A stretch of DNA of 64,000 nt from Candidatus Aminicenantota bacterium (GCA_027061995.1 JAMOUT010000101.1:1-64000), one strand, 5' to 3'. Shown: positions 1-64,000, counted from the first letter of the stretch. The notes: generated by a model from the letters alone, not told the origin. Made by a program: numbers and translations.

Positions 1-152
1 TATTATCCGATAATAATTAACATAAAACATACTAATTCAAGTAAAATATAAGCAATAATAATAAATCAATATTGACAAGATAGGGGAAAAATTAGCACTA
101 ATGGTCCTTAATTATCTCTTTCATATATATTAACAATCTCATTCAAAACCAC

Positions 153-181
153 TTGACAATCATCTTTTCATCTCATATTAT
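153..181 (+). promoter_or_regulatory. Sigma-70 promoter of the NSS transporter
   Basis: TTGACA at 153-158 and TATTAT at 176-181 are separated by 17 bp. The predicted transcription start near 188 lies just before a GGAG ribosome site (189-192) and the ATG at 198. The in-frame TTG at 153 is therefore part of the -35 box, not a start codon. Confidence 0.75.
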
Positions 182-197
182 TCTATTTGGAGAAATC

Positions 198-1631
198 ATG
201 AGCAAAGACAAATTTTCAAGACTCGGTTTTATTATGGCTGCTCTCGGAATGGCCATAGGAACAGGCAATATATGGAGATTTCCGAGAGTCGTAAGTCAAA
301 ACGGAGGGGGAGCCTTTATAATCGCTTGGCTTGTTTTCCTTTTCACCTGGTCTATGCCGCTCATTATTATTGAATTTTCAATAGGAAACAGATTCCAAAA
401 AGGGATACTCAGCTCTTTTAAAGAGGGGATGGGGACCGAATACACTTGGATGGGCTCTTTCGTGGCACTTGTTTCAACAGCAATTCTTTTCTATTATGCT
501 GTTGTTACCGGCTGGTGCTTAAAATATTTATACGGCTCTATATTCAATTTCAAAGCTTTATCAAAACCCGAGCACTATTGGACAGGGTTTACAGCAAGCT
601 ATCAACCGGTTTTCTTTGATGCAATAGCTTTAATTCTCGGTGGTCTGGTAATAGCTTACGGTATTTCGGGTGGAATTGAAAAAGTAAATAAAATTTTAAT
701 ACCTTCCCTTTTTATTATTTTATTGATAGGTGTTGCAAGAGCAATTACACTCCCGGGAGGATTAAAAGGGTTAAATTTTCTTTTTAACCCCGATTTCTCA
801 AAATTAAAGGATTACAATGTTTGGCTACAAGCTCTTACACAATCCGCATGGTCAACAGGTGCGGGTTGGGGACTTATATTGACTTATGCAACCTATACGG
901 GGAAAAAAGATGATTCAATAGCTACTTCGGCAACAATCGGATTCGGTAATGATTCCGCCTCACTTCTTGCCGCAATGCTCGTTGTTCCCACCCTGTTTTA
1001 TGCTTTAAGGGGTAATGAAAAAAAGTTATTCGAGGTCTTGTCGAGCGGAAACCAAGGATTAACTTTCATTTCTGTCCCTTCACTTTTTCATAAGATACCT
1101 ATGGGGCAAACCGTGCTAATCCTTTTCTTTCTTGCTCTCTTTTTCGCAGCTTTCACATCTCTTCTCTCTCTTCTTGAACTTCCCACACGAATACTTATTG
1201 ACTCGGGTTTAAGCAGAAGAAAATCCATTTTTTTTATTGCTTTAATCTCTTTTGCTTTCGGGCTACCCTCGGCAATGTCCATGAAAATATTCAATAATCA
1301 GGATTTTACATGGAGCCTCGGTCTTATATTATCCGGATTCTTTTTCACCCTTTTTGTTATAAAATTCGGAGTTAAAAAATTCAGAAAAGAGATAATTGAA
1401 AAAAACAGCTCTATAAAGCTTAACATTGTTTTTGATATTATAGTTAAATACATCATACCTTTGGAATTCACTATTGTTATTTTCTGGTGGTTCTATAAAA
1501 GCCTGAAACTTGACAAATGGAACAATCTTCTCGGAGAATATAGTCTTTTCTCGATATTATCACAATGGGGGATTATTATTATAATCTTCATAATATTTAA
1601 TAAAATAATATCTAAAAAGGTGGCGAAATGA
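198..1631 (+). CDS. Sodium-dependent transporter, NSS (SLC6/LeuT) family
   Basis: A secondary transporter in the inner membrane that should import an amino acid with sodium ions. The N-terminal GNIWRFP motif (about residues 22-29) is the NSS signature that forms the Na+/substrate site in LeuT. About 11 hydrophobic helices follow over 477 residues, a normal family length. The ATG at 198 is chosen because GGAG lies 5 bases before it; the upstream in-frame TTG falls in the promoter. The stop codon overlaps the start of a 29-residue membrane peptide (ATGA), so the two are translationally coupled. The substrate cannot be read from the sequence; the presence of a MetS-like partner points to small neutral amino acids such as alanine or methionine, by inference only. 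Confidence 0.93.
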   Translation: MSKDKFSRLGFIMAALGMAIGTGNIWRFPRVVSQNGGGAFIIAWLVFLFTWSMPLIIIEFSIGNRFQKGILSSFKEGMGTEYTWMGSFVALVSTAILFYYAVVTGWCLKYLYGSIFNFKALSKPEHYWTGFTASYQPVFFDAIALILGGLVIAYGISGGIEKVNKILIPSLFIILLIGVARAITLPGGLKGLNFLFNPDFSKLKDYNVWLQALTQSAWSTGAGWGLILTYATYTGKKDDSIATSATIGFGNDSASLLAAMLVVPTLFYALRGNEKKLFEVLSSGNQGLTFISVPSLFHKIPMGQTVLILFFLALFFAAFTSLLSLLELPTRILIDSGLSRRKSIFFIALISFAFGLPSAMSMKIFNNQDFTWSLGLILSGFFFTLFVIKFGVKKFRKEIIEKNSSIKLNIVFDIIVKYIIPLEFTIVIFWWFYKSLKLDKWNNLLGEYSLFSILSQWGIIIIIFIIFNKIISKKVAK

Positions 1632-1717
1632 GTATCGGGTCGATTATTCTCATGGTTGTCTCTTTGACATTATGCATTGGTGGATTTATATATTTTATGA
1701 TAAGAAGCTTAAAATAG
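1628..1717 (+). CDS. MetS-like small subunit of the NSS transporter
   Basis: A 29-residue peptide beginning MSIGSIILM and ending with basic residues IRSLK. It is a single hydrophobic helix with short ends. It starts inside the stop codon of the NSS transporter (ATGA overlap), the usual arrangement for the short one-helix partner of bacterial NSS carriers (MetPS of Corynebacterium; the methionine/alanine importer small-subunit family). It is too short for most gene finders. The assignment rests on position, length, the MSI-G-I-I start and hydrophobicity; the role as an essential subunit is inferred from the family. Confidence 0.75.
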   Translation: MSIGSIILMVVSLTLCIGGFIYFMIRSLK

Positions 1718-1987
1718 ATACGGATACAATTTCATTTTTTTTTACAATCCCTTTTATTATTTTTTATCCGTTTTTTTATCATTCGTCACAAAACATCTAT
1801 TTTTTCTTGATTATCTTATCATCCTTTTTTTTATTTCCCCCATAATTATTAAAATTCATAATTAAATAACAATAAGATTAAAACTTCAAAGGTTTATTAA
1901 AAAATGGACACAAAAATAATATGGAGACTGCTTTGGCGGGTTATTCTTTCACATCAACCATTCATTTTTTCAGTATTTCATAATTTC
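1718..1987. other. Gene-free AT-rich spacer
   Basis: No open frame with a ribosome site, no RNA gene and no strong hairpin are visible in this stretch between the NSS gene pair and the promoter at 1988. Long T and A runs dominate. Confidence 0.5.
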
Positions 1988-2016
1988 TTGACTTTTATGT
2001 TAAATTGATATATATT
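1988..2016 (+). promoter_or_regulatory. Sigma-70 promoter of the exopolysaccharide operon
   Basis: TTGACT at 1988-1993 and TATATT at 2011-2016 with a 17 bp spacer. The expected start site near 2023 leaves about 40 bases of leader before the GTG start at 2064. No other promoter is obvious before 13430, because the five downstream genes overlap or are separated by 11 bp at most. Confidence 0.7.
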
Positions 2017-2063
2017 TTATTATTATGTTTATAACAAATACAACCTTTAAAAGAGGCTATTTT

Positions 2064-3716
2064 GTGAAAACAAAATTATTTTTTTCGTTTATTATATTAC
2101 TATTTTTATTTACACCTTTTATTTCGGCAAATCAAAGACACTCTTATAAACAATATTTTTTTCAATATCAAAATGGTGAAATTCTATATAAAGGGGTAAA
2201 ATATACGGATAATTCCGATAATTTTCTTAATAATGATAATGGAAAATTTATTTTAAAATTTTTTGATTGTAACATGATTCACTTAAAAACAATCACTATT
2301 GATGAGCCAGGAGTTATTCAAAGTGACAGAAGGAGTTTTAATCAAATAAAAGGATCCATTATAAAAAAGAACGGTTATACTTTTTCCATTACAATTTCAC
2401 GAAAATTCGATCCTGTTTATGTTAAATTTTTCAGAAAAGCTGATAATTGTGATACGAATTATTATCAGCAAAAAACAACTATCATCAATCAACAACCCGA
2501 AAAAGACAAACTATTGTTTATCAATCAAGTCAAATTAAACCCGAATAAAAAACATAAGAAATTATTTTCATCAATCAATGATGCAATAATTCTTTCTCAT
2601 TCAAAATTTATTGATAACGGACCTGATAAAAGAAGAACAGACATTGTTTTCATCCCTATAGATTATTATGATTATGAGATGGATTCTTTTCATAAAACAA
2701 TCCATAATATTTTATACAATGTTTGTTGGGGAGGATGGACTGATAAAAGAACATTTTTCGATGCTTCTCCTATCAAAGAATTTAAAAAGTTATTTAACTT
2801 TCATTATCTTGATATTATAAATTTTCCTTTGGATTGGAATAAACAGATTAATTGCACGGGGGATGATTGTAAAGAGTGGCTTGACAATTATGTTAAAAAT
2901 TACATAAACACGCCTCCCGATATATATGTTTTTATTACAAAATCATACCCTTGGAGTAGTTTAACCTCCTTTTGGTATATTATTTTAAGGAAAGATGCTT
3001 GTGGTAATACTCTTTTGAGAGCTCTCGCTCGTTCCATTCTCGGAGGGAGACTTTACAATGAGTTTGATGCGGAAGATAATTATGCCGATGGAAAAGCTCT
3101 TAATAAAATATCTGACAAAAATATAACCATTTATACGGAGAGAGAGAAAATACCTTGGAAACATTGGATATCTTCAACAACGCCTCTCCCTACTCCTAAC
3201 AATGTTCATTTTAAAAATTCTGTCGGTGCTTTTGAGGGAGGATATGATTACAAATACTATTATTACAGACCTCAAGAAAAATGTGTTCTTCACGGAGATC
3301 TATGGGATTTTTGTAAAGTTTGCAGAGAACACTTTACCATAACCCTCCTTAAGCATTGGATTCATCCCTTTATATCAGCCACAACAAATACTCCGACTTC
3401 TGACACACCGATAAATTCGGAAGATACCCCTATTTTAAGATTTTCAGTTACCATTGATGCCGGATTATTAGCTATGTTTGAGTCTGCTGAAATCGTATGG
3501 TTTATGGATGACAGAAAGATGAATAATTATGATGGAAAATCTTCCATAGAAATAATCACCTCTGACATTAAAGCTGGAAAACATATAGTCAAGGCTGCTA
3601 TAATAGGGCAAGTAAGAGGAACCGAAGGATTTATCAGAAAATATATTGACACAAATTTTTATTATTCTTTCAATGAATTTGAAATTTCAAAAGGGAGATA
3701 CAGAAGAGACAGATGA
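2064..3716 (+). CDS. Exported M64 (IgA peptidase-like) homologue with a degenerate active site
   Basis: About 550 residues with a signal peptide (KTKLFFSFIILLFLF, ending near ISA). The GTG at 2064 is chosen because AGAGG lies 7 bases before it and it opens the signal peptide; the upstream ATG at 2025 lies almost on the predicted transcription start. The middle resembles peptidase family M64: a strand-loop FIPIDYYDYE near the front, WKHWI near residue 365, then VGAFEGGYDY and YRPQEKC leading to FCKVCREH (about 415-422), where M64 enzymes have the matching EG-YRP-C-FC-C pattern. Where M64 enzymes carry the zinc site HExxH followed by DEY, this protein reads RALARSILGG then YNEF, so the ligands are missing. 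A C-terminal beta-rich domain follows (about 450-530). It is first in the polysaccharide operon and overlaps the next gene by ATGA. Probably a non-catalytic binding or scaffold protein; the family link is an inference from motifs. Confidence 0.6.
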   Translation: MKTKLFFSFIILLFLFTPFISANQRHSYKQYFFQYQNGEILYKGVKYTDNSDNFLNNDNGKFILKFFDCNMIHLKTITIDEPGVIQSDRRSFNQIKGSIIKKNGYTFSITISRKFDPVYVKFFRKADNCDTNYYQQKTTIINQQPEKDKLLFINQVKLNPNKKHKKLFSSINDAIILSHSKFIDNGPDKRRTDIVFIPIDYYDYEMDSFHKTIHNILYNVCWGGWTDKRTFFDASPIKEFKKLFNFHYLDIINFPLDWNKQINCTGDDCKEWLDNYVKNYINTPPDIYVFITKSYPWSSLTSFWYIILRKDACGNTLLRALARSILGGRLYNEFDAEDNYADGKALNKISDKNITIYTEREKIPWKHWISSTTPLPTPNNVHFKNSVGAFEGGYDYKYYYYRPQEKCVLHGDLWDFCKVCREHFTITLLKHWIHPFISATTNTPTSDTPINSEDTPILRFSVTIDAGLLAMFESAEIVWFMDDRKMNNYDGKSSIEIITSDIKAGKHIVKAAIIGQVRGTEGFIRKYIDTNFYYSFNEFEISKGRYRRDR

Positions 3717-4369
3717 AAAATTTAATAAGGTTAACTCTCATATTCTTTTTTATCTCAGTTTTCCTTTCTGCCGAAACAGATAATCCGTTTCTTTCGTTAA
3801 ATTTTAATCTCGGCTTTTCCTTTATAGGACAACGGGGAAATAATTCTGAATATATATCTTCCGTTAACCCTTTTCCTCTGACTCCCTCCCATTCGGTAAC
3901 ATCCGTAGGTGGTAATATCAATCTTAGATTAAGAAAAAAACTCATTCTGGGATTAAACATGGAATATTCAATGAATAAAAAACTTTCATTGATTGATCCT
4001 TCAGATCAAGATGAATTGGTTGTTGATTCAATTGATTTTTATAATTTTTTTATCGATTTAAAATATATGTTTAGTTTATTCAATCTTAATTCTTTTATTT
4101 CCTTTGGTGCCGGAAACAATATCACAAAAGGGTGTGATGAAACATGGGCAACAACAAAAAAAGGCTATAAAATTTTTCTTCCGGAAATTGATTCAAGAAC
4201 TTCTCCTATTATGGTAATAACAGCCGGTATAATTTTTCCTCTTTCGGATACTCTTAATATTTTCACCGATGCTTCCTCTTACTATTTAATAAATGAGAAA
4301 ATATCAATGTTCAGAATTTCGTTGGGATTATCCTTTACGATAATAGATGATGCCAGGGAACAAAAATGA
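3713..4369 (+). CDS. Small outer-membrane beta-barrel-like protein
   Basis: 218 residues with a signal peptide ending at about SAE-T (residue 20). The mature part is built of alternating polar/hydrophobic strands such as LSLNFNLGFSF, GGNINLRLRK and MFRISLGLSFTI, typical of 8-10-strand outer-membrane barrels. No family motif is recognised. It overlaps both neighbours by four bases (ATGA at each end), so it is translated with the M64-like protein and the glycosyltransferase, which suggests a role in the same envelope or polysaccharide export machine. Function unknown. Confidence 0.6.
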   Translation: MKNLIRLTLIFFFISVFLSAETDNPFLSLNFNLGFSFIGQRGNNSEYISSVNPFPLTPSHSVTSVGGNINLRLRKKLILGLNMEYSMNKKLSLIDPSDQDELVVDSIDFYNFFIDLKYMFSLFNLNSFISFGAGNNITKGCDETWATTKKGYKIFLPEIDSRTSPIMVITAGIIFPLSDTLNIFTDASSYYLINEKISMFRISLGLSFTIIDDAREQK

Positions 4370-6024
4370 ATCTTGAATCACCAAAATATCCCATTATCAA
4401 ACCTGACAGAAGACTTAGGGCAAGAGCAAGAAAAGATTATAAAGAGAGAAGGGAAACCATTAGATACAGATCCAGTTTTCCGGTTAAAATATACATAGGA
4501 AACGGGAAAAATAAAAAGGTCTATGATGCCGTTGCTTATGATATTTCAGACGGTGGAATGCTTATAGGTGGTATTAATATACCTGAAAATGAGAATAGAA
4601 TAAATATAAAATTCAGAATCCCTGACGGAACAATGCCCGAGCAATATTCTCAAGGAGTATTCAAACTAAAGGGAAAAATCAGAAGAAAAGACGGAGAGAA
4701 AAATATAGGTCTTGAATTCGATGAAAAACTATCAACTTCACTTTCAAAATCTGTTTGGCAATGGCTTAAAATAATAGCGCTTTTAACGATAATCTTCACC
4801 GTCGGTCTGTTTTTTGCCGTAAAATCCCAGAATGTATATTGGTTTTGGTTTAATGTTCCGATTTTCGTATATAGTCTTGCGGTCGGATCATATCTTCTTT
4901 CAAGATATCTTTTCGCTCTGTTTTACAAACCTCCCCAACCGAGAGAGGATGAATTACCAACTGTAACAGTTATAATTCCGGCTTACAATGAAGAAGAAGA
5001 GATAATGAGAACCATCAGACAAATTATGGAAAGCGAATACCCCGAGGATAAATTATCGGTTATCGCAATAAATGACGGAAGCGCTGATAATACACTTGAA
5101 ATGCTTTTAAAAGCAAAAGAGATATATCCAGATTTAATAGTTATAGATTTCGGAGAAAACAGAGGGAAAAGAGAAGCGATGGCCACCGGTGTCAGAATGG
5201 CAAAAAGTGAAATCGTTGTTTTTGTTGATTCTGACAGTTTTCTTTATCCCGATGCAATTAGGAATATTGTGGATGGTTTCACGGATGAAAAAGTAGCTGG
5301 TGTCTGCGGGCATTGTGATGTTGAAAATATATGGGCGAATACACTAACCAAAATGCAGGCTGTCAGATATTACATTAGTTTTATAATAATGAAAGCCGCT
5401 GAAAGTGTTTTTGACTCTGTTACCTGTTTATCCGGACCTCTTGCAGCATATAAAAAAAACATAGTTATGGAAGTTCTTGATGATTGGGAGCATCAAAAGG
5501 CTTTCGGTAATCAGGCAACATTCGGAGATGACAGAAGTCTTACAACTTTTCTTTTGAAAAAATATAAAGTTATATATGATTCACGAGCGATTACCACCAC
5601 AATCGTTCCGGAAAAATACAAACAATTTTTCAAACAACAAGCTCGTTGGAAAAGGTCATGGTTCAGAGAAAGCATGAGAGCTTCTTTGTTTATGTGGAAA
5701 AAACAACCTCTGATGGCATTATCTTTTTATCTCGGGTTCCTTCTTCCTCTTCTCGGACCTTTTGTTGTCGTCAGAGCGATGCTATGGGTCCCTATCATAG
5801 GACACGGAACCCCTTTTACATACCTTTTCGGGATAGTCCTTATGAGCGCTTTAATGTCAAGTGCATATCTATTTCTGCGTAAATCAAAATTATGGGTGTA
5901 TTCATTCACCTTTAATTTTTTTTATATGTTCGTCCTTATATGGCAACTTCCCTGGGCTGTTTTAACCTTCTGGACAAGTGGTTGGGGAACAAGAAAGAAA
6001 AAGAAAAAATTAGAGAGTTTTTAA
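4366..6024 (+). CDS. PilZ domain-GT2 processive glycosyltransferase (exopolysaccharide synthase)
   Basis: 552 residues. An N-terminal PilZ domain (about 25-130) carries both c-di-GMP motifs: RETIR (RxxxR) and DISDGG (DxSxxG). Two membrane helices (about 135-180) follow, then a GT2 catalytic domain with VTVIIPAYNEEEE (near 199), the DSD metal motif (near 287), GDDR (near 388) and QQARW (near 424), the last being the mark of processive synthases such as PgaC, NodC, hyaluronan and cellulose synthases. Three or more C-terminal helices form the translocation channel. The expected reaction is polymerisation of a UDP-sugar, plausibly UDP-GlcNAc, with export across the inner membrane. A PilZ domain in front of the synthase, rather than behind it as in BcsA, implies direct control by c-di-GMP. 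Starts by ATGA overlap with the upstream gene. Confidence 0.88.
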   Translation: MNLESPKYPIIKPDRRLRARARKDYKERRETIRYRSSFPVKIYIGNGKNKKVYDAVAYDISDGGMLIGGINIPENENRINIKFRIPDGTMPEQYSQGVFKLKGKIRRKDGEKNIGLEFDEKLSTSLSKSVWQWLKIIALLTIIFTVGLFFAVKSQNVYWFWFNVPIFVYSLAVGSYLLSRYLFALFYKPPQPREDELPTVTVIIPAYNEEEEIMRTIRQIMESEYPEDKLSVIAINDGSADNTLEMLLKAKEIYPDLIVIDFGENRGKREAMATGVRMAKSEIVVFVDSDSFLYPDAIRNIVDGFTDEKVAGVCGHCDVENIWANTLTKMQAVRYYISFIIMKAAESVFDSVTCLSGPLAAYKKNIVMEVLDDWEHQKAFGNQATFGDDRSLTTFLLKKYKVIYDSRAITTTIVPEKYKQFFKQQARWKRSWFRESMRASLFMWKKQPLMALSFYLGFLLPLLGPFVVVRAMLWVPIIGHGTPFTYLFGIVLMSALMSSAYLFLRKSKLWVYSFTFNFFYMFVLIWQLPWAVLTFWTSGWGTRKKKKKLESF

Positions 6025-8802
6025 ATGAAAAAAATCTTAGTTTGGCTACAGATAATTGCGGTAATTATCATTGTAGTTTTGGTTTTATATAAGCAATTCA
6101 AACCCATACCGGCACCCGACCATAACCCCTCTCTTTGGCGTTCGTGGGATGGTTTCCTCGCCATATCTTATTCCGGAATTTCAAATAAAAAAGGAAAGGG
6201 AAATATAAATCGAAAAAAACTTTATGAAGAATTAAAAGCATTGAAAGCAGCCGGTTATAAAACAATAAGTCCGAAAGATATAATTAATTTCCTTGATAAA
6301 AAACATGCTTTACCTAAAAAAGCTATTTTCATAATGTTTGAAGAAGACAGAAAAGAGAGTTATCTCTATGCAAGAGAGATGTTAAATAATCTCGGTTTCC
6401 TCGCAACAATGGCTGTCCCTACAACCCTTATTAAAAAAGGGGGAGTTTATCTTAAGGAATCCGAACTTAGAAAACTTGCTAAGGATCCCCATTGGTCACT
6501 TGCAAGCATGGGTGATAGAGCCATTATAGGTGTTCAAATTGATTCAAAAGGAACAATAGATCATTTTTTAAGTCACAGAGCTTATGTTAAGGATAGAATG
6601 GAGAATGATATTGAATTCAGAGCCCGTATCATTAAAGATTACAGTTTATCCAAATCTTACTTATCAAAAATCAGCGGAACCCCCGTTGAAACTTACTTAT
6701 ATCCATACTCTGATCCGGGAACAGGAAGAAACGCTGATCCTATTGCGGAAGAGCTTAATATAAGAGCCGTTAAGAATTTCTATAAACTTGCTTTTGTTAA
6801 TTCAAATAATCCCTTAAACGGACCGGAATCAAATCCTTATACTCTCAGCAGGCTTAGGATACCTCATACTTGGGATGTAAAAAAATTCATAACGGAACTT
6901 AATAATTTTTTGCCAAGAAAACAAATTGATAAGGAGATTGCCGGAGATAATCTTTGGATAAAAAACGGAATAATAAAGAGAGCGGGATATCTTCTCTACC
7001 CGAAATCAAATCTTTGGCTTAAAGGGAGCGATACATGGAATGATATAAAACTTTCCTTAAAAGTAACTCTTCTACCCGGAGCCAATTTTATTATTTTTAC
7101 AAGATACACTTCAAATGATTCATTTTTCTCCGTAGGACTTGATAATAGATTTATTTATGTTCGTGAGAAAATCAAAGATTCATACCAAACTCTTTTAAGA
7201 AAACCCATATCTTCTTCAGAAACAAATTTTCATAATATTAAAATAGTTTTAAAAGGTAATAGAGCCATGGTTTGGGATAATGGTGAACTTATTTCCAATC
7301 CCATTCCAATTTCTTCGGCAACAAATAGAGGCAGGATTGGTTTCCTTGCACAAAAAGCTCCGGTTAAACTCCTTGATTTTGAAGCAAGTAAATTGAATGA
7401 ATTATTTGTATTTTCAGATGACTATCAATCTTTATCCCGTCATTTAAAAGAAAAAGTAAGCACAATAATTCCATTATGGTATTCGGATAAAAAAACCTCT
7501 ATAACCAATAAAACTGATTCATCCCCCGAAAACAATATTAATTATAAAATATTCATAGGTTTGTATAATAAATCAATCGAAGCGGATGCTGTCATCAATT
7601 ATTTGCAAGGATTCTGGTTCAAGCCGAAAAAGCATGAATTATTCGATAAATTCGGGAATAAGATGACCGAAGTTTATCTTGGCCCCTTTTCCGAGATTAA
7701 TGTAGCTAAATTAAAATACGATAAATTAAAGAATATGGGGTATGAAATCCAATTAAAAAAAATATATATAAATAATAAAATTCAAAATAAGTCTCAAAAG
7801 AAAACCTCAAATACAGTAAAAAATATTTATTTTATCAATGTAGGTGAATATAATTCTTTAAAAGATTCTCAAAAATTATATAATAATCTTAAAACTTCAG
7901 GATTTTCAATAAAATTAAATAAATTAAATGATAATAATCATAAGATTCAACTTTTGCTCGGACCTTATGAAAATATAAATGATGCAAAAAAATTAATCAC
8001 TCTTTTGAAAAAAGATAAGGGGATAAAAGGAAAACTTATAATAAAGATTTCGGAAGAAAATATTATAAAAAAACAAGAAACTGATGCGATTGATAACGGG
8101 AAAACTTTGAAAAATAAAATAAACTCCTTCCCAATCTCTTTAAAAATCGGTGATTATACAAACCCGATAAATTCTTCGGCAATTTATGATTTACTTAAAA
8201 ACAGTGATTTTCCCGTCTATGAGCGAGAATATAATATTAACGAAACAAATAAGGTAATTGAAATTTTCGTAGGTCCCTATACCAATTATTCTTCAATAAA
8301 AAATGCAATCTCCGTTCTTAATAAAATGGGTTTTACCCCTTCGATTACAATGATTATTCTTGATGAAAACAAAAAGCTTAATCTTTTAAAAGCTGCCTCA
8401 GCAGGAATAATAACATCACCTATTATTAAAATAAACAGCAGATTAAATAAACAAGCCGCTGAACATCTTGTCAGATCTATTCTCGACGAACTCAATCCTC
8501 CCGCCGTCAAATTATTATTAACAAGTTTTACAATATACGGACTTAACAGTGAACTTCATAAAGCTTTTCATAAATTCGGATTCAAATTAATAAGAATCAT
8601 AACTCCTGAAATGGCGATTAAATTTGCAAAGGAAAATCAAAAACTTTATAATGATTTACTTCTAATTAAAGGTGATAAATCAAAGATAATAAGAGCCATA
8701 AACATTCTTTTAAAATCGGTTCCCAAGGAAAACATTATAGTAGATTCTAAATTAAAAGGGAAATCTTTCGTGGGGATAAAAAGGTTCATAAGTGTAAACT
8801 AA
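6025..8802 (+). CDS. Membrane-anchored PgaB-type pseudo-deacetylase with LamG-like domain and three SPOR-like repeats
   Basis: 925 residues, anchored by one N-terminal helix (about 4-24). Residues 30-290 resemble the NodB domain of PgaB-type poly-GlcNAc deacetylases: KAAGYKTISPKDI, GFLATMAVPT, the HWSLAS turn, FLSHRAYVKDR followed by EFRARI, and YLYPYSDPG. The catalytic DD pair is FEED (near 106) and the metal-binding HSxxH reads SMGDRA, so it is probably inactive. Residues about 300-455 look like a LamG/DUF1080 beta-sandwich. Three repeats of about 75 residues begin near 505, 600 and 702, each with an IGLYN, VGEYN or IGDYT opening and a closing LGPF, LGPY or VGPY, as in SPOR peptidoglycan-binding domains. 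The last 120 residues are unrecognised. It starts directly after the synthase stop codon and likely works in the periplasm on the nascent polymer. Confidence 0.65.
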   Translation: MKKILVWLQIIAVIIIVVLVLYKQFKPIPAPDHNPSLWRSWDGFLAISYSGISNKKGKGNINRKKLYEELKALKAAGYKTISPKDIINFLDKKHALPKKAIFIMFEEDRKESYLYAREMLNNLGFLATMAVPTTLIKKGGVYLKESELRKLAKDPHWSLASMGDRAIIGVQIDSKGTIDHFLSHRAYVKDRMENDIEFRARIIKDYSLSKSYLSKISGTPVETYLYPYSDPGTGRNADPIAEELNIRAVKNFYKLAFVNSNNPLNGPESNPYTLSRLRIPHTWDVKKFITELNNFLPRKQIDKEIAGDNLWIKNGIIKRAGYLLYPKSNLWLKGSDTWNDIKLSLKVTLLPGANFIIFTRYTSNDSFFSVGLDNRFIYVREKIKDSYQTLLRKPISSSETNFHNIKIVLKGNRAMVWDNGELISNPIPISSATNRGRIGFLAQKAPVKLLDFEASKLNELFVFSDDYQSLSRHLKEKVSTIIPLWYSDKKTSITNKTDSSPENNINYKIFIGLYNKSIEADAVINYLQGFWFKPKKHELFDKFGNKMTEVYLGPFSEINVAKLKYDKLKNMGYEIQLKKIYINNKIQNKSQKKTSNTVKNIYFINVGEYNSLKDSQKLYNNLKTSGFSIKLNKLNDNNHKIQLLLGPYENINDAKKLITLLKKDKGIKGKLIIKISEENIIKKQETDAIDNGKTLKNKINSFPISLKIGDYTNPINSSAIYDLLKNSDFPVYEREYNINETNKVIEIFVGPYTNYSSIKNAISVLNKMGFTPSITMIILDENKKLNLLKAASAGIITSPIIKINSRLNKQAAEHLVRSILDELNPPAVKLLLTSFTIYGLNSELHKAFHKFGFKLIRIITPEMAIKFAKENQKLYNDLLLIKGDKSKIIRAINILLKSVPKENIIVDSKLKGKSFVGIKRFISVN

Positions 8803-8813
8803 TGGAGTATTAA

Positions 8814-11800
8814 ATGTATTTGAATAAAAAAATCATAATTGTTGTTTGGAGTTTTATTATACTTTTAACACCCGCTATCATACAAGCGTCAAAGAACAAA
8901 ACGATAAAATACAATCTTTCCGCAGTCAGACTTGTCCATCTTTCAAGAGAAAGCATGGCTAATAAAAACAGAAAAGAGGGATTTAACTATGCACTAAAAG
9001 CCGTGGAAGCGGATCCGGCTTATGCTCCCGCATGGAAACAACTCGGTAGAATATATATGCTTAAAGGAAACTATCCCAAAGCCCTCGAATGTTTTCAAAC
9101 TGTTTTGGATTTAACTCCGGAAGAACCCGATGTTCAAAACTGGATTTTATCATCAATAGAACGGTTGTTAAACCTTTCCGACTACCCTGAAGTTGAAAAA
9201 TTTCTCGCTTTATGGGAAGGCAAGAGTAAGAACTTAGGGGCAAAGGGTGCAATTTTAGCAATGAGAAAAATCGTTTACGGAAAATTGGATGAAGCGGAGC
9301 GGATTTTATCTGATGTTTTAACAATAAAACATGAAGTTAAATCTCTTTATGCTTTAACTTGGGTTCAATTGGGAATCCGTTATTTAAAGATTAACGAGTA
9401 TAATAAAGGGATATCAGCATTAAAAAGATCTCTTGAGATTAAACCTAATTGGGTCCCTGCACTAAGAGAACTCGGATGGGCATACCGAAATAAAGGGGAA
9501 AATGGAAAAGCTGCCGATGAATGGGAAAAAATACTTAAAATAACACCTCAAAATAGTAGAGTTCTCGAATGGATTGTTAAAGCAAGAATAGATGATAAGG
9601 ATTATAATTCCGCATTAAATAGTATAAACAATTTATTAAAAATACAGGATAATAATAATAAAGCATTATCATTAAAACTTATGATTTTACATCTCCTAAA
9701 TAAAAAAGATGAAATCAACCTTTTGGAAAAAGAGATATTAAAATCAAAAGATGGTTTAAAGATAATAGCTCTATCTAAAGTTGATATTTCAATATCAAAA
9801 AATGAATTTAAAGATGCTTGTGCCATTCTTGAAAACCTTAAATCCAAATATCCGAATGATCGCAAATTAATAAAACTTCTTAAAAAAACTTATCTTAATT
9901 GGAGTTCGGCAGTTACCAGTAAAGAGGCTCTCTACCCTATGAAGCAACTTGTCCGCTTATCACCGGAAAATCCGTCATACTGGAGAGACTATGGTTGGAG
10001 TCTTTGGATGAACAACAAAAAAAAGGAAGCGATAAAGGCTTGGGATACTTCAATTAAATATCATCTTCCCGACAAAGAAAGACTCATTTTTTTAGTAATA
10101 GCACAAATTGCCGAGGATAATAATATTGAGGAAGCGATATCACTCTTTAAAAAATGGAGTCCGGGTTCAAAATTTTTGCCTCTCGGACTTTCCTTAATAA
10201 AGAACACAAGATTCAGAGGTGCAAAAGTTATATTAAAGGCTGCTCTTAATAATGGAGAAGACCCTGTTACTTCCGGATTTTACCTTGCTTATGCTGAAGC
10301 TAATGCTGATGAATGTGCCCCTGTTCCCGAACATCTTAAACCATTTATAGATAATTTTTCAGATTCAATATCCGACGAAAAACTAAAGATTTTTCTTGAC
10401 ACACTAAATATGTGCACTCAAGAAGACGGCATTATCGATATTTTTGAAAATAAAAGAATTCAAGATATATTATCTTTAAAACCCGATTTTAACAACCAGT
10501 TGACAGATATAATGATTGCAAAGGCTGTTGATTTAAGACACAGGGGAAAACAACAAAAATCTCTTGCTCTTTTTAAGGAGATTTTGCGAAGAGATCCTAA
10601 TCGACCCGATATATGGGCGATGGCTGTCAGATTAGCGGAAGATATGAAAAATATCAAGGAAGCAAAAGATATAATGAGAGATCTTCTGCTTCGTTCAACA
10701 TCAGATATTGTAAGAGAGGGGATAAGAGCAAAAATAGCTCTTGATAACAATAACCTTGAAGAAGCTGTAAAACACTTTTACAAAAGTCTTAATTCTGGCC
10801 CCAATCAACCTGACCTAAGGATAGATCTTTTTAATGTTTTGTTAAAATTATACCGTTTTGATGAAGCAAGAAAACAAATTGATTGGTTTGAATCTAAAAT
10901 AGAGGTTGGGGATGTAACTACCAAAAGTATCCTTGCGGATATGTATTATATGATAGGAGAAAGGGATAAAGCATATGAACTTTGGCAGGAGCTTTATATG
11001 ACTTATCCTAATACTGCCGTGTATGCCGTTGGAGCTGCAAATGCTATGTTTAATACTTGTAATGGAGATGATGCCATTGATATTTTGGAACAATTTTTAT
11101 CAAACCATTATGATTCAAACGCTTATGAGCTTTATGCTGACATACTACTTTCAAAAAAACAATTTAAAAAAGCATTAAAGATAACTGATAAAGCTCTCAA
11201 GAAAAAAGTGATAAAAGGGATACTCAGGGCAAAAGCTGAAATAGCCGAGATTTTGAAAGAATATAAAATCGCTCTTAAGGCTTCCGAAGATTATCTTAAA
11301 ATAGATCCATCCAATGTATCTATTTTAAGAATAAAGGGAGATTCTCTGCTTTATCTTGAAAAACTCAATAATGCCCGCAAATTTTATAAAAGACTATTTA
11401 AAAGCAACAAACAGTTTTTACCAGCTTTATTGGGATTAAAAGACCTTTCTTCAATGGAGGAAAAAACCGAATTATCTCTTAAATATATAAAAACAATAGT
11501 CAAACAAAGGCCTTGGGATATAACTGCAAAAATAAAATATGCGGTCGCTCTTGCGGAAAATGATGAATATAGAGAAGCATATAAAATACTGAGAGTTCAG
11601 GCAAAAAGAGATATAAATGAAGTTGTTCCGGTTCTAATTTACAAAAATATTACAAAATGTGATTATTTTGGAAAGATATCACTTGATAAAGTTATAGCAC
11701 AATTGACAGCTTTAAAAGCAAACGGTTATCATTTTGTTTTGCCCCCCGAATTAAATAAACTTCCACTGACAGAAAAAAGAGTTATAATCGTTTTTCAAGA

Positions 11801-13430
11801 TCCATCTCCCAAGATATTAAAAAAACTTGATAAAGAGATAGAAAAACTCGGTATAAGAGCTGTTTTAGGGTTTAATACAAATTCTCCATTAAAAAATTTA
11901 CCCGATATTTTAAAAAGCGGACATTGGATAATAGCATCAACAGGCCCTTTGAATTTTGAAAGACTGCCTATAGACTCAAAAGGAACACTTGGAAATCCTT
12001 TTACACACAGATTATTCATAAATAATAAAAAAGAGAGTTATAAAGAGATGTTTATAAGAGTGGATAAATTACTTAGAAGAGCTTCAAATGCTCTCGGTAA
12101 AACTTATAAACACATATTTATTTATCCCGAAGGTGATTACGGTCAATATTCACTTAATACTGATGATAAAGCAATTAAAACATTATATAATACTGTTAAA
12201 CAAAATTTTAATTATGCAATAGCATATGATACTAACGGATTTGCCGATATTAACTATGATAATGTCAGACTTTGCGGGAAACTTGTTCCCCCTCTTTGGA
12301 CAACAAGAGACCTCATGATTCATCTTGCCGAAAACAATCCTCTTGTAAAGGCAAGACTTGAACTTGCAAAAGTTCTGTATTGGCAGAGTCAACATGAAAG
12401 GGCAAACATAAAATTCAAAGATGCAAAAAATGTCGGTGCGAATATAGTTGAAGTTTTATTTAATTGGGGTTCAAATCTTGATATGGAGGGTGATCTTCCG
12501 AACGGATTAAAAAAACTCAGACAAGCTAATAAACTTGCCCCGAAAGATAAAAGGATAATGAAAGCTTTAAAAAGAGCTGAAAACAGAAAACATCTTTTCT
12601 TCAAACCTTATTATGATACATGGGAAGATAGTGATAATCGAAGTTATTGGGGATACGGCGGTTCGATAGAAAAATATCTCAGTGATAATTTTCAACTTAA
12701 TTTTTTCGGGAATAGAAATCATTGGGAAAGAACAGGTTTTGGTTTTGAAGAGGGAACAAGATATGGTGCCGGGTTTAAATACCATTTTGCAGAAGAGAGA
12801 TGGTTTAATTTCAAATTATGGTATCTTGACATGGATATTGCACAGGATCATGTGGGGGGACAACTTGCTTTTCACATTCCAAATGCCAAATGGGGAGGAC
12901 ATTTTGATATTGAAGTTGCCCATGAAGAGATAGAAACAGTTGAAGCAATAAGAGATAAAATATATTCAAACCGATTTACCCTTTTTACATACTCAAGAAT
13001 TCAGGATATGTGGGATCTTTTTGTTAATTTATCTTACAAACACAATACAGACTCAAATGATATTATTTTCCTTTACGGGAGATTTTACAGAAGATTTAAA
13101 GAATGGCCTTTTCTCGGAATAGGCTATCTATTCAGATTCGGTGATAGTGATTTTGATCCGTATCAATATTATGCACCCGAACAACTTCAACAACATCAAA
13201 TTTACGGAACTTCACGGGGTGAATTCGGCTTTATCCATTATAGTGTAACAGCTCAAGCAGGTTACGCGAGAGAAAGAAGAGAACCTTGGAAATTCGTTTG
13301 GGGATTAAGAGCTGAAGTTGATCTTACAATATTACCTATTTTAATAATAAACGGAAGTTATATAAGACAGGATTCACCTCGCTACAGAATGACCGAATAT
13401 AAAATCGGTTTGACTCTAAGAATTTTTTGA
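8814..13430 (+). CDS. PgaA-like TPR/pseudo-deacetylase/outer-membrane barrel export protein
   Basis: 1538 residues with a signal peptide (IVVWSFIILLTPAIIQAS). Residues about 35-930 are tandem TPR repeats, for example AWKQLGRIYMLKGNYPKAL and ALRELGWAYRNKGENGKAA. Residues about 935-1165 form a second PgaB-type NodB domain related to the one in the preceding gene (HWIIAS, IDSKGT, FTHRLF, FIYPEGDYG), again without the metal ligands: FQDP replaces the DD motif and ASTGP the HSxxH motif. More TPR follows, and the last 260 residues are amphipathic beta-strands ending in LTLRIF with a terminal Phe, as in outer-membrane barrels. TPR plus barrel is the PgaA export-porin plan; an inserted deacetylase-like domain is not part of it. 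Separated by 11 bases from the previous gene; last gene of the operon, meeting the minus-strand deacetylase 16 bases downstream. Confidence 0.72.
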   Translation: MYLNKKIIIVVWSFIILLTPAIIQASKNKTIKYNLSAVRLVHLSRESMANKNRKEGFNYALKAVEADPAYAPAWKQLGRIYMLKGNYPKALECFQTVLDLTPEEPDVQNWILSSIERLLNLSDYPEVEKFLALWEGKSKNLGAKGAILAMRKIVYGKLDEAERILSDVLTIKHEVKSLYALTWVQLGIRYLKINEYNKGISALKRSLEIKPNWVPALRELGWAYRNKGENGKAADEWEKILKITPQNSRVLEWIVKARIDDKDYNSALNSINNLLKIQDNNNKALSLKLMILHLLNKKDEINLLEKEILKSKDGLKIIALSKVDISISKNEFKDACAILENLKSKYPNDRKLIKLLKKTYLNWSSAVTSKEALYPMKQLVRLSPENPSYWRDYGWSLWMNNKKKEAIKAWDTSIKYHLPDKERLIFLVIAQIAEDNNIEEAISLFKKWSPGSKFLPLGLSLIKNTRFRGAKVILKAALNNGEDPVTSGFYLAYAEANADECAPVPEHLKPFIDNFSDSISDEKLKIFLDTLNMCTQEDGIIDIFENKRIQDILSLKPDFNNQLTDIMIAKAVDLRHRGKQQKSLALFKEILRRDPNRPDIWAMAVRLAEDMKNIKEAKDIMRDLLLRSTSDIVREGIRAKIALDNNNLEEAVKHFYKSLNSGPNQPDLRIDLFNVLLKLYRFDEARKQIDWFESKIEVGDVTTKSILADMYYMIGERDKAYELWQELYMTYPNTAVYAVGAANAMFNTCNGDDAIDILEQFLSNHYDSNAYELYADILLSKKQFKKALKITDKALKKKVIKGILRAKAEIAEILKEYKIALKASEDYLKIDPSNVSILRIKGDSLLYLEKLNNARKFYKRLFKSNKQFLPALLGLKDLSSMEEKTELSLKYIKTIVKQRPWDITAKIKYAVALAENDEYREAYKILRVQAKRDINEVVPVLIYKNITKCDYFGKISLDKVIAQLTALKANGYHFVLPPELNKLPLTEKRVIIVFQDPSPKILKKLDKEIEKLGIRAVLGFNTNSPLKNLPDILKSGHWIIASTGPLNFERLPIDSKGTLGNPFTHRLFINNKKESYKEMFIRVDKLLRRASNALGKTYKHIFIYPEGDYGQYSLNTDDKAIKTLYNTVKQNFNYAIAYDTNGFADINYDNVRLCGKLVPPLWTTRDLMIHLAENNPLVKARLELAKVLYWQSQHERANIKFKDAKNVGANIVEVLFNWGSNLDMEGDLPNGLKKLRQANKLAPKDKRIMKALKRAENRKHLFFKPYYDTWEDSDNRSYWGYGGSIEKYLSDNFQLNFFGNRNHWERTGFGFEEGTRYGAGFKYHFAEERWFNFKLWYLDMDIAQDHVGGQLAFHIPNAKWGGHFDIEVAHEEIETVEAIRDKIYSNRFTLFTYSRIQDMWDLFVNLSYKHNTDSNDIIFLYGRFYRRFKEWPFLGIGYLFRFGDSDFDPYQYYAPEQLQQHQIYGTSRGEFGFIHYSVTAQAGYARERREPWKFVWGLRAEVDLTILPILIINGSYIRQDSPRYRMTEYKIGLTLRIF

Positions 13431-13446
13431 TATAAAACTTATTATA

Positions 13447-14415
13447 TTATTTTTTTCTTTTTAATTTTTCAACCGCTTCCGATACAGTGTAAAATTTCAC
13501 TTTTTTAGCCGCATATTTTATAAGTTCTTCAAAATATGACCTTTGCATCCCGTAGCAAGGTCCTACAATAAATTTTGTTCCTGATTTTGCCACATTCTTT
13601 AAATTATTATTATCAATTAATATCTTTCTTCCGCTAAACCCCTTTACTTTCAAATCCGTATTTTGAATTCTTGTATTTGTATCGGGAACAAGACATAGAG
13701 CATTATGGTTCAATGGTTTAAAATCATCTTTTGCAATTATATAATCGTCCCCCACTGAAATAATTTCACCTTTTATATAATGATCCTCTTCAAATATTTC
13801 ATGACTGTAAACAAACATTATCTTATCCTGCATTTTGGCAAAATTTATCCACATCTTTACCTGTCTTAACGGAATATAATAACCCAAATCAATAGAAGTT
13901 CCGGGATAGGATTTGTCATTATAAAGCTTATTTGTCAAAGGTAACGGACTGTATCTTCTGAAGCTATTAAATTTTTCATAGGCAATCTTTGAAGTCAACT
14001 CATTAAAAGAGTTAAAAGGGAAAACTATTGAACGGATACGATTAATACCATTTGACTGAAACTCGGATATTGATTTTTCCACCTCATCCTTTAACCATCT
14101 ATCAATACCGTATTTTTCAACATATTTTGCAGAATTAAAATGATGATAAGTATGAGTTCCTATCTCCCATTTATAATAATTTTGCAATTTTCTTAAATCA
14201 TCGAAAGTTAAGTATCCACTGTGAACTCTTTGGTTATTCACAAATACTGTCGCAACGCCTCCGACTTTTTGTAATTCGGGAGCAGCAATATTAATCCAGC
14301 TCGGATACCCGTCATCAAATGCTATTGATATCCCCCCCCTCTTTTGTTGAGCGGGTAATATCATAACAAATGCTATCAGATAAATAATAAATAAGATATA
14401 AATTCTATTTTTCAT
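13447..14415 (-). CDS. Polysaccharide deacetylase (NodB family), exported
   Basis: 322 residues with a signal peptide ending near PAQQ. The NodB core is intact: FDDGY (about 33-37) provides the base and metal aspartates and GTHTYHHF (about 84-91) the metal histidines, followed by FPFNSF and a C-terminal YSHEIF. An extra beta-rich segment of about 85 residues lies between SHEIF and the end of the fold, beyond the usual NodB length. It should remove N-acetyl groups from a GlcNAc polymer in the periplasm or outside. It overlaps the preceding GH18-like gene by 11 bases and is convergent with the exopolysaccharide operon, whose own two deacetylase-like domains lack metal ligands, so this may supply the real activity. 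Confidence 0.85.
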   Translation of the reverse strand: MKNRIYILFIIYLIAFVMILPAQQKRGGISIAFDDGYPSWINIAAPELQKVGGVATVFVNNQRVHSGYLTFDDLRKLQNYYKWEIGTHTYHHFNSAKYVEKYGIDRWLKDEVEKSISEFQSNGINRIRSIVFPFNSFNELTSKIAYEKFNSFRRYSPLPLTNKLYNDKSYPGTSIDLGYYIPLRQVKMWINFAKMQDKIMFVYSHEIFEEDHYIKGEIISVGDDYIIAKDDFKPLNHNALCLVPDTNTRIQNTDLKVKGFSGRKILIDNNNLKNVAKSGTKFIVGPCYGMQRSYFEELIKYAAKKVKFYTVSEAVEKLKRKK

Positions 14416-15472
14416 ATTCCCTCCGTTTTTTCTTGTATTTCCTTATCAGGCTATACAATGAATTATCATTAGAACCGAGATACCAAAGCATAATTTCTCC
14501 GTATTCAGCTTTTATGGCTGCTTCTATTTTTTCTTCCAAACTAATCGGATCATCAAACCAAAGTTCATCTCCGTTTTTATCTTTAATATACGGAACTCTT
14601 GATTTTCTTTCCCTTTTTAAATTCACTGAGTTCAGATACTTTTGAGATTCTTTCCATGAGTATCTTATTATATTTTTATTTTTATGCCAATAAAACCCTT
14701 TTAGTGCAATTGCAATAGAGGGGCATCCCTTTGCATCTCCTTCAACCCTCTCTTTTAATTTCTTAATAAATTTTGGCGTTGACCTTGGGCCGGGACCCGT
14801 AAAATTACCGTGTAAATTATAACTCATAACAATGAGATTCATTGTCCCCCAATAAGGAAGAGGACCTTTTGTCGGTTCGATGATTATTTTAAGTTTTTTA
14901 TTCTCACTTTTCAATGCCGCGGATAATTCAATAAGATAATTTTGGTAACCTCTCTCTTCTGACTTTTTTATATTTTCAAAATCAAGATCAAGTCCCTTAA
15001 AACCGAATTTGTTCATGATTTTTATAATCGAATCTATATTTTTCTTTCTTATTTTATGGTTATAGAAAATTTTTCTTAATATTCCGATATCCTTTAGTAT
15101 TGTTTTCTTTTTCCCCCTTCTTAAATCATTAACTATTGTTATCCAAGGGGAAAACCCCTTCTTTTTCGACAATTTTATGAATTTTATAATCTGCCTATGA
15201 CTTAAACCGTCAATAACAGCCTCCCCTTTTTCATTAAGTTCAAGAGAAAAAAGTGAAATTCTGTCAAATAGATCTCCATGGGTTTCAACCTCTTCAAAAC
15301 CTGAACTATCCCAATACACCACCCAACCTCCGAGACCTATCGTAGATGCAATCGCCACACCTTTTAATAAAAAAAGCGATATTAGTATAATTACAAATTT
15401 TTTGAATATTATATTAAATATCTCTATTAGAATATTAATTTTAACTTTTTCATTATACTGATTTAAAGACAT
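14405..15472 (-). CDS. GH18-like glycosidase or chitinase-fold protein, exported
   Basis: About 355 residues with an unusually long N-terminal stretch before the hydrophobic signal helix (FVIILISLFLLKGVAIAS). The TIM-barrel signature GLDLDFE (about 157-163) matches the GH18 motif DGxDxDxE, with the catalytic D-x-E present and the first Asp replaced by Lys. Other barrel strands are SPWITIVND, LKIIIEPT, NLIVMSYNLHG and GEIMLWYLG. The ATG at 15472 has no ribosome site, but a TATAAT box lies exactly 5 bases before it, so the mRNA is probably leaderless. The context next to a deacetylase and the synthase operon suggests it cuts or binds the same GlcNAc-type polymer. The exact substrate is unknown. 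Confidence 0.72.
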   Translation of the reverse strand: MSLNQYNEKVKINILIEIFNIIFKKFVIILISLFLLKGVAIASTIGLGGWVVYWDSSGFEEVETHGDLFDRISLFSLELNEKGEAVIDGLSHRQIIKFIKLSKKKGFSPWITIVNDLRRGKKKTILKDIGILRKIFYNHKIRKKNIDSIIKIMNKFGFKGLDLDFENIKKSEERGYQNYLIELSAALKSENKKLKIIIEPTKGPLPYWGTMNLIVMSYNLHGNFTGPGPRSTPKFIKKLKERVEGDAKGCPSIAIALKGFYWHKNKNIIRYSWKESQKYLNSVNLKRERKSRVPYIKDKNGDELWFDDPISLEEKIEAAIKAEYGEIMLWYLGSNDNSLYSLIRKYKKKRREYEK

Positions 15473-15477
15473 CTGCA

Positions 15478-15506
15478 ATTATACATCATATTGTTTTGCT
15501 TGACAA
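15478..15506 (-). promoter_or_regulatory. Promoter of the GH18-like/deacetylase pair (leaderless)
   Basis: Read on the minus strand: TTGTCA (15506-15501), 17 bp spacer, TATAAT (15483-15478), five bases, then the ATG at 15472. The expected transcription start coincides with the start codon. Confidence 0.65.
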
Positions 15507-15547
15507 TTTAATAAATCAATCTTTTAAATAATTTTTTAAACTTTCTA

Positions 15548-15576
15548 TTGACAAATTTTAAAATTTCATAGATAAT
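15548..15576 (+). promoter_or_regulatory. Sigma-70 promoter of tRNA-Gly and bactofilin
   Basis: A perfect TTGACA at 15548-15553, 17 bp spacer and GATAAT at 15571-15576. The tRNA begins 9 bases later, as expected for a tRNA promoter with a one- or two-base 5' leader. Confidence 0.8.
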
Positions 15577-15584
15577 TAACCCTT

Positions 15585-15656
15585 GCGGGCATAGCTCAGT
15601 GGTAGAGTATCAGCTTCCCAAGCTGAGTGTCGCGGGTTCAAATCCCGTTGCCCGCT
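15585..15656 (+). tRNA. tRNA-Gly (anticodon CCC)
   Basis: A 72-base cloverleaf: acceptor GCGGGCA pairs with TGCCCGC, D-arm GCTC/GAGT, anticodon stem TCAGC/GCTGA around the loop TTCCCAA, and T-arm GCGGG-TTCAAAT-CCCGT. Anticodon CCC reads GGG glycine codons. The discriminator base is T (U73), the bacterial glycine identity base. The CCA end is not encoded. The bactofilin gene starts 25 bases downstream with no promoter between. Confidence 0.96.
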
Positions 15657-15681
15657 AAAATAAATTATAAGAGAGGATAAA

Positions 15682-16182
15682 ATGGGATTTATATCTAACA
15701 AACCAAAAAAAGTTTCAAATTCAGGTAATGATTTTGATAATCATTACTCATCGCAAGGGATATCTTCTGAAAAAACCATTATCGGTAAAACCATTAAAAT
15801 AGAGGGCGAAGTTAAATCTGACGAAGATGTTATCATAGAAGGTAAAGTAAGCGGCAAAGTGGAAGTCGGCAAAACTCTTACCATCGGAAAGCACGGTTAT
15901 GTAAACGCAGAAATATCAGCTCGTATTGTCAGAATTCTCGGAAAAGTTGAAGGTGATGTAAAAGCTATCTATAAAGTTGAGATTGTTCCCGAAGGTAAAC
16001 TTTACGGAAACATTAAAGCTCCTAAGATTGTTATTGCGGAAGGGGCATTATTCAAGGGAAGCGTAGAGATGAATGATAACAAGGAACTTCTTAATAAAAA
16101 CAATTCTCTCGAATCACCGAAGACAACTACTGTCGAAAATAACAAACAAGGGAAAAATAATAATTCAAAAAACACTCTTTAA
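15682..16182 (+). CDS. Bactofilin (polymer-forming cytoskeletal protein)
   Basis: 166 residues. A central right-handed beta-helix domain (about 30-132) shows the bactofilin pattern of short repeating strands: IKIEGEVKSDEDVIIEGKV, LTIGKHGYVNAEISA, ILGKVEGDVKA, VPEGKLYGNI and KIVIAEGALFKGSV. Disordered N- and C-terminal tails flank it. Bactofilins polymerise without nucleotides and act as scaffolds for cell-wall or envelope enzymes. GAGAGGA lies before the ATG. It probably shares the tRNA promoter, and its stop codon overlaps the start of the next gene by one base (TAATG). Confidence 0.92.
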   Translation: MGFISNKPKKVSNSGNDFDNHYSSQGISSEKTIIGKTIKIEGEVKSDEDVIIEGKVSGKVEVGKTLTIGKHGYVNAEISARIVRILGKVEGDVKAIYKVEIVPEGKLYGNIKAPKIVIAEGALFKGSVEMNDNKELLNKNNSLESPKTTTVENNKQGKNNNSKNTL

Positions 16183-16982
16183 TGAATAGAAATAAAACAT
16201 GGTATTTAATAACCGATAAAAATCATAATAATGCCGCTTATAATATGGCGGTTGATGAATTAATCTTAATAAAATCAGAAGAAAATAAAGATACTACATT
16301 TTTAAGATTTTACGGATGGAACCCACCCTCAATTTCAATAGGAAGATCTCAGAAACATAAAAAAGTCGCAAATTTAGAACTTCTTAAAAAATACGGAATA
16401 GACCTTGTCAGAAGGCCGACAGGAGGAAAAACTGTTCTTCATTATGATGAATTAACCTATTCAATAGCTTCATCGGATAATATCTTTATGAGTTTCACAT
16501 CAATACGGGATGTATATAATTTGTTAGCGAAAGCTTTGCTTAAAGGGCTTCAAAATCTTGAGCTTGACGCCGAGATCATTAGTAAGGATCCTAAAGGATT
16601 GGTAAAAACAGATATGCCCTGTTTTTCATATCCCACCCGAGATGAAATCGTTATCAAAGGGAAAAAAATAATTGGTAGTGCACAAAAAAGATCTAAAACC
16701 GCTTTCCTTCAACATGGTTCAATCCCTGTAAAAGACAGAAGAGAACTCTATGCGGAGATTACAGGTGTGGATAAACAGATTCTCCTTGATTCCATGACAA
16801 GTATTGAGCTTGAAATCGGAGATACTGATTTTCATATAATAAGAGACTCTTTTGTAAAAGGATTTAAGGATGAATTTAAAATTGATTTTAAGGAATATGT
16901 TTTTGATAAAGAGGATATTAAAACAATTAATTCTCTTATCAATAATAAATATTCCTCTATTGATTGGAATTACGAGCTCTAA
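16182..16982 (+). CDS. Octanoyltransferase LipM-like (lipoate-protein ligase A family)
   Basis: 266 residues of the BPL/LplA/LipB fold. RRPTGGKTVLHYDELTYS (about 77-94) forms the acyl-binding loop. PCFSYP places a conserved Cys near residue 147, the position of the LipM catalytic cysteine, and GKKIIGSAQKR supplies the lysine, followed by LQHGSI. LipM moves octanoyl from acyl-carrier protein to the GcvH or E2 lipoyl domain, the first step of lipoate synthesis. A true lipoate ligase is the alternative, but the length and the Cys environment favour LipM. The last 113 bases overlap the next gene in another frame. Confidence 0.8.
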   Translation: MNRNKTWYLITDKNHNNAAYNMAVDELILIKSEENKDTTFLRFYGWNPPSISIGRSQKHKKVANLELLKKYGIDLVRRPTGGKTVLHYDELTYSIASSDNIFMSFTSIRDVYNLLAKALLKGLQNLELDAEIISKDPKGLVKTDMPCFSYPTRDEIVIKGKKIIGSAQKRSKTAFLQHGSIPVKDRRELYAEITGVDKQILLDSMTSIELEIGDTDFHIIRDSFVKGFKDEFKIDFKEYVFDKEDIKTINSLINNKYSSIDWNYEL

Positions 16983-17907
16983 GCTATTTTCAACAGAATA
17001 TTTAATCCAAATCCATACGATAAAACAAAAAGATATTAAAGTTTTTAAAGAACAACTTATCAAATATAGAGAAATCGGTTTTTCAGGAGCAATAATAAGA
17101 GTTTTTCAAAACAGAGATGATAGTTATCACTATATATCCCCTATATTAAACAAGAAAGGAGTTTATTTTTCAAACAATGAAAGGACTCCTACAATATCCC
17201 CGATTATTAATAAACTAACCTCTGATTATAATATTCCCGATTTTAAAACAATTGTTTGGATGAGCACAAGAAGGATGGATTGGGTCAATGGGAAAAGATT
17301 CGGAAAATATCTTATTCTTCAGAATAAGCAAAATCAAAAAAATATTTTATCTTATTTTAAAAGTTTAGCTAATTTCAAAATAGCTGGAATATTAATTCAA
17401 GATGACTTGGTTATAAAGAAAAAAGAGGAAAATTTTTTGGGAGTAAAAAATAAAAAAGAGATAATTCTTCAATACCTTCAAAATATAAAAAAAATTATCG
17501 GCAAAAAAGAACTTATAACAAATATCTATTATGAAGTCCCGTATAATTCGGCAATAGGAGACAGCTGGTACGGACAAAATATGGATGATTTTTTTAATGT
17601 CGGAGTTGATAGTGTTGCGATAATGCTATACCAAAAACAAATCCAAAGAGAGTTAAAATTAAATGATACAAAATTATATCAATATATAAATAAAATCATA
17701 AATAATCTAAAACCTTATGCTGAAAAAACTTATATAAAACTTCAAATAACAGATTTTAAAACCGGGAAATTCATAAAAATAGACAGATTATTGAAAATAA
17801 TTAATCTTATCCCCGATAATTTCAAAGGGATTATATTCACCCCCGTTAGAACCGATAAATTTACATATCTCTATTTAAAATCATTAATCGGTAGGATAAA
17901 AAAATAA
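16870..17907 (+). CDS. Exported PgaB C-terminal-like (GHL13/GH153) glycosidase-fold protein
   Basis: 345 residues. The start lies inside lipM: AAAAGGA at 16856-16862 sits 7 bases before the ATG at 16870, and the hydrophobic segment LILLSIINIPLLIGITSS that follows would be the signal peptide. There is no start codon between the lipM stop and the conserved part, so the 113-base overlap appears real. The mature part resembles the GH domain of PgaB: FSGAIIRVFQNRDDS, GVYFSN (near 97), KTIVWMSTRRMDW (near 127-139) and GWYGQ-like loops around DSWYGQNMDDF. PgaB uses this domain to bind or cleave de-N-acetylated PNAG in the periplasm. Here it lacks the usual N-terminal deacetylase half. Assignment to the family is a motif-level inference; catalytic acids were not individually placed. 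Confidence 0.6.
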   Translation: MNLKLILRNMFLIKRILKQLILLSIINIPLLIGITSSKLFSTEYLIQIHTIKQKDIKVFKEQLIKYREIGFSGAIIRVFQNRDDSYHYISPILNKKGVYFSNNERTPTISPIINKLTSDYNIPDFKTIVWMSTRRMDWVNGKRFGKYLILQNKQNQKNILSYFKSLANFKIAGILIQDDLVIKKKEENFLGVKNKKEIILQYLQNIKKIIGKKELITNIYYEVPYNSAIGDSWYGQNMDDFFNVGVDSVAIMLYQKQIQRELKLNDTKLYQYINKIINNLKPYAEKTYIKLQITDFKTGKFIKIDRLLKIINLIPDNFKGIIFTPVRTDKFTYLYLKSLIGRIKK

Positions 17908-17994
17908 ATTACGGTTAAAAAATTATCCAAAAAATTAAAAACCGGATTACTTCTCTTAAAACTTTTATCTATTATATTAAATATTAAATAAAAA

Positions 17995-18020
17995 AAGGGG
18001 GAGCAAAACCGCTCCCCCTT
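17995..18020. terminator. Bidirectional rho-independent terminator
   Basis: A perfect 10-bp stem, AAGGGGGAGC (17995-18004) and GCTCCCCCTT (18011-18020), with a 6-base loop AAAACC. A T-rich tail follows on the plus strand, and an A-run on the other side gives a T-run for minus-strand transcripts. It serves the plus-strand bactofilin operon and the convergent gdhA. Confidence 0.9.
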
Positions 18021-18040
18021 ATATTTTTCAGCTTTTCCTA

Positions 18041-19399
18041 TTAAACGATTCCATAAGCAAGCATTGCATTAGCTACTTTTAAGAAGCCGGCAATATTTGC
18101 TCCATAGAGATAGTTTCCTTTATGTCCATATGCTTCAGCAGCTTCAAGTGAATTCTTATGAATACTCTTCATAATATTAAGAAGTTTTGCATCCACCTCT
18201 TCTCTTGTCCACTGAAGTCTCAAACTGTTCTGACTCATTTCAAGACCTGATACCGCGACACCACCTGCGTTTGCCGCTTTTGCAGGACCGTAAAGAACAT
18301 TATTATCAATATAAATCTTGATTGCATCAAGAGTTGAAGGCATATTTGCACCTTCGGATACACATACTACGCCGTTTTTAACGAGTGCATCAGCGTGATC
18401 TCCGTTAATTTCATTTTGAGTTGCCGAAGGAAGTGCCACATCAGCTTTAATACCTTGCTCTTTTACTACATCCCAAACACTTTTACCTGCATAATAATCA
18501 ACTCCGTATTTATCAGCATACTCTTTTACTCTTCCTCTTTTTACATTTTTGAGTTCCATTAGGAAATCCCATTTTTCCCCTTTGATACCATCCATATCAA
18601 CAACTGTTCCCGATGAATCGGAAATTGTGATTACTTTTCCACCGAGTTCATTGATTTTCTGGATTGTATATTGGGCAACATTTCCGGATCCACTTACGAT
18701 GACTGTTTTACCTGAAAAATCCAATCCTCTTGTTGCGAGCATCTCTGCCGCAAAATAAACATTACCATAACCTGTTGCTTCGGGTCTGATTAAGCTTCCG
18801 CCCCAGCCGTATGCTTTACCTGTTAGGACTCCGCCTGAATGCTCATTGGTTATTTTTTTATACATACCAAGCATATAACCGATCTCTCTTCCTCCGACTC
18901 CGATATCTCCGGCGGGAACATCCGTGTTAGGTCCGATGTGTCTGAAAAGTTCTCTCATAAAAGAATATGTAAATCTCATAACCTCTGCATCCGATTTTCC
19001 TTTAGGATCAAAATCAGATCCACCTTTTGCTCCACCCATGGGAAGGGTAGTCAAAGCATTTTTGAAAATCTGCTCAAAACCCAAGAATTTAATAATTCCT
19101 TCATAGACCGAAGGATGAAATCTCAAACCACCCTTATAAGGTCCGATTGCATTATTAAACTCAATTCTCATCCCTCTGTTTACCTGAACATTTCCTTCAT
19201 CATCTTCCCAAGGAACTCTGAAAATAACCTGTCTATCAGGTTCCACGATTCTGTCATAAATTTTAGCTTTGACAAATTCGGGATGTTTCTCAACGGTAGG
19301 TTCAAGAGTTGTTAAAACCTCTTCGACCGCCTGATGGAATTCAGGCTGTGCCGGATTTTTTACTTTAACTTTTGCGATTACATCACTAATAACTGACAT
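18041..19399 (-). CDS. gdhA: Glutamate dehydrogenase, hexameric NADP-type
   Basis: 452 residues, the usual length for the small hexameric enzyme. It interconverts glutamate with 2-oxoglutarate and ammonia in the cytoplasm. The substrate pocket is clear: KGGLRFHP, then PMGGAKGGSDFDP (about 120-132) containing the catalytic lysine, and GPNTDVPAGDIGVGGREIGY. The dinucleotide fold reads VIVSGSGNVAQY. A strong AAGGAGG site and its own near-perfect promoter lie upstream, and the gene ends at a strong terminator, so it is transcribed alone and probably highly. In an amino-acid fermenter it links deamination to NAD(P)H; with glnA in the window it also covers ammonia assimilation. Confidence 0.97.
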   Translation of the reverse strand: MSVISDVIAKVKVKNPAQPEFHQAVEEVLTTLEPTVEKHPEFVKAKIYDRIVEPDRQVIFRVPWEDDEGNVQVNRGMRIEFNNAIGPYKGGLRFHPSVYEGIIKFLGFEQIFKNALTTLPMGGAKGGSDFDPKGKSDAEVMRFTYSFMRELFRHIGPNTDVPAGDIGVGGREIGYMLGMYKKITNEHSGGVLTGKAYGWGGSLIRPEATGYGNVYFAAEMLATRGLDFSGKTVIVSGSGNVAQYTIQKINELGGKVITISDSSGTVVDMDGIKGEKWDFLMELKNVKRGRVKEYADKYGVDYYAGKSVWDVVKEQGIKADVALPSATQNEINGDHADALVKNGVVCVSEGANMPSTLDAIKIYIDNNVLYGPAKAANAGGVAVSGLEMSQNSLRLQWTREEVDAKLLNIMKSIHKNSLEAAEAYGHKGNYLYGANIAGFLKVANAMLAYGIV

Positions 19400-19463
19400 A
19401 TAATACCTCCTTTGATATTTAATTGATTTATTAAAATTCTTTGATTTGTAATGTTCATTGATA

Positions 19464-19491
19464 ATTATATCAAATTAAAATCTATTGTCAA
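19464..19491 (-). promoter_or_regulatory. Sigma-70 promoter of gdhA
   Basis: On the minus strand: consensus TTGACA (19491-19486), 16 bp, consensus TATAAT (19469-19464). The mRNA leader is about 55-60 bases and ends in an AAGGAGG ribosome site. The rest of the gap to 19691 is AT-rich with no further signal seen. Confidence 0.8.
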
Positions 19492-19691
19492 TAATTTTTC
19501 AAAAAAAAACGGACAAACCTTATATCTTTAAACTCACTCTTTGGTTTATGATTCTTGTTTTAACTCTGTTTATTATAGAAAAGATTCTTTAAAAAAATAT
19601 TCAAGTTCTATTTAAGATTTATTAGATTTCTTTCAAGATACTAAGAGAAATTCAATGAATAGTTTTCAGTTTCCGTATTCTTTTAACTTTA

Positions 19692-20819
19692 TCATAGCCC
19701 TATTATCTTATATACCGTAAAAAATTGATTTCCGGAATTATCGTATCTTATCGTATATAGTCTTTTATTTTTTATTTTTTGATAACCACTGTTTGCTTTA
19801 CTATATACGGGAAGAGGAATACTACATAAAAGCCACCCTTTTTCATTAAATATCTCATGGATATAATTTCCCGAATGATTATCTATTTCATAGGTTTGAA
19901 CAAATATATAACCAGCATCCGATAAAGTCATCGTATGAAAAGGGGGAAGATATTTCGGAAAATAAAATTTGTTTTTTATCTCTTTCATGAATCCCCGTTT
20001 AAATAATGATTCGAATTCCTTAATATATCTTTCATAAGGTTTTATTTTTTTATAATTCACTCTTATTATTTTTTTAATCAATTTACCGTTCAAATTATAA
20101 ACTCTAATCTCATAACCATCCTGCTGTGAAAAAGAATATATTTTTGAGTTCCTTACCATAAAACCCATATTGCCATAAACAGCAGGTATTTTATCCCCCG
20201 TAGTAAAAGGATTATCCATCTTTCTTTTACTCAGAACCACCAATAATTTATTATCTTTTGAATATAAAACATTTTCTATAAACAGAGTTTTTTTCTCTAA
20301 AAATGATTTCTCCTTTATATAATTTCCGTTTTCCAGGACATAGAAATTCGGCGAATTATAACCAGCTCTCTTTTTCTCTTTTATAAAATTTCCTTCACTA
20401 TCAAAATAAATAACTTTCATATTTCCGCTATCGCAAATAACAAGTCTCCCTCTTCCATCAAAATACATTGAAGAAACTTCCGCTATCTCCTCAGGACCTT
20501 GTCCTATTTTCCCGAAATTTTTAATAAATTTACCTTTATTGTCAAAAATAAAAATACCTGATTTATCCGAAAAAAAGTATATATACCCTATTTTTGAAAC
20601 CGCGAAAGTTCCGAATTCTGCAAATTTCTTATCTAATAATTTATCGCTGATACCTATTTCAAATTCTTTTTCAAGTTTTGGACATCTTCCGTCATTTTTT
20701 AAAAAGGAATAGTTTTTGATAATTTTAATACCATTTTTATTCTCAATTTCATAAGATTTTTCTGTTTTAGCACAGAACCCGAAAATCAAAACAAAAATAA
20801 AAAAACACAATTTTTTCAT
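19692..20819 (-). CDS. Exported 6-bladed beta-propeller (NHL-like) protein
   Basis: 375 residues with a hydrophobic N-terminus ending at FGFCAK; the Cys may be a lipoprotein site, although the lipobox is poor. The body has repeated blades of the NHL/6-bladed propeller type, such as IFIFDNKGKFIKNFGKIGQGPEEI, LVICDSGNMKVIYFDSEGNFI and YEIRVYNLNGKLI. Similar proteins are common surface or periplasmic binding proteins with no fixed function. AAGGAG precedes the ATG. It is the last gene of the operon that begins with the alpha-2-macroglobulin gene, 25 bases after the methyltransferase gene. Confidence 0.7.
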   Translation of the reverse strand: MKKLCFFIFVLIFGFCAKTEKSYEIENKNGIKIIKNYSFLKNDGRCPKLEKEFEIGISDKLLDKKFAEFGTFAVSKIGYIYFFSDKSGIFIFDNKGKFIKNFGKIGQGPEEIAEVSSMYFDGRGRLVICDSGNMKVIYFDSEGNFIKEKKRAGYNSPNFYVLENGNYIKEKSFLEKKTLFIENVLYSKDNKLLVVLSKRKMDNPFTTGDKIPAVYGNMGFMVRNSKIYSFSQQDGYEIRVYNLNGKLIKKIIRVNYKKIKPYERYIKEFESLFKRGFMKEIKNKFYFPKYLPPFHTMTLSDAGYIFVQTYEIDNHSGNYIHEIFNEKGWLLCSIPLPVYSKANSGYQKIKNKRLYTIRYDNSGNQFFTVYKIIGL

Positions 20820-20844
20820 TTTATTACTCCTTTGCTCCTCTTTT

Positions 20845-21405
20845 TTAAATATACCTTCTTACTCTTTTTTTATATTTACGATATTTTTCACCATGAAGAT
20901 TCTCAAGATATTTTTCCTCTTTTAAAATCATAAGATGAAAAAGGATGATTGTGATTATCACTGTTATAAACAAAATGAGCGATGGAAGAGATAACAGCAT
21001 ACCGATTAAAACCAAATCATATGAAAGAAAATAGGGATTCCTTGATATTTTGTATAAACCTGTTTCTATAAGCTCTGTTTTTTCATTTTCATCAACCCCT
21101 ATTCTCCAGGATTTTTTCATATTCAAAGATGAGAGAATACTTATTATTAATCCCATAGAGATTAAAAAAGCCCCTATTGCCCTTAAAACAGGGGAAAAAC
21201 CTATTATAAAAAGATACTTTCCTATCTCCGGAAATAAAAGATAAAACAGGAATATAACCGAAGATAAACCTGCGAAAAAAACCGAGCTGTTTACAAGCGA
21301 ATTTTTCGCTTTAACAGGCTTTCTTAATTCTTTGGATAATAGATAAGCCCTTAAAAAGAAAAACAGGTAAAAAACAAATATTAAAAATATCAAAAAATAT
21401 CTCAT
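20845..21405 (-). CDS. Isoprenylcysteine carboxyl methyltransferase/PEMT-family membrane methyltransferase
   Basis: 186 residues with about five hydrophobic helices. The C-terminal signature is TGLYKISRNPYFLSYDLVLIG followed by EEKYLENLHGEKYRKYKKRVRRYI, which binds S-adenosylmethionine in the ICMT/PEMT superfamily. Bacterial members methylate lipids or unknown membrane substrates, so the acceptor is not predictable. It overlaps the start of the PBP1C gene stop by four bases (ATGA), so it is translated with that gene. Confidence 0.82.
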   Translation of the reverse strand: MRYFLIFLIFVFYLFFFLRAYLLSKELRKPVKAKNSLVNSSVFFAGLSSVIFLFYLLFPEIGKYLFIIGFSPVLRAIGAFLISMGLIISILSSLNMKKSWRIGVDENEKTELIETGLYKISRNPYFLSYDLVLIGMLLSLPSLILFITVIITIILFHLMILKEEKYLENLHGEKYRKYKKRVRRYI

Positions 21406-23720
21406 TGTCTTAATATGATATCATCTTTTCCGAATATTTTAATATTGATGCTTACAGGTTTTCCCTGATTCCCGTTCTCATCTATTATCTCTATCTTATG
21501 GATTCCCTGTTTAGCCGAATAAAACATTTTAAATCCTTTTCCTATGAATCTGTTATCCACAAACCAATAAACACTCATATCGGATTTAAGAGGGATTTTT
21601 CTCTTTTCAATATTTGTGTTTCCGGGGAAAATAAAAACTTGTTTATCTTCGGGAAATATTATCTTTGCTGTTTTATAATTTGACACATCTCCGCATCTTC
21701 TATCCCGAGCGGGAAGTTTTTCAAGAAGAATCCCCCTTTTACGATACCAAAAGGCTATATCCGGAGGATAAACTCTGAAAATCTTTTCTTCGTAATCCTC
21801 CTTGTCATTCATAACGGATGGACAAACTATTTTACCGGTTTTTTTGTCAATAAAAAATTTTTTATGATAGGGACATTTTTTTCGTGGAACTCTGTTTTTC
21901 AAAACCAATACCTGTTTCAGATTCTTTTCCCCTTCGATGGGAAGCATCCCCGAATACCTGCAAACCTCTATCTTTATCAAATCATTGGGCTTTTTAAACC
22001 ATTTCTCTCCTCTGCCTCTGTTTTTGAGAAAATTAAAAATCTCAAATAAAAGGGGGGTGGCTATCCTTGCTCCGACAATATCGGCTGAACTTTCATTGTC
22101 AAAATTGCCGCTCCAGACCCCTACGGTAAAATCGGGATTATATCCCACACTCCAAGCATCAAAATGGCCGTAAGATGTCCCGGTTTTCCATGCTATTATG
22201 GGGATATTTTCAATATATCTCCAGCTTTCGGGGAAATCAGGTCTCTGATGCTCTGACAGGATTTTCGAGATAAGATAAGTTGTCCCGGGGGAATAAATCT
22301 TTCTCCCTCTTAACCCCTTTTCCCCTTTCAGGTATCTTATATCATAAAGTTTTCCGCCGAGAGGGAAAACAGTGTAAGCTCTTGTAAGCTCGAGAAGATT
22401 GATACTGCATCCTCCGAGAATAATGGATAATCCGTAATTATCAAATGATTTGAGAGAATTGAATTTTAATCTTCCGAGTAGATTATAAAATTTCTCAAGA
22501 CCAACCTCTTTTAAAAGATTTACCGCGGGAACATTTAAGGATTGGGCGAGAGCTGTTTTTGCAGGCACAAGCCCTCTGTATATATCTTTATAATTCTTAG
22601 GAGCATAAGCTTTAAACTCTATGGGGATATCTTTTAAAAGTGTATCCGTGTTTAAAAATCCGTTTTCTATCGCAAAGGCATAGAGAAAAGGTTTGAGAGT
22701 TGAACCCGGAGAACGAAGGCTTAAGAACCCTTTTATCTGCCCTCCGTTTTTATCAAAATAATCCTGAGAGCCTATGATAGCTTCAAATGTTTTTTCTCTG
22801 TTATTTATCACTACTACCGAGAGATTTTTCACCATAAGATTTTTTATGGATTGATAATAATTTTTTACTATTTTTTCAATCCCTTTTTGAGTATTATAAT
22901 CTATTGTGGTTATGAGTTTTTTGTTTTTCGGGAATTTTGTTTTTAAAAAATCGGAAAAATGGGGAATATTAAAAGGTAAAGGTTTTTTTGAGGGAAAACT
23001 TTTTATCTTTAAACCTCTTAAATAATCTGCCCTGTTAAGTATTTTTTTTGATTTGAGTTTTTTCAATAGCTTTTTATAGTATTTGAAGATTTTTTTTCTG
23101 TTTTTCCCTTTTAAATTTAAAAGATTGGGATTTTTGGGGATGATGGTTAAAAGTGCAATCTCCTGAGAGTTAAGTGCTGTAACTGGTTTTCCGAAATATA
23201 TCCGCGAGGCGGCTCCTATCCCCTCTATATTTGAGCCGTAAGGAGTTATATTAAGATATATCTCCATAAGCTTTTTTTTGGAATAATGAAGTTCAAGTTG
23301 GACAGCTCTTGCAGCTTCGATAATCTTTGACAATATATTTCTGTTTTTAGGCTCCATCATCCTTGCTATCTGCATTGTGATTGTAGAGCCGCCGGAAACA
23401 ACTTTTTTTGCTTTTATATTATTGATAAAAGCTCTTACTATTGATAACGGATTTATCCCGAAATGATAGAAAAAATATCTGTCTTCGGATATGAGAAAGA
23501 TCTTAATTATTTTTTTCGGTATTTTGTTGTAAGGGATAAATATTCTTACTTTATCATCACCTGTCAGATAGAGTCTTGCGAGTTTACCGCTTTTATAATA
23601 AACAATCGTTGATTTTTCAGGGAAAAGTCTCTCTTTCGGCAAAGGAAAAATCCTGTCAAATAAAAACAAAATGAATAATAAAACCGCTATTATTAAAATC
23701 GGTTTTTTATATTTTCGCAT
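21402..23720 (-). CDS. pbpC: Penicillin-binding protein 1C
   Basis: 772 residues. An N-terminal anchor helix is followed by a GT51 transglycosylase domain (SEDRYFFYHFGINP near 80, GGSTITMQIARM near 112) and a transpeptidase domain with SPGSTLKPF (catalytic Ser near 338), QSLN and KTGTS (near 511). A C-terminal BiPBP_C domain closes the protein. PBP1C makes glycan strands and binds few beta-lactams in E. coli. It lies 3 bases after the alpha-2-macroglobulin gene; this pairing is widely conserved and suggests the two guard the periplasm or repair the wall after breach. Confidence 0.95.
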   Translation of the reverse strand: MRKYKKPILIIAVLLFILFLFDRIFPLPKERLFPEKSTIVYYKSGKLARLYLTGDDKVRIFIPYNKIPKKIIKIFLISEDRYFFYHFGINPLSIVRAFINNIKAKKVVSGGSTITMQIARMMEPKNRNILSKIIEAARAVQLELHYSKKKLMEIYLNITPYGSNIEGIGAASRIYFGKPVTALNSQEIALLTIIPKNPNLLNLKGKNRKKIFKYYKKLLKKLKSKKILNRADYLRGLKIKSFPSKKPLPFNIPHFSDFLKTKFPKNKKLITTIDYNTQKGIEKIVKNYYQSIKNLMVKNLSVVVINNREKTFEAIIGSQDYFDKNGGQIKGFLSLRSPGSTLKPFLYAFAIENGFLNTDTLLKDIPIEFKAYAPKNYKDIYRGLVPAKTALAQSLNVPAVNLLKEVGLEKFYNLLGRLKFNSLKSFDNYGLSIILGGCSINLLELTRAYTVFPLGGKLYDIRYLKGEKGLRGRKIYSPGTTYLISKILSEHQRPDFPESWRYIENIPIIAWKTGTSYGHFDAWSVGYNPDFTVGVWSGNFDNESSADIVGARIATPLLFEIFNFLKNRGRGEKWFKKPNDLIKIEVCRYSGMLPIEGEKNLKQVLVLKNRVPRKKCPYHKKFFIDKKTGKIVCPSVMNDKEDYEEKIFRVYPPDIAFWYRKRGILLEKLPARDRRCGDVSNYKTAKIIFPEDKQVFIFPGNTNIEKRKIPLKSDMSVYWFVDNRFIGKGFKMFYSAKQGIHKIEIIDENGNQGKPVSINIKIFGKDDIILRQ

Positions 23721-23723
23721 ATA

Positions 23724-26700
23724 TTATTTTATTATAAATCTCCCTTTATTATTCAAGCTTCTTTTCATAGGTGAATACATAAGCTCCCCTTTGACTGGCG
23801 GCAGAACAAAATCACCTTTGCTGACAGCTCTTATGACATAATAGAAAAATCCCTGCTTTGCATTATAGTTTCCGAAAATCATCAATCTGTCATCCCTTAT
23901 ATCGGTATATTCGGGGATAAAAGAGGGTTTGCCGAGCCAATTAATCGGATGCTCTCTTCCGATTCGCGGATTTTCTATCTCAAATCCTGCGGGGATTCTG
24001 TCAACTATGGCAAGATTATCCAATCGTCCCATAAAACTTGTGATAGTTAATTTTACCACTATAAGGGATGCAACGGTTGTTGAATATATTCCCCCTTCCG
24101 CGGGAATAGGGGTTCCGTCCATAGTATAATATTTTCTCTCTATATTAAATCCGTTTGAGATATTTTTGTAAAAACTGTCTTTTTTTCTTCCTGAAACCGT
24201 CAAAAACAGATAAACAGGTTCACCTTTATTGATTATTTTAATATTCTCCCCATGATAATCGGCAATATTGTAAAAACCACCTGTTTTACCGATTTTCTTA
24301 ACTGTTTTATCATTAACCATTATCTCAGCATTAATATCCGATAATCTCTCTTTTCTTAGAATTTTACCCAAGCCGAGAACAGACCATACAAGCTCCTGAG
24401 TTGTATAATAATATGAAGGTCTTTGTTTTAGCATTGCGACTATCTGTTTTGCATAAGTGAATTTTTCGGGAGAATCTGTTTCAGCCGTAAGATAGAGCCT
24501 GACAGCATAGCTCCTTAAAGATGAGCCATAGTATGAACTCATAAAATCCATTCCCGAATTTTCTTTGAGTATTTTCTTTCCTCTCTCATAATTTCCGAGA
24601 TTTATGTATGCTCCGCCGATAAAAGCTCGTCCTTCAAGACTCATATATTTATAATAATTATCATAGTATGAATCAAGTTCTCTTTGGGTAAATCTACCGA
24701 GTTTTGTTAAAACATATATTGTATAAGCTGATCTATTGAATTGATAAATGTAATAATTGCCCTCTTTTTGTGCGGGTTTTTTGTATCTTATGGAATCTTT
24801 CAGATAATTAACTCCGTTTCTTAATACAAAATCTGGGATTTCGTATCCGTTTTGTTTTGCTTCATAAAGAAAATGCATCGCATAGGTTGAACCCCAAGCA
24901 ACTTCATAACTGCCCCCTGGCCAAAATGTAAATCCGCCTGAAACAGTTTGCATTGATAGAACCCTGTTTATCCCCGCATCAACATATTTATATATGTTTT
25001 TATCTTTTAAAATATCGGGATTTATTGTATTCAAAATATCTTTCAGATACAACAGAGGAAATACGGATGAAACCGTCTGCTCTATACATCCGTAAGGATA
25101 CCTTATAAGATTTTGCATAAACCCGAGCTCTTTAATATATTCGAAATTGGATATTGAAAGATTGAGATTTACCCCCGATTTCCATTTTGTAAGATCAACG
25201 GGAACAGTAAATTCTCCGTTTTCAATCTTATAAGAGTTTACTTCCTGCTCTTCAGGCATGGAATCCTTTATCGGGATATCAATCTTTTTGTCCACTTTTG
25301 TAGAATCATCGGAAGCAATAAGCTTAAATATTGCCGCCTTTTTATTTGTGTCCATAACTGAGAACATAAGATTAAATCTAACCGAACTATTCTTTTTTAT
25401 CAATATCTTGGGTGGGAGTGAGGATTCGAGTTTGAGATTATCATTTGCTAACTTTAACCTGACATATTGTGAAGTCCCTTTATTATTGAATATTTCAACC
25501 GGAACCGTGAATCTGTCCCCCTTTATGAGAACTCTCGGAAGAGTGGCTTCTATCGTAATATTATCTTTTATAAAAACCGTTTTTTCACCGTTTCCGAATT
25601 TTTCCCCTGCCGTTGCCACAACCATAACCCTTAATCTACCTTGGTAATTTGGAATTTTAAATTTAACTTCCCATTCACCTCTGTTATTGAGTTGTCCTAT
25701 ACCCGACCATAATGATACAGGTTTTACCCTTCTTACGACAGGAGGTTTACCTTTTTTCATCACTCCTTCATCTCCGGAACCAGCTCCATTCCTTCTGTAA
25801 TCTGAAAGATCAGGCAAAAGCATACCGAACATATCGTATGTCCATGTTTCAAGCCTTCTTTTCCTGAAAAAGAATCCTACGGGGTCAGGGGTGGAAAAAT
25901 CTGTTATTTGAAGTATCCCCTCGTCAACCGCTGCAATTGTTATATTAACAGGTTTTTTTGATTTTGTTTTAACTTTTATTAAAAGATTTTCTCCCGGTTT
26001 TACCTTTTCGGGAGTTTTTATATCTATTTTTAACAGATTTTTGTCGGGGATTATTTTCAGAGGGGCGGTTCCGAAAGCTCTCGAAGGAAAAGGATCATTA
26101 TTATCGGTTTTCTTGATTATCAAAAGGGAGATATAAACATTGGGAAGATACATGTTTTTTCTGATTTTAATCTTAATATCCTGTTTTCCCCTCTTAATAT
26201 CTTTCCATTTTGAATAAAGGAGCTCATTCCCCTCGACACTTATCAAAAGTTTGCCGTCAAAAGGTGCTGTAAAACCAACCTTTACTTTATCACCTACCTC
26301 TGCAACTTTTTTATCAAGGATAAGATTCATTCTTTCGGCTGGCCTGCTCCTCTTTTCCTCTCCTCCGATATCCCACCAATAAGTGGAAAGAATTGCATCC
26401 GTGATAGCATCACCGTTTTTATCTTTTACTCTGATTCTGTATGTTCCCCAATTAGGGGTAAAAGAGATGTTGAATTTTCCGTTTGAACAATCCGTTTTTC
26501 CGCTGTCAATCAATTCTTCATAACTCACCCTTTTATATTTTGATCTCCATTCATCTCTATCATAATAATATACCCAACTGTAATCTCTCTTATATATCTC
26601 AAAAACAAGCTTTTTATTCTCTTTAATCAATTTACCGTCGGAACTTAGGATAACCCCTTTAAGCTCGGTCTTTTCCCCGCTGCCGAGGTATCCTGCGGGA

Positions 26701-29159
26701 GTTTCTATCCCTATATATTCTTTAAAAGGTGAATAAATCGAAGAAACTTTCCTTAAAACACTTTTCCCGCTATCCCCTTCACAAACTTCACTATCCACTA
26801 AGATTTTCATCTTCCCGGAATATTTTCCTGTCGGGATTGTAACCTTTACTTGTTTTTTACCGTTTTCATCGAGTTTACCACTCTCCTCATATATTTTGAT
26901 TTGTTTAAAATCGGATATTTCTGTCCCGAAAACATATCCCGAATAATTTTTAAAACTTGTTATAATCGGAACCATGTAAGCTGTTATTTTGAATTTTCCC
27001 TCTTTAACGGGAGGTCCGAAAAGATAGTTGGCTTTAAGCGTTATTTCGGGGGTTTCATCAAGTTGAAACTCTTTCTTATTAATCTCCGCTTTAAGTTTTA
27101 TTCTTTCGGGGATAAAATCCTCAAGTTTTATATAATAATATCCGATTTGTTTGTCTCCGAGAAAACATCTTACCGGATATGTTCCTGTTTTATCATAATC
27201 AGAGAATGCTATTTTCCATTCCATCATTCCGTTTGCATTAGGCTTACCTTTCAGGATTTTTTTCAGTTTACCGTCGGGTCTGAATATTTTAAGATTAAAA
27301 GTTAAATCATTTACAGGTTTTAAATTGGAATCTCTTATTATTACGGCTATATTCGCTTTTTCTCCCGGGCGGAAAATATCTCTTTCCGAATATATGAATG
27401 CCTGATAACCGGATTCAGATTCATAAGGCGCTCCACCTGTATCATAATCCGAAACATCTATTTTGGAATAATCAGCATCAAGATATGTGAAATCATCCCC
27501 TTTTTCCGCTGTGATTAAAAGAAGTTTTCCCGTGGATTTAAGATTTTCAATATTAGTAAATTCAACCGAACCATCACTTCCCGTATATGCGGAACTTCTT
27601 ATCTGATTATTGATTGTAAGAAGAGATATTTTCACACCACTTATAAAATCATGATTTTTCAAATCAAGTGCCCAAACCTTAATGGTGTTTTTACCCCTTT
27701 TATATACAAGTCCTATATTTGTAAGATTCACCCAAATAGTATCAGAGTCATAACTATTGCCCGTCGGGAATATCTTTATCTCAAAAACCCCTTTTTGTTT
27801 TTCTCCCGTAAATTCTTTTAAACCAACACTTGTAATAATCTCTTTGTTTTTTGTTTTACCGAGAATTATATCCTTTTTGAAAATTTCGGATGATACATAC
27901 TCATCTGCCTCTCTTTCATCTTCCCAATTGTTTTTATAATATTTTGCATACCAAAAAGATAGATTATTGGGATATATTTTTCTGATTATGATTCTCGCTT
28001 TTTCAATATTAACACTTTTTATTTTTACTATGGGATTATCCCCTTTCGGAAGGTATCTTCCTTTATAAAGAAAATTAAGTTCTTCCGAGAAATCGGGGAC
28101 CTTAACAAAAAATTTCTCATCCTTGTCAATCTCTTTATTATCCGTTGATTTAAGACCTTTTTTTACCGTTATATTAAACTTTTCTCCGGGTTGAAAATCA
28201 GCGCTTATTATCGCAAGTTTTCCCACTTTTCGAACGGAATATTTTATAAAAGGGGAAATACTAAAAAAGGAGGAAAAATCATTTGCTTTAATTTCCGATG
28301 AGAATCTTAAAAGAAGTGAAAATTTTTGATTTCTCTCTTTAAATTCATATTTCACGAGTTTAAAATATCCGGGTTCAATTAATTTCAAAGATTTAACGAA
28401 TGTTTTCCCGAGAGTTAATTTATTGTTTTTTACGGTAAGTTCGGAACTTATTTTTAATATTAAGGGATACTTTGCTTTTATAATATAATCGGGAAGATTG
28501 GATATATTTATGTAAAATATTTTATTATCTTCATTTGATGAGATTTCAAAAGGGAACTCTTTCCCCGTTTCATTATCAATGAATTTCAGAGATTCTTTCA
28601 GATTCTCACTGTCAACCGAATAATTGAAAGGTATCTCTATTTTAGCACTTTTATCATAATAATTTATTGAAATAACCGAGGGTTCGAGAACCTTAAAATC
28701 TTCAGTTGTAAAAAAGAAATTCTTAGTCTCCTTTAATTTTACTTTATCGGTTAAACTGCCTGTTAAGGCAACTCTGTATGTTGTGGCGGGTTTATACCTT
28801 TCTTCGGGGTAAAAAGCCAAGCGGGATGAGTTTTCCCAAAAGATGGAACCTCTGACCGGGGGGTAAAGTTTAATAGGAAAATCCCTTGTTATAAGTGTTC
28901 TGCCTTTGATTTTTTTATTAACAGGGGTTGAAAAATCTATATATACTGGAACTTGTCCTTCGGAAGGGTTTTTAAGAAGAGAAAATTTAATATTCACTTT
29001 ATCTTCAACTTTACTTTCTATATCAACAATCTTTGTGGTGGTTCGCACAATTTTTTCGATTTCACCTCCACTCTTTTTAAAAAGTTTCCCCTTAACAAAG
29101 AGAAAACCGACTATCAAAATGATTATGATTGAGAATATTACTATATTTTTTTTGTTCAT
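23724..29159 (-). CDS. Alpha-2-macroglobulin family protein (YfhM-like) with thioester motif
   Basis: 1811 residues with a single N-terminal hydrophobic anchor (IVIFSIIIILIVGFLFV), so periplasmic and inner-membrane tethered. Large beta-sandwich MG domains run through the first 1200 residues, including FIYSERDIFRPGEKANIAVI, a bacterial A2M signature. The bait-like and A2M region reads VSLWSGIGQLN. The thioester motif GCIEQ is present near residue 1357, followed by alpha/alpha repeats with QTVSGGFTFWPGGS. It should trap proteases that enter the periplasm by forming a covalent bond. First gene of the pbpC operon, with GGAGGT before the ATG. Confidence 0.94.
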   Translation of the reverse strand: MNKKNIVIFSIIIILIVGFLFVKGKLFKKSGGEIEKIVRTTTKIVDIESKVEDKVNIKFSLLKNPSEGQVPVYIDFSTPVNKKIKGRTLITRDFPIKLYPPVRGSIFWENSSRLAFYPEERYKPATTYRVALTGSLTDKVKLKETKNFFFTTEDFKVLEPSVISINYYDKSAKIEIPFNYSVDSENLKESLKFIDNETGKEFPFEISSNEDNKIFYINISNLPDYIIKAKYPLILKISSELTVKNNKLTLGKTFVKSLKLIEPGYFKLVKYEFKERNQKFSLLLRFSSEIKANDFSSFFSISPFIKYSVRKVGKLAIISADFQPGEKFNITVKKGLKSTDNKEIDKDEKFFVKVPDFSEELNFLYKGRYLPKGDNPIVKIKSVNIEKARIIIRKIYPNNLSFWYAKYYKNNWEDEREADEYVSSEIFKKDIILGKTKNKEIITSVGLKEFTGEKQKGVFEIKIFPTGNSYDSDTIWVNLTNIGLVYKRGKNTIKVWALDLKNHDFISGVKISLLTINNQIRSSAYTGSDGSVEFTNIENLKSTGKLLLITAEKGDDFTYLDADYSKIDVSDYDTGGAPYESESGYQAFIYSERDIFRPGEKANIAVIIRDSNLKPVNDLTFNLKIFRPDGKLKKILKGKPNANGMMEWKIAFSDYDKTGTYPVRCFLGDKQIGYYYIKLEDFIPERIKLKAEINKKEFQLDETPEITLKANYLFGPPVKEGKFKITAYMVPIITSFKNYSGYVFGTEISDFKQIKIYEESGKLDENGKKQVKVTIPTGKYSGKMKILVDSEVCEGDSGKSVLRKVSSIYSPFKEYIGIETPAGYLGSGEKTELKGVILSSDGKLIKENKKLVFEIYKRDYSWVYYYDRDEWRSKYKRVSYEELIDSGKTDCSNGKFNISFTPNWGTYRIRVKDKNGDAITDAILSTYWWDIGGEEKRSRPAERMNLILDKKVAEVGDKVKVGFTAPFDGKLLISVEGNELLYSKWKDIKRGKQDIKIKIRKNMYLPNVYISLLIIKKTDNNDPFPSRAFGTAPLKIIPDKNLLKIDIKTPEKVKPGENLLIKVKTKSKKPVNITIAAVDEGILQITDFSTPDPVGFFFRKRRLETWTYDMFGMLLPDLSDYRRNGAGSGDEGVMKKGKPPVVRRVKPVSLWSGIGQLNNRGEWEVKFKIPNYQGRLRVMVVATAGEKFGNGEKTVFIKDNITIEATLPRVLIKGDRFTVPVEIFNNKGTSQYVRLKLANDNLKLESSLPPKILIKKNSSVRFNLMFSVMDTNKKAAIFKLIASDDSTKVDKKIDIPIKDSMPEEQEVNSYKIENGEFTVPVDLTKWKSGVNLNLSISNFEYIKELGFMQNLIRYPYGCIEQTVSSVFPLLYLKDILNTINPDILKDKNIYKYVDAGINRVLSMQTVSGGFTFWPGGSYEVAWGSTYAMHFLYEAKQNGYEIPDFVLRNGVNYLKDSIRYKKPAQKEGNYYIYQFNRSAYTIYVLTKLGRFTQRELDSYYDNYYKYMSLEGRAFIGGAYINLGNYERGKKILKENSGMDFMSSYYGSSLRSYAVRLYLTAETDSPEKFTYAKQIVAMLKQRPSYYYTTQELVWSVLGLGKILRKERLSDINAEIMVNDKTVKKIGKTGGFYNIADYHGENIKIINKGEPVYLFLTVSGRKKDSFYKNISNGFNIERKYYTMDGTPIPAEGGIYSTTVASLIVVKLTITSFMGRLDNLAIVDRIPAGFEIENPRIGREHPINWLGKPSFIPEYTDIRDDRLMIFGNYNAKQGFFYYVIRAVSKGDFVLPPVKGELMYSPMKRSLNNKGRFIIK

Positions 29160-29176
29160 CTTTTACCTCCGAAAAA

Positions 29177-29205
29177 ATATTATCAAAGAATATTTTCATT
29201 GTAAA
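29177..29205 (-). promoter_or_regulatory. Promoter of the alpha-2-macroglobulin/pbpC operon
   Basis: On the minus strand: TTTACA (29205-29200), 17 bp, TAATAT (29182-29177). The predicted leader of about 10 bases contains the strong GGAGGT ribosome site. Confidence 0.5.
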
Positions 29206-29218
29206 GGGGAGGAATTTT

Positions 29219-29314
29219 AACCTCAAACCCCGGCACGGATTTAAGGAAGCCGTAACGACTACTCTGTTTCATAAACCCTCTTCCATCCGTTTAATCTCTT
29301 TCTCATTCGAGGTT
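29219..29314. repeat. Nested inverted repeats between two divergent operons
   Basis: AACCTC (29219-29224) pairs with GAGGTT (29309-29314). Inside it ACGGAT (29235-29240) pairs with ATCCGT (29285-29290), and GGAAG (29245-29249) with CTTCC (29280-29284) directly next to it, giving an 11-bp stem with a 4-base bulge. ACGG can instead pair with CCGT at 29250-29253. It is less AT-rich than its surroundings. No known RNA family recognised. Confidence 0.4.
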
Positions 29315-29357
29315 TTGTTGTTAAAACCAAACACTTATATTTTTCTATTATTTACTA

Positions 29358-29363
29358 TATAAT
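29358..29363 (+). promoter_or_regulatory. -10 box of lptD (leaderless geometry)
   Basis: A consensus TATAAT ends 5 bases before the lptD ATG at 29369. The -35 region 17 bp upstream (TTATAT) is weak. No ribosome site precedes the ATG. Confidence 0.4.
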
Positions 29364-29368
29364 ATCAG

Positions 29369-31492
29369 ATGATGAAAAAGATAATCCTGTTTTTGATTTT
29401 ACTTCTATCCGTCTATCTCTCCCTAAGTCAAAATCTTCCGGTTATTAAAGCCAAGCAATACAGACTGGATAAAAACAAAATGATTTTTGAAGGGGAAGTT
29501 ATTGTTTCTCTTGATAAAATAAAAATATTTTGCAATAAACTTGTATATGATACAAAAACAAAGATAGGAATTGCTTCGGGAAATATTCAGGTTAAAGGTG
29601 ATGATTTTTTCTTTAATGTATCGAGTTTAAAGTTTAATTTTGATAAACATAATTTTGTATCAAAGGATGTATTCGCATTAATTAAACCTGATATCTCCTT
29701 TAAAGCTGAAAAAGTTGAAAAGGTTAATAAGAAAAAATATATTTTTCATAAAGGATTTTTCACCACATGCACTCAGTGTAATCCGAGATGGAAAATAAAG
29801 TTAAATAAAGCTATTTATGTTGAAGATGATAGAATAGAGGTGATAAGCGCACTCTTTAAGATTAAGAGTGTTCCCGCTTTTTATCTCCCCTATTTTTATT
29901 ATCCGATAAAAAGCAAAAAAAGAAAAACCGGATTTTTGATGCCTTTTGTCGGTTATTCGAGTTTTAAAGGGTATATGGTAAAAGAATCTTTCTTTTGGGC
30001 GATTAAAGATAATATTGATTTAACCGTAAACGGGGAATATAACTCGCTTTTCGGAAAAGGGGTAAGCGGAGAATTCAGATCGGGAGATGCAAAAGGTAAT
30101 TTTTTAAACTTTTCGGGAACATATCTAAAGGATGATAAAAATATAAATTATATAATAAAAGGTGGCAGTAAAATAAATTTTTCCGATACTTTATCGCTCT
30201 ATATGAATACGAATTTTAACAGTGGTTTGAATTTTATTCAAAATTATTCGGATAGTTTTAATTATGCTTTAACAAGAAATTTTTATTCCAATATCTATTT
30301 AAAAAAGAATATAAATAATTTAACAATCACTTTTTCTGCGGATCAAAGTGAAACTTTTTATTCTTATACCGACTCAACGAGAAAAATAAGACACTTACCG
30401 TCAGTGAGTATTGATCTTTATAAAACAGAGATAATTCCCAAAACACTATACTTTTCTTTTAAAGCGGGTAGCAAAAATACGGGAAAATATACGAACGAGG
30501 ATTGGTTATCCGTAAATAAGTTATATTTAAACCCCTCGATAGCCTTAAATCTAAAACCGACTCCATGGTTAACATTTGATTTTGATTATTCCTTTAATAA
30601 TTACTTGTATCTGAAAAGCTATGAAGAACTTAACGGGGAAAAAACAATTTCCGATAAGAATCTCTATTTTAACCAACATGAGATAAAAGCATCTATAATA
30701 GGTCCAATTTTTTTCAAGGTTTACGATACTTCCCGGTCAAATTTGTTTTACAAGATAAAACACACGATAGAACCCTCCGTTAACTATAGATATGTGCAAC
30801 TTGTCGATGAAAAACCCATGATAATCCCCCTTGATTGGGAAGACTATTTTTTCTATTATAATCAGATTGATTTTACTATAACAAACAGAATTTATGCAAA
30901 AATTGATAAAGATACCCCTTCCAAAGAGATTATGAATTTCGGTTTTTCTCAATCCTATTTTTTAAATCCTTTGTATCAAAGACTATATTTTTTTCCACCT
31001 ACAGGAGTTAATAAAAAGGATATCAGATGGTCTGAAAAATCAATATTTTTAAGAATTAATCCGAGTTCTAATTTTTATCTGTCTGTTAATGGTTCTTATA
31101 ATCAATACTATAAATCATTTAGGAATCTGTCGGTTAGTCTTAATGCCAAAGATAGCAATGATATAATAAATGTTAATTATTCATACAACAGATTGAAAAG
31201 ATTAAGACCTGATAATATTGTCGCTGCAATGGAATTTATGAGAGGTAAAATAGAGTTAAAGCCGTCCTTTCTGCCTATGGAATTTACAACCTTTGCGGAT
31301 TATAATATTCAGACCAAAGAACTTTATTCCGCCGGAATATTCTTAAAATTAAAATTTCAATGTGTTGATTTTAATTTTCAAGTAAGAAAAAGGGGGTATA
31401 TAACTATCGGCTCTGATACTCAGTTTCTTTTCAGTATTGGTTTCGGAACCATAAAACCCTCTGTTTCAACTATGGATAACCTTGACTTTTAG
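29369..31492 (+). CDS. lptD: LPS-assembly protein LptD
   Basis: 707 residues with a signal peptide (ILFLILLLSVYLSLSQ). The N-terminal OstA/LptA-like beta-jellyroll is visible at about 25-130 (IFEGEVIVSLDKIKIFCNKLVYD, GIASGNIQVKGDD). The family hallmark follows: TTCTQCNPRWKI, then VPAFYLPYFYYPI and KTGFLMPFVGYS, leading into a large beta-barrel to the C-terminus. It inserts lipopolysaccharide into the outer leaflet of the outer membrane, so this organism makes LPS or a related lipid. Start codon: two adjacent ATGs (29369, 29372) lie 5-8 bases after TATAAT with no ribosome site, suggesting a leaderless message. Confidence 0.93.
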   Translation: MMKKIILFLILLLSVYLSLSQNLPVIKAKQYRLDKNKMIFEGEVIVSLDKIKIFCNKLVYDTKTKIGIASGNIQVKGDDFFFNVSSLKFNFDKHNFVSKDVFALIKPDISFKAEKVEKVNKKKYIFHKGFFTTCTQCNPRWKIKLNKAIYVEDDRIEVISALFKIKSVPAFYLPYFYYPIKSKKRKTGFLMPFVGYSSFKGYMVKESFFWAIKDNIDLTVNGEYNSLFGKGVSGEFRSGDAKGNFLNFSGTYLKDDKNINYIIKGGSKINFSDTLSLYMNTNFNSGLNFIQNYSDSFNYALTRNFYSNIYLKKNINNLTITFSADQSETFYSYTDSTRKIRHLPSVSIDLYKTEIIPKTLYFSFKAGSKNTGKYTNEDWLSVNKLYLNPSIALNLKPTPWLTFDFDYSFNNYLYLKSYEELNGEKTISDKNLYFNQHEIKASIIGPIFFKVYDTSRSNLFYKIKHTIEPSVNYRYVQLVDEKPMIIPLDWEDYFFYYNQIDFTITNRIYAKIDKDTPSKEIMNFGFSQSYFLNPLYQRLYFFPPTGVNKKDIRWSEKSIFLRINPSSNFYLSVNGSYNQYYKSFRNLSVSLNAKDSNDIINVNYSYNRLKRLRPDNIVAAMEFMRGKIELKPSFLPMEFTTFADYNIQTKELYSAGIFLKLKFQCVDFNFQVRKRGYITIGSDTQFLFSIGFGTIKPSVSTMDNLDF

Positions 31493-31510
31493 TGAATAAT
31501 AGTGTATAAA
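31482..31510 (+). promoter_or_regulatory. Promoter of rpsU
   Basis: TTGACT (31482-31487), 17 bp, TATAAA (31505-31510). The -35 box lies inside the last codons of lptD, so rpsU can be transcribed on its own. A second TATAAT follows at 31519 without a -35 partner at normal distance. Confidence 0.6.
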
Positions 31511-31544
31511 TATTGACTTATAATAAATTAAAGAGGTGATATTA

Positions 31545-31748
31545 GTGGCTTATGTACAGGTAAAAGAAAATGAAAAATTTGAGTATGCTTTAAAAAGGTT
31601 TAAAAGAAAAGTTCAGCAAGAGGCTATAATCAAAGAGGTAAAAAAACACTCCATCTATTTAAAACCGGGTGAGAGAAGAAGATTAAGGAAACTTCAAGCA
31701 TTAAAAAGAATCCATAAAAAGATGAGAAGATCCTCAAACGAAGGATAA
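31545..31748 (+). CDS. rpsU: 30S ribosomal protein S21
   Basis: 67 residues, basic, with the S21 pattern: VQVKENEKFEYALKRFKRKVQQEAI and KKHSIYLKPGERRRLRK. S21 helps the 30S subunit pair with the Shine-Dalgarno sequence. The GTG at 31545 is chosen because AGAGGTGA lies 5-6 bases before it; the upstream in-frame GTG at 31536 is part of that ribosome site. Its own promoter lies at the end of lptD. Confidence 0.95.
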   Translation: MAYVQVKENEKFEYALKRFKRKVQQEAIIKEVKKHSIYLKPGERRRLRKLQALKRIHKKMRRSSNEG

Positions 31749-31859
31749 TTCCAATATAAATCAAAAATTAAATATAAATTAAGATTTTTTTATAGTTAAA
31801 TCATCTATTAAATTAAAAGATTGTTTTAATTTTAAAAGTTTAAACAAATTATTATCGTA

Positions 31860-32834
31860 TCAAATTTTCACTTTTTCAAAATATCTTTTTATTTTTTCAA
31901 GTGTTATCTCTTTTATCTTGTCAATATCACCTTCAATATAAAAACCCGAAGCATGAAAGTGCCCCCCTCCGCCGAAAGATTCGGCTATTATACTTGAATC
32001 CACATTATTTCTTGATCTTAAAGATACTCTGAAACTATTATCATCGTTTTGTTTAAAAAACATAACTAATTTTATTTTATGAATAGACCTTATTATTGTA
32101 ACAATATCCTCGGTTTCAACATCCGAAAGCCCCAACTCTTCCAAAAAAGATTTGAACATAAATATAAATCCTACTGTTTCATTAAAATGTGTTTCAAGAG
32201 TTCCGAGGACTTTTGATATAAGTAAGACTTTTTCTTTCGTATAATTTTCAAAAAGAAGTCTGTTAGTGTATATCGGGTCGGCACCGAGCCCGACTAATTC
32301 CGCGGCTGTTTGAAATGATTCAGCATTTACATTTGTGAATTTAAATCCGCCTGTATCGGATACTAATCCCAAATACAAAAGAGAAGCTATAGTTTTGTCG
32401 AACTCAATTCCGAGAGAAATACCCAATTGATAAACCATAATTGCAACAGCACTTTTCTCGGGATCAACCCAATTAATCTCCACTTGTCCGTCATTTGATC
32501 TATGATGATCTATCAATATCCTGAAATAATTATTAAGATTCTTTTGCCCTGACCTTGCTTCCGTTGAACACTCTATTAAAATAACAATATCAAAATCCTC
32601 AGGATAAATATCTCCGTATTCTATAATCTCGGTATTAGGGAAATATGAGATAGGTGGCTGAGGTTTATCTTTATTTATATATTTAACTTCTTTACCTAAT
32701 TGTTTTAACATAAGATAAAGAGCCAAACTCGAACCTATTGAATCTCCGTCAGGTCTTATATGGGATGTTATCGCAATCTTTTTACTTTCCCCGATTTTTT
32801 TTACTATTTGTCCTATTATTTGCTCCATTTCCAC
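31860..32834 (-). CDS. nrnA: DHH/DHHA1 phosphoesterase, NrnA-like nanoRNase/pAp phosphatase
   Basis: 324 residues. The DHH domain shows SHIRPDGDSIGSSLAL (near 23-38), ILIECSTEAR and IDHHRSN (near 107), and the DHHA1 end GGGGHFHASG. NrnA degrades 2-5 base RNA fragments and dephosphorylates 3'-phosphoadenosine 5'-phosphate, with manganese held by the Asp and His residues. Where most members have DCS or DTS, this protein reads ECS, so a metal-adjacent Asp is replaced by Glu. Last gene of the nusA operon, 14 bases after rbfA, a common location for nrnA. Confidence 0.93.
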   Translation of the reverse strand: MEMEQIIGQIVKKIGESKKIAITSHIRPDGDSIGSSLALYLMLKQLGKEVKYINKDKPQPPISYFPNTEIIEYGDIYPEDFDIVILIECSTEARSGQKNLNNYFRILIDHHRSNDGQVEINWVDPEKSAVAIMVYQLGISLGIEFDKTIASLLYLGLVSDTGGFKFTNVNAESFQTAAELVGLGADPIYTNRLLFENYTKEKVLLISKVLGTLETHFNETVGFIFMFKSFLEELGLSDVETEDIVTIIRSIHKIKLVMFFKQNDDNSFRVSLRSRNNVDSSIIAESFGGGGHFHASGFYIEGDIDKIKEITLEKIKRYFEKVKI

Positions 32835-32848
32835 TATCTCCTAATCAA

Positions 32849-33139
32849 TTAAATTGTTTTTTCAATATATTGTTTAAAAACAAGGTTTGGAGTATATCTT
32901 AAATTAAGATTTTTTGCAATCTTTTTTCTGAAAAATCCCGAATGTATATTTAATTCCTCTATAATTTCACTAAGTTCCAATCCGAAAGAGCTTATAAAAA
33001 CAGAAGCTGATGACATATCATCGGAAAGAAGAACTTCCATCACGGATATAAACCCATTGTGTTGAAAATCCAATAATTGTCTTGATAAACTTCTTCTTAT
33101 AAGATGTTCTATTTTACCCTTTTTAATCTTTCTATTCAT
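32849..33139 (-). CDS. rbfA: Ribosome-binding factor A
   Basis: 96 residues with the KH-type fold of RbfA: RKIKKGKIEHLIRRSLSRQLLDFQ, FISVMEVLLSDDMSSASVFIS and LNLRYTPNLVFKQYIE. It binds the 30S subunit late in assembly at 16S helix 1. It overlaps the upstream DUF503 gene by 8 bases and belongs to the nusA-infB operon. A little shorter than the typical 110-130 residues. Confidence 0.95.
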   Translation of the reverse strand: MNRKIKKGKIEHLIRRSLSRQLLDFQHNGFISVMEVLLSDDMSSASVFISSFGLELSEIIEELNIHSGFFRKKIAKNLNLRYTPNLVFKQYIEKTI

Positions 33140-33410
33140 ATATATGCTCTATATTAAGAAGTTCGAATCCTATATTTTTTTCTATAGTATCTTTTATTTG
33201 AATAAATGTTTTATCTATAATTTTTTTATCATTACTAATCATAGCAATACCGAATTTTGACCTTTGCCATAAATCAAGAAAATCAATTTCAGCAATGGAA
33301 ACATTATATTTTTTAATTTTGTCCTTTATTCTATTTGTAATTTTCCTTTTATCCTTTAAGGAATGTGCATGAGGTATGTATATCTCGAAGGAGAAAATCC
33401 CTGTTATCAT
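33132..33410 (-). CDS. DUF503 (YlxP-like) protein
   Basis: 92 residues typical of the family: FSFEIYIPHAHSLKDKRKITNRIKDKIKKYNVSIAEIDFLDLWQRSKFGIAMIS. YlxP-like proteins lie between infB and rbfA in many bacteria, exactly as here, and are thought to act in ribosome biogenesis or translation. It overlaps infB by four bases and rbfA by eight. Function is inferred from position alone. Confidence 0.92.
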   Translation of the reverse strand: MITGIFSFEIYIPHAHSLKDKRKITNRIKDKIKKYNVSIAEIDFLDLWQRSKFGIAMISNDKKIIDKTFIQIKDTIEKNIGFELLNIEHIYE

Positions 33411-35461
33411 ATCTTTTGTTTTATCTTTTCTATTTTATAAGCTTCTAAAATATCGCCTTGTTTTATATCGTTAAAATTTTCTATCCTTATTCCGCATTCC
33501 TCGCCATTCCTTATTAAGTTAACATCTTTTGTATAGTGTTTAAGAGATGCAAGTTTGCCATCGAAAACCACCACTCCGTTTCTTGTTACCCTAATATTAG
33601 CATCCCTCTCAATCTTACCTTCTGTTACAAAACAACCGGCAACAGCACCTACCTTAGGAACTTTAAAAGTTTTTCTTACTTCGGCTGTTCCGAGAAAAAT
33701 CTCTTTTTCAATCGGATTAAGAATACCTTCGAGAGATTTTTTAACATCATCAATCAATTGATAAATTATGGGATAAAATCTTATCTCAACTTTCTCGGCT
33801 TTTGCAAGTTCTCTCACTTTTTTATTTGCTCTGACATTATAACTGATTATAATCGCATTTGTTGTCGAGGCGAGCAGAACATCCCCTTCGGTTATGGCTC
33901 CGGTAGCCATATGCACCAGATTAAGACTTACTTCTGGATGTTTGATTTTGCTTAAACTATCCTCAATAGCTTCAAGTGAACCCTGAACATCAGCTTTTAT
34001 AATTAAAGGAAGTTTTTTTACCTGTTCCCCCTTTATTTTTTTATAAAAATCATCAAGGCTCAATCTCCCCTTCAACCTTTTTTCTTTTTCCTCTTTTAGT
34101 TTTTGATTTCTGAATTCCGCTATCTGTTGAGCCTTTTCAATAGTATTAACGACCTGGAAAGTTTCCCCTGCTTCAGGCATTTTTTGAAATCCCGTTATCT
34201 CAACGGGGGTTACCATCTCAGCTTCTCTTAAAGGTTTCCCTTTATCATCAATCATTGATCTGACTTTCCCGTATGTCGCCCCCGATATGAAAGGGTCGCC
34301 CAATTTAAGTTTTCCCTCTTGAATAATAACCGATGCCGTGATCCCTTTTTTTGAATCAAGTTTTGCTTCAAGAATAAATCCTTTTGCTGGAACATCATAA
34401 CTACCCTTTAATTCACTCATTTCGGCAACCAAAAGAATCATATCCAAAAGCTCTTCCAATCCAATCTTTTTCTTAGCGGAAATATCAACAGAAACAACAT
34501 CTCCTCCGTATTCTTCCACCAAAATATTGTATTTTGTCAACTCCTGCTTTACTTTCAAAGGATCAGCTTCAGGTTTATCTATCTTGTTTATCGCCACTAT
34601 CATTGGAACTCCGGCTGTTTTAGCATGATTTATAGCTTCTATTGTTTGAGGTTTCACCCCGTCGTCAGCGGCAACTATTAATATTACGATATCTGTTATA
34701 TTGGCACCTCTCAACCTTAGTTTTGTAAATGCTTCATGTCCCGGAGTATCTATAAAAACAATATGCTTACCATTATACTCAATCTTTGATGCACCTATAT
34801 GTTGGGTAATCCCCCCTTTTTCTCTCTCGGCTACTTTTGTATTTCTCAGAGCATCCAAAAGGGTTGTTTTTCCATGGTCAACATGTCCCATAACGGTTAC
34901 AACGGGTGGTCTCTCTTTCAGGTTAACACCTTCAATCCGTTCCGTAATATCCTGTGCTAATTTTTCTTCAAAACTTTGTGTTTCAGCTTCAAGATTAAAA
35001 AGTGATAATATTTTCGTAGCTTCTTCAATTGAAAGACTTTTATTAACAGAAAAGATAATCCCCTGAGTAATAAGCTTTTGAATAACATCCTTGGCTTTCA
35101 TGCCCATTTTTTCCGATAATTCCTTGATTGTAATCCCTTCGAAAACAGTTATAATTCCGCTCTCTTTGTTTTTCTCAAAGTATTTTTTATCCCTTTTTTT
35201 CTTATCGTTTGTTTTAGATTTTTTTATTTTACCGTGTGAAGTTTCATGTTTTTTCTCTTCTTTTACAGTTGTTTTCTTTTTCACCGATTTTTTTTCTTTA
35301 TCCTTATCTTGTTTATAAAATAAAATCAATTTTTTCTCTTCATCTTCAGATATCGTCTGACTTGCGGTTTTTTTATCTATGCCAAGTGTTTTTAATGCTT
35401 TAATAATCTCTTTATTTTCTCTATTTAATTCTTTTGCTATCGCATAAATTCTTTTTCCCAT
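33407..35461 (-). CDS. infB: Translation initiation factor IF-2
   Basis: 684 residues. A short N-terminal IF2_N helix bundle is followed by a lysine-rich linker (about 50-95) and a second IF2_N (about 105-150). The GTPase domain begins at GHVDHGKTTLLD (near 190), with DTPGHEAF and NKIDKP, followed by the beta-barrel, alpha/beta and C-terminal fMet-tRNA-binding domains (EVRKTFKVPKVGAVAGC). It places initiator tRNA on the 30S subunit. Starts 1 base after nusA with AGAGGAG before the ATG. Confidence 0.98.
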   Translation of the reverse strand: MGKRIYAIAKELNRENKEIIKALKTLGIDKKTASQTISEDEEKKLILFYKQDKDKEKKSVKKKTTVKEEKKHETSHGKIKKSKTNDKKKRDKKYFEKNKESGIITVFEGITIKELSEKMGMKAKDVIQKLITQGIIFSVNKSLSIEEATKILSLFNLEAETQSFEEKLAQDITERIEGVNLKERPPVVTVMGHVDHGKTTLLDALRNTKVAEREKGGITQHIGASKIEYNGKHIVFIDTPGHEAFTKLRLRGANITDIVILIVAADDGVKPQTIEAINHAKTAGVPMIVAINKIDKPEADPLKVKQELTKYNILVEEYGGDVVSVDISAKKKIGLEELLDMILLVAEMSELKGSYDVPAKGFILEAKLDSKKGITASVIIQEGKLKLGDPFISGATYGKVRSMIDDKGKPLREAEMVTPVEITGFQKMPEAGETFQVVNTIEKAQQIAEFRNQKLKEEKEKRLKGRLSLDDFYKKIKGEQVKKLPLIIKADVQGSLEAIEDSLSKIKHPEVSLNLVHMATGAITEGDVLLASTTNAIIISYNVRANKKVRELAKAEKVEIRFYPIIYQLIDDVKKSLEGILNPIEKEIFLGTAEVRKTFKVPKVGAVAGCFVTEGKIERDANIRVTRNGVVVFDGKLASLKHYTKDVNLIRNGEECGIRIENFNDIKQGDILEAYKIEKIKQKI

Positions 35462-35462
35462 G

Positions 35463-36491
35463 CTACTCCTCTTTTTGTAAATCTATGTGCCATCCTGTTA
35501 ATTTGGAAGCAAGTTTAACATTTATCCCCTGCTTACCAATGGCTATTGCAAGCTGATCCTTAGGAACATAAACAATGGCTCTTTTTTCAGTCTCATTAAG
35601 TATTTTTATTCTACTTACCTTAGCCGGAGCCATTGCATTTTTGATATATATCTCGGGATTATCAGACCAGATTATCACATCGATTCTCTCACCGTTTAAT
35701 TCTCTTGTAACCGCAAGAATTCTATTGCCCCTCATTCCTATACAAGCCCCTATGGGATCTATGTTTTTTTCTTTAGTGAAGACCGATATTTTTGATTTTT
35801 CTCCGGGCTCTCTAACAACGGATTTTAACTCAATTGTTCCGTCGGAAACCTCGGGAATCTCAAATTCAAGAAGTTTTATTAGAAATGTCCTTGAACTTCT
35901 CGTAACTATGATCTGAGGATCCCTCTCCTCTTTATACACTTTTTTAATTAATGCTTTAATATCCTGACCTCTAACAATGTTGTCCGACTTAATCATCTCT
36001 TTTCTCGGAAGTAAAGCTTCAACTTTTCCGATACTTATGACAACATCATCTCCGAGAAATCTTCTTACTTTTCCCGTTATTATATGATTTATCTTCGGGG
36101 AATATTCCTTGTATATTTTCTCTTTTTCAGCGGTATTTATCTCACTGTATATAATTGTTTTGGCGGCTTGTGCCGATATTCTTCCGAGAATTTCGGCAGG
36201 CATGTTTATTTCAATAATATCACCTATTTTAATATTCGGGTCATCTTTACTCGCTTTTTCCCAAGAGATCTCCTTAAGAGGATCACTTACTTTAGCAACC
36301 ACTTTTTTCTTTGTCGAGATATTAATCTCTCCGTTTTTCCAATCAAATGACACATTTACCGGTTCATCCGTTTTAAAATAATTTGCGGCTGCAGATTTTA
36401 TAGCATCTTCAATAGCTTTAAAAAAAACTTCCTTGTCGATTCCTTTTTCCGCACTAACCTGACTAATAATATCTAATAATCCTTTTGGCAT
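35463..36491 (-). CDS. nusA: Transcription termination/antitermination factor NusA
   Basis: 342 residues, the short form without C-terminal acidic repeats. An N-terminal RNA-polymerase-binding domain (about 1-120) is followed by S1 (about 130-195, KINHIITGKVRRFLGDDVVISIG) and two KH domains (PIGACIGMRGNRILAVTRELNGERIDVI and AIAIGKQGINVKLASKLTGW). It controls pausing and termination. AAGGAAGGA precedes the ATG. rimP, usually just upstream, is absent: the next gene upstream is glnA. Confidence 0.97.
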   Translation of the reverse strand: MPKGLLDIISQVSAEKGIDKEVFFKAIEDAIKSAAANYFKTDEPVNVSFDWKNGEINISTKKKVVAKVSDPLKEISWEKASKDDPNIKIGDIIEINMPAEILGRISAQAAKTIIYSEINTAEKEKIYKEYSPKINHIITGKVRRFLGDDVVISIGKVEALLPRKEMIKSDNIVRGQDIKALIKKVYKEERDPQIIVTRSSRTFLIKLLEFEIPEVSDGTIELKSVVREPGEKSKISVFTKEKNIDPIGACIGMRGNRILAVTRELNGERIDVIIWSDNPEIYIKNAMAPAKVSRIKILNETEKRAIVYVPKDQLAIAIGKQGINVKLASKLTGWHIDLQKEE

Positions 36492-36515
36492 TTTATCCTT
36501 CCTTTTTTACAAGCT

Positions 36516-36544
36516 ATTATAATGAAATATTAAAGAAAATGCAA
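36516..36544 (-). promoter_or_regulatory. Promoter of the nusA-infB operon
   Basis: On the minus strand: TTGCAT (36544-36539), 17 bp, consensus TATAAT (36521-36516). The leader is about 18 bases and ends with an AAGGAAGGA ribosome site. Confidence 0.65.
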
Positions 36545-36593
36545 CCTTCCTATATTCGTCAAAAATAACAAATAGTAATTTTTCTTTTTTATT

Positions 36594-37925
36594 TTAAAGA
36601 ATAGCGAGATATTTTTTCAATTCATAATCGGTTACCTTTACTCTGAATTCATCCCAATGAGCCTTTTTCGATTCTATGATTTTTCCGAAGGCTGATTCTC
36701 CGAGTGCTTGTTTCAGGATATCCCCTTTTTCAGCTTCAAGAATAGCTTCAATCAAAGATCCGGGCAGTGATTCTATACCCTCCTCTTTTCTTTTAATATA
36801 ATCAAATTTATAAATATTTTCTTCCTGAGGTTTCGACAATTGGTATCTCTTTTCAATTCCGGTTAATCCCGATTTTAAAAGAACGGAAAACAAAAGATAG
36901 GGATTTGACGCGGGATCGGGAGCTCGATATTCTATTCTTGTTCCCGAAGGTTTTCCCATTCTTGTTTTCGGAACCCTGATAAGGGGAGATCTATTACTTC
37001 TTCCCCATGAGATATAAACAGGTGCTTCATATCCGGGAACAAGTCTTTTATAAGAGTTCACCCATTGATTCGTGATTAATGTTATCTCTTTTGCATGATT
37101 TAAAAGGCCTGATACATAGTATTTTGCTATATCGGATAATTTTGCTTCATCATTATCAGAATAAAAGGCATTTTTTCCCTCTTTAAACAGAGATTGGTGA
37201 ACATGCATTCCACTCCCGTTTATATGTTCAACTGGTTTAGGCATAAATGTCGCATAATAACCATTGTCAATAGCTATTTTTTTCACGAGATATTTAGCTG
37301 TTATAAGATTATCAGCCATTGTTAATGCGTCAGTGTATTTAAAATCAAGTTCATACTGAGAAGGGGAGACTTCATGATGAACATATTCAACTTTAATTCC
37401 CAATTTTTCAAGATGTAAAACGGTCTCCATTAACAGATTTTCTCCTGTGTCAGGAGGAACCAAATCAAAATATCCGTTATAATCTATGAAATCAACTTCA
37501 AAAGGTTTTTTAAAATAAAAAAACTCAAGTTCGGGACCAACAAAAAACGAATATCCGAGAGATTTTGCATAATCGAGATTTTTCTTTAAAATACCCCTCG
37601 GAGCATCACTATAACAGGAACCGTCCGGCATAACAACATCACAAAAGATCCGTGCCACTTTTATATTATCCTTATTATTGTCATTTTTAAACGGAAGAAT
37701 TTTAAAAGTGGAAAAATCGGGTTTCAAAAACATATCACTCTCTTCTATCCTTGTAAAACCTCTTATTGAACTTCCGTCAAAGGAAGCTCCTTCGTCAAGA
37801 ACATCTCCTATTTGATCCTTAAATACATTAACGGTTTTAAGATTACTCTCAAGGTCAACAAACCAAAGCTGAAGAAACTTAATATTCTCTTTCTCGATAA
37901 TTTTTTTTACATCTTTTGCGTTCAT
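36594..37925 (-). CDS. glnA: Glutamine synthetase type I
   Basis: 443 residues. It joins ammonia and glutamate using ATP. Seen in order: the beta-grasp start FLQLWFVDLE, then DGSSIRGFTRIEESDM, the metal-binding EVSPSQYELDF, the HINGSGMHVHQSLF active-site loop, the NRSPLIRVP ATP region and RTEYRAPDPASNPYLLFSVLLKSG. The adenylylation tyrosine loop of the beta type is absent, so this is a GSI-alpha-like enzyme not controlled by adenylylation. GAGGAGGT precedes the ATG. It follows moaE by 23 bases and is probably co-transcribed with it. Confidence 0.97.
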   Translation of the reverse strand: MNAKDVKKIIEKENIKFLQLWFVDLESNLKTVNVFKDQIGDVLDEGASFDGSSIRGFTRIEESDMFLKPDFSTFKILPFKNDNNKDNIKVARIFCDVVMPDGSCYSDAPRGILKKNLDYAKSLGYSFFVGPELEFFYFKKPFEVDFIDYNGYFDLVPPDTGENLLMETVLHLEKLGIKVEYVHHEVSPSQYELDFKYTDALTMADNLITAKYLVKKIAIDNGYYATFMPKPVEHINGSGMHVHQSLFKEGKNAFYSDNDEAKLSDIAKYYVSGLLNHAKEITLITNQWVNSYKRLVPGYEAPVYISWGRSNRSPLIRVPKTRMGKPSGTRIEYRAPDPASNPYLLFSVLLKSGLTGIEKRYQLSKPQEENIYKFDYIKRKEEGIESLPGSLIEAILEAEKGDILKQALGESAFGKIIESKKAHWDEFRVKVTDYELKKYLAIL

Positions 37926-37948
37926 ATTACCTCCTCTTTCTTAATATT

Positions 37949-38353
37949 TTATAACCACTCTGATGTGGAATCCTTATAATACTCTTTTTTCCAAACGGGA
38001 AAATCATGTTTCATAAATTCAAGCAATTCCCCGACACATTCCATAGCTTCTTTTCTACCCTCTGAACTTGCAGCTATAATGATAGTATCTTCTCCGGTTT
38101 TTAATTTTCCTTTTGCCTGAAAGATAAATAATTTTTCTATCTTATTCTCGTATTCCTCTATTCTTTTTTCCACAAGCTTTTTACCCGTATCCTCATCAAT
38201 CTCATATTCAAGATATAAAACATCTTTTGAATTATTCTTGTTTTTCACTTTTCCGTTAAACAAATAAAAAGCTCCTGAATTTTCAGAATTAAGATAATCC
38301 ATGATCTCTTTTATATCCGGAGAAGTATGTGAAATCATAAACTTGAAATCCAT
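37949..38353 (-). CDS. moaE: Molybdopterin synthase catalytic subunit
   Basis: 134 residues with the MoaE pattern: GAFYLFNGKVKNKN, VLYLEYEIDEDTGKKL, GKLKTGEDTIIIAASSEGRKEAMECV and the C-terminal FPVWKKEYYKD with the catalytic lysines. It adds sulfur from MoaD thiocarboxylate to precursor Z, giving the pterin dithiolene used by Mo and W enzymes. The usual HRxG and sHR motifs are altered to QAKG and SEGR, so it is a divergent member. It overlaps moaD by one base. The W-type aldehyde oxidoreductase at 42196 needs its product. Confidence 0.86.
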   Translation of the reverse strand: MDFKFMISHTSPDIKEIMDYLNSENSGAFYLFNGKVKNKNNSKDVLYLEYEIDEDTGKKLVEKRIEEYENKIEKLFIFQAKGKLKTGEDTIIIAASSEGRKEAMECVGELLEFMKHDFPVWKKEYYKDSTSEWL

Positions 38354-38592
38354 TAACCGCCCCTGTATATCGGATGAATAGATACTATATCCCCTTCCCG
38401 TATCTCTTTCTCCCCCAATGACCCGTTTATCGCAATATTGAAAATTCTTTTATCGTCAATTCCATACATATTACAAATTTTTCTTTTGATAAACTCGGTA
38501 TCAATCATCTCTTTATCTTTAATTGACAGTATCTCCTCCCCCTTTTTTGCTATCTCTTTTAAACCGGCGAAATATCTTATTTTTATTTGCAT
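38353..38592 (-). CDS. moaD: Molybdopterin synthase sulfur carrier subunit (MoaD/ThiS family)
   Basis: 79 residues of ubiquitin-like fold: IKIRYFAGLKEIAKKGEE and EGDIVSIHPIYRGG. It ends in the diagnostic Gly-Gly that is adenylated and turned into a thiocarboxylate. It directly precedes and overlaps moaE. The ATG at 38592 lies 12 bases after a TATAAT box and has no clear ribosome site. Confidence 0.9.
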   Translation of the reverse strand: MQIKIRYFAGLKEIAKKGEEILSIKDKEMIDTEFIKRKICNMYGIDDKRIFNIAINGSLGEKEIREGDIVSIHPIYRGG

Positions 38593-38614
38593 TTTTAGAA
38601 TTGTATTATATAAT
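38587..38614 (+). promoter_or_regulatory. Promoter of rmuC
   Basis: TTGCAT (38587-38592), 16 bp, TATAAT (38609-38614). The -35 box covers the moaD start codon. An AGAGG ribosome site and the rmuC ATG at 38651 follow. Confidence 0.55.
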
Positions 38615-38633
38615 AAGATTGATATTAAGTAAA
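38605..38633 (-). promoter_or_regulatory. Promoter of moaD-moaE-glnA
   Basis: On the minus strand: TTTACT (38633-38628), 17 bp, TATAAT (38610-38605). The -10 box is one half of the palindrome ATTATATAAT at 38605-38614, shared with the divergent rmuC promoter. Confidence 0.6.
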
Positions 38634-38650
38634 CAAATAAAGAGGCAAAG

Positions 38651-39970
38651 ATGAATATAAGTTTTTTTATCTATTTTATTATAGGGTTTGTTTTCGGAGG
38701 TATAATATTATTCTTCCACATGTCAAAATTTAAAAAAATCAGCAGTATATATAAAGAGAGGATAGATGCTCTTGAAGAGGAGAATGAGACTCTCCTTGAT
38801 GAACTTGATAATGAAAAAGAGGAGAGAGTTATTTTTAAAACAAAACTTGAGGAAACAGAGAAAAATCTTTTGGAGCAGAAAAAACTACTTGATGAAGCAA
38901 ATGAGAAATTAACCGAAAGCTTTAAAGCGATTTCAAATGATTTATTAAGCTCAAATCAGAAAGTATTCATTGATATGGCTGAAACTGTTTTTAAAAAATC
39001 GATTGAAGAGACAAAAGGAACATTAAAAGTAAGTGAAGTGAATATTGAAAAAATCATCAATCCGTTAAAAGAAAATATTGAAAGATACAATGTATTTCTA
39101 AGGGAAGCTGAGAGAAAGAGAGCGGAAGAATTCGGTAATTTAAGCACACAGGTTAAGAATCTTATGATTCTTAATCAGAATTTGCAAAAAGAGACATCAA
39201 CCCTTTCAAGTGCTTTAAAAGCTCCCAAAACAAGGGGGAAATGGGGAGAGCTAACTCTCAGAAACCTTGTAACAATGGCGGGAATGTCGGAGTATTGTGA
39301 TTTTGAGGAACAAGTTCATTATCAATCCGAAGGAAAGACGCTCATTCCCGATATGATTGTTAATTTCCCCGATAAAAGAAAGATCGCAATAGATTCCAAA
39401 GTTCCTTTTGATGCATATTTCAGGGCAATAGAATCAACGGATGATGAGTTATCCGAAAAATTTTTCAAAGAACACGCGAGAACAATAAAAGAACATATAA
39501 AAAAACTCGGTAAAAAAGAGTATCAGGAAAGAGGTGGAGACAGTTTTGATTTCGTTGTGTTGTTCTTACCCGCCGAATCATTCTTCAGCGAAGCATTAAA
39601 AAGAGATAATAATATTATTGAGGAGGGGATAAAACAAAAAGTTATCATAGCAACCCCCACAACTCTTCTCGCACTTTTAAGAACGGTTGCTTACAGCTGG
39701 AGGCAGTATAAGATGGTTGAAAATGTAAAAAAGATATCGGAGACAGGACGAGAGTTATATAATAGATTAAAGGTGTTTTCAGGACATTTCGCCTCAATTG
39801 CAAAAAATTTATCTCAACTTAATGCAAGTTTTAATAAATCTGTCAGCTCTTGGAAAAGCAGAGTGATTCCGCAGGTTAAAAAATTAAATGAACTCGGAAT
39901 CTCGGATAGCAGCGAAAGTCTATCCGAGATAAATCCAATTGATTCTGTTCCCGAACAACTTAAAGAATAA
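38651..39970 (+). CDS. rmuC: DNA recombination protein RmuC
   Basis: 439 residues. An N-terminal membrane helix (about 5-23) is followed by a long coiled coil (about 28-90, rich in Glu/Lys heptads) and the RmuC nuclease-like core: APKTRGKWGELTLRNL, AGMSEYCDFEEQ, PDMIVNFPDKRKIAIDSKVPFDAYF and VIIATPTTLLALLRTVAY. RmuC limits recombination at inverted repeats and defends against foreign DNA in E. coli, probably as a PD-(D/E)xK nuclease. Its tail carries an 11-bp inverted repeat. Confidence 0.95.
   Translation: MNISFFIYFIIGFVFGGIILFFHMSKFKKISSIYKERIDALEEENETLLDELDNEKEERVIFKTKLEETEKNLLEQKKLLDEANEKLTESFKAISNDLLSSNQKVFIDMAETVFKKSIEETKGTLKVSEVNIEKIINPLKENIERYNVFLREAERKRAEEFGNLSTQVKNLMILNQNLQKETSTLSSALKAPKTRGKWGELTLRNLVTMAGMSEYCDFEEQVHYQSEGKTLIPDMIVNFPDKRKIAIDSKVPFDAYFRAIESTDDELSEKFFKEHARTIKEHIKKLGKKEYQERGGDSFDFVVLFLPAESFFSEALKRDNNIIEEGIKQKVIIATPTTLLALLRTVAYSWRQYKMVENVKKISETGRELYNRLKVFSGHFASIAKNLSQLNASFNKSVSSWKSRVIPQVKKLNELGISDSSESLSEINPIDSVPEQLKE
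39899..39930 (+). repeat. 11-bp perfect inverted repeat inside the rmuC tail
   Basis: ATCTCGGATAG (39899-39909) and CTATCCGAGAT (39920-39930) with a 10-base loop, within the codons for ISDSSESLSEI. No T-run follows, so it is not a normal terminator; rmuC and recO are convergent just downstream. Confidence 0.6.
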
Positions 39971-39978
39971 TATTATCT

Positions 39979-40710
39979 TCAACTCAATTGTTTTAATGAA
40001 TTAATATTTATTTCACCGTTGATATTAACAATTTTTAATAAAAAATTCATTATCTTTTTTTCATTATCAAATTTTACCGATATAAAATTTATGGGGGGCA
40101 TTGATTTTGATACTTTTAAAAAATTATTTATGGATAACGGGATTTCAATACTATTCTTTGTTTTGCATTTACCACATAATATTTTGCTTCCGTCGGATGA
40201 AAGATAAAATTTATTAAAACTTTCATATTTTTTTCCGCACTTATAGCAAGTATCAAATTCGGGAAGATACCCCTCTATCCTTAAAAACCAAACAAGAAAA
40301 TAATTAAATAATTTCTTCACCTGTTGTTTGTTTTCTTTAAGAGTTTTTATTACGGCTTTTAAGAGCCTTAACATTTTATCCTGTCTTATTCTTTGAGGTG
40401 TAAGTTTAATTATTATCTCAATTATTGCCATAAGATAATTATAATTATCAATAGTATCAAAAATAGGTGTATTATTCTCTATTAGATTGACCTTTTCCAA
40501 TATGGGAAATTCAGAATTTTCTTTTTCATAAAGATTCATCTCAATCTCATTTAATGGTTCAAGTGAACCACCGAATCTGTTTTTCCCTTTTTTCGCCCCT
40601 TTTGCCACAGCTATGAAAAGTCCCCTTTCTTCCGTTAATAGATAAATAAGTTTATCAAGCTTTTGGGAATCTCTGTAAAAAAGGGTAAATCCTTTATCCG
40701 TTTTTTGCAT
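39979..40710 (-). CDS. recO: DNA repair protein RecO
   Basis: 243 residues. An N-terminal OB fold (FTLFYRDSQKLDKLIYLLTEERG, FIAVAKGAKKGKNRFGGSLEPLN) is followed by a helical domain and a zinc finger: CYKCGKKYE near 157 and CGKC near 180. RecO loads RecA on gapped DNA with RecR. It begins 3 bases after mgtE and is co-transcribed with it; it converges with rmuC, leaving an 8-base gap. Confidence 0.92.
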   Translation of the reverse strand: MQKTDKGFTLFYRDSQKLDKLIYLLTEERGLFIAVAKGAKKGKNRFGGSLEPLNEIEMNLYEKENSEFPILEKVNLIENNTPIFDTIDNYNYLMAIIEIIIKLTPQRIRQDKMLRLLKAVIKTLKENKQQVKKLFNYFLVWFLRIEGYLPEFDTCYKCGKKYESFNKFYLSSDGSKILCGKCKTKNSIEIPLSINNFLKVSKSMPPINFISVKFDNEKKIMNFLLKIVNINGEININSLKQLS

Positions 40711-40713
40711 TTA

Positions 40714-42093
40714 TTATACATGATAAAAAGCTTTCGCTAATTGCAAAAATATAAAAAACCCGAAGGTATCCGTAAACATTGAAACAAACATATTCGAGGA
40801 AAGGGCGGGATCTATACCGCTAACTTTGAAACTCATCGGGATAATCGTCCCCATCAAAAGTCCGTTTATTATATTTATGGATATCCCCAGTCCGAAAATC
40901 AATAATGTTATAGGCTCAATGGGTTTTCCGAGTAATTTATAAGCCAAATCAATAAATATGGCACCGAAAGTTCCCACGATTATCCCTAACAGTAAGCCGA
41001 GGAAAGAATGTTTTATCAATAATCGTTTTCCTATCTTCCAATCAAAATCCGCTATTGAAAGTTCACGAACAACAACTGCATTGGTCTGATTACCTGCCAC
41101 ACCTCCGAGTGCGGCTACAAGAGGCATTAGAGCTGCCAAAACTATCACATCTTTTATCACCCCTTCAAACATTGTTATTACTATAGCGGAAAAAAAGGTA
41201 GTTAAAAGAGCAAGAAGAAGCCAAGGCAATCTCTTTTTAAGACTTTCCGGAAGAGGATCCTGAATTCTTTCACCACTTACAACACCCGCCATTTTATATA
41301 TATCTTCAGTTGCTTCTTCATTAATAATATCAAGAACATCATCAACGGTGATAACACCGACAAGGTGAAGCTCATCATCGACAACAGGGATGGCAACAAG
41401 ATTATACCTTGCAACTTTTTTAGCCACCTGTTCTTGATCCGTGTCTGTTTTAACGAAAATAGGATCTTTAAGCATTATATCTTTTAATTTTGTGGAAGGG
41501 GGAAAAAGTAACAATTTTTTCAGAGAAACAACCCCGGTCAATCTGTTATTTTCATCAACAACATACAGATAAAAAGGGATTTCAACATCTGCTGCAAGCT
41601 GAATTGCTGCAACAGCATCCGATATTCTCGTATTTTCTTCCAGAGCATAGAAATCGGTTGACATCATTCTTCCCGCAGTATCTTCTTCATACTGCAAAAG
41701 TTCTTTCACATCCTCCGATTCCTCTTTACTCATACATTTTATAATTTTCTCTTTTATATCTTCGGGGAAATGGGATAACAGATCAACCGCATCATCCGAT
41801 GAAAATTTATTTAATATCAAAGATATCTCTTTCGGCTCAAGATTTTTCAAAAGTTTTACAGCATCTTCAGTGTCTATTTCACTTAGGACAGTTGCAAGTT
41901 TTTCAATATCTTTTGTTTTTAAAAGGTCAAAAAGTATCTCTTTATTTTCAAAAACAAGCCTGTCAAAAATATATGCTATATCTTCCGCTCTAAGTTTTGA
42001 CAAAAAATTCCATAATCTTGTTTTTGCCCCTGTATTTATATATCTTCTCACTGAAGAAACAAGTATATCAAAGTTTTCATTCTTATTTTTCAT
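40714..42093 (-). CDS. mgtE: Magnesium transporter MgtE
   Basis: About 459 residues. A superhelical MgtE_N domain (about 25-130) is followed by two CBS domains that sense Mg2+ (about 130-260), then five C-terminal helices with the pore motif LVAALGGVAGNQTNAVVVREL. It imports magnesium and closes when cytosolic Mg2+ is high. The start is uncertain: the ATG at 42093 opens MKNKNENF and is preceded directly by AAAAGGG, while in-frame GTG (42108) and TTG (42120) lie upstream without better ribosome sites. It precedes recO. Confidence 0.94.
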   Translation of the reverse strand: MKNKNENFDILVSSVRRYINTGAKTRLWNFLSKLRAEDIAYIFDRLVFENKEILFDLLKTKDIEKLATVLSEIDTEDAVKLLKNLEPKEISLILNKFSSDDAVDLLSHFPEDIKEKIIKCMSKEESEDVKELLQYEEDTAGRMMSTDFYALEENTRISDAVAAIQLAADVEIPFYLYVVDENNRLTGVVSLKKLLLFPPSTKLKDIMLKDPIFVKTDTDQEQVAKKVARYNLVAIPVVDDELHLVGVITVDDVLDIINEEATEDIYKMAGVVSGERIQDPLPESLKKRLPWLLLALLTTFFSAIVITMFEGVIKDVIVLAALMPLVAALGGVAGNQTNAVVVRELSIADFDWKIGKRLLIKHSFLGLLLGIIVGTFGAIFIDLAYKLLGKPIEPITLLIFGLGISINIINGLLMGTIIPMSFKVSGIDPALSSNMFVSMFTDTFGFFIFLQLAKAFYHV

Positions 42094-42195
42094 CCCTTTT
42101 TTTATCACAATTATCAACAAAAGTAAAGATAATATCGACTATATTGCAAAAAATCATCCTTTTAATTGTTTATCTTGAAATATATAGTCCTATAA

Positions 42196-43941
42196 TCAGG
42201 AATTAAATTTTACATCCCAATTCTTTAATCTGTAATAATCTTTTAAAAGAGAGATATATTCCCCTTTTGTTAAAGAGTTTTTATCGAACGGATTTTTAAA
42301 AAATATATCAGGAAGCATATCATCATCAGGTTGTTTCATCCCCTCCCTGATATTAAATCTCCTCGCCATATCCGTTATATCGGTAGCAATCTCTTTTAAT
42401 CTGTTTTCACTATATTCCATACCCATGGTTATATATAAAATCGTTTTAATCTCATCATAATAAACAATATCTCTGAAAAACCGACAAAGGATAAGAGTAT
42501 CGTATATAGTCAGCCTGTTTTCATACTCAATGAGAAGTTTTGCTTTTCCTTTAATTTCCTCGGGAGAAATTATTCCCGCAAGTTCCGGTTTGTAAAAAGT
42601 GGTTCTAAGATGACATGCACCTCTGTCCGAAACACCGAATGAAAGCCCCATCCCTTTTAATACTCTCGGATCATAACCGGGAGGCTCCAACCCTTTTACA
42701 TGAATCGCTATCTCTTCAAGACCCAATAGTTCGGCAGCTCTTTTAACTCCATGGGATAAAATCTCCCCTACCCCCTTTCTTTTTGCAATCAGATTTAAAA
42801 GTTCGATAATACCGTCCACATCCCCATACTCTATTTTAAAATCTATTTTCCCCCTTTTGTTCGCTTCAACTGCAAAAGAGGTTATGTTTGCAGCTGTTAT
42901 CGTATCTATCCCCAATTTATCGCAAACATCATTAATATATGAAATCTCCCTTAAATCATCCACAAGATTCAAACCTCCGAAGCCATTTATTGTTTCATAT
43001 TCAGGACCATCAAGAGAAACTCCCTTTCTTCTCCCGTCTTTCACTTTGCTTTTTCTTGTGCATCCTATAAAACAATAACCGCATGATTCAGCTTTAACGG
43101 CAAGGGTGTTTATTAATGCATCACCATTGATTTTATCTGTAAAAGGAACGCTCCCCTTATGCCAATACTCCGTGGGAAAAGCATTAGCGTTCGTAGTGTA
43201 TCCGACCGTAATTGATGTTCCGTATTTTCTATATGCCTTAAAACCCGTAACTTGTTTTCCCCTTTTTAAAAGAGCTCTGTTATATTCTTTCAAAATCTCT
43301 TTTGAGAAAATCTCTTTTTCACTGTTTCCGTAAAAAACTATTGCTTTCAGATTCTTGGAACCCATGACAGCTCCTATACCCGTTCTCCCGAGACTTCTTC
43401 CGAAATCATTATTAACATAAGCAAAACTAACAAGATTTTCTCCCGCCACCCCTATTGTTATGGCTGAAGCATTAAATTTATTATATTTCTCTTCAAGTAT
43501 TTTTTCCGCCTCAAAAGCATCAAGACCTCTTAAACTTTCATCCTCAATAAATTCAACTTTTTTATCGGTTATTACAAGATATCCGAATTTATCCATTTTC
43601 CCGTTTATAATAATCGCATCATAACCTGTCCTTGCCAAATTAACAAAAGCTTTCCCCCCCGCATAAGATTCAGCATAAAATCCCGTGAGAGGTGATTTTG
43701 TAAAAGCGGCAAACCGATTTGCACCCCAGATGTTTGTTCCGATAACAGGACCTATTGTAAAGATCAACCTGTTTTCAGGAGACAAAGGATTAACACCCTT
43801 AGGATTCTCTTTTAATAAAAGATATGTCCCCAACCCTTTTCCCCCGATATAGTTTTTATATATCTCTTCATTCGGATATTCCATATAACTCTTTTTCAGA
43901 CCGAGTTCTATTTTTATTATTCTTCCGAAGTTGCCTTTCAT
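42196..43941 (-). CDS. aor: Aldehyde ferredoxin oxidoreductase (tungsten type)
   Basis: 581 residues, typical of the AOR family. It oxidises aldehydes to acids and reduces ferredoxin, using a W-bis-pterin and one [4Fe-4S] cluster. Seen: GGKGLGTYLL near the start, GANRFAAFTKSPLTGFYAESYAGGKAF, GIGAVMGSKNLKAI for pterin binding, and cluster cysteines CGYCFIGC (near 290) with a later LILCRF. It lies 9 bases after a nitrilase-family gene in the catabolic operon and may remove the semialdehyde produced by the class III aminotransferase, while moaD/moaE nearby supply its cofactor. The particular aldehyde is inferred. Confidence 0.94.
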   Translation of the reverse strand: MKGNFGRIIKIELGLKKSYMEYPNEEIYKNYIGGKGLGTYLLLKENPKGVNPLSPENRLIFTIGPVIGTNIWGANRFAAFTKSPLTGFYAESYAGGKAFVNLARTGYDAIIINGKMDKFGYLVITDKKVEFIEDESLRGLDAFEAEKILEEKYNKFNASAITIGVAGENLVSFAYVNNDFGRSLGRTGIGAVMGSKNLKAIVFYGNSEKEIFSKEILKEYNRALLKRGKQVTGFKAYRKYGTSITVGYTTNANAFPTEYWHKGSVPFTDKINGDALINTLAVKAESCGYCFIGCTRKSKVKDGRRKGVSLDGPEYETINGFGGLNLVDDLREISYINDVCDKLGIDTITAANITSFAVEANKRGKIDFKIEYGDVDGIIELLNLIAKRKGVGEILSHGVKRAAELLGLEEIAIHVKGLEPPGYDPRVLKGMGLSFGVSDRGACHLRTTFYKPELAGIISPEEIKGKAKLLIEYENRLTIYDTLILCRFFRDIVYYDEIKTILYITMGMEYSENRLKEIATDITDMARRFNIREGMKQPDDDMLPDIFFKNPFDKNSLTKGEYISLLKDYYRLKNWDVKFNS

Positions 43942-43950
43942 TTTATCACC

Positions 43951-44742
43951 TCAATATGTTTGATTTATTATTCGTTTCAGTTTTTCTCTATACTTTAAAA
44001 AGTGATTGTAGTTTAAAGTAACACCTTTTAATCCTTTCTCCCTCACCACTTTCACCCGCTCTTTCGAAATAATCTCGGTTAAAATTATTTCATCGTTTTC
44101 CACCCTCTGCAACTCTTCCCCCTCAGGTCCGTAAATTGCGGATTTTCCAACAAGATAATTATTGACCCCGTTAAAACTCGCAACATAAGCATTGTTTAAT
44201 ATTGCATAGGATTTGGCTATATTTAATTCCAACTCTCTGTCAGAGGTTGTGGTATAGTGGGGATAAATTAAAAGTTCCGCTCCTTTTAATACCATGGCTC
44301 TTGCAATTTCAGGGAAAAAGATATCATAGCAGATACCAATACCTATTTTAATCTTTCCCTCGAAATCAAAAACAAATATATTCTCGCCATGTTCAATCAA
44401 TTCAAAAGGTTCCCATGGAAACATCTTATCATAGTTTCCCATAATTTCACCATTTTTATTAATAACATAAAGTCTATTAAATATTTTTCCTTTTTCTTTT
44501 ACATACATTGAACCCGGAATCACCCATATTTGATTATCCTTTGCAATATTTTTTAATTCTTCAATATATTTATTATCCAAAACAATAATATCCTTTTGAG
44601 CACCTTGAATGGCAAGTTCGGGAAAAATGATGAGTTCGGTTTTATAAAGTTTCGAGCTTCTCAACACAATTTCTTTCATTTTTTTCAAATTTTCTTCATA
44701 ATTACCCGGCTTTATTCTCATCTGTGCAAAAGCAATTTTCAT
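43951..44742 (-). CDS. Carbon-nitrogen hydrolase (nitrilase superfamily amidase)
   Basis: 263 residues with the full Glu-Lys-Cys triad: IIFPELA (Glu), YDKMFPWEPFE (Lys) and GIGICYDIFFPE (Cys). Starting at the ATG at 44742 gives MKIAFAQM, the normal family start, with AGGAGGG 5 bases before it; longer in-frame openings extend into the upstream gene. The substrate could be an omega-amide, N-carbamoylputrescine or an N-carbamoyl-beta-amino acid. Sitting next to a class III aminotransferase and an aldehyde oxidoreductase it fits release of an amine or omega-amino acid. It overlaps the upstream gene by four bases. Confidence 0.88.
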   Translation of the reverse strand: MKIAFAQMRIKPGNYEENLKKMKEIVLRSSKLYKTELIIFPELAIQGAQKDIIVLDNKYIEELKNIAKDNQIWVIPGSMYVKEKGKIFNRLYVINKNGEIMGNYDKMFPWEPFELIEHGENIFVFDFEGKIKIGIGICYDIFFPEIARAMVLKGAELLIYPHYTTTSDRELELNIAKSYAILNNAYVASFNGVNNYLVGKSAIYGPEGEELQRVENDEIILTEIISKERVKVVREKGLKGVTLNYNHFLKYREKLKRIINQTY

Positions 44743-45950
44743 TTTGACCCTCCTAATATTTCCTTGAAAACTGTTTTTAAGAAAATCCACCCACTCTTTT
44801 TTACCGCTTCACCACTTCTCAGAGGAAATTTAGTTTCATCCTTAGAACTTTCTGCTATCATTTCAGGATGAAAACCGAGTAGAACAACTTTTCCTTTTCC
44901 ATAATTAAAATCAAATGCAGCCAACCTGTTTTTGGAATAATACGCAATAGGATTAAACTTCCCTTTTACTTTAAAATAGGGTCCTCCCAGATAATACATA
45001 TTTTTAACAATTCCGTTTTTAAATTTAATTTTTGCTATCCCGGCCATAGGCCAATGAGAAATATCGTCCAAAGGGCCTATCGCAGAATCATAGAATTTGA
45101 GTATCCCTTTGTATTTCACACCTTTCCAAACAATATTTTTCGCTCCGAAATATGCTCCGGCACAGATTCCCAAATAATTTCCCCCGTTTTTTATAAAATC
45201 AATAATGTTTTCAGCTCCTTTTTTACCAATATCCCTTGAGTAATAGCCTGCCCAACCACCCGGAAAATAAATAACCTTTATATTTTTAAATATTTTACCG
45301 TTTATTACATCTTTTGCACCCATTGTTTTGTAAGATATTTTCGCCCATTCAAAAAATTCCTGAGACGCTTGTAAATTTTTGTAATAAGCCCCCGAGTCAA
45401 TGTATATCCCAACATCAACCTTACCCTTTCTATTAACCGGCACTCTAACTTCTGTCAAAAGTTCGTTTTCAGGAGTATTCCGAGGAATGTTTAGATAAAC
45501 CTCGGAATAATTTCCTACGACAGTTAAATTATGCTTATCTATATAATTATTTAAAATACCATAGGCTCTTAAAATATGTTTATAACTACCTTTATAAATT
45601 ATATAAGCGACAAGTTCTGATCTCACCCTTTTAAATTTCACAATATCATCTGAGCACGGGGGATAAACACCCGGAAAATATACGGGAATTCTCGCCTCTG
45701 ATCTTGAAAATTCCTTCGAGGTAAGTGAATTACTAAGATATACAACTTCACCGTAACCATTGATTTTATAACCAAAATCAATCAAATAATTATAAATTAT
45801 ATTGAATTTCCCACTTAAAAGAGAATAATCTCCCCTATGTTTAATATAGGCTACAAACCTCGTATCAGTAAATTTAACTCTAACTTGTGAAAAAGAGAAA
45901 ATATGTAAGATTAACAATATATTAAAAACAAACAATATTTTTTTATTCAT
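44739..45950 (-). CDS. Exported protein with two GyrI-like domains and a BPL_N class I amidotransferase-like domain
   Basis: 403 residues with a signal peptide (ILFVFNILLILHIFSFSQ). Two copies of a GyrI/SOUL-like ligand-binding fold follow (about 22-95 and 100-175): VAYIKHRGDYSLL with SEARIPVYF, and VAYIIYKGSYKHI with TEVRVPV. Then comes a BPL_N-type glutamine-amidotransferase fold (about 180-390) with the nucleophile elbow GICAGAYFGA and a downstream FHPEM supplying His and Glu, so the Cys-His-Glu triad is complete. The combination is unusual and I know no function for it. It overlaps the aminotransferase by 8 bases and the nitrilase gene by 4, so it belongs to the catabolic operon. Confidence 0.7.
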   Translation of the reverse strand: MNKKILFVFNILLILHIFSFSQVRVKFTDTRFVAYIKHRGDYSLLSGKFNIIYNYLIDFGYKINGYGEVVYLSNSLTSKEFSRSEARIPVYFPGVYPPCSDDIVKFKRVRSELVAYIIYKGSYKHILRAYGILNNYIDKHNLTVVGNYSEVYLNIPRNTPENELLTEVRVPVNRKGKVDVGIYIDSGAYYKNLQASQEFFEWAKISYKTMGAKDVINGKIFKNIKVIYFPGGWAGYYSRDIGKKGAENIIDFIKNGGNYLGICAGAYFGAKNIVWKGVKYKGILKFYDSAIGPLDDISHWPMAGIAKIKFKNGIVKNMYYLGGPYFKVKGKFNPIAYYSKNRLAAFDFNYGKGKVVLLGFHPEMIAESSKDETKFPLRSGEAVKKSGWIFLKTVFKEILGGSK

Positions 45951-47244
45951 ATTCTTTTTCGACCTCCATGATCAAGCTTACAAGAATATCAAGAGCTTTG
46001 TCAAGATATTTATTACTTATTGTAAGAGGCATAAGAGTTCTTATAACATTACCGTAAACTCCGCAGGATATTAGTAAAAGCCCCTTTTCTCTTGATTTTG
46101 AAATTAATTTTGACACAAATTCCTTGAATGGCTCTTTTGTTCTTTTGTCTTTAACAAATTCAATCCCAATCATAGCCCCTTTTCCTCTTATATCCGCAAT
46201 ATATTTTGATTTTGTTTTTATTTCACTTAATCTTTCAATTACCCTTTCTCCTATTAATTTCGCATTATTCCAAAGTTCATTTTTTTCCATGAATTTAATT
46301 GCCGAAAGTGCGGCGACACAGGAAACAGGATTTCCTCCGAATGTCCCACCAAGCCCCCCTTCCTGAATATTTTCCATTAATTCTTTTTTACCTATAACCG
46401 CTGAGAGCGGAAGACCTCCTGCAATAGATTTTCCCAAAGTTATCATATCATAATCAAGTCCTGTTTGTTCCCAGTAAAACATCGTTCCCGTTCTACAAAA
46501 ACCGCTTTGTATCTCATCAACAATAAGTAAGATTCCATATTTTTTCGTGATTTCCCTTAGTTTTTTTAAATATTCAAGTGGTGCCGCGACAAAACCGCCT
46601 TCACCTATTAAGGGTTCTATTATAACAGCCGCAATTGTTTCAGGATCAAAATACTTTATAAAGTGTTCTTCCAGGATTTTTATATAATAATCCGCACACT
46701 CCTTTTCACTTTGAAAATCTTTTTCCCCTCTAAAACAATAAGGATAAGGAACTCTATAAACTTCGGGCAAAAACGGTCCGAAACCTTTTTTATAAGGATT
46801 TACCTTTGATGTCAAAGAAAGTGTTGATATTGTTCTCCCGTGGAATGCATAATCAAAAGTTAAAATTCCCGATCTTTCGGTATAATGTCTTGCTATTTTC
46901 ATGGCATTTTCAACAGCTTCTGCTCCGGAGTTTAATAATATTCCCATTTTATCAAATTGTCCGGGGGTGATTTTCACTAATTTTTCCATCAATTCAATAT
47001 AAGGGGTATGCATATATGTATGAAAGCAAGCATGAGTGAATTTATCAACCTGCTCTTTTATCGCTTTTGCAACTTCTTTATTGGCATTCCCAACATTTAG
47101 AACTCCTATTGAGCCTGTAAAATCTATATACTCATTCCCAAGGTTATCATATAATAAAAAATCCTCGGCTCTATCCATAATAATTTTATGCACATTATAT
47201 ACAGCCTTTGGAATAATTTCATCTCTTTTTTCCTCCGGTTTCAT
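45943..47244 (-). CDS. Class III PLP aminotransferase, 4-aminobutyrate/omega-amino acid type
   Basis: 433 residues. Fold type I motifs: GVLNVGNANKEVAKAI, LNSGAEAVENAMKIAR, YAFHGRT, LLIVDEIQSGFCRTG (Asp binding the PLP nitrogen) and TLGKSIAGGLPLSAVIG with the Schiff-base Lys near 275. It moves an omega-amino group, for example from GABA, beta-alanine, ornithine or putrescine, to an oxo-acid, leaving a semialdehyde. GabT-like by overall pattern; the substrate is open. AGGAGG precedes the ATG. The downstream aldehyde oxidoreductase could oxidise the semialdehyde with ferredoxin. Confidence 0.9.
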   Translation of the reverse strand: MKPEEKRDEIIPKAVYNVHKIIMDRAEDFLLYDNLGNEYIDFTGSIGVLNVGNANKEVAKAIKEQVDKFTHACFHTYMHTPYIELMEKLVKITPGQFDKMGILLNSGAEAVENAMKIARHYTERSGILTFDYAFHGRTISTLSLTSKVNPYKKGFGPFLPEVYRVPYPYCFRGEKDFQSEKECADYYIKILEEHFIKYFDPETIAAVIIEPLIGEGGFVAAPLEYLKKLREITKKYGILLIVDEIQSGFCRTGTMFYWEQTGLDYDMITLGKSIAGGLPLSAVIGKKELMENIQEGGLGGTFGGNPVSCVAALSAIKFMEKNELWNNAKLIGERVIERLSEIKTKSKYIADIRGKGAMIGIEFVKDKRTKEPFKEFVSKLISKSREKGLLLISCGVYGNVIRTLMPLTISNKYLDKALDILVSLIMEVEKEYE

Positions 47245-47296
47245 TTAATCCTCCTAAAATATGTTTTATTTAAAAATCCACGATGATATCGCCTTT

Positions 47297-47328
47297 AGCA
47301 GGAGGGGGATTTATCCCCGCTTCCTGCT
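47297..47328 (-). terminator. Hairpin between the TonB receptor and aminotransferase genes
   Basis: AGCAGGA (47297-47303) pairs with TCCTGCT (47322-47328), and an inner GGGGA/TCCCC adds to the stem around a TTTA loop. No T-run follows on the minus strand, so it may be an attenuator or mRNA processing/stability element rather than a full terminator. Confidence 0.45.
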
Positions 47329-47340
47329 ATATGGCTTGCT

Positions 47341-50300
47341 TTAAAATTTAAAATTTAAGGAAAAGTAAACAATTCTTTGTCCGAGAGCTGTTACTTTTTT
47401 CTTCCATCCCGGATGAACATTCAATATTGTTCCGTCAGGATTTATTGTAAGATGTGTTCCATATCTCTGATAAAGAAGCGCACTCCCAAAAAGATTCATT
47501 ATATCCATTGAAAAAGTAAATACAGATTTATTCCCGAGTTTAAACTCTTTCAAAAGTTTAATATCCAACTGATTAAAATCAGGGCCTCTATGCGTTCCAA
47601 TCGGTTCCGCCAATACTTCGGGTTTATACCATGTAGGCACATTCGGTAAAGAATTATTTACAACTATCACACTTCTTTGAATCGGAAGTCCCGACATATA
47701 TCTGTAATTAAAACTGAAGAATATATTAAACGGGATTTTAAAAGTTCCTTGCAATTTCACAAGAAGAGGTCTGTTAAAAGTGGGATCAGAGCCTTGACGA
47801 TTCACCATATAATTGGGATCATCAAAGGCTGTGCTCACGCCATTTGTCTCGTAAAAAGCATTTCCCAAAGTTGCTTCGGCTTTTGAGAGAGTAACAGAGG
47901 CGAGCATCTGCCATCCGTGGGATAAAGCTTTTCTTAATGTAAATTCAAGTCCTTTGTATTTTCTATAAGCTTCTTTTGGATTTGTAACTTTAAATATTGA
48001 CGGAGCAAGACTATTCACAAGAAAATATACTTCATATTTTTTATCATCTGATGTCCCTAAAACACCATCCCAACCGGGGTCCACAACACTCTGTTTTACA
48101 AAATCAGAAGATTTCTTACCATAATCCGTATCTTCTATTAGATCACCATCATACCTATCAATATAACTGACGGAAAAAGAAAAATCCTTAAAAAGTTGTC
48201 TTTCAAAAGTTATGATAAATTCCTTAGTGTAAGGTGGTTTTAAATTAGGATCTATTCTGTCTTTCGGATGTTTGTAACCGCCCCATGCCCACATAGGTTC
48301 ATAGTAGTCTGTCGTATCAAACTTATCATTCCAATTTGAATCATACCAGTAAAAGGCAATGTATGGGTAATACATCGGATTAATATCGGATGCATACTGA
48401 ATATTCATATAGGAGTAATATTTTCCGTAAAAACCTTTTAGTGCTGTTTTACCGTCACCAGTAAGATCAATGCTAATACCAAGCCTCGGAGAAACGGTTT
48501 TCCAAGTCATATAATCCTTTACTTCAGGATAACTTCTCGGGGCGAAAAAATCAAGACCATAACCATATGCAGACATCATTGTGCTCATCCAATATGAATT
48601 CTTTAAAAATGTGTTCCACTCGGGAGAACCGGTTGTTTGTTGAGCTGGTATTCGGGCATTTGAATAATCATATCTCAGACCGAAATTAAAATATACCCTA
48701 CCATTAAACAATGAAAAATCATCCTGGAAATAGGCACTGTATCTGCTGGTTCTGTCTTTTTGAATACTGTTACCGGACTTTGTTCCGATTGATCTTGCAT
48801 AGAACTTACCCGCTCCCCACCACCATATTGAAAACAGATGATTACTTCCGTTTTCGGTAAAATATTCGGCAGGTAGTAAATCACCAATATTCCCCGGCAT
48901 CCAAGTATCCCAATCATCTTTTGCAAACTCTATTTCGGCTCCGATTTTTATTTTATGATCTGCACCCAATAAATTACTAATGAATTTTGTGAGGGATGCC
49001 ATGGTTTGAAATCTTCCCCTATTATATACCTCATTCATCCAATATCCTTTATAGAATAGACCTTTTGAGATATCATATGCTCTATAGCCTGTCCCATCTC
49101 TCATCAGAAGCGGAAAATATTTATGGATATAGCCTGTCCTAAAATCAAAATTCGTATTTTGATTAATCGCCCAATTTAACTTCAAATAAGCTGTTATATC
49201 TTTTTCATGATCCCAATTCGGGGCCGCTTCAGGAAGATACTTCCATCCTATATAATAAGGACTACCGTTTACAACAACTCCCTGATGAACATCCCATCTC
49301 GGCTCATATGCATTTATATAGTTGAAAACAGTATCAAGTTTTAGATTTTGAGAAAGATTTGAAGTGAATTTCATAAAGATATTATGCTCTTTATGTGTAA
49401 CAGCATCTTTTGATTCAAAGCCGGCCGGAGTATATTTCCATCCGATATATCTATATGATGAAAAAAACCAGAGTTTGTTTTTTACAATCGGTCCGCCTAT
49501 ATTAAGTGCCATATCATTATTATAATTTGTCTTCAAAGGGGTATATTCAACTTTTTCTTTCTTATAAATATCCATTCCCGGTTTATCAGACGCAAGAGAA
49601 TCAAGGGTAAAATAATAGTTAAGTTCTCCCATCAGATTATTGTTTCCCGACTTAGTAACAACATTAACATAAGAACCGGTTCCCTCTCCCACTTCAGCGG
49701 GATGTGCCGCTGTTTGAAGCTCTACCTCTTCAATGGCATAATAATTGATATTAGTCGAAAGATATCCGTGCCTCGGATCATTCATCATGAAACCGTCAAA
49801 TGCATACACATTATCTCTTATTGATGAGCCATGAGTTGCAAAAGCTCTCGAATATGTAACATTATCGGTAACAACTCCAGCTGCAGAAGCGATGATGTCA
49901 TATACATCCTTTTTAAGCGGAATCTCCTCTATGAGTTCTTTTGAATATGTTGTTGATCTTTTTGAACTTGAAGCATCAAGTAGAATAGGTTTCGCTTCCA
50001 CAACAACATTTTCGGAAACTTTTAACGGAAGTTTGATTTTTAATGTGTAAGTTTTACCCACATTAATTCTTACATTTTTTACTTCAACAGGGGCAAATCC
50101 GGATAATTCCGTTTTCACATTATAAATTCCGGGAGATAATTCAAGAAAAACAAACTCCCCTTTTTCATTTGAAATATAATGTTTTGTTAAGGTATCTCCA
50201 TTCACCATAACCATTGCTCCCGGAATCGGCTTGCCGTTTTCATCAACAACCTTTCCTTTTAACACTCCTGTCTGCATCTGAGCATAAATTACAGAGGAGA

Positions 50301-50352
50301 ACAAGAATGCTAAAATTAAAAGGAAAAGAAGCGATTTTTTTTGTTTTTTCAC
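47341..50352 (-). CDS. TonB-dependent outer-membrane receptor with carboxypeptidase-regulatory-like domain (Oar type)
   Basis: 1003 residues. A signal peptide (SLLFLLILAFLFSSVIYA) is followed by a CarboxypepD_reg-like domain (about 30-110, LKGKVVDENGKPIPGAMVMV), a plug domain (about 120-230, IDE-like loop SIRDNVYAFDGFMMNDPRHG) and a long beta-barrel ending in YFSLNFKF. It should import a ligand across the outer membrane with energy from TonB/ExbBD. The start is a GTG with GGAGGT before it. It lies 1 base after the small membrane protein and is part of the SSS symporter/aminotransferase operon, so the ligand may be the operon's substrate or a peptide or polyamine carrying it. Confidence 0.92.
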   Translation of the reverse strand: MKKQKKSLLFLLILAFLFSSVIYAQMQTGVLKGKVVDENGKPIPGAMVMVNGDTLTKHYISNEKGEFVFLELSPGIYNVKTELSGFAPVEVKNVRINVGKTYTLKIKLPLKVSENVVVEAKPILLDASSSKRSTTYSKELIEEIPLKKDVYDIIASAAGVVTDNVTYSRAFATHGSSIRDNVYAFDGFMMNDPRHGYLSTNINYYAIEEVELQTAAHPAEVGEGTGSYVNVVTKSGNNNLMGELNYYFTLDSLASDKPGMDIYKKEKVEYTPLKTNYNNDMALNIGGPIVKNKLWFFSSYRYIGWKYTPAGFESKDAVTHKEHNIFMKFTSNLSQNLKLDTVFNYINAYEPRWDVHQGVVVNGSPYYIGWKYLPEAAPNWDHEKDITAYLKLNWAINQNTNFDFRTGYIHKYFPLLMRDGTGYRAYDISKGLFYKGYWMNEVYNRGRFQTMASLTKFISNLLGADHKIKIGAEIEFAKDDWDTWMPGNIGDLLPAEYFTENGSNHLFSIWWWGAGKFYARSIGTKSGNSIQKDRTSRYSAYFQDDFSLFNGRVYFNFGLRYDYSNARIPAQQTTGSPEWNTFLKNSYWMSTMMSAYGYGLDFFAPRSYPEVKDYMTWKTVSPRLGISIDLTGDGKTALKGFYGKYYSYMNIQYASDINPMYYPYIAFYWYDSNWNDKFDTTDYYEPMWAWGGYKHPKDRIDPNLKPPYTKEFIITFERQLFKDFSFSVSYIDRYDGDLIEDTDYGKKSSDFVKQSVVDPGWDGVLGTSDDKKYEVYFLVNSLAPSIFKVTNPKEAYRKYKGLEFTLRKALSHGWQMLASVTLSKAEATLGNAFYETNGVSTAFDDPNYMVNRQGSDPTFNRPLLVKLQGTFKIPFNIFFSFNYRYMSGLPIQRSVIVVNNSLPNVPTWYKPEVLAEPIGTHRGPDFNQLDIKLLKEFKLGNKSVFTFSMDIMNLFGSALLYQRYGTHLTINPDGTILNVHPGWKKKVTALGQRIVYFSLNFKF

Positions 50353-50353
50353 T

Positions 50354-50593
50354 TTAACCTCCTTTTTTATTGTGTTCTTTCATTATTTTGATAATTTCAA
50401 TAGTCCCTCCTATAATAGTAGCAAGCCATATAAGTGGAAGGGAATATATCAAAAGATAGATCATTGCCCCAATCATATTTCCTAAGAAGAATATATAATA
50501 AAGCACAAAAAGGATGAAGATTATTATCCACCCTACTTTTTTTGTTATCTTTAATTCTCCGAAAAACAATCTAATAATTTTCTTTAAACCCAT
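50354..50593 (-). CDS. Small two-helix membrane protein, possible SSS transporter partner
   Basis: 79 residues: a basic start (MGLKKIIRLF), two hydrophobic helices (VGWIIIFILFVLYYIFFL and MIYLLIYSLPLIWLATIIGG) and a basic end (KEHNKKGG). It overlaps the end of the SSS symporter by 10 bases and directly precedes the TonB receptor. Small membrane partners are known for other symporters (MetS, YhdT/DUF997, DUF4212), but this one does not show their signatures. Function is inferred from position only. Confidence 0.55.
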   Translation of the reverse strand: MGLKKIIRLFFGELKITKKVGWIIIFILFVLYYIFFLGNMIGAMIYLLIYSLPLIWLATIIGGTIEIIKIMKEHNKKGG

Positions 50594-52059
50594 GGTATCT
50601 CCTTCCAGAGAGTCTTATTAACGATTTCATCGGGTTCTTGTTGATCAATATAGCTGATAAAAACCATAAATATTAAAGAAACGAATAGCCCTATATGAAC
50701 AAAGTGAAATCCTCCGACAATAGCATTAGGAGAACCTTTCCTATACCACGCAAATAATGAAAAAACAAAAGAGGATATTAAACCGGAAATAAGAGAATAG
50801 TAAGCCCCTCTGGAAGTTCCTCTTTTCCAAAACCATGCTGCAAAAACAGGAACTAATAATCCAGAAACAGCAAGTCCTTGTCCTATTATCCATAGCGGGA
50901 TAAGAAAAGGAACCCATAAAGCCGTCGCTATACCAAATAAGGTTGTTACAATAACAGCTATTCTTGAAATTTTTATATGATCATATTTTTGAGTTATTTT
51001 TGTTTTTTTAAGGAAATCATTATACATCAGTGTAGCACCGTTTAACAGAAAAGAGGAAGCACAGGACAAAACAGTCATGAGAAAAGACACAAGTAAAAAC
51101 AGACCAATTGCAGGATGAATTACTTTTGTAATGAAGTAAAGATATATTTGGTCCCCCTGAATTGAGGCGGGGAGTGAAATTATGTTAGCTTTTGCAGCGG
51201 ACTCTATCAGCATCCCCCCTATAAAAGATATGGCTCCCCATGGAGATGATAAGGATACCGCAACCATTGCATCAAAAGATGTTTGTGCACTTTTTGCCAT
51301 ATATGCCCATTGATAAAGCCAAGGATCAACAAGATAAAATAATCCCATTGTTATAATCCAGACAGTAAAAATAGAGAAATCAGTATTATAAGCATTTAGT
51401 TTTTCAGGGGATAAAAATTTGTGTAAATTTGAAAAAGACGCACTTATTCCACCATTGTAAAATATTGTAGCTCCAAAAAATATTAATAAACCGGCACCTT
51501 GAAGTATTGACTGAATCCATTGTGCTGTTATGGCTGAATATTGTCCCCCTGTTACAGTATATACCAAGATCAAAACAGCACTAATTATAATTCCGTATTT
51601 CATATTTAATCCGAAAGCCACCTTAAAAACGATTCCGAGAGCCACAAATTGAAGACCGGCGATAAACACTGGCCTTAGATAACTAATGAAAGAGGACAGT
51701 ATTCTTATTTTCTCCCCGTATCTGGTTGCAAGAAAATCAGGTAAAGTATAAGCTTCATTAATTCTACCGAAAACATTAAGTTTTTTTGCAAAAGCAAAAG
51801 CAAAAATAGGTAATGTTAATCCTGACACCGCAATGAGCCACATAGAGGAGTAGCCGTCATTATATCCGTATCCTACAAATCCGGCGGTAGATGCCCCCCC
51901 TATTGCCGCTCCCGTATAAGCTCCGAAAAAAAGCCAAAATCCTATATTCCTTCCCATCAACAAAAACTCTTTTGGTTTTGAAACTTTAGAAAATTTAACC
52001 CCAATAAACAAAAATAGAAAAAAGAGAATAATTAAGGCTGTTATTGAAACAACACTCAT
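50584..52059 (-). CDS. Sodium:solute symporter (SSS family)
   Basis: 491 residues with 13 or so membrane helices. SSS motifs: GAYTGAAIGGASTAGFVGYGYNDGYSSMW in the first helices, VYTVTGGQYSAITAQWIQ (the Na+-binding region) and LPDFLATRYG. It imports a small organic solute with sodium. It starts 1 base after the regulator gene and is followed by the small membrane protein. The substrate is likely that of the operon: an amine, omega-amino acid or related compound. Confidence 0.93.
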   Translation of the reverse strand: MSVVSITALIILFFLFLFIGVKFSKVSKPKEFLLMGRNIGFWLFFGAYTGAAIGGASTAGFVGYGYNDGYSSMWLIAVSGLTLPIFAFAFAKKLNVFGRINEAYTLPDFLATRYGEKIRILSSFISYLRPVFIAGLQFVALGIVFKVAFGLNMKYGIIISAVLILVYTVTGGQYSAITAQWIQSILQGAGLLIFFGATIFYNGGISASFSNLHKFLSPEKLNAYNTDFSIFTVWIITMGLFYLVDPWLYQWAYMAKSAQTSFDAMVAVSLSSPWGAISFIGGMLIESAAKANIISLPASIQGDQIYLYFITKVIHPAIGLFLLVSFLMTVLSCASSFLLNGATLMYNDFLKKTKITQKYDHIKISRIAVIVTTLFGIATALWVPFLIPLWIIGQGLAVSGLLVPVFAAWFWKRGTSRGAYYSLISGLISSFVFSLFAWYRKGSPNAIVGGFHFVHIGLFVSLIFMVFISYIDQQEPDEIVNKTLWKEIPWV

Positions 52060-52060
52060 G

Positions 52061-52849
52061 TTAAAAAGTGGGAGGAGTATTTATCCAAATTACAACAGTC
52101 ATATTATCAGTGGGATTAATCCATTTGTGAGGCCTTGAGCTATTAAAATATAAGCTATCTCCCGGTCCCAGTATATGCTCAATCTTTCCTTCTATAATAA
52201 TTTTCAATTTCCCGGATAGAACAAAAATAAACTCTTCACCTTTATGACAATAGAACTCTTCACTACCCGCTCGCGGTTCGATATAAAACATATGAGGTTC
52301 CATTGCAGTATCCCCTTCTGCAAGAAGCTCCATCCTAACTCCTTTTATATCCATGAAGATTGATTTTCTCTCCCCCGCCCTTATAAGCTCTCTCGGTTTT
52401 CCCTCAGCCGAAAAAAAGTATAATGTATTTACATTTAAGGCATTAGCAATTCTTTTTAAATTTACAATCGAAAGATTTGTCTTACCCTGTTCTACCTGGT
52501 TAAGAAAGGAGATTGAAAAACCTGCTTTCTTCGAAAGTTCTTTTACAGAAACTCTGTTTCTCTGTCTTAATCTTTTTATTTTATCACCTATTCTTTCCCT
52601 ATTTAATGCTTCTTTCCCTATTTCTTCATCTTTACCTATTTTAAGAATCTCTTTAATGGCTTCACTCTTATAACCCTTATCCTTAAGTTCTTTGACCTTC
52701 CTAATAATATTTAAATCACCTTCGTCAAAAAACCTAAATCTACCTTTGGATCTTTTGCTCTTAATCAACCCCTCTCTTTCCCAGAACCGAATTGTGGAAG
52801 TGCTTACTTTTAATATTTTTGCTATATCACCTATGAAATATTTTATCAT
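52061..52849 (-). CDS. MerR-XRE-cupin transcriptional regulator
   Basis: 262 residues with three domains in order: a MerR winged helix (about 1-70; FIGDIAKILKVSTSTIRFWEREGLI), an XRE helix-turn-helix (about 88-145; IKRLRQRNRVSVKELSKKAGFSISFLNQVEQG) and a C-terminal cupin (about 165-258; EEFYCHKGEEFIFVLSGKLKII, GDSLYFNSSRPHKW). XRE plus cupin is the plan of PuuR, the putrescine-utilisation repressor; an added MerR domain means two DNA-binding modules. It heads the catabolic operon and probably controls it through an amine or amino acid bound in the cupin. A TATATT box lies 5 bases before its ATG, so its mRNA seems leaderless. Confidence 0.9.
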   Translation of the reverse strand: MIKYFIGDIAKILKVSTSTIRFWEREGLIKSKRSKGRFRFFDEGDLNIIRKVKELKDKGYKSEAIKEILKIGKDEEIGKEALNRERIGDKIKRLRQRNRVSVKELSKKAGFSISFLNQVEQGKTNLSIVNLKRIANALNVNTLYFFSAEGKPRELIRAGERKSIFMDIKGVRMELLAEGDTAMEPHMFYIEPRAGSEEFYCHKGEEFIFVLSGKLKIIIEGKIEHILGPGDSLYFNSSRPHKWINPTDNMTVVIWINTPPTF

Positions 52850-52854
52850 CCTAT

Positions 52855-52883
52855 AATATAATTACAATTTTTATCTTTGTCAA
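52855..52883 (-). promoter_or_regulatory. Promoter of the amine/amino-acid catabolic operon (leaderless geometry)
   Basis: On the minus strand: consensus TTGACA (52883-52878), 17 bp, TATATT (52860-52855), five bases, then the regulator's ATG at 52849. It is the only strong promoter found before the run of genes ending at 42196. Confidence 0.7.
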
Positions 52884-53131
52884 GTCTTTTATTTTATCAT
52901 TTTTTTCAACCCTTTTCGTCCCTTCTTCTCTTACTTTGTAATATTTTTCTAATTTTATATTCAATTACAAGCTTTATAAAAGGTTGATAAATCAGAGTTC
53001 GGACTTGAATTTATGCAAAGTATTAAAAACTAATATAAAAATTAATAAATTTAAAATTATCAGAATTTTGCAAATAATGATTAAACACCTTTCAATTCGT
53101 TAAATCTCAGATTATTAATATGGAAATTTAT
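52884..53131. other. Gene-free spacer between divergent operons
   Basis: AT-rich, with no open frame carrying a ribosome site, no RNA gene and no strong inverted repeat that I can support. It may hold operators for the MerR-XRE-cupin protein. Confidence 0.4.
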
Positions 53132-53160
53132 TTGACACAAAATATTTATTATGTTAGTAT
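53132..53160 (+). promoter_or_regulatory. Promoter of the hybrid histidine kinase
   Basis: Consensus TTGACA (53132-53137), 17 bp, TAGTAT (53155-53160). The predicted start near 53168 gives a leader of about 124 bases to the kinase ATG, long enough to hold the 36-codon frame at 53192. Confidence 0.5.
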
Positions 53161-53191
53161 TTTTTACAGTTGTAAATATTTAGAAGGGAAA

Positions 53192-53302
53192 ATGTATTCA
53201 TCTAAAATAGCTGACATTAAAGGGAAAGAAAGGGAATCAAATAGTTATAAACATATAGAACCACGCTTTATATTTTTAGTTATTTTAAACAATGGAAATT
53301 GA
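53192..53302 (+). CDS. Possible 36-residue leader peptide coupled to the kinase
   Basis: MYSSKIADIKGKERES... ending FLVILNNGN. It begins 3-4 bases after AGAAGGGA, the only ribosome-like site in the leader of the kinase mRNA, and its stop lies 11 bases past the kinase start, so translation could be coupled. No homology recognised; it could also be a chance frame. Confidence 0.35.
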   Translation: MYSSKIADIKGKERESNSYKHIEPRFIFLVILNNGN

Positions 53303-56120
53303 AAATAAAAATAATATTATTCAATTCATAAAAAAATGGGGATTTTTTTTCATTCTTACTTTTGCCATAAGCACTCTTCTCATTGATATTTACGATAGCT
53401 ACAGCTCATTCAAAAATCGTTCCAAACAGATGCGAGAAAATTATGTGGCTCAACAAAAACGGGAGATAAAACAACAAGTTATTCAGGTTGTTAATACCAT
53501 TCGTTTTCAATTATTATTACTTGAGAAAAGGATGAAAAACATCACAAAAGAGAGAGGGGACCTGCTTTTTAATCTGATCAATAGTATTTATATGAATAAT
53601 AAATACAAAAAGAGTGATAAGGAGATAAAGGAAATAATATTAAACAACTTGAGAAAAATTAAATTTAATATTGGAGAAGGTTGTTGTTTTATTTATTCTT
53701 TATCCGGAAAAGTTGTTTTATATCCCGAAAACCCATCGCTTGAAAGAAAAAACCTACAAAAAATAAAAAATCAAACAGGGGAATTTATAATTAAAAAATA
53801 TTTTACAGAGGTAAAAAATAAAGGGGAAATAATTAAATCCGAATTTTATAATAAAGCTTATTCAGAAGAAGGTAAATATTATAAAAAAATCATTCACCTA
53901 AAATTATTCAAACCTTTTGGTTGGATTATAGGAAATTTCGTATATATCGGTAGTATTGAAAAAGAGATGAAAAAAGAGCTGTTAAAAAACATCAGTAAAA
54001 TAAGATTCGGCAAAGAGGGGTATATTTTCATAAACAGATTTAACGGGAATACATTAGTTTCAAACGGGAAAATATTCTCCGGAAAGAAAAAATTGTGGGA
54101 AATTTTTAATAAACATCCTGATAAGATGAAAGATATTTTTAAAAAAGAGTATAATGCAGCCTTAAAACCGGAAGGTGGCTATATCTATTATACATTCATT
54201 AAACTAACAAGTCCTAATAAGGAATCTCCAAAAACCTCGTTTGTTTTCGGCATTCCGGAATTAAAATGGCTCGTTGGTTCGGGAGTATATCTTGATGATA
54301 TTGAAAGTGATATTTTAACCATGCAGAAAAATTTATTACACGATATAATAAAAAAAATGTTCTGTTTTTTATTAATAATAACAGGGGTCATCTTTATTTT
54401 CCTGTTCTTATTACAAAAATTAACCAATAAGCTTAAAAATGATTTTAACCTGTTTTTCTCTTTTTTTAATCAAGCGGTTTATTCAAGTAAACCGATAGAT
54501 ATTGACGAAGTCAGATTTCAAGAATTTAAAACAATGGCAATTAACGCCAATAAAATGTTGGAAGAGAAAAACAGGTTTCAACAAGCATTATTAAATGAAA
54601 AAGAGCAACTGTTTGTAACAATTCGGTCAATCGGAGACGGAGTTATTACCACAAATAAAAAAGGTGAAATTAGAATCATGAATAAAGTCGCTGAAAAACT
54701 AACCGGATGGAAACTAAAGGATGCGGAAGGGAAAAGTTTGGATAAAATATTTAATATTATTAATCAAAATACGGGAGAAAAAATAATAAACCCGGTGGAT
54801 AAAGTATTAAAAAAGGGGGATATTATAGAATTTGCAAATGATACTGTTTTAATTTCAAAAAATAAACGGAAGTATAATATAGAAGATAGCGCAGCCCCCA
54901 TAAAAGACAAACAAGGTAAAATACTCGGGGTCGTGTTGGTATTCAGGGATGTATCAGAAAAATTAAGAACCGAAAAACAACTTATCAAGGCAAAAAAATT
55001 GGAATCCGTAGGTATTCTCGCAGGAGGAATCGCACATGATTTTAATAATATATTAATGGGAGTTTTCGGAAATCTTGAAATTGCAAAATTAAAAACCAAA
55101 GATAACCACCCCGCTTATAAATTTATAGAAACCGCAAATAATGCTCTCGAAAGAGCAACCAATCTGACAAATCAATTACTAACCTTTGCAAAAGGGGGAG
55201 ATCCTATATTAAATGTTGTTGATTTGGAATCAATTGTAAAAAAAACAGTTGATTTTAATCTTGCCGGAAGTAATATAAAAACGCACTATAAATTCCCCTC
55301 ACAAGGATTATGGAGAATAAAAGCTGATAAAGGGCAAATCAGTCAGGTTATTTCAAATATAATCATCAATGCTAAAGAGGCTATGCCTGAAGGGGGAAAC
55401 ATCTTCATTTATGCCGAAAACATTAAGAATACCGATAAAACATTAAAACTCAATTTACAAGAGAATTTCGTAAAATTGTCAATAAAAGATGAAGGGATAG
55501 GGATTTCTAAAAAACACATTGATAAAATTTTTGATCCCTATTTTACAACTAAGCAAACAGGGAGCGGCTTAGGACTTGCTACGGCTCACAGTATTATCAA
55601 AAAACATCAAGGGGAGATAAAAGTTGAGTCAACGGTGGATTCAGGAACTATTTTTACCATATATATACCCGCAGTAAAAGATAAAAAAATATTAGGAAAA
55701 AAATTTAAGAAAGTGATATCTCATACAAAGAAATTTAAAAATTGTAAGGTCCTTATTATGGATGATGAGGAGATTATACTGGATGTAGCAAGCGAAATGT
55801 TTAAATCACTCGGATGTGAAATTGAAACAGCCGCTGATGGTAAAGAAGCAATTGATAAATTTAATTTATCAAAAAAAGAAAACAAAACTTTTGATTTAAT
55901 CATAATGGATTTAACTATTCCGGGTGGATTAGGGGGAAAAGAAACCATAAAAAAGATATTAGAGATTGACCCCAAAGCAAAAGTTATTGTTTCAAGCGGT
56001 TATTCCACGGATCCTATAATGGCTAATTATAGAGAATACGGGTTTAAAGGAAGGCTCGTGAAACCATTTAAATTAAATGATTTAAAAAGTGAGTTGTTAA
56101 AAATTTTAATCGAGTATTGA
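53292..56120 (+). CDS. Hybrid sensor histidine kinase: double Cache, PAS, HisKA, HATPase, receiver
   Basis: 942 residues. Two membrane helices (about 12-32 and 352-378) enclose a large extracytoplasmic sensor with two Cache-like units; the second ends WLVGSGVYLDDIESDI, a Cache hallmark. Then PAS (about 432-560), HisKA with GGIAHDFNN (phospho-His near 582), HATPase with NIIINAKEAMPEGG, DEGIGI, FDPYFTTK and GSGLGLATAHSII, and a C-terminal receiver with IMDDEE and the phospho-Asp in IIMDLTIPGG (near 873). Cache sensors of this kind usually bind small organic acids, amines or amino acids. No ribosome site precedes the ATG; see the upstream 36-codon frame. No dedicated response regulator is adjacent. 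Confidence 0.92.
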   Translation: MEIENKNNIIQFIKKWGFFFILTFAISTLLIDIYDSYSSFKNRSKQMRENYVAQQKREIKQQVIQVVNTIRFQLLLLEKRMKNITKERGDLLFNLINSIYMNNKYKKSDKEIKEIILNNLRKIKFNIGEGCCFIYSLSGKVVLYPENPSLERKNLQKIKNQTGEFIIKKYFTEVKNKGEIIKSEFYNKAYSEEGKYYKKIIHLKLFKPFGWIIGNFVYIGSIEKEMKKELLKNISKIRFGKEGYIFINRFNGNTLVSNGKIFSGKKKLWEIFNKHPDKMKDIFKKEYNAALKPEGGYIYYTFIKLTSPNKESPKTSFVFGIPELKWLVGSGVYLDDIESDILTMQKNLLHDIIKKMFCFLLIITGVIFIFLFLLQKLTNKLKNDFNLFFSFFNQAVYSSKPIDIDEVRFQEFKTMAINANKMLEEKNRFQQALLNEKEQLFVTIRSIGDGVITTNKKGEIRIMNKVAEKLTGWKLKDAEGKSLDKIFNIINQNTGEKIINPVDKVLKKGDIIEFANDTVLISKNKRKYNIEDSAAPIKDKQGKILGVVLVFRDVSEKLRTEKQLIKAKKLESVGILAGGIAHDFNNILMGVFGNLEIAKLKTKDNHPAYKFIETANNALERATNLTNQLLTFAKGGDPILNVVDLESIVKKTVDFNLAGSNIKTHYKFPSQGLWRIKADKGQISQVISNIIINAKEAMPEGGNIFIYAENIKNTDKTLKLNLQENFVKLSIKDEGIGISKKHIDKIFDPYFTTKQTGSGLGLATAHSIIKKHQGEIKVESTVDSGTIFTIYIPAVKDKKILGKKFKKVISHTKKFKNCKVLIMDDEEIILDVASEMFKSLGCEIETAADGKEAIDKFNLSKKENKTFDLIIMDLTIPGGLGGKETIKKILEIDPKAKVIVSSGYSTDPIMANYREYGFKGRLVKPFKLNDLKSELLKILIEY

Positions 56121-56140
56121 AGAATTATTATTCGATTTTA

Positions 56141-56812
56141 TCAATTCCCTTTAATCAAATCGGGTCTTTTGTTTTTTGTAATCTCAATAGATTTTTGTTT
56201 TCGCCATTCATCTATAAGTTTATGGTTACCCGATAATAAAACTTCGGGAACTTTCCTTCCCATAAAATCCCTCGGTTGTGTATATTGCGGATAATCCAGA
56301 AGCTCGGTTTCAAAAGATTCATTAATAACACTCTCCTCCTTTCCCACTACCCCTTTTATATGTCTTGATATAGCCTCTATAAGAACAAGCACCGCCGCAT
56401 CTCCCCCTGTGATTATATAATCCCCTATGGAAATCTCCATATCAACAAACTCTTTTACCCTTTCATCAACCCCCTCATATCGCGGACTAATAAAAACAAG
56501 ATTTTTATCCATGGAGAGTTTTTTCGCCATTTTTTGATTAAATTTTTTTCCTGTCGGAGATAAAAGGATGACTTTTGAATCTGTTTTTTTTATGAATTTT
56601 AAAGCATTGTAAATCGGTTCAACCATGAAAACCATCCCGCTACCACCACCAAAAGGCCTGTCGTCAATCTGTCTGTGTTTGTTATTTGAATAATCTCTCA
56701 AATTATGAATATGCACTTCTACAATTTTATTCTCAATCGCTTTACCGATAACTCCGAATTTTAAAGGAGTTTTATAATAATCGGGGAAAATCGTTATTAT
56801 ATCAAATATCAT
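56141..56812 (-). CDS. trmD: tRNA (guanine-37-N1)-methyltransferase
   Basis: 223 residues. SPOUT methyltransferase with the trefoil-knot SAM site: LSPTGKKFNQKMAKKL, ISPRYEGVDERVKEF and EISIGDYIITGGDAAVLVLIEA, and the early RQIDDRPFGGGSGMV. It methylates G37 of tRNAs reading CNN codons and prevents frameshifts. The ATG at 56812 gives MIFDIITIFP with AGGAGAG before it; longer openings lie inside the upstream gene. It overlaps the upstream kinase by 11 bases rather than sitting in the usual rpsP-rimM-trmD-rplS cluster. Confidence 0.95.
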   Translation of the reverse strand: MIFDIITIFPDYYKTPLKFGVIGKAIENKIVEVHIHNLRDYSNNKHRQIDDRPFGGGSGMVFMVEPIYNALKFIKKTDSKVILLSPTGKKFNQKMAKKLSMDKNLVFISPRYEGVDERVKEFVDMEISIGDYIITGGDAAVLVLIEAISRHIKGVVGKEESVINESFETELLDYPQYTQPRDFMGRKVPEVLLSGNHKLIDEWRKQKSIEITKNKRPDLIKGN

Positions 56813-59579
56813 TATTACTCTCCTCCTTAATTTCATGAACGGGGAAAACAATCTTAAATTTTGTTCCTATGTTCGGTTTTGAGTGAACAAAGATATCACC
56901 ATTGTGTTCTTTTATAATATTATATGTTATGGAAAGTCCGAGACCCGTTCCTTTTTCCGCCTCCTTTGTTGTAAAAAAAGGATCAAAAATAAACGGAATA
57001 TCCTCTTTATCAATACCCCTCCCTCTATCCATTATTTCAAGATTAACCAATTTATCCCGTTTATAGATTTTGATTCTAACCTCCTCCCCTTCCAAAGAGG
57101 CATCTATCGCATTAATAACAAGGTTTATTATCGCCTGCTGTATTTTAACTCTGTCACCTTTAATCAAAAGATTCTCCCCTTCGATAATAAATTTTATTCT
57201 CTTTTGTTTAATTTTATGTTCAAGGATTGTTTTTAATTCTTCTATAGCTTCATATATGTTAAAAGGAACTTTTAATCCCTGCCCCTCTCTTGAAAAATTC
57301 AAAAGACTTCTTATAAGATTTCTCATCCTCTCGCTCTGCTCCCTTATTTTAGATGCTATCTCTTTTTGTTTTTTGGTTTTTGCCGTTGACTCAAGTATTT
57401 GAGAATAGCTTGATATTCCGGTCAAAGGGGTGTTAATTTCATGGACTATCCCCGCCGAAAGCAAACCGAGAGACGCTAACTTTTCCCTTGTAATCAATTC
57501 CCTTTCAAGGTTAAGTTTTTCCGTTATATCGGACAACAGCACAATTTTTTCATCACCTTTTTTATCAAGATTAAAAACACTTGCTTCAAGATTTTTTCTA
57601 TTTTTATTGTTATCCTTAAAATTAAACCTGAAAAAAGATTCATTAAGATTATGATTTACTATTTTCTCCCCTATATCATTACCGAAAACAGCCTCCAATC
57701 TTTCTCCAACGGCATTCTCTTTTTTTAAACCGAGTAATTCCTCCATATATTTGTTCCAATGCTTAATTCTTCTCCCTTTATCAACAACAAATATCCCAAC
57801 TTTAACATTCTCAAGAATATTATCACTGAAATCCTTTAAAGATCTTATCTCTTCTATCCTGTTTTCAAGTGATGAATATAATGAAGCATTTTCTATGGCA
57901 AGAGATATCGAGGGGGCGATAGCAAGGAGCAATGACCAATCCTCAGTTGTCAGATAGCTCCCGTCGATTTTTTTACTCATTGATAAAAATCCTATTATCT
58001 TTTTTTGGGAAACAAGTGGTAATATATGAAAAGCCTCTATATTATTCAATTTTATTTTATCAAGTCTTTCAAGCCATCTTGTTTCATCAATAGAATAAAA
58101 CCATAAAAAATCATTCGTCCTCATTTTTTCGAGAAAACCCTCGGAAAAGAAAATTCTCCCGAGAAGAGTTTGTTGCTCTTGTGTCATACTATTTAGTAAG
58201 ATAAAATCTCCGGATTTTTCCTCAAAAAGATAAAGAGAAGCTTGTTTTAACAGTAAAGCGGATGTAAGAATCTCCAAAAATCTCGAACTCAATACTTTAA
58301 GATTTTTCTCGTAAGTTACTATTTTTGAAAAACTTATAAGATTCTCCCTTTCAAAATATGAACGACGATAAAAGAGTTTATTCGATAGTTCTTCAAGAAA
58401 AGTATATAGAGGGTTTAAGACAAGAACTCCGAGAAGAATAGCGGCAGCTCCTATGGTAATTCCTCCTTGAAAATCGGGAGCAAAGTTCACTATTATAAAG
58501 ACATAAAAAGTAAACACTATGACAAAACCCAAAACATATACGAAATACTTCTTGGCTATTATTTCAAAATCCATAAGTTTATAACCTGAGATAGCATAAG
58601 CGAAGGTTAAAGGGATTACCAATTGAAAAAGAACTATGAATTGCGCCCATTCGGGAGGAGCCGGGTTTGAGAAAAAAGGTAAAACATAGAATAAAAAAAA
58701 CGGAACAAATCCCGCATTTATACCCCAAAAAATCCATTTTAGTTGATTTTTATTGTAAATAGTATCCGATTCTTTGTATCTTTTCCAAATAAAAATCAAA
58801 GTTAATAAAAACACTATACTAAAATATCCGAGAGAAATTTTTGAGAACAGATTTTGTATAAAAGTTTGGTCAAGACCGGATAATTTTTCCAAAGTTTGCG
58901 TATAAATAATAATATACAAAGCGGTCAAAAAGCCACTAAAAATATAAAGAAAATCTCTGAATTTATTGAATTTCTTATACTCTGTCGGAAAAGTCAGAAA
59001 AAAATGGAATAAAATCGGAGGAAAAAGAAAAAAGGAGATCTTATCTATCCAAAAAAATATCTGATCCCAGAAATCAAAAGAACTGGTCGGTGAAAATACA
59101 TAAACAGAATAAAAAGTTAAACTTACAAGAAAAAACAGATTTTGGGAGTAAGCTGTTAAGCTTGACGGAAGGAAAAGGATATAATATCCGATAAAAAGTG
59201 TGGCAAAACCGATTAATAAAAGGTAAAAGTAAACCATCGGGATTCTTTTTACTATTATGGCTCCTTGGGAATAAAGAAGATTTTTCCCCCTCGCCAAATA
59301 GTAAATGGATTTTTCACCAATCTTTTTATTTGCCAAAGCTTGCTGATAATCAAGGGGGGAATTAATCGGAATATTATCAATTTCCAATAGTGTATCCCCT
59401 TTTTTCAAAGGGGGAAAAAAGTTGTGTTCCTTTATAATTTTTTGAACCCTTAAGGAACCATTGGCGTATTCCCAAATAATTCCGTCATAAGTTTCTTTAT
59501 AAGTAACTTTTTTATAAATATTAAATATCCCGAGAGATATGAATAATATAACAATAAATGATGTTATTATTTTTCTCAT
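56802..59579 (-). CDS. Sensor histidine kinase: PDZ-like, multi-helix membrane domain, GAF, PAS, HisKA, HATPase
   Basis: 925 residues. After an N-terminal helix comes a PDZ-like loop domain (about 50-100; PLKKGDTLLEIDNIPINSPLDYQQAL), then roughly eight membrane helices (about 115-390), a GAF domain (about 420-575), a PAS domain (about 585-695), HisKA with SAGIVHEINTPLTG (phospho-His near 711) and HATPase with NLVINAIDASLEGE, DRGRGIDKEDI and GTGLGLSITYNII. It should sense a membrane or periplasmic signal and phosphorylate a separate response regulator, none of which is adjacent. It overlaps the 5' outer-membrane-like gene by four bases and trmD by 11, forming a three-gene unit. Confidence 0.88.
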   Translation of the reverse strand: MRKIITSFIVILFISLGIFNIYKKVTYKETYDGIIWEYANGSLRVQKIIKEHNFFPPLKKGDTLLEIDNIPINSPLDYQQALANKKIGEKSIYYLARGKNLLYSQGAIIVKRIPMVYFYLLLIGFATLFIGYYILFLPSSLTAYSQNLFFLVSLTFYSVYVFSPTSSFDFWDQIFFWIDKISFFLFPPILFHFFLTFPTEYKKFNKFRDFLYIFSGFLTALYIIIYTQTLEKLSGLDQTFIQNLFSKISLGYFSIVFLLTLIFIWKRYKESDTIYNKNQLKWIFWGINAGFVPFFLFYVLPFFSNPAPPEWAQFIVLFQLVIPLTFAYAISGYKLMDFEIIAKKYFVYVLGFVIVFTFYVFIIVNFAPDFQGGITIGAAAILLGVLVLNPLYTFLEELSNKLFYRRSYFERENLISFSKIVTYEKNLKVLSSRFLEILTSALLLKQASLYLFEEKSGDFILLNSMTQEQQTLLGRIFFSEGFLEKMRTNDFLWFYSIDETRWLERLDKIKLNNIEAFHILPLVSQKKIIGFLSMSKKIDGSYLTTEDWSLLLAIAPSISLAIENASLYSSLENRIEEIRSLKDFSDNILENVKVGIFVVDKGRRIKHWNKYMEELLGLKKENAVGERLEAVFGNDIGEKIVNHNLNESFFRFNFKDNNKNRKNLEASVFNLDKKGDEKIVLLSDITEKLNLERELITREKLASLGLLSAGIVHEINTPLTGISSYSQILESTAKTKKQKEIASKIREQSERMRNLIRSLLNFSREGQGLKVPFNIYEAIEELKTILEHKIKQKRIKFIIEGENLLIKGDRVKIQQAIINLVINAIDASLEGEEVRIKIYKRDKLVNLEIMDRGRGIDKEDIPFIFDPFFTTKEAEKGTGLGLSITYNIIKEHNGDIFVHSKPNIGTKFKIVFPVHEIKEESNNDI

Positions 59580-60652
59580 AAACTAAATTTTCTGATCCCC
59601 CAAACATATAATACTCTGTCTTTATTTATATATAAATCAAGAAAAATCTCAGATTCAAGAAAAGGGAGATAGGTATTCAACATAATTTTCGGAATAAATC
59701 TATAGTATAATCTTCTAAAATATACAGGATTATTCTCACAATTAAAAAGAAAAGGATATTCCACACCTATTTTCGATACCCCTATCTTTTTCATAACTCC
59801 CATTTTAAGATACAGTGAATTGTTTTTTACATACTTTGAATCAAAAAGATACCCTCCCGAAAGAAAACCTGTAAAATCATCATCATTTTTTATAAAACTC
59901 AACTCATATAAATTAAATGAATCAGTTCCTATTTTAGAATGGTTTTGCAATATTTTAAGTTCATAATTATCAATTTTTTTAATAAGTGAAAATGTTTCAA
60001 ATAATTCATTCTGATTATATTCTTCCCTTTTCGTCAAGCCGTATTCGGGGGATAAGGGTTTTTCACCATTTGACAGAGACAATCGGGTTTTTAACCCTTT
60101 CACCCATTTAAACAAAAGCTGTGTATTAAAAAACTCCCCCCCTGTTTTATTAATATCTTTTCCCAACCCGAAATCAAAATTCAAACGACCTGTTTTAATA
60201 TTTCCGTTAAAAAAAAGAATAGTCTCTTTCAACCTATTATAACCGGAGTTTATCACACCAATCTCAGAGTTAAAACCTCTGTTTTTATAAGTTAAAGGTG
60301 TTATACTAAAACTCGAACCACTACCTGTGTGATGCAATTCAAGCACTGAACTCCCTATCACTGGTTTTTTTATTATCTCCCGCTCCTCCTTTTCAAGGAT
60401 GTGTTTTATCGAAGCTTTGAATATTAGTTTGAATTTTCTCCTTTTCTTCGCCAAATAAATCCTATTTCTGACTTTTATATAATTAATCGCAAGAGTTCTG
60501 TCCCTTTTCATTATGGATGTTGTTGTCAATTCTTCTTTATCAGCTTTTCTATCTCTCATCAAAGTTGATATATCTATTTTTTTCTTTTTTGCAAAAGAAG
60601 GTATTACAATGATTAGAATAGATAAAAGAATTATGATTTTATTCCTAAACAT
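59576..60652 (-). CDS. Exported, outer-membrane-like protein of unknown function
   Basis: About 358 residues starting MFRNKIIILLSILIIVIPSFAKKKK, a clear signal peptide. A charged helical stretch (about 25-95) rich in Lys/Arg is followed by many amphipathic beta-strands such as LFFNGNIKTGRLNFDFGLG, GFLSGGYLFDS and EIFLDLYINKDRVLYVWGI, suggesting a barrel. No family recognised. The ATG at 60652 lies 7 bases after a TACTAT box and has no ribosome site, so the message is probably leaderless. It overlaps the downstream sensor kinase by four bases (ATGA), suggesting the kinase responds to or controls this protein. Confidence 0.55.
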   Translation of the reverse strand: MFRNKIIILLSILIIVIPSFAKKKKIDISTLMRDRKADKEELTTTSIMKRDRTLAINYIKVRNRIYLAKKRRKFKLIFKASIKHILEKEEREIIKKPVIGSSVLELHHTGSGSSFSITPLTYKNRGFNSEIGVINSGYNRLKETILFFNGNIKTGRLNFDFGLGKDINKTGGEFFNTQLLFKWVKGLKTRLSLSNGEKPLSPEYGLTKREEYNQNELFETFSLIKKIDNYELKILQNHSKIGTDSFNLYELSFIKNDDDFTGFLSGGYLFDSKYVKNNSLYLKMGVMKKIGVSKIGVEYPFLFNCENNPVYFRRLYYRFIPKIMLNTYLPFLESEIFLDLYINKDRVLYVWGIRKFSL

Positions 60653-60659
60653 AATATAA

Positions 60660-60688
60660 ATAGTAATTAATTTTTTATCAAAAGTCAA
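60660..60688 (-). promoter_or_regulatory. Promoter of the outer-membrane-like/kinase/trmD unit
   Basis: On the minus strand: TTGACT (60688-60683), 17 bp, TACTAT (60665-60660), then 7 bases to the ATG at 60652. Confidence 0.45.
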
Positions 60689-61026
60689 TATTACCTACCT
60701 ACCCCTAAACCTTGAATAAAAACCGCAGAAACAGTGAAAAAACATCGAAAAACATTCCCTTTCATCGGTTCCTACCAAATATAAAGCAAAGCAGTCAAAG
60801 CGATAATATGAGCCTCTAAGCAAAGTGAATATCTTGTAATCCGGAAAATATAATGGTAAAGCTTAGCATTAACGGAACAAGCAGTCATTCAATCCCGAAA
60901 GTATCTATCTGTAATAAAACAGCTAAAGTTCCGTTTTTTTAAAGAGCAAACACCTTTAAAACCCTAACAAAACAAAAAAATCAGAACTAAACACTCAGAA
61001 GTCTCGGAGGGCACTTCCCGTTTCTC
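60689..61026. other. Intergenic region with a terminator-like fold
   Basis: About 340 bases between divergent operons, less T-rich than the flanks. AACGGAAC (60871-60878) pairs with GTTCCGTT (60928-60935), followed by a T-run to 60940; the intervening loop contains a small CTGT/ACAG hairpin (60909-60922). This could end a short plus-strand transcript. A minus-strand stretch without stops (60698-60862) has no start or ribosome site. No known RNA family recognised. Confidence 0.35.
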
Positions 61027-61055
61027 TTGACAATATCTTGCTATTCTGTTATTTA
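61027..61055 (+). promoter_or_regulatory. Promoter of the tol operon
   Basis: Consensus TTGACA (61027-61032), 17 bp, a weak TATTTA (61050-61055), and the tolQ ATG six bases further at 61062, implying a leaderless message. Confidence 0.45.
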
Positions 61056-61061
61056 TATCAA

Positions 61062-61772
61062 ATGTTATTAATGATAAATGAAGCTTTACAAACACAAAAC
61101 AGTGTTAATGTTTTTGATTTTTTTTCTCAGATCGGTCTGGTAGGCAAGATAGTTCTAATATCACTAATCTTTTTCTCAATCGTTAGTTGGGCGATAATTT
61201 TTTTTAAATGGAAAATTATTAACGGGGAAATCAGAAAATCCAAAAGATTTTTATCCAAATTTCACGATGTCAGAAGTATGCAGGATAAATACAGAGTAGC
61301 TAACAGAAACAAAGGGAATATTTTATCCGACTCTTTCAGGTATGCTTACGAGGAAGCGATGAATCAAATAAGAGGCAAGGAAAAAGATGCACCCCCCGAA
61401 ACAAATAAACTTGATATTGAATCAATAGAAAGAGCTATGCTGTTAAAAATAAATGAGGGGATAAGCAGAATTGAAAATAAATTGAATTTTCTTGCGACAA
61501 CAGCCTCGGTTACCCCTTTCATAGGACTTTTCGGAACAGTTTGGGGGATAATGGATGCTTTCAGACAGATAGGTTTGCAAGGATCCGCTGACCTTGCCAC
61601 GGTAGCACCCGGAATTTCCGAAGCTTTAATTAATACGGCAGCAGGACTTTTTGCAGCTATTCCCGCAGTTATAGCTTATAATTATTTTCTCAAGAAAATA
61701 AATGAAACATCTTCCATTTCCGAAAATTTTGTTCTTGAAGTAGCGAATATATTTCAAAAAATAAAATATTGA
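61062..61772 (+). CDS. tolQ: TolQ (MotA/TolQ/ExbB proton channel)
   Basis: About 236 residues with three membrane helices. Seen: [29 protein letters not shown] (helix 1), then the cytoplasmic domain ending [27 protein letters not shown], and [19 protein letters not shown]-type residues in helix 3, with the family's conserved TxxPxxGLxGTVxGI. It conducts protons with TolR to energise TolA across the envelope. The ATG at 61062 is preferred: earlier in-frame codons overlap the -35 and -10 boxes. Next gene 1 base downstream. Confidence 0.92.
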
Positions 61773-61773
61773 T

Positions 61774-62193
61774 ATGAGACGAATATCAAGATATAAAAAC
61801 AGAATCAATCAATCCCTTTCTGAAATCAATGTAACTCCCCTTGTTGATGTTATGCTTGTTTTACTTATCATATTCATGGTAACAGCTCCCATGATGAAAT
61901 CCGGAATGAAAGTTAATTTACCTCAAGCTGAAGCAAAAGAGATAAAAAAGGTAAATGATGTTGTGATTTCAATTACAAAAAGCAGATATATATATGTGAA
62001 TAAAACAAATGTTAATGTAAAACTATTAAAAAACACATTGATTAATATGTTCGGAAACAGAAAAAATAAAGTTGTTTTTTTGGAAGCGGATTCTTCCGTT
62101 CCCTATGGGTATGTTGTTTTCGTGCTTGATGAGATTAAAAAAGCGGGAATTGAAAAAGTAGGTGTCATAGTCAGACCCAAAAAGAAAAGATAA
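61774..62193 (+). CDS. tolR: TolR (ExbD/TolR family)
   Basis: 139 residues: [30 protein letters not shown], where the helix holds the proton-carrying Asp in [11 protein letters not shown], followed by a periplasmic domain ([40 protein letters not shown]). It works with TolQ as a proton-driven motor. The stop codon overlaps the start of the next gene by one base (TAATG). Confidence 0.93.
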
Positions 62194-62975
62194 TGGCTCA
62201 AAAAGAGAAAAAAACATTTGAAATCGCCGTAGGTATATCCATTTTACTTCATATATTTATTTTCGGATTATTAATAGAAAAGCCATTCGCATCACCGCGA
62301 AAAAAGAAAATCACCTATTATGTTGATTTAATGAATTTTTCTCCGGGAGGAGGGGGGATTAAAAATTCATCAAATTACAAAAAAATCAAACCTATCAAAA
62401 AAAAGCCTGTAAATAAAAAAAAGAAAATATCTATGAAAGAACTTACGGCTGAAAAACAAAAATCTAAAAAGAAAAGGGATTTAACATACTCAAAACCGGT
62501 GAAAAAAATAAAAAAAAGAAGGAATAAAATCAATAAAAGACCTATCAAAAAAAGAAAAATAATAAGGAAAACCCCTCTTGAAGAGGTTTATGAAAAATTC
62601 AAAAAAGAGAAACAGAGTAATGATAATGGTGGAGTGGGTTTCGGAATAGGTTCGGGCAATGGAAATGGTTCCATGATAGGAAATTTTCCGTATGCCTATT
62701 ATATAGAAATTGTAAAAAACAGAGTATCTTCAAACTGGATAACCGCCACAGGCAATTTTACCGTTAGAACGAATTATATTGTTATTGTCAGTTTTACAAT
62801 AATGAAAAACGGGAGAATCAGAGATCTTATCGTTGAAAAAAGCTCCGGTATAGATTCTCTTGATACTTCAGCCTTAAGAGCTGTAAAATACTCCGTTCCT
62901 TTCCCCCCCTTACCGAAATCCTATGATAAAAAAGATTTATCCGTATTTATACAATTTGTCCTAAATAAAAAGTAA
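62193..62975 (+). CDS. TolA/TonB-like energy transducer
   Basis: 260 residues. One N-terminal helix (about 10-30), then a long lysine-rich periplasmic linker (about 58-145) and a Gly-rich stretch ([14 protein letters not shown]), then a TonB C-terminal-type domain (about 165-258; [46 protein letters not shown]). The gene order tolQ-tolR-here-tolB marks it as the TolA equivalent. Because the window has no other ExbBD set, it could also serve TonB receptors; this is an inference. Confidence 0.85.
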
Positions 62976-62989
62976 ATAGAGAGGAAGAA

Positions 62990-64000
62990 ATGAAAAAACA
63001 TATGATAATTATCTTTCTGATTTTCATCTGTCTGATTTTTTTCTGGCAGAGCAAACTGTTTTCCCAAAGAGTCGGGATTACAATTGAAAAAGGTGTGGCT
63101 GCAATATCCGTCGCAACACCTAAGCCTATCTTTAAAACAAAAAAGGATATAGCGATAAAAACGGGAAATTATATTTATGGTGTTTTTAAAGATGATCTCA
63201 GGTTTTCATTGGTTTTCAGTTTGGTTCCCGAAGGATTTACCTCTTATATCCGTCCTTTGAATCCGAAACAGATATTTTTTAAAGATTGGGAATCCATAGG
63301 GGCTAAGATACTTGTTGTAACCGAAGTAAACGAGGACACCGATGATAATATAATTTACTCTATAACAGTATATGATGTAAAAACATCAAAGATGATATTC
63401 GGAAAAAAATACAGGGGAAAAATTAAAAGCGGAAGACTTATAGCTCACAAAGCGGCTGACGAGATGATGATTAATTTCGGAGAAAAGCCGGTTTTTTCCT
63501 CTAAAATAGTATTTGTATCATCAAGAGACGGAAATAAAGAGATTTATATGATGGATTATGACGGTAATAATCAAACAAGACTTACAAAAAACAGATATAT
63601 TGATATATTACCGGCAATCTCTCCCGATAAGAAAAAAATAGCATATACCTCTTACAGAAGCGGAAAACCCGATTTATATATACAATATCTGTATGAGGGC
63701 ATTTTAAAAAAGATTTCAACAGGTGGAGTTAACTATGGCGCTAAATGGAGTTGCGATGGTAAATATCTTGTTTACACATCCTCGAAAAGCGGAAATGCGG
63801 AGATATATATTGCGGATTCCAACGGCTCAAATTCCCAAAAAGTTACTTTTTCAAGATGGGTTGATTCATCTCCCGATCTTTCTCCGAGCAATAATGAGAT
63901 TGCATTAACATCCGATAGAACAGGCTCTCCTCAGATATATGTAATAAACAGAGACGGAACAAACATAAGAAGAATAACTTTTGAAGGAACTTATAATGAT
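62990..64000 (+). CDS. tolB: TolB, partial (runs off the window end)
   Basis: 337 codons are visible, from the ATG at 62990 (GAGGAAG before it) to the window edge with no stop. A signal peptide ([20 protein letters not shown]) is followed by the TolB N-terminal alpha/beta domain ([15 protein letters not shown]) and beta-propeller blades with [63 protein letters not shown] and [26 protein letters not shown]. TolB is periplasmic and links TolA and Pal during outer-membrane constriction. Pal is expected just downstream, outside this window. Confidence 0.95.

Follow-up and report, generated by a model that had tools for sequence, protein, structure and literature searches.

This locus raises the question of whether a group of polysaccharide genes rich in PgaB-like parts is a rearranged pga operon or a machine of another kind. 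It lies in a 64,000-nucleotide stretch of DNA from a Candidatus Aminicenantota bacterium (GCA_027061995.1 JAMOUT010000101.1:1-64000), analysed as a whole and called the window below. A sequence-only reading had described here a PNAG-like exopolysaccharide machine with dispersed and duplicated PgaB parts. Every part that it listed was found where it had been placed, and Pfam and NCBIfam scans back each assignment. To judge from these families, the genes of the locus probably make, trim and export a sugar polymer, and we consider it fairly probable that they form a c-di-GMP-responsive, synthase-dependent exopolysaccharide system whose product would contain GlcNAc and be partly de-N-acetylated. 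Our case starts from what could be observed directly, namely gene content and order, conservation, the loss or retention of motifs, and the placement of the synthase.

Gene content and conservation of the locus

Five genes on the plus strand (2025-13430) overlap their neighbours by 4 bp, abut them or stand 11 bp apart, and with such spacing they very likely constitute one operon. The first (2025..3716) encodes an exported protein resembling M64 peptidases (Pfam PF09471, 1e-10), and the GTG at 2064, proposed earlier as its start, is the likely one. The HExxH zinc site of M64 peptidases is absent from all three orthologues. The body of the protein is highly conserved, and it is the third enzyme-like product of the operon without an active site. 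Next comes a small protein (3713..4369) that belongs to no Pfam family and is predicted, from its sequence only, to be an outer-membrane barrel; its orthologues in two related genomes, G001 and G003, are 33-35% identical. A processive synthase of the NodC/HasA type follows (4366..6024), combining PilZ (2e-7) with a GT2 domain (Glycos_transf_2, 9e-30). The last two genes encode the large proteins we call D (6025..8802), with a transmembrane anchor, a dead PgaB-type NodB domain, a LamG/DUF1080-like stretch, SPOR repeats and a conserved C-terminal domain, and E (8814..13430), with a TPR array, a dead PgaB-type NodB domain, a short TPR-like stretch and a predicted outer-membrane barrel. Beyond them, on the minus strand, lie a stand-alone de-N-acetylase of the NodB family with intact FDDG and THTYHH motifs (P0007, 13447..14415) and its conserved partner, an exported GH18-family hydrolase (14405..15478; 5e-15).

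Conservation was followed in a family sample of five metagenome-assembled genomes in the dataset: that of the window (G000) and G001 to G004, of which G001 and G003 represent a sister genus. The check on co-occurrence that had been proposed with the earlier reading was run, and the five-gene operon kept its order in G000, G001 and G003, with different flanks and, in G003, over two contigs. Such conserved order amid different flanks excludes a chance grouping of the five genes. Neither G002 nor G004 nor the remainder of a 60-genome sample of relatives yielded the operon. A scan of genome contigs with the synthase alignment, using two peptide patterns, returned only two close relatives and unrelated GT2s.

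The gene at 16870-17907, a PgaB C-terminal-like (GHL13) gene with a weak match (1e-4) to that part of PgaB, had been counted among the parts of the machine. It occurs in G000, G002, G003 and G004, in each case with bactofilin and lipoate-ligase-like genes immediately before it; G001, which carries the operon, does not have it. Its distribution is thus independent of the operon, and we exclude it from the system. The block to which it belongs (15682-17907: bactofilin, a lipoate-protein-ligase-like gene and the PgaB-C-like gene, whose product resembles TIM-barrel glycosidases) is found in four of the five family genomes irrespective of the operon. Further along (21402-29159), a PBP1C-like transglycosylase is followed by a large alpha-2-macroglobulin-like protein, as far as a reading of the sequence tells.

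The synthase

The window synthase retains both PilZ motifs (RRETIR and DISDGG), and its catalytic motifs (TFGDDRSLT, QQARW and WGTR) are like those of hyaluronan synthase and partly like those of NodC, with TFGDDR in place of the TED motif of PgaC. In the PDB it comes closest to hyaluronan synthases (1e-35). On the NCBIfam models it scored 175 for NodC (cut-off 550) and 146 for PgaC (TIGR03937, cut-off 422), while a true NodC and a true PgaC, used as controls, scored 760 and 648 on their own models. In a 29-sequence tree the PilZ-GTs group with NodC, HasA-like enzymes and other Acidobacteriota GTs, apart from PgaC/IcaA (100/99), and a constraint uniting them with PgaC/IcaA was rejected (p-AU 4e-5). 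A single PilZ-GT clade is compatible with the tree test (p 0.37), which does not itself establish monophyly. A GT of the NodC/HasA type does not by itself fix the linkage of the polymer; given where the synthase falls, the polymer is more likely to be beta-1,4 GlcNAc-based or hyaluronan-like than beta-1,6 PNAG.

A processive GT2 fused to PilZ, together with GGDEF proteins, corresponds by sequence to the synthase and c-di-GMP receptor of synthase-dependent systems. The genome holds eight GGDEF matches, and these and the PilZ domain suggest that the synthase may be under c-di-GMP control. Among the related Acidobacteriota synthases described below, that of G258 has a degenerate PilZ motif and that of G168 an altered one.

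The pseudo-PgaB subunit D

D starts with a transmembrane helix and matches PF01522 (1.5e-5) and two PgaB models (5e-11 and 9e-11); its profile finds E. coli PgaB in the PDB at 6e-25. A LamG/DUF1080-like stretch is present, and Pfam detects two SPOR stretches where a low-confidence AlphaFold model has three SPOR-like units. The C-terminal domain (residues 780-925) is strongly conserved in Aminicenantes and has no convincing family match. AlphaFold models of D (from three sequences) and of the C-terminal half of E (from two) reached pLDDT values of just 48 and 40, too poor to use, so the NodB assignment of both proteins rests on profile comparisons.

The catalytic state of 14 D copies was compared with H55, D114, D115, H184 and H189 of E. 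coli PgaB. None keeps the full set, H55 is missing from all 14, and the equivalents of the metal-binding His184 and His189 are both gone from 12. The window copy reads FEED and SMGDRAI, and Bacillota copies read FEDG and (S/T)NGYR. In three other Acidobacteriota D115 is replaced by G, H or Q; the D of G258 retains D114 and both histidines and that of G341 one histidine. To go by the residues of G258, D could keep some activity. The constant position of D beside the synthase, its dead carbohydrate-binding fold and its LamG-like stretch suggest a subunit that holds the chain or acts as a scaffold. There is a precedent for an inactive NodB fold with a structural role in BA0330 and BA0331 of Bacillus anthracis, surface proteins that have the fold without deacetylase activity (PMC4505593). 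Unlike D, these are cell-wall lipoproteins unlinked to a polymer synthase.

The exporter-like protein E

The NodB stretch of E (about residues 935-1165) is too decayed for Pfam alone. It finds D at about 1e-10 by sequence search, and in profile-profile comparison at 97.7% and 2e-12 with the dead E copies only, or 7e-38 once intact orthologues are included. Against the PDB the full profile matches BpsB/PgaB at 1e-18, driven by the intact members; a profile of the three dead domains alone reaches PgaB at just 0.011, below weak chance matches to ERV1. The intact members are those of the Acidobacteriota genomes G341, G258 and G168, where all five PgaB reference residues are kept (3/3). None of the catalytic set survives in the three Aminicenantes copies, save one Asp in that of the window (FQDP).

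Around this domain, E has TPRs and a C-terminal barrel-like region that has the (T/S)D(S/G)N and YYxP positions in common with PgaA, although a direct comparison of the two barrels gave no significant score. The membrane-proximal TPR region of PgaA binds the deacetylase domain of PgaB and raises its activity (PMC9384988), which fits a fusion of TPRs, NodB and barrel in one protein.

The GH18-deacetylase pair

Genome-wide, PF01522 matches just two proteins, P0007 and D, and only P0007 has intact motifs. The middle Asp and catalytic Glu of the GH18 enzyme (DxDxE-type) are present in all 14 sequences compared. The two genes lie next to each other in G000, G001 and G003, and in G001 and G003 they are not linked to the operon. 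The syntenic spot in G004 holds a truncated deacetylase, in which FDDG has become FDNR and THTYHH has become TYFSHH, and a mere scrap of GH18; neither gene was found in G002, a less complete genome. That the pair is intact in exactly the three operon-bearing members of a small, five-genome profile is suggestive of its tracking the operon. The decayed deacetylase of G004, a genome without the operon, lies at L030 5057-5656.

Live deacetylase motifs come from different sources in different lineages: the E fusion in other Acidobacteriota, a stand-alone upstream NodB protein in Bacillota, and the stand-alone P0007 in the window. A separate intact enzyme is therefore present where the NodB domain of E has died. 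By sequence, the predicted deacetylase and GH18 enzyme, with E, would provide the polymer-modifying enzymes and TPR exporter expected of a diderm synthase-dependent system. Catalysis by GH18 enzymes needs an N-acetyl group. The hydrolase of PgaB belongs to GH153, which requires deacetylated PNAG (PMC5933820), and given these opposite needs the two systems probably cut at different sites.

Spread beyond the family

Each phylum was surveyed in a sample of some 400 genomes. Among the 396 from Acidobacteriota, matches to the GT profile fell into two clearly separated ranges, 680 bits or above and 347 or below. In G341, G258 and G168 the PilZ-GT, a D-like protein, E and GH18 stand side by side; the profile of the C-terminal half of E matches in G341 and G258 and weakly in G168. 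With 43% identity across 96% of its length, a stretch that takes in PilZ, the window synthase also matches a protein encoded on a plasmid of Paenibacillus cellulositrophicus, where D (26%, 4e-35) and GH18 (26%, 5e-33) follow directly. Full-length PilZ-GTs scoring about 700 bits were found in 7 of 398 genomes from the phylum of a Clostridium genome, all seven loci having the order GT, D, GH18. Outside the family, D and GH18 are thus present at all 11 full-length PilZ-GT loci (3 Acidobacteriota, 1 Paenibacillus, 7 Clostridia-type), and the order of this core is shared between two phyla that are only distantly related. None of 398 sampled Pseudomonadota genomes has the PilZ-GT system.

The core in the monoderm Bacillota has no outer-membrane part at all. 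Upstream of the synthase, Paenibacillus and each of the seven clostridial loci encode a further NodB protein. A nucleotide sugar dehydrogenase is encoded at five of these clostridial loci, and one of the five enzymes was typed as TviB-like; their presence points to polymers that in some cases include a uronic acid. Three intermediate GTs in the Clostridium-phylum sample, which lack PilZ, are accompanied by neither D nor GH18. For these synthases (L109, L110 and L111; 455-475 bits), a nucleotide sugar dehydrogenase adjoins the synthase in L109 and, as read from the sequence, in L110, with response-regulator-like genes in the vicinity.

Discussion

Motifs and gene sets bear out the view of the locus as a machine for synthase-dependent exopolysaccharide production, one whose PgaB-type NodB domain has been duplicated, separated from the glycoside hydrolase and made partly non-catalytic. 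The label PNAG-like, on the other hand, is unsupported, since the synthase falls outside the PgaC/IcaA clade and the hydrolase belongs to GH18, where PgaB has a GH153 domain. Nor do we retain the idea of a rearranged pga operon: Bacillota have the core with no outer-membrane part, and we prefer to view the system as a lineage of its own that shares PgaB- and PgaA-type parts. A PgaD was not found: between 2025 and 15478 every ORF of 100 aa or more is accounted for, and the related loci conserve no candidate. A bifunctional PgaB (active NodB plus GH153) is missing too, with NodB dead in both D and E and the PgaB-C-like gene tracking another block. As predicted from its genes, then, the system is not a member of pga on the counts of synthase, PgaD and bifunctional PgaB, and at the level of parts it is a member of the broad synthase-dependent class.

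That the polymer is nevertheless beta-1,6 PNAG, made by a canonical pga locus whose PgaB parts are merely dispersed, seems to us improbable. The NodB domains of D and E are closest to PgaB in the PDB and NCBIfam, and the predicted barrel of E has motif positions in common with PgaA, but the synthase scores far below the PgaC cut-off, its grouping with PgaC/IcaA is rejected, it has no TED motif, and neither PgaD nor GH153 is part of a system that has GH18 throughout. A hyaluronan-like or other uronic-acid polymer, built from GlcNAc and a uronic acid by a HasA-type GT, is rather unlikely as well. In its favour are the best PDB matches of the synthase, the HasA-like GT within the same large tree group, and the dehydrogenases near most clostridial GTs and beside some of the intermediate ones. 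Neither the window nor Paenibacillus nor any of the three other Acidobacteriota loci showed a dehydrogenase close to the GT, and GH18 and de-N-acetylases are better suited to GlcNAc homopolymers.

We regard it as very unlikely that the operon and the deacetylase/GH18 pair are unrelated neighbours, the pair being cell-wall enzymes acting on peptidoglycan. Enzymes of both families can act on peptidoglycan or spore cortex, and in the sister genus operon and pair are not linked; against this stand the GH18 orthologues at a GT-D or GT-D-E locus in all 11 cases outside the family, and the joint loss in G004. Similarly poor are the prospects that D, and E in the lineage of the window, are active enzymes with a different metal site. 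FEED or FEDG and the flanking residues are indeed conserved within lineages, but both metal-binding histidines are missing from nearly all D copies and from all three family E proteins, and H55 from every D.

For the polymer machine that we favour, we infer complex formation and propose the following sequence of steps. The PilZ-GT2 would polymerise and extrude an N-acetylhexosamine-containing chain, probably beta-1,4 GlcNAc-based and chitin-like or hyaluronan-like, not beta-1,6 PNAG. D, with its anchor in the inner membrane beside the synthase, would hold the nascent chain through its dead PgaB-type and lectin-like domains, and in the Aminicenantes lineage its SPOR repeats may tie the complex to peptidoglycan. 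Part of the acetyl groups would be stripped by a live de-N-acetylase, which according to lineage may be P0007, the NodB domain fused into E or the separate upstream NodB protein, and GH18 would trim or clear the polymer at acetylated residues. E would then lead the chain along its TPRs and out through its barrel, a step that monoderms would do without. We further suggest, with belief and doubt evenly balanced, that this is a separate class found across phyla, with a fixed core of PilZ-GT2, a constitutively dead PgaB-type subunit and GH18, to which interchangeable NodB enzymes of different subfamilies supply de-N-acetylation; in Aminicenantes, catalysis would have moved from the exporter fusion to a stand-alone enzyme.

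Several known systems resemble this one in part. With pga/hms (PgaABCD) it shares the PgaB-type NodB, a putative exporter of TPRs and predicted barrel with common barrel motif positions, and the logic of synthase-dependent secretion. It differs in having a synthase that is not PgaC and is fused to PilZ, in lacking PgaD, in using GH18 for GH153, and in a duplicated NodB domain of which one copy is always without the catalytic set and the second is fused into the exporter. The monoderm version, with a GT and a PgaB/IcaB-family NodB and no exporter, recalls ica (IcaADBC), whereas IcaA belongs to the PgaC clade, IcaB is active, and ica has neither GH18 nor PilZ. The NodC/NodB chitooligosaccharide system and HasA are alike in GT type (GDDR/GEDR, QQxRW) and in the deacetylase partner; they have no PilZ, dead deacetylase subunit or TPR exporter.

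A survey of pga and ica operons by Bundalovic-Torma (2020) reports variants with split, fused or lost PgaB (PMC7112194). The passages of that survey that were consulted contain no core of PilZ-GT, pseudo-PgaB and GH18, no dead PgaB, and no occurrence of the string 'acidobacter'. Literature searches covering openly available main texts returned no description of the core either, and within that range of sources it is likely to have been undescribed before. Its occurrence in the Acidobacteriota and Bacillota samples and absence from the sampled Pseudomonadota may explain why it escaped notice.

The system offers a conserved and testable case in which a pseudo-enzyme replaces PgaB as the subunit beside a polysaccharide synthase. 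It also provides a natural series, from the monoderm core through diderms with a live deacetylase fused to the exporter to diderms with a dead fusion and a stand-alone enzyme, which shows how such machines acquire an outer-membrane exit and exchange catalytic parts. One host is in culture, Paenibacillus cellulositrophicus KACC 16577.
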